The notes below the pieces were generated by a model, which was not told the origin of the DNA, did no database searches, and saw nothing but the letters and a program-made list of their open reading frames with translations. A stretch of DNA of 34,045 nucleotides from Bacteroidaceae bacterium (lineage in GTDB: Bacteria > Bacteroidota > Bacteroidia > Bacteroidales > Bacteroidaceae), in assembly GCA_024398435.1 (NCBI GenBank), contig JAKSJD010000015.1:1-34045 (forward strand). Direction: 5' to 3'. Below, one piece after another: positions 1 to 34,045 of this stretch; position 1 is the stretch's first letter, and the number at the start of each line of letters is the position of its first letter. The translations under genes and the position numbers were made by a program.

Positions 1-2
1 TT

Positions 3-86
3 GTAATCATGGCTCAGCTTGCGGATGCCGGTGAGCACTGGGAAGTTTATACCAAATTACTTATTACGTCAGACATTCCCGATTAA
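3..86 (+). CDS. C-terminal end of small tail-region protein (partial)
   Basis: An open frame enters from the left edge and stops with TAA at 84-86, giving 27 residues ending in TSDIPD. No start codon belonging to it lies inside the window. The two bases at 1-2 plus the single leftover base at the right edge complete one codon, and the frame then matches the gene that begins at 33829. I therefore read this as the C-terminus of that gene, opened by linearising a circular genome. It lies 18 bases upstream of the holin, at the end of the late operon. Its function is unknown; its position suggests a tail-tip or host-recognition accessory protein. Confidence 0.6.
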   Translation, partial: VIMAQLADAGEHWEVYTKLLITSDIPD

Positions 87-104
87 TAGTTAGGAGGCTG
101 AAAC

Positions 105-542
105 ATGAAAGATATTTTATGCACAGTGTGCGGAATGATTGGAGCATCAATTGCGAAAATGTATGGTGGATGGAATGATGGTATGACAAGCCTGCTGATT
201 TTCATGGGCGTTGATTATGCCACAGGGTTGCTTTTGGCAGGCGTATTTCACAAGTCCAAAAAGTCTGAGTCCGGGGCACTCACATCTCGTGCCTGTTGGG
301 AAGGACTCGTGAAGAAGGGCATCGCACTGCTGATTGTTCTGATTGGTTGCAGGTTGGACATTCTTATTGGTACAACCTATATCCGGGATACATGCGTGAT
401 TGGATTCTGCGTGGCTGAGGCTCTTAGCATTGTTGAAAATGCCGGACTCATGGGCGTGCCTATCCCGAATGCGATTACAAAAGCCATTGAGGTGCTCAAA
501 CAGGACGAGAATGGAGAAATTTCCGAAAAGCCGGAGGCATAA
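105..542 (+). CDS. Phage holin (toxin secretion/phage lysis holin-like)
   Basis: This 145-residue membrane protein is expected to form lesions in the cytoplasmic membrane that release the endolysin. Hydrophobic segments lie at about residues 8-20, 26-46, 71-90 and 93-118. The pattern of an MGVDYATG segment after the first helices, a mid-protein basic loop (HKSKKSE), and a charged C-terminal tail (EVLKQDENGE) is typical of the phage_holin_4 (TcdE/UtxA-like) family. An AGGAGG ribosome binding site lies 7 bases before the ATG. The endolysin starts 2 bases after the stop, which is the classical holin-lysin cassette. Identification rests on topology, motif and context. Confidence 0.85.
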   Translation: MKDILCTVCGMIGASIAKMYGGWNDGMTSLLIFMGVDYATGLLLAGVFHKSKKSESGALTSRACWEGLVKKGIALLIVLIGCRLDILIGTTYIRDTCVIGFCVAEALSIVENAGLMGVPIPNAITKAIEVLKQDENGEISEKPEA

Positions 543-544
543 CC

Positions 545-1339
545 ATGTATACTGCGGATGATGTTCTGAAAATCGCTCGTGGAGAAATCGGATACCGAGA
601 GAAGAAAAGCAATTCCCAATTGGATGACCCCACAGCAAATGCAGGTTCCGGGAATTTCACGAAATATAGCCGGGACCTGTATTCTGCCGGGTACTACGGT
701 GGGCATTCCAAGCAGGGCTTCGCATGGTGCTGTTGCTTCTATGATTGGTGTCATTGGATTGCATCCGGGAAAGATAGAGAACTCGCACAGTCAGTTACCT
801 GCCAAAGTGGTATTTACGGAGCGGCTTGCAACTACAGTGCGAATTACTATCGTGCGAAAAATCGCTTTGACCAAACGCCTTCGGTTGGAGCACAGGTGTA
901 TTTTGGCAGTGACGGATTTGAGCACACTGGAATTGTGGAACGATTTGATGATACCTATATTTACACGATAGAGGGCAATACATCGGATGGAGTCAGTTCC
1001 AAGCAATACAAAAGAACGAATGCCCGAATCAAAGGATACGGACATCCGTTCTATGATGGGGATGAGTACCAAGCAGATATTCCTGCATCAGAGAGCAATC
1101 CCCGGACTGATTCGACAATCGTGAAAATCAATGCGTTCGTGCTGAGGAAGGGTTCTAAAGGGAAAGCTGTTGAAACACTGCAAATCCTGCTGAACCATGA
1201 ATTGGATTGTGAACTGGAAGTGGATGGTGCTTTCGGCAACTATACGCTTTCCGCAGTAAAGCAGTATCAGACAGAGAATTCCCTGTCTGTCGATGGTGTT
1301 GTCGGAGAAAAGACTTGGACATCGATAATCAATAATTAA
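545..1339 (+). CDS. Endolysin: CHAP/NlpC-like peptidase with C-terminal peptidoglycan-binding domain
   Basis: This 264-residue cell-wall hydrolase has two parts. Residues about 1-170 form a papain-like amidase/endopeptidase domain with a Cys cluster at 62-64 (AWCCCFYDW), a probable catalytic His at 127 (EHTGIVE) and a polar residue near 145 (EGN). Residues about 190-262 form a peptidoglycan-binding_1 domain (LRKGSKGKAVETLQ, VDGAFGNYT, VDGVVGEKTW). There is no signal peptide, so export should depend on the holin upstream. The gene is the last of the late operon and is followed directly by a strong terminator. Which of the three cysteines is the nucleophile cannot be settled by reading. Confidence 0.9.
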   Translation: MYTADDVLKIARGEIGYREKKSNSQLDDPTANAGSGNFTKYSRDLYSAGYYGGHSKQGFAWCCCFYDWCHWIASGKDRELAQSVTCQSGIYGAACNYSANYYRAKNRFDQTPSVGAQVYFGSDGFEHTGIVERFDDTYIYTIEGNTSDGVSSKQYKRTNARIKGYGHPFYDGDEYQADIPASESNPRTDSTIVKINAFVLRKGSKGKAVETLQILLNHELDCELEVDGAFGNYTLSAVKQYQTENSLSVDGVVGEKTWTSIINN

Positions 1340-1341
1340 GT

Positions 1342-1382
1342 ATAGCAGGTAGGCTCAAAAATTGCCTACCTGCTATTTTTTT
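1342..1382. terminator. Strong intrinsic terminator after the lysis genes, probably bidirectional
   Basis: A perfect 13-bp stem (1342-1354 with 1364-1376) with a 9-base loop is followed by a T-run at 1376-1382. It ends the late plus-strand operon. The minus-strand operon ending at 1392 converges on it, so it probably stops both, although the minus-strand U-tract is weaker. Confidence 0.9.
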
Positions 1383-1391
1383 ATGACCATA

Positions 1392-1979
1392 TCATTCCAT
1401 ATCCCGCTTTACAGATATTTTGATGGTGCAGACTCCGTCCATGAGGAGTTGCAGGAATGTTACGATATCTCCGAGGGAGTCCCTTGTCACATCGGAGAAT
1501 TCAAGTTCACAACTTGTGAACTGACTGTTCGGATTGGTGTTTTCTTGTTCGGGTACGATTTCCGTTTCCGGCTGTTCTTCCTCAGCACCATTCAAGAACC
1601 TTTCCCATTCGTCTTGCGATGCGGTTGGCATGAATCTTTTCTTCATAATGTTCAGTCTGTTGTACTCAGTGTTTACTGTTGCCTTGCATACACCAAACAT
1701 TTCTGCAATGTCTTGAGTCCGGGCATTCTTGCTGATGCAGAGTTGCAGGAACTGTTTCTTCAAATCGTCCGGCAACTGCTTGTATTCCAACCATCTCATG
1801 GGTGCGAGTTTGTAGGTGTGTACATCTCCGTTCATATTCCTAAGTTCCTTTCTCGATAGGTAGTCACTTGGCAGTGTGCATTTCTTGCTTTTCGAACCAT
1901 TCTTTCTTTTTGCTGAACTGCGTGATATGTCTTTTTTAGTCCGGGAGTATTCCCGAAACAGATATTCTGCATCATTCAT
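1392..1979 (-). CDS. Helix-turn-helix protein of unknown function
   Basis: I chose the ATG at 1979 (195 residues) rather than the longer frame. It overlaps the stop of the upstream gene (1972-1974) and has GAGGAC 7 bases before it. The N-terminus is very basic and Ser/Lys-rich. The middle carries a PMRWLEYKQLPDD segment followed by a helix-turn-helix (TQDIAEMFGVCKATVNTEYNRL, about residues 90-112). The C-terminus is acidic. Small proteins with this 'W-x-E-F/Y-K-x-L-P-D-D plus HTH' layout occur in Bacillota mobile elements, but I know no assigned function. It is the last gene of a two-gene operon. A DNA-binding regulator is the most cautious guess. Confidence 0.75.
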   Translation of the reverse strand: MNDAEYLFREYSRTKKDISRSSAKRKNGSKSKKCTLPSDYLSRKELRNMNGDVHTYKLAPMRWLEYKQLPDDLKKQFLQLCISKNARTQDIAEMFGVCKATVNTEYNRLNIMKKRFMPTASQDEWERFLNGAEEEQPETEIVPEQENTNPNSQFTSCELEFSDVTRDSLGDIVTFLQLLMDGVCTIKISVKRDME

Positions 1980-2400
1980 ATTCGTCCTCGTCAGAATATT
2001 CGTTAAATTCGTATGGTCCGTAACATTCGTAAATTGTTCCGATTTTCTCTTCAATGTAGGAGGACAAATAGTTTTCATTTAGAGTCAAATCTGCCAGTTC
2101 AGCAAGGATGAACTCATAATCCCTATCTGTATAGATTTCAAATATTTCATCAAGAATTTCATCGCATCCGTCCGCATATTCATGCAACCAGTTTGCGTAG
2201 CTTGATAGGTCATTACACCAACCGTCCATGCAGGAATTTACATTGTCATAAACATCACCATCGTTGAACCACTTGTAAATCAGCTTGTTTACTGCCGTTA
2301 CAATCTGTTCCGCAAGAGTTTCTCCTTCACCATATGCAGGCAGATACTTTTCGTTTACCTTGTCGAACTTATTGAAATAATTCCAACCGACTTCGTTCAT
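1972..2400 (-). CDS. Acidic hypothetical protein
   Basis: This 142-residue, strongly acidic protein contains many Asp, Glu, Tyr and Trp residues and ends in an EYSDEDEYE tail. No family is recognised. It is preceded by AAAGGAC about 8 bases before the ATG and is the first gene after a strong minus-strand promoter with a repressor operator. Its stop overlaps the start of the HTH gene downstream, so the two are translationally coupled. The acidity and small size would fit a nucleic-acid mimic or an inhibitor of a host protein, but nothing in the sequence proves this. Confidence 0.75.
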   Translation of the reverse strand: MNEVGWNYFNKFDKVNEKYLPAYGEGETLAEQIVTAVNKLIYKWFNDGDVYDNVNSCMDGWCNDLSSYANWLHEYADGCDEILDEIFEIYTDRDYEFILAELADLTLNENYLSSYIEEKIGTIYECYGPYEFNEYSDEDEYE

Positions 2401-2423
2401 GTTTTATTGTCCTTTCTTTATTC

Positions 2424-2436
2424 GGGGTGCATCCCC
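2424..2436 (-). promoter_or_regulatory. Leader hairpin of the 2400 operon
   Basis: A GGGG/CCCC inverted repeat lies in the 5' leader between the promoter at 2452-2480 and the start codon at 2400. A near-identical element lies at the same place in the leader of the next operon (3926-3938), including the flanking AAAG and CGAA bases. It may act on RNA stability or translation; no U-run follows, so it is not a terminator. Confidence 0.5.
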
Positions 2437-2451
2437 TTTCTTTATGTTACC

Positions 2452-2502
2452 ATTATATCACACTATGTGATAGATGTCAACAGGCATTTCACAAAATGTG
2501 AT
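2452..2502 (-). promoter_or_regulatory. Sigma-A promoter with two repressor operators
   Basis: On the minus strand the -35 TTGACA (2480-2475) and -10 TATAAT (2457-2452) are 17 bp apart, a consensus promoter for the 2400 gene. The 15-bp palindrome ATCACACTATGTGAT (2457-2471) fills the spacer. A second site TTCACAAAATGTGAT lies at 2488-2502, centred 31 bp upstream. The same arrangement recurs at 3954 and 5401 and around the CI/Cro intergenic region, so the phage repressor is the likely ligand (inference). Confidence 0.85.
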
Positions 2503-2523
2503 ACAATAGTGCGAAAAAATATG

Positions 2524-2673
2524 TCACTTCCCTTCCATGTATCGCAAGATTGCATCCCAAGTTTCCTGTTCGCCATGAACGCCCGGATAGGTGAATCGTC
2601 CTCTCTCACCATCGATTACGAGAGTTCCTTCGATGTTCACATATACCGCATACACAGTGTATCCTGTTTCCAT
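2524..2673 (-). CDS. Small hypothetical protein (49 aa)
   Basis: This short frame starts at the ATG at 2673 with a GGGGG-type ribosome binding site 7-11 bases upstream and ends with TGA at 2524-2526. The 49-residue product (METGYTVYAVYVNIEGTL at the start) looks like a small beta-rich domain ending in a helix (AILRYMEGK). It sits 12 bases after the stop of the 2686-2901 gene and is the last gene of that operon. No family is recognised. Support comes from the ribosome binding site, tight spacing and protein-like composition. Confidence 0.65.
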   Translation of the reverse strand: METGYTVYAVYVNIEGTLVIDGERGRFTYPGVHGEQETWDAILRYMEGK

Positions 2674-2685
2674 ATCAGCACCCCC

Positions 2686-2901
2686 TTACTGACCGATTCT
2701 TTCCAAGAAATTCTTCTTGGTTGTAATTGACTTGATTAACCATCCACCCTGCCACAGAGAGATTGTCCATGTCAGCCTGTGACTGTCTGCAAATTTCTTT
2801 GCCTTGGAGAACATCCTGTAGGCTTGGTCAAAATCGTTCGTATGGATGGTCTTGTAATATGTCGGTGTTCCGTATCTGAGTTCGAAAGTAGGTTCGTTCA
2901 T
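2686..2901 (-). CDS. Small hypothetical protein (71 aa)
   Basis: This 71-residue basic protein begins MNEPTFELRYGTPTYY and has a GGGGG ribosome binding site 8 bases before the ATG. The pattern of an N-terminal strand, a helix (DFDQAYRMFSKAKKFADSH), a strand pair (TWTISLWQGGWLIKS) and a basic tail suggests a small alpha/beta fold. It is the third gene of the operon starting at 3903. No family is recognised. Confidence 0.7.
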   Translation of the reverse strand: MNEPTFELRYGTPTYYKTIHTNDFDQAYRMFSKAKKFADSHRLTWTISLWQGGWLIKSITTKKNFLERIGQ

Positions 2902-2913
2902 TTTGTACCCCCA

Positions 2914-3351
2914 TTAACAGTATTTAACTAAGTCATATCTTCCTGCCCGGATGCAGGCTTCTTCCCTGTGCATGATTGCCATTTCTGAAAGCTCTTTTGC
3001 CTCTCTGTAATCTTCATATGTCAGCCAAACAATTCCTGCACCCATGCAGAAGAAATGTTCGGCTCGGTCCTTCAAGTGTTCCAATCTATCGAATTCGGCA
3101 CCATCGAATTTGATGTCACCGTACATCATGTCATACAGTGTGTTCGCACAGATGTTTGCAATCAGTTCAAAATTGTGCTGATTCTTGTTCATGGAGAACG
3201 GATACATTTTCTTGCAGGATTCGATTTCGAATCCCTTCTCCTTTGCGATTTTTATGCATCTTTCTTTCTCAGCCTCATTACGAGGATATGCAACCTTGTG
3301 GATGCCGTTGCCGTTGATGTATCGGAATTCCCATCTTTGTTCGTTCGACAT
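2914..3351 (-). CDS. Hypothetical protein (145 aa)
   Basis: This 145-residue protein has an N-terminal strand-rich stretch (EQRWEFRYINGNGIHKVAYPR), which resembles the N-terminal strand of the neighbouring 71-residue protein (FELRYG...), then helical segments. It has a good AAAGGAG ribosome binding site. An inverted repeat (3367-3388) separates it from the gene upstream. No family is recognised. It belongs to the repressor-controlled minus-strand block, so its timing of expression should follow the lysis/lysogeny switch. Confidence 0.7.
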   Translation of the reverse strand: MSNEQRWEFRYINGNGIHKVAYPRNEAEKERCIKIAKEKGFEIESCKKMYPFSMNKNQHNFELIANICANTLYDMMYGDIKFDGAEFDRLEHLKDRAEHFFCMGAGIVWLTYEDYREAKELSEMAIMHREEACIRAGRYDLVKYC

Positions 3352-3366
3352 TTTGTTCTCCTTTCA

Positions 3367-3388
3367 TCCGGGAGGTTACCCTCCCGGA
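3367..3388 (-). repeat. Intercistronic inverted repeat
   Basis: Perfect 9-bp arms (3367-3375 and 3380-3388) flank a 4-base loop, between the stop of the 3400 gene and the ribosome binding site of the 3351 gene. There is no T-run on either side, so it is more likely an mRNA-stabilising or processing hairpin than a terminator. Confidence 0.55.
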
Positions 3389-3399
3389 ATTTGTTTTCA

Positions 3400-3903
3400 T
3401 TAGATGATGGTGTACAGTTCAGTCATTTTGGATATCAGTGCATCGGCACTCTGTACATATTTCGCATAGATTCTGTTTTCTCTTACTGCCTTTTTGAAGT
3501 TCTGATTGTTCGGGTCATCTGCGTATTTGACGATTTCGCTTGCGGTTTCCTGTGCTTTGATTTCTGCGTTCATCTTATCTCTTTTCAAGATTTGCATACA
3601 GTCCTCAATGTCGCTCCGGGAAATTGTTATGTTGCTCAGCTTGTTGCTCACGATTTTAAGCTGTGCGATTTGGTTTTCGCTTTCAGCTTCGATTGCCTTA
3701 ATCTTTCCTCTGAGTTCATCCACAGTCTTTTCAGCGGAGAGTGCACGCTCTTTCCAGTTGAAGCAGGCATCCCATTCGATGTTCTGTTCAGCATATTCGA
3801 AACATCCTTCAAATGCGGTTGCTACATAGGAGTCTTCACCGAGGCTTTCCACGATTTTCTTTATCTTTGCCAGTGCCTTGCGTTCTTCTTCTTTCGTAAC
3901 CAT
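3400..3903 (-). CDS. Coiled-coil hypothetical protein
   Basis: This 167-residue helical protein begins MVTKEEERKALAKIKKIVESLG. A long central heptad-rich segment (about residues 48-100, ERALSAEKTVDELRGKIKAIE) predicts a coiled coil. Similar 'EERKALAKIKKIV..LGEDSYVATAF' proteins are common on gut Bacillota plasmids and prophages without an assigned function (recollection, not a search). It is the first gene after the promoter/operator at 3954-4005 and has an AAAGGAA ribosome binding site. Confidence 0.75.
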   Translation of the reverse strand: MVTKEEERKALAKIKKIVESLGEDSYVATAFEGCFEYAEQNIEWDACFNWKERALSAEKTVDELRGKIKAIEAESENQIAQLKIVSNKLSNITISRSDIEDCMQILKRDKMNAEIKAQETASEIVKYADDPNNQNFKKAVRENRIYAKYVQSADALISKMTELYTII

Positions 3904-3925
3904 CTTTTGTATTCCTTTCTTGTTC

Positions 3926-3938
3926 GGGGTATATCCCC
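3926..3938 (-). promoter_or_regulatory. Leader hairpin of the 3903 operon
   Basis: This GGGG/CCCC inverted repeat with a 5-base loop sits in the 5' leader of the 3903 gene. It matches the element at 2424-2436 in sequence, flanks and distance to the start codon, which points to duplication of a whole promoter-leader module. Confidence 0.5.
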
Positions 3939-3953
3939 TTTCCTTATGGTACT

Positions 3954-4005
3954 ATAATATCACAGATTGTGATGATAGTCAACAAGAAATTACACAAAAT
4001 GTGAA
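3954..4005 (-). promoter_or_regulatory. Sigma-A promoter with two repressor operators
   Basis: On the minus strand the -35 TTGACT (3982-3977) and -10 TATTAT (3959-3954) are 17 bp apart. The palindrome ATCACAGATTGTGAT (3959-3973) fills the spacer. A second site, TACACAAAATGTGAA, lies at 3991-4005, centred 32 bp upstream. It drives the 3903 to 2524 operon. Architecture and spacing match the promoters at 2452 and 5401. Confidence 0.85.
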
Positions 4006-4028
4006 GAATGTTTCGAAAAAAATAGATG

Positions 4029-4403
4029 TTACCTACACAATGTGTCAAGCAACATCCGGGCTTGGAACAATGCTCTTGCCTGCACATCCAACCATGTTTC
4101 TCTACGATTCGGGTTGCGTTCTCCACCATTTGTTCTTTTCAATTCGGTTGGATTGCAAAGCCGTTCTGCGATGTCTGCATCATAAATCAGAGAAGAACCA
4201 CCATATGAGTATTCTTTCCAATTCCTTGCACCATTCAGCATGAGGTCATGGTCCTGCTTGGAACCAGTGTAGTCATATTCCGAGTATTGGTCATAAATGA
4301 GCAAATCATCGATAAGGTCAAGTGCATATTGCTTTACGCCTCTCTCCCATGCTGAGATGCATTTTTTCTCGTTTACTCGTTCTCTCAAATCAGCAAGATT
4401 CAT
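4029..4403 (-). CDS. Hypothetical protein common on gut mobile elements
   Basis: This 124-residue protein has the segment NWKEYSYGGSSLIYDADIAERLCNPTELKRT, which I recall from many Bacillota plasmid and prophage proteins of unknown role. The C-terminus (ETWLDVQARALFQARMLL) is helical. AAAGGAG stands 6 bases before the ATG. It is the last gene of the operon that begins at 5361, and its stop lies just upstream of the next promoter region. No biochemical role can be deduced. Confidence 0.75.
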   Translation of the reverse strand: MNLADLRERVNEKKCISAWERGVKQYALDLIDDLLIYDQYSEYDYTGSKQDHDLMLNGARNWKEYSYGGSSLIYDADIAERLCNPTELKRTNGGERNPNRRETWLDVQARALFQARMLLDTLCR

Positions 4404-4415
4404 ATGTTTCTCCTT

Positions 4416-4571
4416 TCAGACAAGTGCCTCTCTTGTAACTGAGATGACATCGTTAATTGATATTCCGACAAATTCAAGTGCTTGTGTTAGAGTCAGTGCT
4501 TGGATGTATATGTTCTGCCTGCCATATATTCCGTTCTCAAAATCTATTGAGTATTCGTATACAGTTCCCAT
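4416..4571 (-). CDS. Small hypothetical protein (51 aa)
   Basis: This short frame starts at the ATG at 4571, with TGAGG about 9 bases upstream, and stops with TGA at 4416-4418. A second in-frame ATG at 4580 is possible but is too close to the same TGAGG. The product starts MGTVYEYSIDFENGIYG and continues into an amphipathic helix (LTLTQALEFVGI). Its stop overlaps the ribosome binding site region of the 4403 gene. It is tightly packed between two supported genes of the same operon. Confidence 0.65.
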   Translation of the reverse strand: MGTVYEYSIDFENGIYGRQNIYIQALTLTQALEFVGISINDVISVTREALV

Positions 4572-4582
4572 GCGTGCCATCC

Positions 4583-4801
4583 TCAGAAATCATATAGCAC
4601 GAACTCTATCATGTCTTTCTCGTTGCGTTTCCGCTGATACCCTTTCCCGAAGTATCGAACTCTCAAGTCACACAGGGTGATAACTCTTTGCAGTTCTGCA
4701 AATGAGGCTGTTGAACCCTCATGTCCACCATTCAGAGAACATTCATATTCGTGTGCACCGATTGCACATCTGATTTCTTCTTCAAGCTGTTCCAGTGTCA
4801 T
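4583..4801 (-). CDS. Small hypothetical protein (72 aa)
   Basis: This 72-residue protein begins MTLEQLEEEIRCAIGAHEYEC and carries two helical stretches followed by a basic segment (RYFGKGYQRKRNEKD). An AAAGGAAA ribosome binding site precedes the ATG. It is the second gene of the operon starting at 5361. No family is recognised. Confidence 0.7.
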   Translation of the reverse strand: MTLEQLEEEIRCAIGAHEYECSLNGGHEGSTASFAELQRVITLCDLRVRYFGKGYQRKRNEKDMIEFVLYDF

Positions 4802-4845
4802 ATTGATTTCCTTTCACCCCGTGTTGCCGATAGGTCAGCATATTT

Positions 4846-5361
4846 TCAGAAGTTGTAATCGTAGAATTCTCGTCTGCCTTTGTGCAGTGTCAGATTTCCG
4901 GGCGTTCCGTACTGTCCGTATTTGTTGGACCATCTGAACTCGTAAATCTCTCCGTTCGGGTCACGCTCGTATGTGTATGTCTGTTTATGTTGGTTTGTAC
5001 AGTGTCCGGCAAATCCGCCTGCAATCCATTCCGGTTTGAAGTTCGGGTCGAGTGTTGCCTTATCTCTCTGTACCACAACTTTGCATCTCGTTACTTTGAT
5101 TACTGTTCCTGCATGGCGGTCGGTATAGAGTTTTACGCTCACCCCATCTCCAACCTTAATGTTCGCAGGATTTAACCTTATGCTGATTGCGGACATGATG
5201 TCTTCCTCTGAATATCTGTAGTTGTATTCTTTTGCCTCACCTCTGCTTTCCAGTCTTCCGAGATAGTCCATTCTGTCTACATATATTGGATACTGTCTGA
5301 TGTATTCGATTTGCTTCGGGAATTTGTTTGCGATTTTCTGTTCCAGTTCTGCTTTGTTCAT
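4846..5361 (-). CDS. Hypothetical protein common on Bacillota mobile elements
   Basis: This 171-residue protein has a conserved-looking central core (VGDGVSVKLYTDRHAGTVIK, DKATLDPNFKPEWIAGGFAGH). I recall the core from many unannotated proteins on conjugative elements and prophages of gut Bacillota. The core resembles a small SH3-like beta barrel. GGAGGATG lies 8 bases upstream of the ATG. It is the first gene of the longest minus-strand operon, after the promoter/operator at 5401-5452. Function is unknown. Confidence 0.8.
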   Translation of the reverse strand: MNKAELEQKIANKFPKQIEYIRQYPIYVDRMDYLGRLESRGEAKEYNYRYSEEDIMSAISIRLNPANIKVGDGVSVKLYTDRHAGTVIKVTRCKVVVQRDKATLDPNFKPEWIAGGFAGHCTNQHKQTYTYERDPNGEIYEFRWSNKYGQYGTPGNLTLHKGRREFYDYNF

Positions 5362-5400
5362 GATTCATCCTCCATTCGATATCCTTTATCTGATGGTGCT

Positions 5401-5452
5401 ATCATATCACAATATGTGATAAATGTCAACAACTATTTTCACAAATTGTAAT
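5401..5452 (-). promoter_or_regulatory. Sigma-A promoter with two repressor operators
   Basis: On the minus strand the -35 TTGACA (5429-5424) and -10 TATGAT (5406-5401) are 17 bp apart. The palindrome ATCACAATATGTGAT (5406-5420) fills the spacer. A second, weaker site TTCACAAATTGTAAT lies at 5438-5452, centred 32 bp upstream. It drives the 5361 to 4029 operon. Confidence 0.85.
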
Positions 5453-5497
5453 AAATGTTTTCACAGAAAGTGGCTGAAAACGGCATATTTCGCCCAT

Positions 5498-5720
5498 TCT
5501 CCCAAGAGGCTCAAAAATTCGCCAAGAGCGATTTTTTATCACAGATAGAGATATGCATGGCATCGGAATTTTCGTCGATTTGACCCTTCCGAAAAAAGAC
5601 ACGAAAATGTTCGGATATTCATAGCATTATACGGAAACTCTTAACTTTATGCACAAAAAGCACTGTTTGAGACATCTTTTATGCATAAATATCACGAAAT
5701 GTGTCCACGAACTGTGGACA
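5498..5720 (+). repeat. Long noncoding direct repeat, copy A
   Basis: This noncoding stretch matches 16542-16764 in the same orientation without any gap (constant offset 11,044). My hand count gives about 149 of 211 identical positions. Best-conserved blocks are the left edge TCTCCCAAGAGGCT, a T6-ATCAC block, ATGGCATCG, CGTCGATTT, ATGTT-GGATATTCA, GGAAACTC, TGCATAAA and GTGTCCAC. The left edge is sharp. No good reading frame covers it. It contains a terminator-like hairpin, an operator-like site (5691-5705) and a terminal palindrome. It lies between the 5361 promoter and the 3' end of the integrase. Role unknown: candidates are replication or partition site, structured RNA, or regulatory site. 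Confidence 0.85.
5702..5720. repeat. Palindrome at the end of repeat copy A
   Basis: TGTCCAC (5702-5708) and GTGGACA (5714-5720) are perfect 7-bp inverted arms around GAACT. The equivalent element in copy B has the spacer AGTTC, the reverse complement. It lies about 30 bp from the integrase stop codon and could be a protein-binding site or part of attP. Confidence 0.7.
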
Positions 5721-5736
5721 TCATAAAAATACAGAA

Positions 5737-5764
5737 AAAGAGTCGGGATTATTCCCGACTCTTT
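5737..5764 (-). terminator. Intrinsic terminator of the integrase operon
   Basis: Perfect 12-bp arms (5737-5748, 5753-5764) flank a 4-base loop, followed on the minus strand by a CTTTTTC tract. The stem overlaps the last integrase codons and its stop codon (5749-5751). Confidence 0.85.
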
Positions 5765-7272
5765 CTTATTGTGTGCAGGATGAAGCAGTCCGGCATGAGC
5801 ACGATGACTGTGTTCGCCTGCGTTACATGTGGTGGAGCATATTCTCCCTTGTACGAACTCTTTGTGGGTATCGATAAGTAATCATCTTTGCCTGTGTAGT
5901 AATAGTGGATGTCTATGTGGTCATCCCAAACATAAACCTTCTTGACGAAAGCTGATATCAATCGTTTCTGATATGCCTTGTTCGTGACATCCTGTTCTTT
6001 GAACTTCTGAAGTGCAAAGATGATTCTGTCCTTGTCCACTATCTTTTTGTGAGCATCATGCTTGAGCAATTCCTTGCTGATGAAATCATTCCTGCTTTCC
6101 AGTTCCGAAAGCCTTGTTGTAAGTGATACACTGATAACTCCGCTTTCGATTGCAGACATGATGTTTCGAATTGATTTTTTGTTCGATGCCAACTCAGATT
6201 TCAGTTCCGATACCTCGTCGCTCCGGGATGCCTCAATTTGGTACTTAACAGCAGATTCAGCAAGCCACTCGATTGTTTCATCTTGCAATACGATATCACG
6301 AGTAATCTCAGCAACTTCTCGTTCTATCACATCTTTCGGAATCGAGTCCTTTGAGCATGAATGAGCACGCCTGCCTTGGCAAGTGTAGTAATGGTATGCA
6401 GTGCCGGATTTCCCGAACCCTGTAGTTCCAATCATTGGAGATGCACACATACCGCAAAACAGTTTCCCTGTCAGAAAGAAGTCCTCTTTTTTGGAAACAG
6501 TCTTCTTGTCCTTCAGCCTGTTTTGAACTGCCCGGAAAACATCCTCAGAAACGATTGCAGGAACTCCGTGCTCAATTCGTATATCTATATAAGAATAGAC
6601 ACCAATGTAATTCTCGTTCGACAGGAGTCTATGGAAACTGTTTTTGTTCCATCTCCCACCACGCTTTGTACGAATGCCTTGGTTATTCAGTTCCTCAGCA
6701 ATCTTTGCCAACGGAATGCCATGCAGATAGTCGCTGAATATCTGCCGGACAATTCTTGCCTCAGACTCACGGATAGCAAATCGTCCATCACTGCCTTTCT
6801 CGTATCCAAAAGGCAGTGCGGAATTTACCTTGCAGTTCTCAGCATTGGAACGCATTCCTCTCCGAATATCTTCTGAGAGATTTTCGCAGTAGAACTGATT
6901 GACATTCATCATTGTTCGCAAGGCAAATCGACCTGCGGCAGTATTACCAAATTCCTCTTTGGCATACAGTGTCGAAATCCCGAGTTTGTCAAGCTTGTCC
7001 TCATAAATCAGAGCATTCATCATGCTCCGTGCTATGCGGTTTGACTTGTATGCAATGACTACATCGAATGAATGCTTCTCCGCATCACGCATCATATGTT
7101 GGAAACCAGTTCGTCTATCAGTCTGCCCGGAAACAGCACGGTCTTCATAAGTTCCGACTATCTCTATGTCATTCTGCCTTGCGAATATGGTACATTCTTC
7201 AATCTGCTGTTCAATTGATTCATCCCTTTGCATGTGGGAAGAATATCTCGCATATATTACGCCTTTTCGCAT
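5749..7272 (-). CDS. int: Large serine recombinase (phage integrase)
   Basis: This 507-residue enzyme should catalyse integration at attP/attB and, with a directionality factor, excision. The N-terminal resolvase domain (about 1-140) has the catalytic Ser at 11 in IYARYSS and the arginine-rich active-site region (YKSNRIARS). A recombinase domain follows (FGYEKGSDGRFAIRESEARIVRQIF). A zinc ribbon comes next (CGMC at about 275, YYTCQGRRAHSC at about 295-307), then a long coiled coil (about 350-410). This is the standard layout and length. Its start overlaps the repressor stop by 16 bases, so the two form one operon from the promoter at 7626. No recognisable excisionase is adjacent. Confidence 0.95.
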   Translation of the reverse strand: MRKGVIYARYSSHMQRDESIEQQIEECTIFARQNDIEIVGTYEDRAVSGQTDRRTGFQHMMRDAEKHSFDVVIAYKSNRIARSMMNALIYEDKLDKLGISTLYAKEEFGNTAAGRFALRTMMNVNQFYCENLSEDIRRGMRSNAENCKVNSALPFGYEKGSDGRFAIRESEARIVRQIFSDYLHGIPLAKIAEELNNQGIRTKRGGRWNKNSFHRLLSNENYIGVYSYIDIRIEHGVPAIVSEDVFRAVQNRLKDKKTVSKKEDFFLTGKLFCGMCASPMIGTTGFGKSGTAYHYYTCQGRRAHSCSKDSIPKDVIEREVAEITRDIVLQDETIEWLAESAVKYQIEASRSDEVSELKSELASNKKSIRNIMSAIESGVISVSLTTRLSELESRNDFISKELLKHDAHKKIVDKDRIIFALQKFKEQDVTNKAYQKRLISAFVKKVYVWDDHIDIHYYYTGKDDYLSIPTKSSYKGEYAPPHVTQANTVIVLMPDCFILHTIRKSRE

Positions 7273-7595
7273 CTTGAACTTAAAAATGAAGCAAACGCAA
7301 TGACTGTTTCCAAATCCTTATCGGACAGTTGAATCACTGTGTCGCAAAGTTTCAATACTTTTTTCGGTAGTAAATGTAATGGAGTATGTTCTTCTTCTCT
7401 GCCCATTAATGTATCGACAGAAACATTGAAAATATCTGCATATGCTTCAAGGGTATCTATTCTTGGTTCTCTTGCTCCGGATTCGTACATTGCGACAGCA
7501 CTTGTTGACAATCCGAGCCGGGATGCCAGTTCTGTTTGGGATAAACGCATTTGTTGACGATAAGCGGATAGGTTTGTGGATAGCGTGGACTTCAT
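7257..7595 (-). CDS. CI-like repressor (short HTH_XRE protein)
   Basis: This 112-residue protein has an N-terminal XRE helix-turn-helix (SQTELASRLGLSTSAVAMYE, about residues 19-38, with the usual SGAREPRIDTLEAYADIF extension). A short C-terminal helical part (residues 70-112) may dimerise. It lacks the S24/LexA-like peptidase domain of lambda CI, so RecA-driven self-cleavage is not expected. The ribosome binding site is GAGG, 6 bases before the ATG. It diverges from the Cro-like gene and shares the operators at 7631-7645 and 7666-7680. It is the best candidate for the protein that reads all ATCACA-N3-TGTGAT sites in this genome. Confidence 0.9.
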   Translation of the reverse strand: MKSTLSTNLSAYRQQMRLSQTELASRLGLSTSAVAMYESGAREPRIDTLEAYADIFNVSVDTLMGREEEHTPLHLLPKKVLKLCDTVIQLSDKDLETVIAFASFLSSRCEKA

Positions 7596-7625
7596 GTATT
7601 ACCTCTTTCTTTTTTGGCTGAGCAT

Positions 7626-7707
7626 ATAGTATCACATATTGAGATGAATATCAATAAAAAAAATCATCACAAAATGTGTTGACAATACGAGAACTATGTG
7701 CTAAAAT
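7626..7707. promoter_or_regulatory. Divergent CI/Cro promoter-operator region
   Basis: Minus-strand promoter for the repressor: -35 TTGATA (7654-7649), -10 TACTAT (7631-7626), spacer 17 bp holding ATCACATATTGAGAT (7631-7645). Plus-strand promoter for the Cro-like gene: -35 TTGACA (7679-7684), -10 TAAAAT (7702-7707), spacer 17 bp. A second operator, ATCACAAAATGTGTT (7666-7680), overlaps this -35. The two sites are centred 35 bp apart. The right site would shut off the early plus-strand operon in a lysogen. Confidence 0.85.
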
Positions 7708-7730
7708 ACCCACAGAAAGGAGGCGAACAC

Positions 7731-7952
7731 ATGGATAGAATCGACCACAATAGAAGAGTTGCAGAGAATCTGATTAAAGCTCGTGGGAATCGCTCACAGG
7801 CTGATGTTGCAATGGCGGTTGGCGTATGCCAATCCTCGATTGCGAACTATGAGGCAGGAATCCGAATCCCAAGTGATGAAATCAAGATTCGACTGGCACA
7901 TTTCTTCGGCATGTCTTTAATTGACCTGTTTTTCCCGGAACTGGAAGACTGA
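7731..7952 (+). CDS. Cro-like HTH_XRE regulator
   Basis: The ATG at 7731 (73 residues) was chosen over an upstream in-frame ATG at 7698, because AAAGGAGG lies 7 bases before it and 7698 lies within the promoter. It carries an XRE helix-turn-helix (SQADVAMAVGVCQSSIANYE, about residues 22-41) and ends in a hydrophobic helix (FFGMSLIDLFFPELED). It is the first gene of the rightward early operon and divergent from the repressor, which is the usual place of Cro. Confidence 0.85.
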   Translation: MDRIDHNRRVAENLIKARGNRSQADVAMAVGVCQSSIANYEAGIRIPSDEIKIRLAHFFGMSLIDLFFPELED

Positions 7953-7970
7953 TTTTTTTTAGACATGATT

Positions 7971-7998
7971 ATCACAAATTGAGGTCACAATATGAGAA
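7971..7998. promoter_or_regulatory. Degenerate operator-like sites over the start of the 7992 gene
   Basis: ATCACAAATTGAGGT (7971-7985) and GTCACAATATGAGAA (7984-7998) each keep one good half-site of the phage operator. They cover the ribosome binding site and start codon of the 7992 gene. This could be a weaker third operator set behind cro; chance similarity is possible. Confidence 0.4.
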
Positions 7999-8138
7999 TA
8001 TTCACAGAAACAATATCAGACGAGGACTCCGAAATGATAAATCAGCTTGTACTGGATATCACAAACGAATTCTTCCAAAGCGATGAGGCTGAGGAAGAGT
8101 TCATGGAGTGGAAACGAGAAAGGAGTGTGAAAAAATGA
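7992..8138 (+). CDS. Small acidic early protein (48 aa)
   Basis: The ATG at 7992 is preceded by GAGG at a 7-base spacing, and the frame ends with TGA at 8136-8138, overlapping the next start codon (8135). The product is acidic in the middle (SDEDSEMINQLVLD, SDEAEEEF) and basic at the end (KRERSVKK). No family is recognised. Support comes from the ribosome binding site and translational coupling. It might regulate or antagonise the repressor given its position behind cro, but that is only positional. Confidence 0.65.
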   Translation: MRIFTETISDEDSEMINQLVLDITNEFFQSDEAEEEFMEWKRERSVKK

Positions 8139-8665
8139 AATATGAGGAATGTCCATATTGCGGTGCTCATCTCGACCATGGAGAAATGTGCGATTGTGAA
8201 GAAGCGAAAAAAGAAAGGGACGAACCCGGTGCAACAGGTTCATCCCAAAAGAGAATACTGGAACTGCTTTCCAATATAGCACAAGCGGAATCCCATGTCA
8301 AGGCGTGCACTGATTTGCCGGACATCATTAACCCAAAGCGGATGAGCAGGGATGCAATCATAAAGTGTGTCAAAAAAGAGTTTCCAAGCTTTTCGACAAT
8401 CCTGCTTACGCAATGCCTGCACTGGGAAAAGTATGGAATCATCATACATCCAACTGCATTGCGAAAGATTGTAACTGAGTTTGGAGCAGATGATTGCAAA
8501 CAACAGAAGAAATCGCATGAGAGCAAATCACGCCCGAACAAGCTGACTGTCAGAGTGCCGGACAATGTGATGGAAAAAATGCGGAAATGCATGGAGAGAA
8601 TCGGAATCAAAACGATTCAAGAGTTTGTACTGCTGTCAATCGTGGCAACAATCGATGCTATATGA
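8135..8665 (+). CDS. Zinc-ribbon hypothetical protein
   Basis: The ATG at 8135 (176 residues) was chosen for its AAAGGAG ribosome binding site and overlap with the preceding stop. The first 20 residues carry a putative zinc site (CPYC, then HGEMCDC). The middle is helical. The C-terminus (LTVRVPDNVMEKMRKCMERIGIKTIQEFV) resembles a ribbon-helix-helix module. A DNA-binding early regulator is possible; no family is assigned. Confidence 0.75.
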   Translation: MKYEECPYCGAHLDHGEMCDCEEAKKERDEPGATGSSQKRILELLSNIAQAESHVKACTDLPDIINPKRMSRDAIIKCVKKEFPSFSTILLTQCLHWEKYGIIIHPTALRKIVTEFGADDCKQQKKSHESKSRPNKLTVRVPDNVMEKMRKCMERIGIKTIQEFVLLSIVATIDAI

Positions 8666-8674
8666 GGTGGAAAA

Positions 8675-9019
8675 ATGAACAAAGAAACACATCTGAAAAA
8701 CGCACTGGAGTTAATGCGTGATGCCTATGCATCAGCACTGGCATCAGAGGAAGAATTTAAGAAAATCGGAGTTGATATCGTAAACCCGATTTCGACAATG
8801 TGGCACGGAACTCATGCAGGCGAAATTGAACTGCATGTCTACACAGGCATCCGGGAGATTGCAAATATTATCGGCAAAAAGCTTGAGGACTATTACGGGT
8901 TCGATGGCAGATACAGAGGCGATAAAGTGGTTCTCTCTCATGACGGAATGTTCATGTTTGAACTGCTTCATCTGAACGAAGAAACTTGTGAATTCGAATA
9001 TAAGGAGGACAAAAAATGA
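8675..9019 (+). CDS. Early hypothetical protein (114 aa)
   Basis: This 114-residue protein has an N-terminal helix (HLKNALELMRDAYASALASEEEF) and an alpha/beta remainder with aromatic C-terminal strands (FEYKEDKK at the end). The GAGGTGG ribosome binding site is good. Its stop overlaps the start of the ATPase gene by 4 bases, so it is probably co-translated with the recombination genes. No family is recognised. Confidence 0.7.
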   Translation: MNKETHLKNALELMRDAYASALASEEEFKKIGVDIVNPISTMWHGTHAGEIELHVYTGIREIANIIGKKLEDYYGFDGRYRGDKVVLSHDGMFMFELLHLNEETCEFEYKEDKK

Positions 9020-9948
9020 TTCGCAACCCTAATGACCGCAATAGCACAGATAAGAAAATCCGTTTCCTGTTGGCAGGATATCCGGGCATCGGAAAATCAA
9101 CGCTTGCCCTTTCAGCACCCAAGCCTCTGCTTGTGGATGTTGACCACGGAATTGACAGAATCGAACCGATTCACAGAACTCCCTATATTCAGCCGGAATC
9201 CTACACAGAAGTTCTTGATGACCTTGTTCATGACAATGTCCGGGACTTCGAAACAATCGTTTTCGACACTGGTGGCAAGCTTGTATCCCTCATCGGATTT
9301 TGGGCAATCAAGAACAATCCGAAGTGCGGACAATCCGATGGCAGTCTGTCGCTGAAGGGATACGGAGTTGTAAAGCGTGAGTTCGCACGCCTCATGGATT
9401 ACTGCTACTACGAACTGAACAAGAATGTGATTGTGGTTTTCCATGCTACAGAGGAAAAGGACGGAGAGGAAACAAGACTCCGCATCAAAGTTGAGGGTGG
9501 CACGAGAAACGATGTTTGGGAACCTATGGACCTCGGTGGATTCGTAGAAATGAGAGGAAACAACCGAACAATCGGATTCAGCAACTGCGAAAGATATTTT
9601 GCAAAGGGAACGAGAGGCATCAACGGAGTTTGGAAAATCCCGACTATCTCTGCCGGACAATCCAACAATTTCCTCACCCTGCTGTTTGAGGAGTACAACA
9701 AGAAGAATCGTGCAGAGGTTGACGAGGCTGAGGCAAAAAAGAAGGAATACGATGATGTCATGGAGAAGGCACGGAAGATAATCGATTCTGTTACTGATGC
9801 AGATACTGCCATGATTGCAAGTGAGCAAATGAAGCGACTGGAGCATGTCCTAACATCCGGGCAGGAATCACGCCAAGAGTTCGCTGACAGGATTAAGGAA
9901 TTGGGACTCAAGTATAACTCTGAAACAAAGAGGTATGAGGCAAAATGA
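9016..9948 (+). CDS. Sak4-like RecA-fold ATPase (AAA_24, phage recombination)
   Basis: This 310-residue P-loop ATPase has Walker A GYPGIGKST at residues 21-29, Walker B-like IVFDT at about 81-85, and the conserved LLVDVDHGID strand after Walker A. This is the phage nucleotide-binding protein family that includes Sak4, a RecA-like core supporting single-strand annealing together with SSB. The C-terminal third is helical and charged. It is followed by a PD-(D/E)XK nuclease, a NinB-like protein and an SSB, a typical phage recombination cluster. The specific annealing role is inferred from this context. Confidence 0.88.
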   Translation: MIRNPNDRNSTDKKIRFLLAGYPGIGKSTLALSAPKPLLVDVDHGIDRIEPIHRTPYIQPESYTEVLDDLVHDNVRDFETIVFDTGGKLVSLIGFWAIKNNPKCGQSDGSLSLKGYGVVKREFARLMDYCYYELNKNVIVVFHATEEKDGEETRLRIKVEGGTRNDVWEPMDLGGFVEMRGNNRTIGFSNCERYFAKGTRGINGVWKIPTISAGQSNNFLTLLFEEYNKKNRAEVDEAEAKKKEYDDVMEKARKIIDSVTDADTAMIASEQMKRLEHVLTSGQESRQEFADRIKELGLKYNSETKRYEAK

Positions 9949-10523
9949 GAACTCTCATGACTCATTCACTGCTGTCCTCATGGAAGTATGCAATGCAGGA
10001 TGTGGACAGGGATACCCTATCGGATTTCCTGTCCACACTGAAACGAGAGAAGCACGAACCAACCGAAGCCATGCGAACAGGCATCCGCTTTGAGGACGAG
10101 GTTACATCCATATTGAATGGTGATGTATGCGATGAGTTCCCAACAGCAAGTGAGGTTGCGAAAAGAGTTCGTGGTGGAAAACTTCAACTCGTTGCAAGCA
10201 GAGAGATGACTGTGAACGGCAGAGATATCCTGTTGTACGGCAGATTGGATGTCCTAAAGGCAGGAATCATCTATGACATCAAATATACAGGCAAGTACGA
10301 ACGAGGTAAGTTCTTTTCATCGACTCAGCACCCGACATATTTCGAACTTATCCCGGAGGCAAACGAATTCACATATCTCATAAGTGACGGAAAGGAATTG
10401 TGGACAGAAACATATCGAAGGGATGAAACCCGGAGCATTTTGCCAATGATTTCTGACTTCTTCTCATGGATGCAGATGTGCGGATACATGGACATTTACG
10501 AACAGTATTGGGCGTGTAAATGA
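9945..10523 (+). CDS. PD-(D/E)XK family nuclease
   Basis: This 192-residue protein fits the compact phage PD-(D/E)XK (Cas4/RecB-like) nuclease fold. TGIRFEDEV supplies the upstream glutamate region, GRLDVL the metal-binding Asp, and IIYDIKYTGKY the D-x-K catalytic pair. The later helix with SSTQHPTYFEL resembles the usual QxxxY motif. It overlaps the ATPase stop by 4 bases. It probably acts as the exonuclease or end-processing partner of the ATPase. There is no Fe-S cysteine set, unlike Cas4. Confidence 0.82.
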   Translation: MRTLMTHSLLSSWKYAMQDVDRDTLSDFLSTLKREKHEPTEAMRTGIRFEDEVTSILNGDVCDEFPTASEVAKRVRGGKLQLVASREMTVNGRDILLYGRLDVLKAGIIYDIKYTGKYERGKFFSSTQHPTYFELIPEANEFTYLISDGKELWTETYRRDETRSILPMISDFFSWMQMCGYMDIYEQYWACK

Positions 10524-11032
10524 AGGCAGAGATACTGGATTATTCAATAGCGTTGGACGGAACGCAGAGAGTTACTCTCTTGCTGAAATCCGATTTCCGG
10601 CAGGCATACGATAGATACATCGGGAAAACGCTGAATGTCCGTTTCTCGGAGTGGAAGGAAGCCCGGAGCAACAATCAGAACGCTTTCTTCCACTCCCTCG
10701 TAAATGAGATAGCAGGATGTCGGGGACTGACTGAGGATGATGTAAAGAGGCAGTTGGTTGTAGACTACGGAACACTCGCAAGAGATTCTGATGGGAACAT
10801 CATAGGATTTAAGTTGCCTGTGTCTGCCGATGTATCGACAATCTACCCATACACCTCGTTCTATAAGGAGATAGAGGAGAATGGGAAACGATTCAACTGC
10901 TTCTTGGTGTACAAGCACACATCTGAGATGGACAGTGCAGAATTCAGCAGGCTATTGTCGGGAACTATAGATGAGGCAAAGGAACTCGGTATCGACACAG
11001 ATACCCCGGAAACCAAAGCAAGGTTTTATTAA
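10520..11032 (+). CDS. NinB-like recombination protein (tentative)
   Basis: This 170-residue protein contains SNNQNAFFHSLVNEIA (about residues 52-67), the S-x-x-QNA signature of NinB-like phage proteins, and a C-terminal helix block (SEMDSAEFSRLLSGTIDEAKELGI) also seen in that group. NinB binds single-stranded DNA and works beside annealing proteins, which agrees with the flanking ATPase, nuclease and SSB. The ribosome binding site is weak, and translation is probably coupled to the upstream gene (4-base overlap). Confidence 0.7.
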   Translation: MKAEILDYSIALDGTQRVTLLLKSDFRQAYDRYIGKTLNVRFSEWKEARSNNQNAFFHSLVNEIAGCRGLTEDDVKRQLVVDYGTLARDSDGNIIGFKLPVSADVSTIYPYTSFYKEIEENGKRFNCFLVYKHTSEMDSAEFSRLLSGTIDEAKELGIDTDTPETKARFY

Positions 11033-11043
11033 AGGAGATAAAA

Positions 11044-11460
11044 ATGTTAAATAGCGTATCACTGATGGGCAGACTTGTAAAAGACCCGGAGCAAAGACAG
11101 ACAGGAACTGGCAAGCATGTATCCTCATTCACCATAGCAGTTGACCGAGATTTTGACAGAACTCAGACTGATTTTATCGACATCGTTGCATGGGACGGTA
11201 CATCGGATTTTGTGCAGAAATGGTTCTCCAAAGGAAAGATGATTGCAGTGTCCGGCAGATTACAAATCCGTGATTGGCAGGATAAAAACGGAAATCGCAG
11301 AAAGGCAACCGAGGTGATTGCGAACTCTGTCTACTTCGGTGGTGACAAAAAGACATCTTCCACGGAGAACATCGATGAGCACCAGTACGAAACGGACACT
11401 TATACAAGCGATTTTGAAATGGATATCACACCCCTTACAGATGATGACCTGCCGTTCTGA
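11044..11460 (+). CDS. ssb: Single-stranded DNA-binding protein
   Basis: This 138-residue protein has a canonical OB-fold start (MLNSVSLMGRLVKDPEQR), the conserved FTIAVDR strand, FIDIVAWDGT, GKMIAVSGRLQ and the acidic C-terminal tip DDDLPF used for partner binding. The AAAGGAG ribosome binding site is good. It lies between recombination genes and the replisome organizer, and coats ssDNA during phage replication and recombination. Confidence 0.95.
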   Translation: MLNSVSLMGRLVKDPEQRQTGTGKHVSSFTIAVDRDFDRTQTDFIDIVAWDGTSDFVQKWFSKGKMIAVSGRLQIRDWQDKNGNRRKATEVIANSVYFGGDKKTSSTENIDEHQYETDTYTSDFEMDITPLTDDDLPF

Positions 11461-11471
11461 GGTGCTGAACC

Positions 11472-12239
11472 ATGTCTGCAAAGGATAAAGAAAGGTATTA
11501 CTGGCTCAAACTGGACAGGGGATTCTTCAAGAGGCATGACATCACGATTTTGGAATGCCTGCCAAACGGAAAGGACTATGTCCTGTTCTATCTGAAACTG
11601 ATGTTGGAGAGTGTGGACCATGCCGGAGAACTGCGGTTCTCAGAGATGATACCATACGATGCAAATATGTTGGCATCCATTACAAATACCAATTTCGATA
11701 TCGTGCGAGGTGCTCTCGATGCTTTGCAAGAACTTGGCATGGTGGAGATATGGGATGATAGAACAATTTACATGGAACAGGTTGCGAAACTCCTTGGAAG
11801 TGAAACCCATTCTGCAAAACGGCAGAGAGAACTCCGTGCGAATAAGGCAGGCGACAATGTCGCACTATTGTCGCACGAATGTCGCCAAGAGATAGATACA
11901 GATATAGATACAGAGATAGATACAGATATAGAGTCAGAGATAGAGGAATCGCCTCAGAATATCGTAATTGAAATCCCATTGAAGGATGGGAGCATGTATC
12001 CAATCTATGATTTGAATATCCGGGAATTATCAGCACTCTATCCTGCTGTCGATATCATGCAGGAAATCAGAAAGATGGTGGGATGGAGCAACGGCAATCC
12101 GCAAAAGCGGAAGACAAGAGCGGGTATAAAGCGATTTATCAATGCATGGTTGGCGAAGGAACAGGATAAGGGTTCTCACAAGCCTGCCAACAAAATGGAT
12201 GATTTCTACGCAGTCGCTGACAGATGGAGTGAGTCATGA
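11472..12239 (+). CDS. Replisome organizer (phage_rep_org_N, DnaD-like)
   Basis: This 255-residue initiator has an N-terminal winged-helix domain (YYWLKLDRGFFKRHDITIL through DRTIYMEQV, residues about 9-105), typical of phage replisome organizers that bind the origin and recruit the helicase loader. A basic linker follows, then an acidic low-complexity run of repeated EIDTDIDT units (about 140-158), then a C-terminal helical domain. The DNA for the linker carries the iteron-like and 12-bp tandem repeats annotated separately, so the origin is probably inside this gene. The next gene is the helicase loader. No phage DnaB is seen, so the host helicase is presumably used. Confidence 0.9.
   Translation: MSAKDKERYYWLKLDRGFFKRHDITILECLPNGKDYVLFYLKLMLESVDHAGELRFSEMIPYDANMLASITNTNFDIVRGALDALQELGMVEIWDDRTIYMEQVAKLLGSETHSAKRQRELRANKAGDNVALLSHECRQEIDTDIDTEIDTDIESEIEESPQNIVIEIPLKDGSMYPIYDLNIRELSALYPAVDIMQEIRKMVGWSNGNPQKRKTRAGIKRFINAWLAKEQDKGSHKPANKMDDFYAVADRWSES
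11851..11946. repeat. Candidate replication origin: 11-bp iterons plus 12-bp AT-rich tandem repeats
   Basis: TGTCGC occurs three times with exact 11-bp periodicity (11858, 11869, 11880), and an inverted GCGACA at 11851 forms a palindrome with the first. Directly downstream, a 12-bp unit (G/T)ATAGATACAGA is repeated four and a half times (11891-11946), AT-rich and easily melted. Iterons plus an unwinding element inside the initiator gene is the arrangement of lambda O/ori and related phage origins. The role is inferred. Confidence 0.65.
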
Positions 12240-12760
12240 ACAAGAAAGAGTTTAGCATCTTAATAAAGCTGATTCGGACAACATATCCTCAGCAGAACCT
12301 GTTCCCGAACGAAGAATCCATAGAGATATGGTACAGGATGCTAAAGGACATCCCATATGAGATAGCAATGGTTGCCGTTGAAAAATGGATAAGCATGAAC
12401 AAATGGGCACCTGCGATTTCTGATATCAGAGAGTATGCAACAGGGATGTGCCAAGAGCAGGAACAGGATTGGGGAGAAGGTTGGAATGAGTTGCTCCGGG
12501 CAATAGCAAGATATGGGTACTATGACGAGGATGGTGCACTGGAAAGCATGAGTCCTGTTACGAGAGAAACAGTGCGGAGGCTCGGATTTAAGGAACTGTG
12601 CTTGTCTACGAACCAAATGGCAGACAGGGCAAATTTTCGGACAGTATACGAAACGATTTCCAAGCGGAACAAAGAGGATGCCCAATTGCCGGGAAGATTA
12701 CTGGACCAGATTCAGCAGATGAAATTGCAATCGAAAGGAGTAAACCTGTTGGATGGATAA
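12236..12760 (+). CDS. Replicative helicase loader/inhibitor-like (G39P-like)
   Basis: This 174-residue protein has an N-terminal helical domain (FSILIKLIRTTYPQQNLF, EIWYRMLKDIPYEIAMVAVEKW, KWAPAISDIREYA) matching the G39P/DnaI-like loader family of phage SPP1-type systems. The C-terminal half includes GWNELLRAIARYGYYDE and is more variable. It follows the replisome organizer with a 4-base overlap, which is the standard pairing. It should deliver a DnaB-type helicase, presumably the host's, to the origin. Confidence 0.82.
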   Translation: MNKKEFSILIKLIRTTYPQQNLFPNEESIEIWYRMLKDIPYEIAMVAVEKWISMNKWAPAISDIREYATGMCQEQEQDWGEGWNELLRAIARYGYYDEDGALESMSPVTRETVRRLGFKELCLSTNQMADRANFRTVYETISKRNKEDAQLPGRLLDQIQQMKLQSKGVNLLDG

Positions 12761-13076
12761 TGAGTTCGGAATGCCTCTCGATAGGAACGGATATAGCCGG
12801 AGCATCATGCAGAATAACAGTTCAGAATGTTGGATTTGCAAATGCAGGAACGAATCACTACAGAGGCACGAAATCTTCAATGGAAATCCGAACAGGACAA
12901 AAAGCAAAAGATATGGACTGTGGGTAAGCATTTGCCCACAGTGCCATAGACGGATAACCGATGAAGACTCGTTGGAACGGATTACCCTAAAGCGGATTGG
13001 GCAAAGCAGAGCAATGCAAATGTACGAATGGGATGAGGCTGAGTTCCGGGACATATTTGGAAGGAGTTACCTATGA
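12753..13076 (+). CDS. HNH-like zinc nuclease-fold protein
   Basis: This 107-residue protein has CWICKC (residues about 27-32), QRHEIFNGNPNRTKSKRYGLWV and SICPQCH (about 59-65). This is the zinc-finger HNH-like motif of small phage proteins whose core is ERHHVFGGxNR. Its HEIF and CH residues keep the expected metal-binding positions. It sits between the helicase loader and RusA and overlaps both by a few bases. It may help recombination or DNA processing; catalytic activity is not certain. Confidence 0.75.
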   Translation: MDNEFGMPLDRNGYSRSIMQNNSSECWICKCRNESLQRHEIFNGNPNRTKSKRYGLWVSICPQCHRRITDEDSLERITLKRIGQSRAMQMYEWDEAEFRDIFGRSYL

Positions 13077-13456
13077 TTCGCTATGTCATAAAACTACCAC
13101 CAATTACGAAAAAGAATCATCAGCAAATTTTCGTGAACAAAGCGACCGGGAAACCATTTATAACTCAGTCTGAGGCATACAAAAAATACGAATCGCAAGC
13201 AGGATGGTTCTTGAAACCTGTTCCAAGCAAGCCGATTGATATCCCGATAAACATTTGCTACAGATTCTATCTGCCGAAGAACACGAAAACGGATGCATCG
13301 AATCTTATAGAGGCAGTTGATGACATACTGGTTCGATACAAGATAATTGCAGACGATAATCACAGAATCGTTGCAGGGCATGATGGAACGAGAGTGTATG
13401 TGGACAAGAACAACCCGAGAACAGAAATAACGATTACAAGGATTTCGGAGGAATGA
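13073..13456 (+). CDS. rusA: RusA-family Holliday junction resolvase
   Basis: This 127-residue protein matches RusA in length and motifs: PPITKKNHQQI near the N-terminus, the acidic core TKTDASNLIEAVDDIL (Asp 74, Asp 83-84) and IIADDNHRI (Asp 94-95) that bind the catalytic metals, and the closing strand of the EITI type. It resolves branched DNA before packaging. It has an AAGGAG ribosome binding site and overlaps the upstream gene by 4 bases. Confidence 0.93.
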   Translation: MIRYVIKLPPITKKNHQQIFVNKATGKPFITQSEAYKKYESQAGWFLKPVPSKPIDIPINICYRFYLPKNTKTDASNLIEAVDDILVRYKIIADDNHRIVAGHDGTRVYVDKNNPRTEITITRISEE

Positions 13457-13457
13457 C

Positions 13458-13781
13458 ATGAGTAGCAAGATAGAATATGTTAACTGCAAATACAACGATG
13501 GAGTGCAGTGCGAAAAGAGATTGCACAAAGATGGAACACCATGTGCCACATGCGGTTTTTCCCCTAATGTAGAAAAGGAACGAAAATCTGATATCCCGGA
13601 TGGAATCCGAAACAAAAGGCGAAGCGATGTAATCATCAATGGTATTGAATACAGATGCAGGAATTGCACTAAATGGCACCAAGAAAGATGCCCGATGGTA
13701 GGCAGGAATCAGCTTGGCATGATGGTGAATAAAGCACCGCAAGATGGATTCTGCTACGCATTTGAGGATAGGTACAAGTGA
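13458..13781 (+). CDS. Cys-rich zinc-binding hypothetical protein
   Basis: This 107-residue protein contains CKY...C, CATC and a second cluster CRNC...C...C, suggesting two small zinc knuckles at about residues 10-32 and 67-98. GGAGG lies 7 bases before the ATG. It lies in the early operon between RusA and the ArpU-like regulator. No family is recognised. It is the first of several Cys-rich small proteins in this region (13458-16015). Confidence 0.75.
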   Translation: MSSKIEYVNCKYNDGVQCEKRLHKDGTPCATCGFSPNVEKERKSDIPDGIRNKRRSDVIINGIEYRCRNCTKWHQERCPMVGRNQLGMMVNKAPQDGFCYAFEDRYK

Positions 13782-13791
13782 GGGGTGACCG

Positions 13792-14205
13792 ATGAGCAAA
13801 TATACTCATTGGTGGAGACCGAATGTCGAAAGGGCGTTGCGAGAATATCCACGATTAAAGGCGAAGAAAAACGCCATGCAGGAATGCTCGATAACTCCGA
13901 ACTATAGTGGACTATCTGGTTCGACAGGACCATCTCGGACAACGGAACAGATAGCACTCCGGCAACTGCCGGATGAGGAAGAAAAATGGATAGTAGCAAT
14001 CGAGAGAGCAACGGAAGAAATTGCGAAGCAAAAAGACGGAGCGGATGTTCTGAGGATTGTTGAGGAATGCTACTACAGGAAATCGATGACATTGGCAGGC
14101 GTTGCGATGAAATACTACATGGATGAGAGGACAGCACTCAGACGGAGAAACAGATTCATCGTATCGGTTGCAAAACACATGGGATATTTGAAAGGAGAAC
14201 TTTGA
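13792..14205 (+). CDS. ArpU-like phage late transcriptional regulator
   Basis: This 137-residue protein resembles the ArpU/RinA group, which has a sigma-70 region 4-like C-terminus. A helical N-terminus (MSKYTHWWRPNVERALREYPRLKAK) precedes a conserved middle (TEQIALRQLPDEEEKWIVAIERA) and a C-terminal helix-turn-helix (SMTLAGVAMKYYMDERTALRRRNRFI, about 101-127). Proteins of this family activate late operons. The obvious target here would be the promoter at 16815-16823. The GAGGGG ribosome binding site is good. Confidence 0.85.
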   Translation: MSKYTHWWRPNVERALREYPRLKAKKNAMQECSITPNYSGLSGSTGPSRTTEQIALRQLPDEEEKWIVAIERATEEIAKQKDGADVLRIVEECYYRKSMTLAGVAMKYYMDERTALRRRNRFIVSVAKHMGYLKGEL

Positions 14206-14206
14206 T

Positions 14207-14362
14207 TTGGATAAATGTAAGGATTGCAAGTGGCTCGATTTGGAACAGAAAAAGAGTGTGGGATACAGATGCACTTGCCCTACTATCGAGAGAAAAAAGG
14301 ACATTGCAAACTGGATGGCATTGACTAAGCCTGCGTGCAAGAAAGGATTCGAACACAGATGA
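14207..14362 (+). CDS. Small Cys-rich protein (51 aa, TTG start)
   Basis: The frame begins with TTG at 14207, 9 bases after AAAGGAG (14191-14197), and ends with TGA at 14360-14362, overlapping the next ATG. The 51-residue product (MDKCKDCKWLDLEQKK...) has five Cys in CxxC-like spacing (CKDC, CTC, AC), suggesting one zinc site. No family is recognised. A non-ATG start lowers confidence, but the ribosome binding site and the ATGA junction support it. Confidence 0.65.
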   Translation: MDKCKDCKWLDLEQKKSVGYRCTCPTIERKKDIANWMALTKPACKKGFEHR

Positions 14363-14628
14363 ACTTATATGAGCGTGCAGTGCTGACATTTGGCAGGATG
14401 AATCAAACGATTGTTGCGATAGAGGAATTATCAGAACTGCAAAAAGAGTTGACAAAGCATCTCCGGGGCATCGGAAGGAATGAATGCCTTGCGGAAGAAA
14501 TGGCAGATGTTCAAATCGTCATGGAGCAATTACTTCTGATTTTCGACAATGGCAAAGAGGTGCAGGAAGAAAAGAATCGAAAACTGAAGCGACTTGAGGA
14601 ACGAATCGAAAGAGAGGAGAACTGGTAA
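14359..14628 (+). CDS. MazG-like nucleotide pyrophosphohydrolase
   Basis: The ATG at 14359 (89 residues) overlaps the stop of the gene before and was preferred to the longer frame. EELSELQKELTKH (residues 23-35) and EEMADVQIVMEQ (about 47-58) form the EExxE...ExxD metal-binding set of all-alpha MazG-like NTP pyrophosphatases. Phage versions clean nucleotide pools or lower host (p)ppGpp; which substrate is used here is unknown. The C-terminus is a basic, charged helix. Confidence 0.85.
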   Translation: MNLYERAVLTFGRMNQTIVAIEELSELQKELTKHLRGIGRNECLAEEMADVQIVMEQLLLIFDNGKEVQEEKNRKLKRLEERIEREENW

Positions 14629-15231
14629 ATGGATTTGCGACTGCAATTCGTCAAGTGCCCTCGTGACCCATATTGTAAAGGGTGCTACTACTATAGAGGT
14701 GCTCAGAACAGACAGCACGGAATCATGTATTGTATGTATTGGGATATAGAACCAGGACTTCGTGGATGTCCTCCCGGCAAGGGATGCACAAAATACACGA
14801 AGAAGAAACCAACGAAAAAAGAGATGCGGAATGCAGATTTACAACCAAGGAAAACATCATGGGATAAGGAACGAGGCTATAAACTATATTGCCAAGGGAA
14901 CTATGCGAGAACCATAGCAATAGAATGTTGCTGTTCCACTGCTTCTGTAAATATGATGTTTGCAGAATGGAAGAAGCGTGCTGAGGCAGAAGGAATCGTC
15001 CGGGACAAAATCAGCAGAGAAGTTCCGTCAAAGTGGGATAAAGAACAAGGATACAAACTGTTCTGCGATGGATGGACATATGATGAAATCGCAAAGCATT
15101 TTGAGGTTGGCGGTACAACTGTAGAGCGTGCCTCAGTGATTTGGAGAGATAGAGCAATAGCAGAAGGTATCGACAGAAGGGCAAGAGTGATTCGGAGAAG
15201 AAAAGCAATGAAAGGTGGCAAGAATGATTAA
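14629..15231 (+). CDS. Cys-rich protein with two tandem HTH repeats
   Basis: This 200-residue protein starts with a Cys-rich part (residues 10-56, CKGCYYY, CMYW, GCPPGKGC) likely to bind zinc. Two homologous repeats of about 45 residues follow: WDKERGYKLYCQG... at about 79-123 and WDKEQGYKLFCDG... at about 136-180. Each ends in a W-K/R-x-RA-AEGI motif and looks like a helix-turn-helix (for example YDEIAKHFEVGGTTVE). The tail is very basic (RRARVIRRRKAMKGG). This looks like a DNA-binding protein with a duplicated domain. No family is recognised. The GAGGAG ribosome binding site is strong. Confidence 0.8.
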   Translation: MDLRLQFVKCPRDPYCKGCYYYRGAQNRQHGIMYCMYWDIEPGLRGCPPGKGCTKYTKKKPTKKEMRNADLQPRKTSWDKERGYKLYCQGNYARTIAIECCCSTASVNMMFAEWKKRAEAEGIVRDKISREVPSKWDKEQGYKLFCDGWTYDEIAKHFEVGGTTVERASVIWRDRAIAEGIDRRARVIRRRKAMKGGKND

Positions 15232-15379
15232 ATATTATTGGTTCTGCATCCGGTGGTTGTACCGCAACCGTAACTGGAAGAACACCCGGCAGAAATTCAA
15301 AGCTATGGAAAGGGATTGGGAAAATGCGATTAAAAATTCCCATGTTGCCCATTCTGCGGAGCGAAGATGGATGAGGTGA
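15224..15379 (+). pseudogene. Small protein with a probable frameshift before a C-terminal zinc ribbon
   Basis: The ATG at 15224 overlaps the previous stop and opens a 51-residue frame ending with TGA at 15377-15379. From an A-run at 15332-15336 onward, the -1 frame encodes FPCCPFCGAKMDEVSE, a textbook C-terminal zinc ribbon. That frame ends with TGA at 15385-15387, exactly overlapping the next ATG (15384). The zero-frame tail (SHVAHSAERRWMR) looks random. I read this as a one-base indel, sequencing error or frameshift in a gene that should end at 15387. The first 37 residues are aromatic and basic. Confidence 0.65.
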
Positions 15380-15383
15380 GCGA

Positions 15384-15593
15384 ATGAGAGATGACACTTG
15401 CTTCAGTTGCAGTAACATGATTTTTAACCCGGATAGGCTGTACCCCTATAAATGTCGGAAAAACAAGGCGTGCTCGTATGGTACTATGCTTACGCTGATG
15501 CAGGCCAATGGAATAGACATTTTTAATTGTGCTACAAAATGCAAAAATTTTAAAAGCAAATTTGATGAGGTGGCTGATGACAGTAGACATTAA
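15384..15593 (+). CDS. Small Cys-rich hypothetical protein (69 aa)
   Basis: This 69-residue protein (MRDDTCFSCSNMIFNPDRL) contains seven Cys, with CFSC at the start and later CRKNKAC and CATKC, suggesting one or two zinc sites. It starts within an ATGA junction with the frameshifted zinc-ribbon reading of the gene before. GAGG precedes the ATG. Function unknown. Confidence 0.7.
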   Translation: MRDDTCFSCSNMIFNPDRLYPYKCRKNKACSYGTMLTLMQANGIDIFNCATKCKNFKSKFDEVADDSRH

Positions 15594-15735
15594 AACTGCC
15601 CACACTTTAAGCGGCAACGGCAGAGAGAAATGCTATGTTGTAATCAACGATACATTCTATATCGCCATCCGCAAAAAGCTGTGGGATGAACTTAATCACT
15701 TTTTGACCGAAGAACGGAGTAAACGGGATGGATAA
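15577..15735 (+). CDS. Small hypothetical protein (52 aa)
   Basis: The ATG at 15577 was chosen because GAGG lies 6 bases upstream; a longer frame from 15529 lacks a ribosome binding site. The 52-residue product (MTVDIKTAHTLSGNGREKC...) has three likely beta strands (KCYVVINDTFYIAI) and a C-terminal helix. It overlaps its neighbours by 17 and 8 bases. No family is recognised. Confidence 0.65.
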   Translation: MTVDIKTAHTLSGNGREKCYVVINDTFYIAIRKKLWDELNHFLTEERSKRDG

Positions 15736-16015
15736 AGCACTGCGTGATTTGAAATGGCTTTACGAAGCTCTCCGCAAAGGTGGCAAGACCGCTGAATTTT
15801 ACGAAGCACAAGCACCGATAATCGGAGAGGTTCTGAAGCATATGATTTCCGCACAACGAAACGAAATCCTCATTACAGAGTATCTGTCTAAATGCCATTG
15901 CTGTGACGAATGCTTCTGCGAATGTTGGTGCATTCTCAATAACCGCAGAAAAGGCAGAGTGCCGCACGATGGGTGCAAACAGAACATATTGGACAGAATG
16001 TGTGAAGAAGTCTAA
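15728..16015 (+). CDS. Hypothetical protein with dense Cys cluster
   Basis: This 95-residue protein is helical in its first half and then carries CHCCDECFCECWC (about residues 56-68) plus two later Cys. Such density fits a small metal-binding module. GGAG and ACGGG lie before the ATG, which overlaps the preceding stop. No family is recognised. Confidence 0.7.
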   Translation: MDKALRDLKWLYEALRKGGKTAEFYEAQAPIIGEVLKHMISAQRNEILITEYLSKCHCCDECFCECWCILNNRRKGRVPHDGCKQNILDRMCEEV

Positions 16016-16024
16016 TGTTGCTAA

Positions 16025-16255
16025 ATGAAGATTCATATGGAAAAAGCAAAAGAGATTCTTAAAAAGACAGAAAAACAAAATTTCCTTAGTGGATTAGATT
16101 TTTCTGTTGCAATTCAAGATTTGCTGATTTCAGAAGGTGGATGGGTAATTGACACAGGCAATTATGAGAATGTAAATGCAGAATGCCTTATAAGGCTTAT
16201 GCACAAAATCGAGAAACACCCATTTCTTTGGAAGATGTTTTTCATGATTGCATAA
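16025..16255 (+). CDS. Small hypothetical protein (76 aa)
   Basis: This 76-residue frame starts at the ATG at 16025, with an alternative ATG at 16037. Neither has a clear ribosome binding site, so expression may depend on reinitiation from the gene ending at 16015. The product is amphipathic and helical (MEKAKEILKKTEKQNFL, ECLIRLMHKIEKH). It is supported mainly by operon position and reasonable composition. Confidence 0.5.
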   Translation: MKIHMEKAKEILKKTEKQNFLSGLDFSVAIQDLLISEGGWVIDTGNYENVNAECLIRLMHKIEKHPFLWKMFFMIA

Positions 16256-16301
16256 ATGTCAACAATTTGAAAAGATTTATGCCAAAGTATGAGGTAAGCG
16301 A

Positions 16302-16472
16302 ATGAACAGAGAAGGACTGTTTCGATTGTCTGAGGCATCTTGCATGAAATTTGCACTAAAGGAATATGGAATCGATGTATCGACAACAATGGCAGGCTCG
16401 ATTGAGAAAGTATTCATGGAATATATGTTGAAGGCAGGACATGTAGAAAAACTGGATGATGTAATTGAATGA
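16302..16472 (+). CDS. Small hypothetical protein (56 aa)
   Basis: The ATG at 16302 has GAGG 7 bases upstream; the stop is TGA at 16470-16472. The 56-residue product (MNREGLFRLSEASCMKFAL...) is predicted helical with an acidic end (EKLDDVIE). It is the last gene of the early plus-strand operon before repeat copy B, whose terminator-like hairpin may end transcription. No family is recognised. Confidence 0.6.
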   Translation: MNREGLFRLSEASCMKFALKEYGIDVSTTMAGSIEKVFMEYMLKAGHVEKLDDVIE

Positions 16473-16541
16473 GGAAATGAGCAAATTGAAACTGACAATC
16501 AGACCAATATATTGCATAAATATAGAGCAAAAAACATGATA

Positions 16542-16764
16542 TCTCCCAAGAGGCTAAAAATTGCGATATTTGCCATTTTTTATCACGGATAGCATTATAT
16601 ATGGCATCGAGAAATTCGTCGATTTAGCCTGTTCACAAAAAAACACTCAAATGTTGGGATATTCACTGAAAGTGCAGGAAACTCCGAACAATATTCACAA
16701 ATAGTGATGATTATGCATGGTTCGGTGCATAAAAATCACAAAAAGTGTCCACAGTTCGTGAACA
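16542..16764 (+). repeat. Long noncoding direct repeat, copy B
   Basis: This is the gap-free counterpart of 5498-5720 (about 70% identical, same strand). It lies in a 418-base stretch without genes (16473-16890), between the early and late operons. It contains the terminator-like hairpin (about 16555-16581), three operator-like sites (16662-16676 TTCACTGAAAGTGCA, 16694-16708 TTCACAAATAGTGAT, 16735-16749 ATCACAAAAAGTGTC) and an end palindrome (16746-16764) whose loop is inverted relative to copy A. The late promoter lies just downstream. The role is unknown. Confidence 0.85.
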
Positions 16765-16814
16765 CACAAAAAATGATGGATTTCTGAATGTTGTCGGATA
16801 GCGTCCTAAATATG

Positions 16815-16823
16815 TGGTATACT
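16815..16823 (+). promoter_or_regulatory. Extended -10 promoter for the late operon
   Basis: TGG-TATACT (extended -10 at 16815-16816, -10 at 16818-16823) has no consensus -35 at 17 bp; a TTGTCG lies too far upstream. This is typical of an activator-dependent promoter, and the ArpU-like protein is the natural candidate. Transcription should start near 16830. The HNH gene is the first gene downstream. Confidence 0.6.
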
Positions 16824-16844
16824 TGCAATCGTGAGAAAGCAAGA

Positions 16845-16875
16845 ATCGGGATGGCAAACGCCATTCCGATTTTTG
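16845..16875 (+). terminator. Promoter-proximal terminator/attenuator of the late operon
   Basis: An 11-bp stem (16845-16855 with 16860-16870, one G-T pair) has a 4-base loop and is followed by a T-run (16870-16874). It lies only about 15 bases after the predicted start of transcription and before the ribosome binding site of the HNH gene. It should terminate or pause RNA polymerase unless an antitermination factor acts. Confidence 0.7.
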
Positions 16876-16890
16876 TTGCCGGAGGAACAT

Positions 16891-17142
16891 ATGGAAAATG
16901 AAGACTTTTATGTTTCCAAAAAATGGAGGCAGAAACGAGAAGCAATATTGAGGCGTGACAAATACACATGCATGAATTGCCGTAGGTATGGAAAAAAGAG
17001 AGAGGCAACAACTGTGCATCACATTAAGCATTTGGATGAGTTCCCGGAACTGGCGTTCGATGACAAAAATTTAATAAGTTTATGTGGCAAGTGCCACAAC
17101 AAAATGCACCCGGAGAAAGGAAAGAAACATGGGCATTACTAA
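16891..17142 (+). CDS. HNH endonuclease
   Basis: The ATG at 16891 (83 residues) has GGAGG 5 bases upstream. A GTG at 16831 in the same frame, close to the predicted transcript start, would be a leaderless alternative. The HNH fold is clear: CMNCRRYG (about residues 28-35), VHHIKHLDEFPELAFDDKNLISLC (about 44-67) and CHNKMH. Small HNH proteins of this type, placed before TerS/TerL, help terminase cut DNA in many cos phages. Here four to five extra genes separate it from the terminase. Confidence 0.92.
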   Translation: MENEDFYVSKKWRQKREAILRRDKYTCMNCRRYGKKREATTVHHIKHLDEFPELAFDDKNLISLCGKCHNKMHPEKGKKHGHY

Positions 17143-18115
17143 GAGGTTCAAAGATAATCCTACTGCATATTACGCTTTGAGTGTATGTGCAACATGGGCA
17201 GGCATTGGTTCACTTATGAACGGAGTGACCATGACTCAGACATACGGAATTATTCCTTCCGCTATTTGGGCATTCGGCAACACTCTTGCATGTATGCTTT
17301 TCGTATGGATAGTCGGAAGGGTAAGCTATTGCAGGCAAGTGTTTTGTTCACGGACAATGAAGCTGATTTGCGGAATTATGTGCATATTTCAGAGTTGGTT
17401 GTCCATGAACGGAATGCAGACGATTTTTGCTGATACAGTGCTTGGCGAAAAGTCCGGCATGATTATTGCTTATGCATTGGCAACATTATTTCTGATACTG
17501 CTGATTCGGCACGGAATGGTTAGAAATGTTCTGACAGATGGTTACGGATGGATTGCTGTTTATGCTCTTGCAGTAATTGTGACTGCGATTGCAATGATTA
17601 ACTCGTATGGTCATTACAACGAAATATCTCTCGGATTGAATTATGAGAGCATGAGGACTGGAATTTGGAAATCGATTCTTTTGTTGCCCGGACCTTTTAC
17701 ATATCCTTACTTTTTCGAACTGCTTTCTTACAACGAAAACAATTCTGATGGAACATCGGAAGTAAACATGAAAAAGGCGTTTGTATTAGGTGGATTGATG
17801 TTCGGTGCATACATGCTGATTGTATTTCCTCTTGCATGGGCACAGTTTTCGCCTGCATTGAACATCATAAAAGCAATCCTAATCACAATCATTGGTACAT
17901 CCACACTGAGTTCCGCAATGTATTCGATTTATATTGCATTCGGGAAGAAAATCGGATTTGCGGTGAATGCATTGATAATTCTCGGATGGAGCATCTTGAT
18001 TCCGCTTGGTGTAATGGGTCTTTGGACTCTTATGGCTAATATTCGGATTTATCTTGTCGGACTTGGAATTGTAACAGCGATTGTTCTTGGAGTCATAAAC
18101 AAACATGAGCGATGA
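17129..18115 (+). CDS. Polytopic membrane protein, possible transporter-like
   Basis: The ATG at 17129 (328 residues) was chosen for its AGAAAGG ribosome binding site; it overlaps the HNH stop. About nine to ten hydrophobic helices span nearly the whole length, starting with YYALSVCATWAGIGSLMNG. The glycine-broken first helix recalls APC/LeuT-fold transporters, but I cannot assign a family or substrate. Basic and short cytoplasmic loops fit a plasma-membrane protein. It opens the inserted cassette and overlaps the first PP-loop gene by 11 bases, so it is probably co-expressed with it. It is not a holin by length or position. Confidence 0.75.
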   Translation: MGITKRFKDNPTAYYALSVCATWAGIGSLMNGVTMTQTYGIIPSAIWAFGNTLACMLFVWIVGRVSYCRQVFCSRTMKLICGIMCIFQSWLSMNGMQTIFADTVLGEKSGMIIAYALATLFLILLIRHGMVRNVLTDGYGWIAVYALAVIVTAIAMINSYGHYNEISLGLNYESMRTGIWKSILLLPGPFTYPYFFELLSYNENNSDGTSEVNMKKAFVLGGLMFGAYMLIVFPLAWAQFSPALNIIKAILITIIGTSTLSSAMYSIYIAFGKKIGFAVNALIILGWSILIPLGVMGLWTLMANIRIYLVGLGIVTAIVLGVINKHER

Positions 18116-18923
18116 AACCAGTAACGGAAGAAACCGATTAAAGTCGAAGCATTACAACACAAGAGAAGAGTGGATGGATGTTTGGAACAATTATAAAGAT
18201 GTTCAGACAAAAGAATTCACTGAGGAAATGATAGCTGATGCTGTTTCTGAGATAAAAGAAATATGTGCAGGTAAAGTTCCTGCATATGCTTGGAGTGGTG
18301 GAAAGGATAGCATAGCTTTGCAGATTGTGTGTGAGGATGCAGGCATCAAAAAAGGATTCTGTTGTTACAACGATTTATACTTCCAAAAGAGTATTGATTT
18401 CTTTTATGAGCATTGCCCGGAAGGAGTTGAAATCGTTAATACCGGGGAAGATATTGCTTGGCTTTCAAGAAACCCAAAATTCTTATTCCCGAAAGGTGCT
18501 GTCGCATGGAATGTTAGAACGCACTTACGATATCAGCCTATATATTGCAAGAAAAACAATGTCGACATATTGCTGATGGGCAAACGAAGACAGGATGGGA
18601 ATTGGGTTCCCGATAATATAGTGAATAGAAGTTCCGGTGGCGTGGATATCTATTGCCCATTGAGACATTGGACTCATGAGAATGTTATTTGTGCAATCAG
18701 ACATAGAGGGAAAACACTTTCAAGGTTTTATCTTGATGATGAGATAGGATTCCACTTTGGAGATACAAAGTTTGCAATAATGGGTCCAAGCAGAGGTGAA
18801 TCTGTTTGTGATGCATGGAATAGGATTTATTCCGTTGAGAAAATGAAAGTCATTCAGTGTGCTGAACATGGAATCGAGTCAGCAAGAGAATACTTAAACA
18901 AAAAGAGAGAGGGGTACTATTGA
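18105..18923 (+). CDS. PAPS reductase-like PP-loop protein 1
   Basis: This 272-residue protein has the PP-loop signature YAWSGGKDSIALQIV (SGGKDS at residues 64-69) that binds ATP or PAPS in the PAPS reductase/DndC superfamily. It also has MGKRRQDGNW and the later CPLRHWTHENV, equivalent to the 'P-I-x-x-W' helix of the family. It lacks an obvious C-terminal CxxC redox pair. Such phage proteins are often paired with ParB-fold proteins, as here (2-base gap to 18925). The likely chemistry is adenylation or sulfur transfer to a nucleic acid or small molecule; the substrate is unknown. Confidence 0.88.
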   Translation: MSDETSNGRNRLKSKHYNTREEWMDVWNNYKDVQTKEFTEEMIADAVSEIKEICAGKVPAYAWSGGKDSIALQIVCEDAGIKKGFCCYNDLYFQKSIDFFYEHCPEGVEIVNTGEDIAWLSRNPKFLFPKGAVAWNVRTHLRYQPIYCKKNNVDILLMGKRRQDGNWVPDNIVNRSSGGVDIYCPLRHWTHENVICAIRHRGKTLSRFYLDDEIGFHFGDTKFAIMGPSRGESVCDAWNRIYSVEKMKVIQCAEHGIESAREYLNKKREGYY

Positions 18924-18924
18924 A

Positions 18925-19563
18925 ATGCTTATTGAACAGAAAGATATTAAATTTCTAAAGCATCCAAAGAAGAACATCAGAAAGCACCCGGACAAACAGA
19001 TTTGCGAATATGTTCGGTCTTTGGAAATGTTTGGGCAGACGAAACCAATCATCTGTAATGAGGACGGAGTTGTTCTTGTTGGCAACGGACTTCTTGATGC
19101 ATTGATTCGCATGGGTGCTGAAACCGCTGACTGCTATGTCATGGCAGGCTTGTCTGAGAAAGAACAGATGAAACTGATGATGGCAGACAACAAAGTCTAT
19201 GACCTTGGTTCTACGGATGTTGATGTATTTGATGCATTCGTGAGTGAGTTGCAGGGTGACATTGATGTTCCGGGTTGGGATGAAGAACTGCTTCAGTTGT
19301 TACAGTCAACACCGACTGAAGCAACTAAGGCAGTAAGTAGCTATGGAGCATACACAGAAGAACAGATATCACATCTGTCTGAGAAAAAAATAGAGCACGA
19401 ATTTGTTACTGCTGAACAAACAGGCGGAGCATCTCCGTATGCAAATGTTGCACCGGTAACCAAATCCGCTACTGTTGCACCTGTTGCTGTTGTTGAGGAA
19501 GAAGTCATGGCAACAGGCAAATATGTTATTTGCCCGAAGTGCGGTGAGAAAATATGGCTGTAA
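18925..19563 (+). CDS. ParB/Srx-fold protein 1 with C-terminal zinc knuckle
   Basis: This 212-residue protein has a ParB N-terminal-like domain: IRKHPDKQICEYVRSLEMFGQTKPIICNE and the GNGLLDALIRMG motif (about residues 54-65), the counterpart of GHGR. A variable linker follows, then a C-terminal CPKC-type half zinc motif (ICPKCGEKIWL). It sits between the two PP-loop genes and overlaps the second by 10 bases. Proteins of this kind accompany PAPS-reductase-like partners (IbrB with IbrA; DndB with DndC by analogy). It probably binds DNA or nucleotide to guide its partner. Confidence 0.85.
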   Translation: MLIEQKDIKFLKHPKKNIRKHPDKQICEYVRSLEMFGQTKPIICNEDGVVLVGNGLLDALIRMGAETADCYVMAGLSEKEQMKLMMADNKVYDLGSTDVDVFDAFVSELQGDIDVPGWDEELLQLLQSTPTEATKAVSSYGAYTEEQISHLSEKKIEHEFVTAEQTGGASPYANVAPVTKSATVAPVAVVEEEVMATGKYVICPKCGEKIWL

Positions 19564-20702
19564 GCAAAATCGAGTCGACACTTGATGTTGTGCAGGCAAC
19601 CACTCAGAGAATAAAGAATGCATTTGGAAACGGATGTAAAGTGTACCTAAGTTTCTCATGCGGTAAAGACAGCTTGTGCATGGCGAACATCACATACGAA
19701 CTGATTCGCATGGGAGAAATCAATCCGAAACAGTTGACTGTTGTATTTGTGGATGAGGAAGGACTTTACAAGTCCATGGTAGAAGCCGCTGAGAGATGGA
19801 GAAAAAAGTTTCTATCTGTCGGTGCTGAATTCCTTTGGTTATGCCTGCCGTTCAAACAGGTATCCGTATTGAATCATCTTTCTGTTACAGAGAGTTGGAT
19901 AACATGGGAACCCGGTAAGGAAGATGTATGGATGCGTAAACCACCTCCTTACGCAATAATGCACAGCAAATACATAAAGCGTCCGGGGCAGATGAACTAT
20001 CAATCCTTTTGCGGTGTTGCCTTTGCTGATGGCATACAGATGATTGGATTGAGAACAACTGAGTCAGTAACTCGATACAAGAGTATTGCGAGAGCAAACA
20101 TGAACGGACTTGTATCGGGTGGAAAATTTTACCCGATATATGATTGGACTGACACTGATGTATGGATGTACATCCGTGACCACAACCTTGAGTTCCCGGA
20201 AATCTATATGAGGCTATATGAGGCAGGAGTGCAGAAGTCCGCACTCCGATTATGTGCTTTCTTCGGAGATATGACAACGCAAGGCCTTCGGTGGGTTGCA
20301 GAAACTGACCCGGAATTGTGGCAACGGATAGAACGGAGAGAACCCAATGCATACCTCGTTATGTTGTATTGGGATAGTGAGATGTTCCGCAGGCAGTCCA
20401 AAAAGCGTACCGAGTTGGAGAGTGAGCAAACGAAAAAAGATTATCGTGCACTCGTTGCTGACATCCTGTTCGGTGATACATCAAAGTATGCGATTCAGAA
20501 TGACACCATGAGGCGTTTGGGCAACTGGAGAAGCCTTTACATCAAATCATATGGGCAGGCAACCGATGCTCATTATAAACGGATGTATGAAGGACTTCTG
20601 TATGGTGACCCTAAAGGACGAATACTGAGAATCCTTTGGACACAGGTATTCAACGATTATGCTAATTCAGCAAAGAAAGAGGAACGAAATGGACGCAGAT
20701 AA
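19554..20702 (+). CDS. PAPS reductase-like PP-loop protein 2 (IbrA-like)
   Basis: This 382-residue protein has the PP-loop SFSCGKDSLCM (SCGKDS at residues 35-40), VVFVDEEGLYKSMVE after the second strand, GLRTTESVTRY, and PIYDWTDTDVWMYIRDHNLEFPEIY, the conserved W-T-x-x-D-V-W region of PAPS-reductase-fold enzymes. The long C-terminal extension (about 240-382) is as in the IbrA/DUF3440 group. Sequence similarity to protein 1 is limited to the core, so this is not a recent duplication. It overlaps both ParB-fold genes and is probably the main enzyme of the cassette. Confidence 0.9.
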   Translation: MAVSKIESTLDVVQATTQRIKNAFGNGCKVYLSFSCGKDSLCMANITYELIRMGEINPKQLTVVFVDEEGLYKSMVEAAERWRKKFLSVGAEFLWLCLPFKQVSVLNHLSVTESWITWEPGKEDVWMRKPPPYAIMHSKYIKRPGQMNYQSFCGVAFADGIQMIGLRTTESVTRYKSIARANMNGLVSGGKFYPIYDWTDTDVWMYIRDHNLEFPEIYMRLYEAGVQKSALRLCAFFGDMTTQGLRWVAETDPELWQRIERREPNAYLVMLYWDSEMFRRQSKKRTELESEQTKKDYRALVADILFGDTSKYAIQNDTMRRLGNWRSLYIKSYGQATDAHYKRMYEGLLYGDPKGRILRILWTQVFNDYANSAKKEERNGRR

Positions 20703-21219
20703 AGTACATGCACCGCTGAACTCATTGCAGTGGGTGGACAGAACGATGCTCCGGGCAAATGATTATAACCCGAACAAGGTTTCTGAGGACAACCTGCAGT
20801 TGCTCGTGCAATCTATTCTGACAAATGGTTGGACTCTGCCGATAGTATGCAGACCCGATTACACAATCATAGACGGATTCCATAGATGGACTGTATCCGG
20901 GAGAGAACCACTGCTGTCCATGCTTGGAGGCAGAGTTCCTGTTGTTATCGTTGACCATGGAGAAGATGAGTCGGCAGACATCTATGGTACCATCACGCAT
21001 AACAGAGCAAGAGGCACTCATCTTCTTGAGCCAATGAAAGCTATCGTAAAGAGGCTGATGGATGATGGCAAGAGTATCACTGAGATTGGCAAACAGTTGG
21101 GCATGAAACCCGAAGAAGTATTTAGGCTATCGGGATTCTCTCGTGAGGAGTTCTTAGCTATGATGTGTGCAGGTGCTACTGGATATAGCAAAGCTGTTAT
21201 CATCACTGAGAATAAGTGA
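20689..21219 (+). CDS. ParB/Srx-fold protein 2 (IbrB-like)
   Basis: The ATG at 20689 (176 residues) has GAGG 7 bases upstream and overlaps the PP-loop gene. The ParB-like N-terminus reads LRANDYNPNKV, LVQSILTNGWTLPIVCR and IIDGFHRW (the GHGR-type motif), then ITHNRARGTH. A helix-turn-helix-like segment (SITEIGKQLGMKPEEVFRL) follows at about residues 128-146. It pairs with PP-loop protein 2 in the IbrA-IbrB order. It closes the cassette; a 95-base intergenic region separates it from TerS. Confidence 0.9.
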   Translation: MDADKVHAPLNSLQWVDRTMLRANDYNPNKVSEDNLQLLVQSILTNGWTLPIVCRPDYTIIDGFHRWTVSGREPLLSMLGGRVPVVIVDHGEDESADIYGTITHNRARGTHLLEPMKAIVKRLMDDGKSITEIGKQLGMKPEEVFRLSGFSREEFLAMMCAGATGYSKAVIITENK

Positions 21220-21238
21220 CCCCCCTGTCTAACATATC

Positions 21239-21293
21239 TTATCCATACATACTATTTGCCGGGCTGTGGCTATCCATATATATACCGGGCAAA
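21239..21293. promoter_or_regulatory. Intergenic element before the terminase: candidate cos/pac or promoter
   Basis: The only sizeable gap in the late operon (21220-21314). It holds a C6 run (21220-21225), a direct repeat ATCCATA (21241, 21272), an imperfect inverted repeat TTTGCCGG/CCGGGCAAA and a possible promoter (TTGCCG 21256-21261, 17 bp, TATATA 21279-21284). Position directly before TerS fits a terminase recognition site, but no motif proves it. Confidence 0.4.
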
Positions 21294-21314
21294 ATCGATG
21301 AAAGGGGGTAAACG

Positions 21315-21674
21315 ATGAAAGCACAGACATGGCGTGCAAAAATAAAGAAATCCTGCGAGGATGCCGGGACATATCAGCCGTTTTTTGACCCCATTATCGA
21401 CTCGTTATCTGTGATACTGGAGAACCGAGATAAGGCGTATGAGCAATATGAAAAAACCGGGGCAAATCCAGTAATAAAGTATACGAACAAAGGTGGCAAC
21501 ACGAACCCTGCGAAAAACCCATTGCTTGTGGTTTGGGATGATTTAAATGCATCAGCATTGACTTATTGGAGAGAACTGGGATTAACTCCCAGTGGATTGA
21601 AAAAGTTGAATGAGGATGCATTAAAGCCCAAGAAACGAAGTGCTCTTGCGGAGGCTTTGGCAGAGTTTGGTTAA
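21315..21674 (+). CDS. terS: Terminase small subunit (P27 family)
   Basis: This 119-residue protein has the P27-type layout: helices in the N-terminal half, then [36 protein letters not shown], the conserved 'W..L......LGLTP..R' region. TerS recognises phage DNA and hands it to TerL for packaging. A GGGGG ribosome binding site lies 6-10 bases upstream. Its end overlaps the TerL start. Confidence 0.92.
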
Positions 21675-23403
21675 ACATTATCGTGCCATTGCTGAGGGAT
21701 ATGCGAGGCAAGTCATTGCAGGGGACATAATTGCCTCAAAAGAAGTCATGCAGGCATGTGAGCGATTCATGACCGACCTAAAGCGTGATGACTTGGAAGT
21801 TCATGAGCGTGATGCCGATTTTGTCCTTGGCATCATAGAGAAGACAATGGTTCACAAACAGGGTGAGGATTTGGAAGGACACCCATTGTTGGGGAAACCT
21901 CTTGTCCTTGAACCATGGCAGGTATTTTGTGTTTTCAACCTAACGGCACTTTTTTACAAAGGAACAGATGAACGCCGATACAAAGAGGCGTTCATTTTTG
22001 TTCCGAGAAAGAATGGAAAAACAACTCTCGTGGCAGGACTTGCATGGGGTCTTGCATTACTGGAGAGGCGTTCGGGTTCGACAGTATATATCGTTGCAGG
22101 GTCTCAGAAGCAGGCGTGCCAATCCTTCAATTTCATCTGCAATTCACTTGAAGCAAGCGGAGTCGCTGAGGAGATGAAAATCCACAACAACAGTTTCGGG
22201 CATTTCATCGAACATAAGTTTTACGGCATGGATGGGAAATCAGAAGGTTCGATTCACATCGAGGCACTTGCTTCATCCCCAAAGATTCAAGACTCGTTGA
22301 ACTGTAACATAGCAATCGCTGATGAGATGCACGTATTCAAAGAACCTGGGCAGTACAACCGATTCAAAGAAGCAATGAAAGCATATACCAATAAGCTGAT
22401 GATTGGTATCACAACGGCAGGCGATAATGTGAATTCGTTCTGCTACCAAAGGCTTGAGTATTGCAGGAAAGTAGTTGGCGGAACTGTGCCGGACGATTCG
22501 GTGTTTGCATTCATTTCATGTGCCGATATGGACGAGCATGGGAATGTTGATTACACGAATCCAATTCAACATCAAAAAGCAAATCCTTGCTATGGTATAA
22601 CGATTCGCCCGGAAGACATCATGAATGATGCATTGCAGGCACAGAATGACCCTCAGCAGAGGAAGGATTTCTTCAGCCGTTCGCTGAATATATATACCTC
22701 TGCAATGAAAGCCTATTTCAATTTGGACGAGTTCAAACGCTCGGACAAGAAATACAAGTGGACTATGGAAGAACTTTCCAAACTGCCAATCACATGGTTT
22801 GGTGGTGCTGACTTATCGAAAGTCCATGACCTAACGGCAACCGCACTCTTTGGGCACTACCAAGATGTGGACATCATAATCACACACGCATTCATACCAG
22901 TTGTAACAGCACATGAGAAAGCAGATGTAGATGCAATTCCGTTATTCGGATGGGCAGATGATGGTTTGCTTACGATGTGCAATTCTCCGACTGTAAATTA
23001 TGCAGATGTGGTTAATTGGTTCATAAATATGCGTCAGAGAGGGTTCAAAATAAAGCAGGTTGGACATGATAGAAAATTCGGGCGTGAATACTTCATGCTG
23101 ATGAAGCAGGCAGGATTCAATATCATTGACCAACCACAGTATTTCTACAAAAAATCGGAAGGTTTCCGGCATATCGAAAAGAGTGCAAAGGATGGCAACT
23201 TGTATTACTGCCATTCTGAGGCATACGAGTATTGTGTGGCAAATGTTCATGCAATCGAGAAAACTGATGACATGATTCAGTATGAGAAAGCGACAAAAGA
23301 GTCAAGAATTGACTTGTTCGATGCTTCAGTATTTGCCTGCGTTCGATATTTGGAAACAATCGAAAAATCAAATCGTGCAAAAAAGTGGTGGGGTGATGAA
23401 TGA
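21640..23403 (+). CDS. terL: Terminase large subunit
   Basis: This packaging motor and nuclease is up to 587 residues long. Walker A is [11 protein letters not shown] (about 120-130), Walker [11 protein letters not shown] (about 225-234), and the nuclease domain opens with [15 protein letters not shown] (catalytic Asp) and continues with later acidic residues near the end ([14 protein letters not shown]). The start is uncertain. GTG at 21640 opens the frame but lacks a good ribosome binding site; TTG at 21667 has GGAGG about 12 bases upstream and overlaps TerS by only 8 bases. It ends in an ATGA overlap with the portal gene. Confidence 0.95.
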
Positions 23404-24575
23404 GCATCTTTAGAAAGAAACAGGAAAAGCGTTCTGCAATCTACTTCACGGACTCTGATGGCATGGAAGTGCTTACCACTGCCGGATATTCCACACTGGA
23501 TAAGAACCCGGAAATCCTAACAGCCTGCCGGAAGATTGCTGACATGATTTCGTCCATGACAATCTATCTCATGGCGAATACAGGCAGTGGGGATGTTCGT
23601 GTAATAAACGAATTATCGAGGAAAGTGGACATCCTTCCGTCAAGATGGTACACACGGAAAACATGGATGGATTTCATCGTCATGAACTTATTGCTATATG
23701 GCAAAGGGAACTCCGTTGTAATTCCTCACACAAGTGAAGGATTGCTTGGTGACCTTGAGCCAATCACGGCAGATAGAGTGAACTTCGTGAAGGATGGAGA
23801 AGGATATTACATTACCATCGACGGAGTTCGACATGACCCGGATAATGTCCTGCATTTCGTGTATAACTCAGACAAGTATGAACCGTGGAGAGGCAGAGGC
23901 GTTACAACTACGCTCAGAGAGATTGCAAACAACTTGAAACAGGCAACAGCAACGGAGAGTGGATTCATGCAGTCCAAGTGGAAACCGAGTTTGATTATCA
24001 AGGTGGATGCTTTGGCAGATGAATTTGCATCTCCGGCAGGCAGAAAAAAACTGTTATCAGAGTACATTGAAACATCAACAGTTGGCGAACCTTGGATGAT
24101 TCCGGCTGAACAATTCTCAGTGGAACAGATTCGTCCACTATCGCTTGGTGACCTTGCGATATCCGATGTTGTGACTCTTGATAAACGAACTGTTGCCTCG
24201 ATTCTCGGTGTTCCGGCATTTGTTCTTGGCGTTGGAGATTATAAAGCGGATGAATGGAACGCATTCATTAACAATACAATTCGACCTTTGGCAATCGGAA
24301 TTGAGCAGGAACTCACACGCAAACTGATTATTTCCCCAAAGATGTACTGGAAATTCAATATGGCAAGCCTGTATTCGTATGACATACGAACACTGGCAGA
24401 TGTCTATAGCAACCTGTATATCCGGGGTATTGTAACAGGAAATGAAGTGCGAGATAGACTCAATATGCAACCGAAGGATGGATTGGAAGAACTCGTAATT
24501 CTTGAGAACTACATTCCGCTTGGTAGTATCGGAGACCAAAAAAAGTTAATCCAAAAAGGGGAGGAAGATGGATAG
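23400..24575 (+). CDS. Portal protein (HK97 family)
   Basis: This 391-residue protein forms the dodecameric vertex ring through which DNA passes. Family marks are the N-terminal [75 protein letters not shown] and the C-terminal [17 protein letters not shown]. Length is typical. It lies directly between TerL and the prohead protease with overlapping ends, the standard HK97 order. Confidence 0.95.
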
Positions 24576-25152
24576 AAGCACAATTCAGTTGAGGTCCGTA
24601 CCCTCTCAGTTTGAAGCAAGAGAGGCTGATGACGGATATTATATCGAAGGATATTTTGCCGTTTTCGGACAGGATTATGAAATGTTTCCCGGAGCATCAG
24701 AGAGCATCGCACCGGGTGCATTTTCCAAAACGCTCGGTGGAGATATCCGGGCATTGATTAACCACGAAACGAGATTGGTTGTGGGGCGTACAAAAGTCGG
24801 TACACTGAAACTGAACGAGGACTCTCATGGGCTGTGGGGTAGCATCCGTATCAATCCGAAAGATACTGATGCTATGAATTGCCGGGAGAGAGTTCTTCGT
24901 GGAGATGTTGACCAGTGCTCAATCGGCTTTGAAATCGTGGACGAGGAAACCGAATTCCGAGAAGACGGTAGTGTCCACTGGACAATCCGTGATGTGATAT
25001 TGCATGAGGTATCGGTGTGCACATTCCCGGCATACGAACAGACATCGATTTCCGCACGAGCAAAACAGTATGAAGAAATCAGAAAAAGAAAAGTCGATGA
25101 GCGAAAAGCACATTTGCTCCGTAGACTGAAAGGAGAAAAGAATGGCACTTAA
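24568..25152 (+). CDS. HK97-type prohead protease
   Basis: This 194-residue serine protease matures the capsid. GYFAVFGQDYEMFPGASESIAPGAF and ALINHETRLVVGRT (catalytic His near 66) are followed by DVDQCSIGF (catalytic Ser near 118) and the EVSVCTFPAYEQT strand. It probably removes the N-terminal delta domain of the capsid protein encoded next. It overlaps the portal and capsid genes; GGGGAGG precedes the ATG. Confidence 0.94.
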   Translation: MDRSTIQLRSVPSQFEAREADDGYYIEGYFAVFGQDYEMFPGASESIAPGAFSKTLGGDIRALINHETRLVVGRTKVGTLKLNEDSHGLWGSIRINPKDTDAMNCRERVLRGDVDQCSIGFEIVDEETEFREDGSVHWTIRDVILHEVSVCTFPAYEQTSISARAKQYEEIRKRKVDERKAHLLRRLKGEKNGT

Positions 25153-26809
25153 AGCATTGGTACTTCGGAAGAAGATTACCGACAAGAAAGCCGAACTGGA
25201 GGCTCTGCGTTCCAAGAGTGCAGAGTTTATCACAAGAGAGGCTGAACTTGAAGCATCCGTTGCTGAGGCAACGAGCGAAGAAGATGTTGCAGTTGTAGAA
25301 CAGGCTATCGAAGCCTTTGAGGCAGAGAAGACTGCCCATGAGACCGCAGTATCCGATTTGCAGAGAGAAGTGGATGTTTTGGAAAACGAACTGTCCGAAA
25401 TTGAATCTCAGACAGAAACTACTCCCGCAGTTAATGCGGAAAGAAACGAAAGGAAGGTATCTTACACTATGGAAAAGAGATTTAAGAATTTCACTATTGA
25501 ACAGCGTACCGCATTTGTTCAGCAGGACAATGTCCACAACTTTATTGAGAGAGTCCGTGAACTTGGCATGACCAAGCGTTCCGTCAGAGGTGCAGACCTG
25601 CTTATCCCGGACGAGGTAATGCCTCTCATCCGTGAGGAAATCGCAACCAATTCCAAACTTCTGCCTTTCCTCAGAGTTGTGTCCGTATCCGGCACTACTC
25701 GTCAGCCTATTGCAGGCTCTATCCCGGAGGCTGTTTGGACTGAAGCATGTGCCAACATCAATGAGTTGGACATCTCCTTCAATGCCGTTGATGTAGATGG
25801 TTACAAGGTTGCAGGCTATATTGCCATTTGCAATTCCGTACTGGAAGACAGCGATGTTGCACTGGCATCCGAAATCATCAGTGCAATCGGTGGTGCTATC
25901 GCCAAGGCTATCGATAAGGCTATCCTGTTTGGCACTGGCGTGAAGATGCCTGTTGGTATCATGACTCGTCTTGCTCAGACTGAACAGCCTGCATCTTGGG
26001 GTGCAAACTATCCGGCATGGACTGACCTTCATGCATCCAATATTCTCTCCTTGGACATTGATAACGCCTACGGAACGGAATTCTTCTCCGCTCTTATTGA
26101 GGCTCTCGCAACCGCAAAACCTGTTTATTCCACTGATGGACTGTTTTGGGTAATGAACAGAAAGACTCATCTGCATATCATGGCGAAGGCACTTGCAGTG
26201 AATTCCAATGGTGCCATTGTTGCCAATACTGCCATGATGCCCATTGTCGGTGGTACTATCGTTGAGATTGAGGACGAAGACCTGATTGCAGACAATGTAA
26301 TTATCGGTGGTTATGGTGGCAACTACCTCATGGCTGAGCGTGCAGGTGCAAGATTTGCACAGAGTGACATCCCGATGTTCCTTGCTGACCAGACTGTATT
26401 CAAGGGTACTGCAAGATACGATGGTATGCCGATTGCAGGCGAAGCATTTATTGCTGTTAACTTCGCTGATGATGACCCGAGTGCTGAGGCTGATTTCCCT
26501 GTTGATTATGCCAACATGGAAATGTACGCACTTGGCTTGACCGCATCTGCGGGTAACACCACTGGCAAAACCATTATTACAGTAACCGATGGCAAAGACC
26601 CGGAGAATGAGTTGAAATACATTACCAAGAAGACTCTTAATGGGTTGAAGCTGAAGGTTGGTGACACTGTTGATTCCAAGTGGAGTACCCTCAACGGAGG
26701 TGTCACTGAAATCACCGCTGATAGGGGCGTAAATATCGTTGTTGTCGAACTTGACGAAAACAACAGAGTTGTCGGTGCAGGTCAGTGCGTAAGCGTTCCT
26801 AAAACCTAA
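25142..26809 (+). CDS. HK97-fold major capsid protein with C-terminal extension
   Basis: This 555-residue protein has three parts. Residues about 1-105 form a charged coiled-coil delta domain that acts as internal scaffold and should be cleaved near residues 105-125. Residues about 125-460 form the HK97 fold (ADLLIPDEVMPLIREEI, AIDKAILFGTG, VADQ-like FLADQTVF, DGMPIAGEAFIAV). Residues about 465-555 form an additional beta-rich domain (TIITVTDGKDPENELK, VDSKWSTLNGG), probably surface exposed like other capsid decoration or Ig-like add-ons. The AAAGGAG ribosome binding site is strong. Confidence 0.93.
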   Translation: MALKALVLRKKITDKKAELEALRSKSAEFITREAELEASVAEATSEEDVAVVEQAIEAFEAEKTAHETAVSDLQREVDVLENELSEIESQTETTPAVNAERNERKVSYTMEKRFKNFTIEQRTAFVQQDNVHNFIERVRELGMTKRSVRGADLLIPDEVMPLIREEIATNSKLLPFLRVVSVSGTTRQPIAGSIPEAVWTEACANINELDISFNAVDVDGYKVAGYIAICNSVLEDSDVALASEIISAIGGAIAKAIDKAILFGTGVKMPVGIMTRLAQTEQPASWGANYPAWTDLHASNILSLDIDNAYGTEFFSALIEALATAKPVYSTDGLFWVMNRKTHLHIMAKALAVNSNGAIVANTAMMPIVGGTIVEIEDEDLIADNVIIGGYGGNYLMAERAGARFAQSDIPMFLADQTVFKGTARYDGMPIAGEAFIAVNFADDDPSAEADFPVDYANMEMYALGLTASAGNTTGKTIITVTDGKDPENELKYITKKTLNGLKLKVGDTVDSKWSTLNGGVTEITADRGVNIVVVELDENNRVVGAGQCVSVPKT

Positions 26810-26821
26810 TAGGTAACGCCT

Positions 26822-27142
26822 ATGACGATGTCCGACATTCTTTCGCTCGTCAAAGTTGATTTGGGAATCATTCTGCCGGAGAGCACATCGTCAGCAGTTT
26901 CCGACATGGAAATGGCGTTGCAGAACAAAATAGATTCAGCAATCCAGTTTATCCGGGACGAGGGAATCACCCTCGTCCCAATCGGGGAAGATTTCTCCGA
27001 GGCTGAGGCAGAACTTATTACTATGTACGCATCGTATCTATATCGGAAACGAGCAACAGATAGTCCTATGCCGAGAATGCTACGCTATGCGTTGAACAAC
27101 ACATTAATGAAGCAAAAGGCAGGGCAGGCAAATGATTCGTAA
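26822..27142 (+). CDS. Head-tail connector protein (HK97 gp6-like)
   Basis: This 106-residue all-helical protein starts MTMSDILSLVKVDLGI and contains AIQFIRDEGITL and AELITMYASYLYRKR, the pattern of gp6-like adaptors that bind below the portal ring. It lies just after the capsid gene. The ATG at 26828 is an alternative start. The ribosome binding site is weak (AGGTAACG). Confidence 0.85.
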   Translation: MTMSDILSLVKVDLGIILPESTSSAVSDMEMALQNKIDSAIQFIRDEGITLVPIGEDFSEAEAELITMYASYLYRKRATDSPMPRMLRYALNNTLMKQKAGQANDS

Positions 27143-27482
27143 CGATGGTGTAGCGACAATCAAGAGAGGCGTAAATATCGCCTCTCTTGGTGATATGCCA
27201 CGCATGGAGTATACTGATATATTTCAGTCATACTATGGTGAGAAAACTGTCGGTATCAACCGATACTGGTCCGCTATGTCGAATAATGCCTCTGCGGATT
27301 ATATGGTTGAAATCACACGCAATGGTGGCATATCGACAAGCGATATTTGCGAACTGTTATCCTTCACGGATACAAATTCTTCGGGTACTTACAGAATCAT
27401 TCAAGTTCAGCACTTGCAGGATGAGGATGGATTGCCTGTAACAGACCTAACATTGGAAAGGATTGGTGGCATTGACACTTAA
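27132..27482 (+). CDS. Head closure / head-tail joining protein
   Basis: This 116-residue beta-rich protein (GVNIASLGDMPRMEYTDIFQSYYGEK, YRIIQVQHLQDEDGLPVTDLTLERIG) has the size and position of head-completion (stopper) proteins between gp6-like and gp10-like connectors. It overlaps the adaptor by 11 bases. Assignment is mainly by synteny and fold impression. Confidence 0.75.
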   Translation: MIRNDGVATIKRGVNIASLGDMPRMEYTDIFQSYYGEKTVGINRYWSAMSNNASADYMVEITRNGGISTSDICELLSFTDTNSSGTYRIIQVQHLQDEDGLPVTDLTLERIGGIDT

Positions 27483-27792
27483 TGAATTTAAGAGCGGATT
27501 GGTGGCACTGACCGAAAGAGCTTTCCACAATTATAGCCCGGACAATTGTCCTCTGCCCAAACTGATATGGCAGGAGTACGGAAGGAGCGATTTAAATGCT
27601 GACAATATCCACGCTGAGAAATCGGTAGATGGATATCTCCATTTATTCACAAAGTCCGATACTGAGCCATTATTCGCCTCTGTCGAAGCCTTCCTAAACT
27701 CAAATGATATCGGATGGGCGTTCGATGAACAGTCAGTTGATGAAAGCACAGGCACTCTCCATTATGTATGGAGGTGGAACATCATTGGCTAA
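27472..27792 (+). CDS. Head-tail/tail completion protein
   Basis: The likely start is the TTG at 27472, 9 bases after AAAGGA; in-frame TTG 27463 and GTG 27466 are alternatives. The 106-residue product begins MTLNEFKSGLVALTERAFHNY. It has strands including GYLHLFTKSDTEPLFASVEAFLNSN and a C-terminal HYVWRWNIIG. Position suggests a connector or tail terminator. I do not recognise a specific family. Confidence 0.7.
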   Translation: MTLNEFKSGLVALTERAFHNYSPDNCPLPKLIWQEYGRSDLNADNIHAEKSVDGYLHLFTKSDTEPLFASVEAFLNSNDIGWAFDEQSVDESTGTLHYVWRWNIIG

Positions 27793-28210
27793 ATTCAAGG
27801 TTGATTTTTCAGACTGGACAAGGAACATTGAGATGCAGTTCAAAGATAGTGCAAAGGAAGTAATCCCTGTGATGAAGGTTGCACTATATGATGGGGCAGG
27901 ATATGTTGCGGACAACCTCAGAAGTGCAGTAGTTGGGCATGGAGATTTGGCAAACGGACTGGCACTTACTGAGATGAAATCTCAGAACGCAGACACTGTT
28001 TCCATAAACTGCTTATTTACCGGGTACAATGATGAAGGCGTTCCATATGCCCTTATCGCAAATGTTTTGGAAACTGGGCGTGGAACTGATAAGGTAGGGA
28101 AACACCCATTTTTCCAAAAAACGATAAAAGCGACACGGAATAAAGCCGTGGACATAATGAATCGTAAATTTTACGGCATTATGAATAAGAAACTGAAAGG
28201 AGAAGATTAA
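27785..28210 (+). CDS. HK97 gp10-like tail completion protein
   Basis: The best start is the TTG at 27785, 10 bases after GGAGG (141 residues), rather than ATGs upstream that overlap the previous gene. It begins MAKFKVDFSDWTRNI. LETGRGTDKVGKHPFFQKTIKATRNK is the conserved 'E-x-G-T...HPFFxPA' element of gp10-like tail proteins. It probably forms the tail terminator ring or an interface component. It overlaps both neighbours. Confidence 0.82.
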   Translation: MAKFKVDFSDWTRNIEMQFKDSAKEVIPVMKVALYDGAGYVADNLRSAVVGHGDLANGLALTEMKSQNADTVSINCLFTGYNDEGVPYALIANVLETGRGTDKVGKHPFFQKTIKATRNKAVDIMNRKFYGIMNKKLKGED

Positions 28211-28806
28211 TGTCCGAAGCAGGAAGAGTTTTGACTGGCTTTTCTAAGCCTTACATTGCGAGTTATTCTGCGAGTGGCACTACCGTTACCTATAGCAATG
28301 CGGATAAGCTTGCTCGTGGTGTAGATGTAAACATCGAACCCGATGAGGCAGGGGATGCCAACAATTTTTATGCAGATAACCAAATCGCAGAATCCGAGGG
28401 AGGCGTTTTCACTGGTGGCACTGTCACACTGAATGTTGATGGTTTGCACACTGCTATGCTGAAGCGAATCCTTGGGTTGCCGACTGCCGATACTGCCGGA
28501 TGGACTGCATTCGGTGACGAGATGAGTCCTCCGTATCTTGGACTTGGATTTATCGCAAGATATCAGTCCGGTGGCACTGTGAAATGGGTTCCTAAAGTTC
28601 TGCCGAAAGTAAAGTTCAACATTCCGTCTGACTCTGCAGCCACGCAGGATGGTGACGAGATTGAATGGCAGACGCAGGAACTGACTGCCGCTGTCCTTCG
28701 GGATGATACGGAAGACCATAACTGGAAGTACCTTGGTTCTGAGTATGCTACTGAGGCACTGGCAGAAACCGCACTCGTAACAAAACTTGGTGGAACAACT
28801 CAATGA
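28210..28806 (+). CDS. Major tail protein (phi13-type)
   Basis: This 198-residue beta-rich tube protein has typical segments: YSNADKLARGVDVNIEPDEAG, NFYADNQIAE, GGTVTLNVDGL and PPYLGLGFIARYQSGG, with a late VPKVLPKVKF strand. It polymerises around the tape measure to form the tail tube. The AAAGGAG ribosome binding site is good, and it is placed before the gpG/gpGT chaperones as usual. Confidence 0.92.
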   Translation: MSEAGRVLTGFSKPYIASYSASGTTVTYSNADKLARGVDVNIEPDEAGDANNFYADNQIAESEGGVFTGGTVTLNVDGLHTAMLKRILGLPTADTAGWTAFGDEMSPPYLGLGFIARYQSGGTVKWVPKVLPKVKFNIPSDSAATQDGDEIEWQTQELTAAVLRDDTEDHNWKYLGSEYATEALAETALVTKLGGTTQ

Positions 28807-28814
28807 GGTGAAAT

Positions 28815-29171
28815 ATGGAGATTTACGGAGTCGAACGGAAATTCTTGATGACGGTGGGAGCATCAGCAGAGATTAGCGAATTTTGCCCGGATGGAGATTT
28901 GGACAGATTAGGGGAACTGTTTGAACAGTCCTATGGAAAATCTACAAGGGCAACAGCCAAAATCATCGCATCGCTCAGCCGGGGATACGAGAGTTTCATG
29001 AAGTTTCAAAACCCGGAATATGTGCAGTCACCGCTTACTGTTGAGCAAATCATGAGTCTTGAGCCAAAGACATACAAGTTGCTCGTGACTGAGGCAATGA
29101 AAGCATTTACCGATAGTGTTGAAACATCTGTTGAGACAGAACCCTCAAAAAAAAACAAAGAAGTAGAGTAA
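28815..29171 (+). CDS. Tail assembly chaperone gpG-like (unshifted product)
   Basis: This 118-residue protein (MEIYGVERKFLMTVGASAEISEF) is the short form of the tail assembly chaperone pair. The last codons contain an A-run followed by C, the slippery site for the longer product. Helical segments (ATAKIIASLSRGYESFM, TVEQIMSLEPKTYKLLVTEAM) fit the family. It binds the tape measure before tube growth. Confidence 0.85.
   Translation: MEIYGVERKFLMTVGASAEISEFCPDGDLDRLGELFEQSYGKSTRATAKIIASLSRGYESFMKFQNPEYVQSPLTVEQIMSLEPKTYKLLVTEAMKAFTDSVETSVETEPSKKNKEVE
29150..29156 (+). promoter_or_regulatory. Programmed -1 ribosomal frameshift site
   Basis: A AAA AAC in the gpG frame is the classical X-XXY-YYZ slippery heptamer. 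A -1 slip here joins the gpG frame to the 29156-29356 frame, which has no start of its own and encodes a T-like domain. A downstream stimulatory structure was not worked out. Confidence 0.85.
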
Positions 29172-29356
29172 AGCTGAATCTATCTTGGCTGTTATTCTAC
29201 GGACGATATATTGGAATGAGCAGGCAGGAAATCATGTCGACAAGGTACGGAGAAATGTTGGACATGATTTCCTGTCTTGCCATATATGATGGGATGGCAG
29301 TTCCGAAGCGTGAGCGGAAGGAAATGTCATTTGACGAGATAATGAGCATGAGGTGA
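29156..29356 (+). CDS. gpT-like domain, expressed by -1 frameshift as gpGT
   Basis: After a -1 slip at 29150-29156 the frame runs for 66 residues (KLNLSWLLFYGRYIGMSRQEI, then MLDMISCLAIYDGMAV and FDEIMSMR) to TGA at 29354-29356. With 114 residues of gpG this makes a 180-residue gpGT fusion. The WLLFYGRYIGMSRQEIM pattern is characteristic of T domains. The stop lies 3 bases before the tape measure start. Confidence 0.85.
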   Translation, partial: QRSRVKLNLSWLLFYGRYIGMSRQEIMSTRYGEMLDMISCLAIYDGMAVPKRERKEMSFDEIMSMR

Positions 29357-29359
29357 GGA

Positions 29360-31309
29360 ATGTCTAATACATCGTCAAGAATCGAATTAACTGGAGCATC
29401 AAAATACAGGAGTGATTTGCAGAAAATCGCACAGCAGAGTAAGACTCTCGCATCGGAGATGAAAGCAGTCACATCTTCGTTCGATAAAGCGACCACATCG
29501 CAGGAGAAGAACGAAGCAAAAGGTGCGGTGCTCTCAAAACAAATTGAATCGCAAAAGAAATATATTCAGACTCTTACTGAGGCGATTAAAGAGGAAATCT
29601 CTGTGAGCGGAGAGGATGCCATATCGACTCAGAAATTAATTGCACAAAAGAACAATGCTGTGGCATCTCTCAATGGATTGCAAAAGGAATTCAATGAACT
29701 TGGTACTGAGGAAGAAAAAACCAAAGATAAAACAAGCCTGTTCGGAGATGTTCTGAAAAGCAATCTTGCCTCAGATTTCATTATGAGCGGACTCAGTGCT
29801 CTCAAAGATACGCTAAAGGAAATCGGGAAAGGAATCAAAGAGGCGTACACAGGTTCGGTAAAATGGGCAGATGACCTTGCGACTCTTTCCGTTGTGACTG
29901 GATTGTCTACAGAGGCATTGCAGGAATATGAATACATGGCAGGACTCATCGATACTGATGTCGATACAATCACTGGTGCATTGTCCAAACTAACCACAAA
30001 CATGAACAAGGCAAGAGATGGTACTGGAGCATCAGCCGAGGCATTTGAAGCACTTGGAATAGCCGTTACGAACGATGATGGCACTCTCCGGGATAATGCA
30101 GAAGTGTTTGACGAGATTATCACAAAACTTGGAGAATTGCCGGAAGGTGCTGAGAGAGATGCCCTTGCTATGGAACTTGTCGGCAGAAGTGCAAAAGAAT
30201 TGAACCCTCTGATTTCTGCCGGAGCGGATACTATCGAGGCGTTGAGAAAAGAGGCACACGAAACAGGATATGTCATGAGCGATGAACTGATGAAGGGACT
30301 GCTTGAGTCAGCGGATGCCTCAGACAGAACAAAGGCACGCATGGATGGACTGAAAAGAGAACTGAGTGCGAAACTTGCTCCGGCTATCACCGAGTTGCAG
30401 GACGGATTTCTAAAACTGTTTGACGAGGTAGACTTTGATGCAGTTTCAAAGGACATTGGAGATATCGTCAAAGGATTCAAAGAATTTTGCAATTGGGTGA
30501 AGTCGAATAAGGACATAATCCTCGCATTGTTCGCAGGCATCTCAGCCGGATTTGCGGCGTTCTCAATCGGTTCTGTAATCATGGCACTTATTGGTTATTT
30601 GAAGCAGTTCGAAACAGTGCAAGCCGCAGTAAACGCTGTTCTCGCAATGAATCCTCTCATGCTGATTGCAACTGCCATAGGATTGGTGATTGCCGGAACT
30701 GTCTTGCTGATTAAGAATTGGGACAAGGTAAAAGAAGTCGCAACCAATGTTTGGAACACAGTCCGGGATGGAGTTGTAACTGCGTGGAATACCATTACAA
30801 CAAAGGTATCCGAACTTGGCACCAAAATTAAGGAGGCATTCGTAGAAATCAAAGGCAAGATTGGAGATTGGGTGCATGAGCACATCATTGACCCATTCAA
30901 AGAAAAAGTCGAAAGCATCAAAGAGGTTGGCAAGAATCTTATCCTTGGTTTATGGGAAGGCATAAACGATAAAATCCAGTGGATTAGGGAAAAAATCAGC
31001 GGATTCTGCGATGACATCGAAAATTGGTTCAAAAACTTCTTCGGGATTCACTCTCCGTCTACCAAAACTGCATGGATGGGTGAAATGCTTATGAGCGGAC
31101 TTGCAAAAGGTATTGGCGAAGGGAAAAGTCTTGTGAATGATGCATGGTACAATGCAACATCCAACCTTGGTGTTAATGCACAGAGTTCCATGAGTGCCTC
31201 CGGCAGAAGTGCAGGCTCAGTAATCAATTTGTACGCACAGACAATCGATGAGGCAACTATCGACTACCTGTACACTCGTATAAACGATAGGATGGGAGTA
31301 TATGTATGA
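29360..31309 (+). CDS. Tail tape measure protein
   Basis: This 649-residue protein has a coiled-coil N-terminus (DLQKIAQQSKTLASEMKAV, about 10-120) and a central helical body with a 'LATLSVVTGLSTEALQEYEYMAGLIDTD' segment typical of tape measures. Hydrophobic segments lie at about 383-413 and 429-450, which may enter the membrane during DNA ejection. It sets tail length; at this size a fairly short siphovirus tail is expected. The C-terminus contains GIHSPSTKTAWMGE, a common ending motif of the family. Confidence 0.95.
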   Translation: MSNTSSRIELTGASKYRSDLQKIAQQSKTLASEMKAVTSSFDKATTSQEKNEAKGAVLSKQIESQKKYIQTLTEAIKEEISVSGEDAISTQKLIAQKNNAVASLNGLQKEFNELGTEEEKTKDKTSLFGDVLKSNLASDFIMSGLSALKDTLKEIGKGIKEAYTGSVKWADDLATLSVVTGLSTEALQEYEYMAGLIDTDVDTITGALSKLTTNMNKARDGTGASAEAFEALGIAVTNDDGTLRDNAEVFDEIITKLGELPEGAERDALAMELVGRSAKELNPLISAGADTIEALRKEAHETGYVMSDELMKGLLESADASDRTKARMDGLKRELSAKLAPAITELQDGFLKLFDEVDFDAVSKDIGDIVKGFKEFCNWVKSNKDIILALFAGISAGFAAFSIGSVIMALIGYLKQFETVQAAVNAVLAMNPLMLIATAIGLVIAGTVLLIKNWDKVKEVATNVWNTVRDGVVTAWNTITTKVSELGTKIKEAFVEIKGKIGDWVHEHIIDPFKEKVESIKEVGKNLILGLWEGINDKIQWIREKISGFCDDIENWFKNFFGIHSPSTKTAWMGEMLMSGLAKGIGEGKSLVNDAWYNATSNLGVNAQSSMSASGRSAGSVINLYAQTIDEATIDYLYTRINDRMGVYV

Positions 31310-32070
31310 GGAAATTCTATTTATATGTCGATGGAACACGATACAGTCTGAACGGTGAAAACGGATTGTGGTTTCTGAATCCCTCCGGGATGGGAGCATC
31401 CATGCAGAGCACATATGCAACCATAACCGATGGGTTCTTTTCGTCTACAGATATGAAATCAAAGCAGGGGAGCATCGCAGGCGATTTTGCGTGGACTGAA
31501 AGCGGATATTCTGGATACAAGACCATGGTTGATGCAATCTTTACTGCCGACAATCTGAGGATAGGATACAACCCGGATGGTGTTGAGTATTTTGCCGATT
31601 GCCAAATCAATTACATCACGAAGGGAGAAAGCTATGGAGCAAAAATTCTAAAAGCACCAGTTAGCTTCATCCTGCTTACTCCGTGGTACATTGAGGAACA
31701 GTTGACCGGAGCAGGAACTGTTTCGGTTTCTGCAGGTGGACAGATTGCAAGTGCAGTTAAGGTTGTGAGCACAGGAACATCGTTGGTTAATCCCTATATC
31801 AGCATGAGTGCAAACGGAGAGGAATTCGCAAGATGTGAAATCTCAATGAATTTATCAACATCGAACTCACTGGAATATTCTAATTTTTATGATGATTCTC
31901 ACATAATTGGTGTAATCAATGGTGTGAGGACGAATCTGATAGAAAATCTTACTGCGAGGCATAATATCTATTCTCACAAATTTGGAGCATACACAGTGAA
32001 TTTGTCGGACAGTAATGGTGCATCCCCGGCAATCTCTGTAACTGTTCGGAGGTATTGGAGGACTGTATGA
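31306..32070 (+). CDS. Distal tail protein (Dit-like)
   Basis: This 254-residue baseplate hub protein follows the tape measure. The N-terminus (YLYVDGTRYSLNGENGLWFLNP) and later LTPWYIEEQ match Dit-like Sipho_tail proteins, with a C-terminal galectin-like beta domain (SMSANGEEFARCEISM). It overlaps the tape measure by 4 bases. It links the tail tube to the receptor-binding apparatus. Confidence 0.85.
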   Translation: MRKFYLYVDGTRYSLNGENGLWFLNPSGMGASMQSTYATITDGFFSSTDMKSKQGSIAGDFAWTESGYSGYKTMVDAIFTADNLRIGYNPDGVEYFADCQINYITKGESYGAKILKAPVSFILLTPWYIEEQLTGAGTVSVSAGGQIASAVKVVSTGTSLVNPYISMSANGEEFARCEISMNLSTSNSLEYSNFYDDSHIIGVINGVRTNLIENLTARHNIYSHKFGAYTVNLSDSNGASPAISVTVRRYWRTV

Positions 32071-33215
32071 CCGGGAGTATTCTGAAACCATATAATTTAC
32101 AACCTATAGTAGATGTCACAATCACATCGTACTCATTGCCATTCGATACGATTGTTGGAGCATCCGGGCAATGCGTATTGCTTGGAGATGCAACAGGCTA
32201 TGACCTTTACGCACTTTCGCTCGATGATTTCCCAAATGTTTTATTCTTCATAGAAAAATCCACCTATGCGAACGGACTGACAACTCTCACAGTCAGAGAT
32301 ATTTCCGGGTTTTTCGATGGACTGTTTTCTTCGAACTATGTTTGGGATTATGGTGGAACAAATTTTCATGACATCATCAGAATCAATGCAGGCGAAAAAT
32401 ATGCATCGGTACAATCGCCTGCTGTGTCTATGGTTTTTACGGATGATGCAGAAAATTATGTTTCTCAGTTGACACCGGACTTGGTTCAGTTTGCTTACTC
32501 AGATGATATCCGATATAACGCACTGGATTACATAGCGTTATATCGTTGGTTGAGGGCACATGGATTAACTGTATCATATTGGGTAGATTTTGGCGGAACG
32601 AGATATGGGGAAACGCAGTATTTGCTGAGATTGCTATTCGACTTGGCACCATCGCAAGAGAAAACAATTGTCTTTGGAGATGGGCACAGTGAACTGATTT
32701 CAAAATCTTTCGAATCGAAAGTGATTTCATCCGTAGAGTTCTTTTCCCTATTCTATGGTGGCAATACGAGAGGTTATGCGGTCCTGCATTCTGACGGAAC
32801 AATAAACATTTTGCCGATAGGTGATGCTATAGACACTAATCAAATGGCAGGGCAAGTGTGTGCGAAATTCTATGATTTTTCAAGCGACAGGACAATTAAC
32901 ACAAGGGCAAAGTGTGAGCAGGAAACAAAAAACAAAATCATTGAGGAAGTATTCTCTCTCAATGAGGAGTCGCACAAGATAGAGTTCGCATCTGATATCG
33001 ACATCAAATGTGGTGAGATGATTAATCTTGTTCTTGATGATAGGATTCTGCATACATCCCCAACAACTGTCATGGTGAAATCAAATGATACTCGCAAGTA
33101 TTACACATGTGGAGAAATGCAAGTTACTGCTACAGACAAGCTGAGGCTCGGTACTTGCGAAGTGAGCAAGACACTGCCTTTGAGACCATATAAAGGGCAA
33201 ATAGTGTTGATATGA
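32067..33215 (+). CDS. Tail-tip / tail-associated protein (Tal-like)
   Basis: The ATG at 32067 (382 residues) has GGAGG 5 bases upstream and overlaps the Dit stop. The N-terminal domain begins [31 protein letters not shown], then [20 protein letters not shown]. Later regions look like the gp27/siphovirus ReqiPepy6 Gp37-like hub fold. No clear hydrolase motif is visible. Together with the collagen-like protein it probably forms the tip. Confidence 0.78.
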
Positions 33216-33225
33216 GGTGCAGAAC

Positions 33226-33630
33226 ATGGCATTAAAAGCATTTGATGGTGAAAAGTGGATTGATTTCGCAAGTGGTGAGAGAGGACCTGCCGGACCGCAG
33301 GGACCTGCCGGACCGCAAGGTCCACAAGGACCACAAGGTCCTGCCGGAAGTGGTGGACTGCAATACTTGGGTGTATGGTCGGTAAAGACCAACACTGTTG
33401 CAGATATCACGCCTCCGAGTGGAGCGACTGGTTTTGTCCTGCTTGTCACATATTCAAGCGTTAGATATTCCTTGTTTGTTCCGCTTGAAGAACTGACAAC
33501 AAGTTATACTGATTTTGGTATATCTTGCAGTAACACTTATGTGTCTGTTCGACTGAGAAAAAATGGGAGCATCGTCAACATGACGAGAAACAGCAACACA
33601 GCATACAACATCACTGTTTATGCACTTTGA
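33226..33630 (+). CDS. Collagen-like tail fibre protein
   Basis: The ATG at 33226 (134 residues) has GAGG 8 bases upstream; a GTG at 33217 is an alternative. An N-terminal attachment part ([20 protein letters not shown]) is followed by about nine Gly-X-Y triplets ([17 protein letters not shown]), a collagen-type triple helix, and a C-terminal beta-rich knob (about 85 residues). Such short trimeric fibres are common at tail tips of Bacillota phages and may bind the host surface. Confidence 0.85.
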
Positions 33631-33661
33631 GAAACATATATAAAATGTAAGGAGGAACGAA

Positions 33662-33829
33662 ATGGCAATTCAGAAAATGAAACGAGAGTTCTACATCATG
33701 AGCGTGACCGAACTGGAAGGATTTGATAGAAGCAGATTGTTAGATGGCAGTGTTGCAATCTGCGTTCCGAGTGGCACTGTCTATATGCTTGTTCATGGTG
33801 AATGGGTATTGTTTGGGGGTGGAGTGTAA
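33662..33829 (+). CDS. Small tail-region protein (55 aa)
   Basis: The ATG at 33662 has a perfect AAGGAGG 7 bases upstream; the stop TAA (33827-33829) overlaps the next ATG (33829). The 55-residue product (MAIQKMKREFYIMSV...) seems to form a small beta fold (VAICVPSGTVYMLVHGEWVLFGGG). It resembles the small proteins between tail fibre and holin genes in related phages. Function unknown. Confidence 0.8.
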   Translation: MAIQKMKREFYIMSVTELEGFDRSRLLDGSVAICVPSGTVYMLVHGEWVLFGGGV

Positions 33830-34045
33830 TGTTTGATGCAGTGACCTATGCCTCAGCAGTTGCTACCGCAAAACAATCCGGCGGTGGTGGAGCGAGATTC
33901 TTCTCAACCAATCCAGAGAGCATCAACTACATAACACCTGCCGAACTTGCCCCTCTTATCGAGAACGGCGAGCGATTCAAGATTGAAACGTTTGTCTATC
34001 TGATGGGACAGACATTGCCGGTGACCTTAGACAGCGGACTATTCG
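33829..34045 (+). CDS. Small tail-region protein, cut by the window end
   Basis: The ATG overlaps the TAA of the gene before. 72 codons are present and one base is left at the right edge. The product starts MFDAVTYASAVATAKQSGGGG, followed by a beta-rich region (ERFKIETFVYLMGQTLPVTL). If the sequence is circular, the frame continues without a break at positions 1-86 and stops after 100 residues in total. Probably a tail-tip accessory protein. Confidence 0.8.
   Translation, partial: MFDAVTYASAVATAKQSGGGGARFFSTNPESINYITPAELAPLIENGERFKIETFVYLMGQTLPVTLDSGLF

Follow-up and report, generated by a model that had tools for sequence, protein, structure and literature searches.

The window analysed here, that is, the whole stretch of DNA, corresponds to an entire contig (34,045 bp), in which no terminal overlap of 16 or more bases was found. 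It carries the gene set of a temperate phage, with a large serine integrase, repressor and cro-like HTH genes, a Sak4-like annealing protein, an SSB, a replisome organizer (TIGR01714, 105.5 bits with a cut-off of 49.8), a helicase-loader-like protein, a RusA-like resolvase, a RinA-family activator, an HNH nuclease and a terminase large subunit. Two related intergenic stretches of 223 bp bracket the integrase-repressor-replication module, as the first-pass annotation of this DNA had stated. The features on which our analysis bears are the following.

5401..5429, minus strand: leftward promoter TTGACA-17-TATGAT adjoining copy 1, with an operator in its spacer
5405..5421: operator TATCACAATATGTGATA in the leftward promoter by copy 1
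5437..5453: second operator-like site, 32 bp upstream of the operator at 5405
5498..5720, plus strand: copy 1 of the 223-bp repeat, intergenic
5537..5553: operator-like site in copy 1 (matrix rank 10 in the window, the best non-training site)
5690..5706: operator-like site in copy 1 (matrix rank 13)
5735..5766, both strands: terminator-like hairpin between the integrase 3' end and copy 1
5749..7272, minus strand: large serine integrase
7257..7595, minus strand: HTH repressor candidate, 112 aa
7731..7952, plus strand: cro-like HTH protein
11888..11947, plus strand: tandem 12-bp iterons inside the replisome-organizer gene
13792..14205, plus strand: RinA-family late activator candidate (42 bits, cut-off 31.9)
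16542..16764, plus strand: copy 2 of the 223-bp repeat, intergenic
16658..16747, plus strand: three imperfect 17-nt direct repeats in copy 2 (starts at 16658, 16690 and 16731), each with TCAC-N5-GTG
16693..16709: operator-like site in copy 2 (matrix rank 12)
16795..16823, plus strand: promoter-like site with a TG-N-TATACT -10 and a poor -35 (3/6), the probable late promoter
16840..16875, plus strand: hairpin preceding the HNH gene, with 16-nt arms and a T-rich run after it

Copy 1 has the 3' end of the integrase gene on one side and the leftward repressor-type promoter (5429-5401) on the other, while copy 2 follows the last small early ORF, which ends at 16472, and is itself followed by the probable late promoter. 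Both copies are located at operon junctions and adjoin promoter-like sites, and relative to the promoter that each precedes copy 1 is oriented oppositely to copy 2. In the 16795-16890 region, directly before the HNH gene, about 20 nt or less separate the promoter-like site from the hairpin with its T-rich run, a layout resembling lambda pR'-tR', where antitermination is needed. Elsewhere in the window, the protein encoded at 14629-15231 has, by eye, two similar HTH-like halves, and the region between the HNH and terminase genes (18105-21219) contains PAPS-reductase-like and ParB-like genes (weak matches below curated cut-offs) that are perhaps involved in DNA modification.

The gene model leaves gaps at 5362-5748 and 16473-16890, and each copy falls in one of them. 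No reading frame is open in both, and the mismatches between them are distributed 26/25/17 by phase, meaning that there is no third-position signal; a coding reading was rejected on these two grounds, in agreement with the earlier statement that neither copy is coding.

Aligned on the same strand without gaps, at an offset of 11,044, the two copies are identical at 155 of 223 positions, including 149 of the first 211, so that realignment bore out the coordinates, strand, offset and identity of about 149/211 first proposed. When copy 1 was compared by blastn with its own assembly, copy 2 was recovered at an E value of 1.5e-23, and the five other matches were each 18-23 bp long. The pair is also the top ungapped self-match of the window, with a score of 56; the next three self-matches (30, 28.5 and 24) are repeats of the leftward promoters, and the best ungapped scores in three first-order Markov shuffles were 15.5, 15.5 and 16, which confirms that the match is better than shuffled sequence. 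The repeat pair is real and unusual. The claim that it is collinear without a single gap stands as far as net length is concerned, since this is equal in the two copies, whereas gaplessness itself depends on the scoring scheme: four gap-cost schemes gave 1, 13, 17 and 44 gap characters. Because cheap gap costs give gapped alignments, compensating small indels are possible, for example near 5512-5520.

The matches between the copies are clustered, with eight identity runs of at least 8 compared with 3.6 expected (p 0.0016), and this suggests constraint on the copies; the longest run, of 14, is not unusual on its own (p 0.31). A 10.5-bp helical phasing of the conserved blocks was sought and was absent. 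A 38-bp periodicity of matches gave p 0.0045, uncorrected over many periods. Each copy contains a palindrome with 7-bp arms, TGTCCAC-N5-GTGGACA (5702-5720 and 16746-16764), which in copy 2 has one mismatch. Its 5-nt centres in the two copies, GAACT and AGTTC, are reverse complements of each other.

A 17-bp operator, TATCACA-N3-TGTGATA or a close variant, is found in the spacer of three leftward promoters (TTGACA/T-17-TAT(A/G/T)AT), with a second site 31-32 bp upstream of the operator. Palindromic sites occur at early promoters and in the repressor/cro region (2456, 2487, 3958, 3990, 5405, 5437, 7630, 7665 and 7970), the last three surrounding the repressor and cro-like genes. Between 2403 and 5438, the three repressor-type leftward promoters share repeats of 46-87 bp, and each precedes small genes; nine leftward genes were searched, and a PHROG family was matched by 4846-5361 alone. 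A matrix was trained on nine operators, all outside the copies, and its four best further sites are at 5537, 1505, 16693 and 5690. Three of these four lie within the copies, which make up 446 of the 34,045 bases (1.3% of the window). The looser motif TCAC-N5-GTG occurs 13 times in the window, and ten of these occurrences are intergenic (1,892 bases in the gene model). Copy 2 contains it three times, which none of 20,000 Markov draws equalled, and copy 1 has a single occurrence (p 0.006), both values being for a motif picked after viewing the copies.

The operator-like sites are out of register, however: the positions that correspond to 5537, 16693 and 5690 in the partner copy have matrix ranks of 113, 983 and 44, respectively. 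In-register half-sites showed no excess over column shuffles, with p values of 0.13-0.43 for both strands together and 0.10-0.31 for the plus strand, and no sigma-70 promoter scoring above 8 was found in register in both copies. The earlier suggestion that the copies form a regulatory DNA hub finds positive evidence in the enrichment of operator-like sites in the copies and in their position at operon junctions beside promoter-like sites. The longest conserved blocks, TCTCCCAAGAGGCT, ATGGCATCG, TTCGTCGATTT, GGATATTCA and GGAAACTC, contain no operator, and explaining them would call for the sites of a second protein or for an RNA.

Our preferred explanation, which we hold tentatively and with somewhat less than even confidence, is that one cis-acting regulatory DNA region is present in duplicate and is bound by the repressor of the phage and also by a second factor. 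The HTH repressor (7257-7595) would bind the 17-bp operators as well as the operator-like sites inside the copies, and in the lysogen it would silence two promoters, the leftward one by copy 1 and the late one after copy 2. The distant sites might be bridged by the repressor, as is done by lambda CI, but since a Pfam scan of the 112-aa protein found HTH domains only, DNA looping by this repressor is speculative. The longest conserved blocks may bind the second factor, for which the RinA-family activator is a candidate; this is the least supported step of the scheme. A stronger version, according to which the copies are new paired 223-bp nucleoprotein-assembly sites, joined across 11 kb and either linking the lysogeny switch with late expression or moving the module as a unit, is in our opinion hardly probable.

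A structured RNA, which the first-pass annotation had listed among its options, could also account for the conservation. The copies would then be a pair of genes for a single small or leader RNA, transcribed on the plus strand and ended by the downstream hairpin, which we regard as rather unlikely. Plus-strand folds of the bare copies are below those of dinucleotide shuffles (z -2.13 and -3.47), the more so when the downstream hairpins are included (z -5.1 and -5.8); these terminator-like hairpins are found 3' of both copies and have the stem letters GA(G/A)TCGGGAT in common. The plus-strand consensus fold, with five double changes, beats column shuffles, only 3 of 300 being as low, and promoter-like matches occur upstream of the copies at 5460-5489 (9/12) and 16486-16513 (10/12). 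The folding signals, however, are about equal on the minus strand, where the bare copies gave z -2.11 and -2.19 and 2 of 300 shuffles were as low as the consensus fold; across both strands the consensus fold has z -2.2 to -2.8 relative to column shuffles of an alignment of two sequences only. Helices common to both copies are mildly in excess on either strand, with 10 compared with 4.2 expected on the minus strand (p 0.03) and 6 compared with 3.0 on the plus strand (p 0.11), and, taken singly, the two copies fold differently. Any excess of compensatory changes is weak on both strands: the five plus-strand double changes were matched by 46 of 300 shuffles, and the three minus-strand ones were reached by 216 of 300. 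Promoter matches in the region are not in excess (43, with 38.4 in shuffles), and Rfam gave no match at gathering score in the window, sub-threshold ones only. Palindromic DNA would give the same fold signal on both strands.

The direct orientation of the copies around the integrase-repressor-replication module, the integrase gene adjoining copy 1, the palindrome with its inverted centre and the Sak4-like annealing protein encoded by the phage are all consistent with the copies serving in recombination, packaging or partition or as sites of integrase action, one example being borders of module exchange. We consider such a role improbable, because an identity of 70% is low for homologous exchange and the same border pair is absent in the related loci examined. 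That the repeat is a relic, an old intergenic duplication now drifting, would agree with the existence of a single pair, with searches that found no homologues showing conservation, and with operator-like sites at unmatched positions. Against it are the clustering of matches noted above and the equal net length of the copies despite about 87 substitution events, for which assumed indel ratios of 3-10% predict 2.6-8.7 indels, and we find drift distinctly improbable. Far less credence still is given to a second pair of replication origins, related to each other as oriR to oriL in SPP1. The phage does encode a replisome organizer and a helicase-loader-like protein, the copies are richer in A+T than the window (62-63% vs 56%), and copy 1 has one exact TTATNCACA box, at 5647. 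The iterons, however, sit in the organizer gene and are themselves the probable replication origin; copy 1 has a single 11/12 match to them and copy 2 at best 9/12, copy 2 has no exact DnaA-type box, and the most A+T-rich 60-bp windows lie outside the copies. The earlier idea of paired replication sites is weakened by these observations.

Two other readings also failed. In a DGR TR/VR pair the mismatches would be confined to template adenines, which is not the case (A 21, T 19, C 14 and G 14 in copy 1; A 24, T 19, G 15 and C 10 in copy 2), and neither copy is in a target gene, both being in gene-model gaps with no shared open frame. In an antitermination pair of the nut/put type, each site follows an early promoter and is on the strand being transcribed, while copy 1 is upstream of the leftward promoter and not downstream.

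The integrase has its relatives in named genome records mostly in Oscillospiraceae or other Clostridia (39-56% identical in the best segment). The phage looks Clostridia-type, while a gene on another contig of the assembly seems to encode a Bacteroidales-like protein, and the phage contig may have been mis-binned. Since the assembly may be of another group than the phage host, the relatives of the bin may be the wrong hosts to search. Among these relatives, the copies were found in none of the 149 others (150 genomes). In the bin's order, 20 of 393 other genomes had matches at E <= 0.01 (two candidates scored per genome), all of 22-39 bp, and these were rejected after profile rescoring (best E 0.038). 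In the order of an Oscillospiraceae genome taken as centre, matches of 35-43 bp were found in 3 of 394 genomes: one reached E 8.2e-5 in a three-locus search and was dismissed for lying inside a 420-aa ORF, and the other two lie upstream of what we take to be the start of an argininosuccinate synthase gene.

Blastn of phages with each copy gave no match. Sequence patterns from the copies had no match in two IMG/VR searches and 7 and 3 in others, and the latter were discarded, with a best E of 0.2 in the two-copy profile and surroundings that do not continue the match. Profile searches detected nothing in 66 IMG/VR integrase loci (best foreign E 0.37), in 60 genome-contig loci (best E 1.7) or in 11 further loci (best E 1.4), nor in 361 genomes with strict filters or in a set of 350, the last two being searches run without a positive control. 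For the replisome organizer, no IMG/VR locus carried a relative, and among 200 relatives only the phage's own genome did.

Ungapped self-comparison was used to look for analogous pairs in other loci, and flagged 22 of 80 loci in one set and 14 of 60 in a second. In the second set, eight of the 14 were inspected: most pairs lie in ORFs of at least 80 aa, two loci (L111 and L158) have short hairpins, and L123 has one copy outside such ORFs. In the first set, L088 alone was inspected. Many of its 22 flagged loci have pairs of 100-145 bp, 340-770 bp apart and 85-93% identical, with the look of DGR repeats; L088 is the locus that was checked for a reverse transcriptase, and it has one. Its DGR is at 3690-12462, with the reverse transcriptase encoded at 4687-5853. 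The three repeats, at 3696, 4402 and 12352, seem to be a single template with two variable repeats.

Duplicated control regions do occur in phages of this sort, as seen from two loci that each share a gene with our phage and have a duplicated promoter region. These duplications are at 7043-7161 and 17007-17125 in L088 (119 bp, 9,964 bp apart) and at 1-48 and 6608-6655 in L181 (48 bp, 6,607 bp apart); both pairs are shorter than the 223-bp pair and contain clear promoters. If the duplicated cis-acting region that we prefer is confirmed, both the late genes and the leftward accessory genes of a temperate Clostridia-type phage would be governed from a single control region present in two copies, in contrast to the compact lambda switch. 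An RNA or a recombination border, should the copies prove to be either, would matter more.

The first-pass annotation knew of no described element of this kind, and none was recognised in the portions of the open-licence literature available to us. Several known systems nevertheless share some of its traits. The mycobacteriophage stoperators, as far as the accessible part of PMC9283540 describes them, are repressor sites spread across the phage genome, like the sites reported here, but they are numerous and asymmetric, and not a pair of 223-bp regions. In the excerpts of PMC6316719, SPP1 has two related sites, oriL and oriR, about 13 kb apart, one of them intergenic, together with a replisome organizer; the likeness extends to an organizer with iterons in its gene and to two related distant sites, and ends with the organizer-gene iterons, which are absent from copy 2. 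The operators of lambda CI are closer, with a consensus given as TAtCACCGCcaGTGaTA in the consulted sections of PMC10742460 and with operator sets bridged over about 2.3 kb according to those of PMC5880393. A 17-bp palindromic operator, the TATCAC half-site and the overlap with early promoters are common to OL/OR and to our phage, which differs in the 223-bp length of the copies, their long non-operator blocks, their distance of 11 kb and a short candidate repressor. Finally, in the text available from PMC13123087, the phages Phi13 (late activator Ltr) and TP901-1 (late activator Alt) each have four direct repeats upstream of a late promoter, and copy 2 likewise has three imperfect direct repeats upstream of a probable late promoter. 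In TP901-1, these are placed by the same text at -76 to -32, while those of copy 2 are further upstream, and, unlike in either phage, the repeat element described here stands beside a leftward promoter as well.
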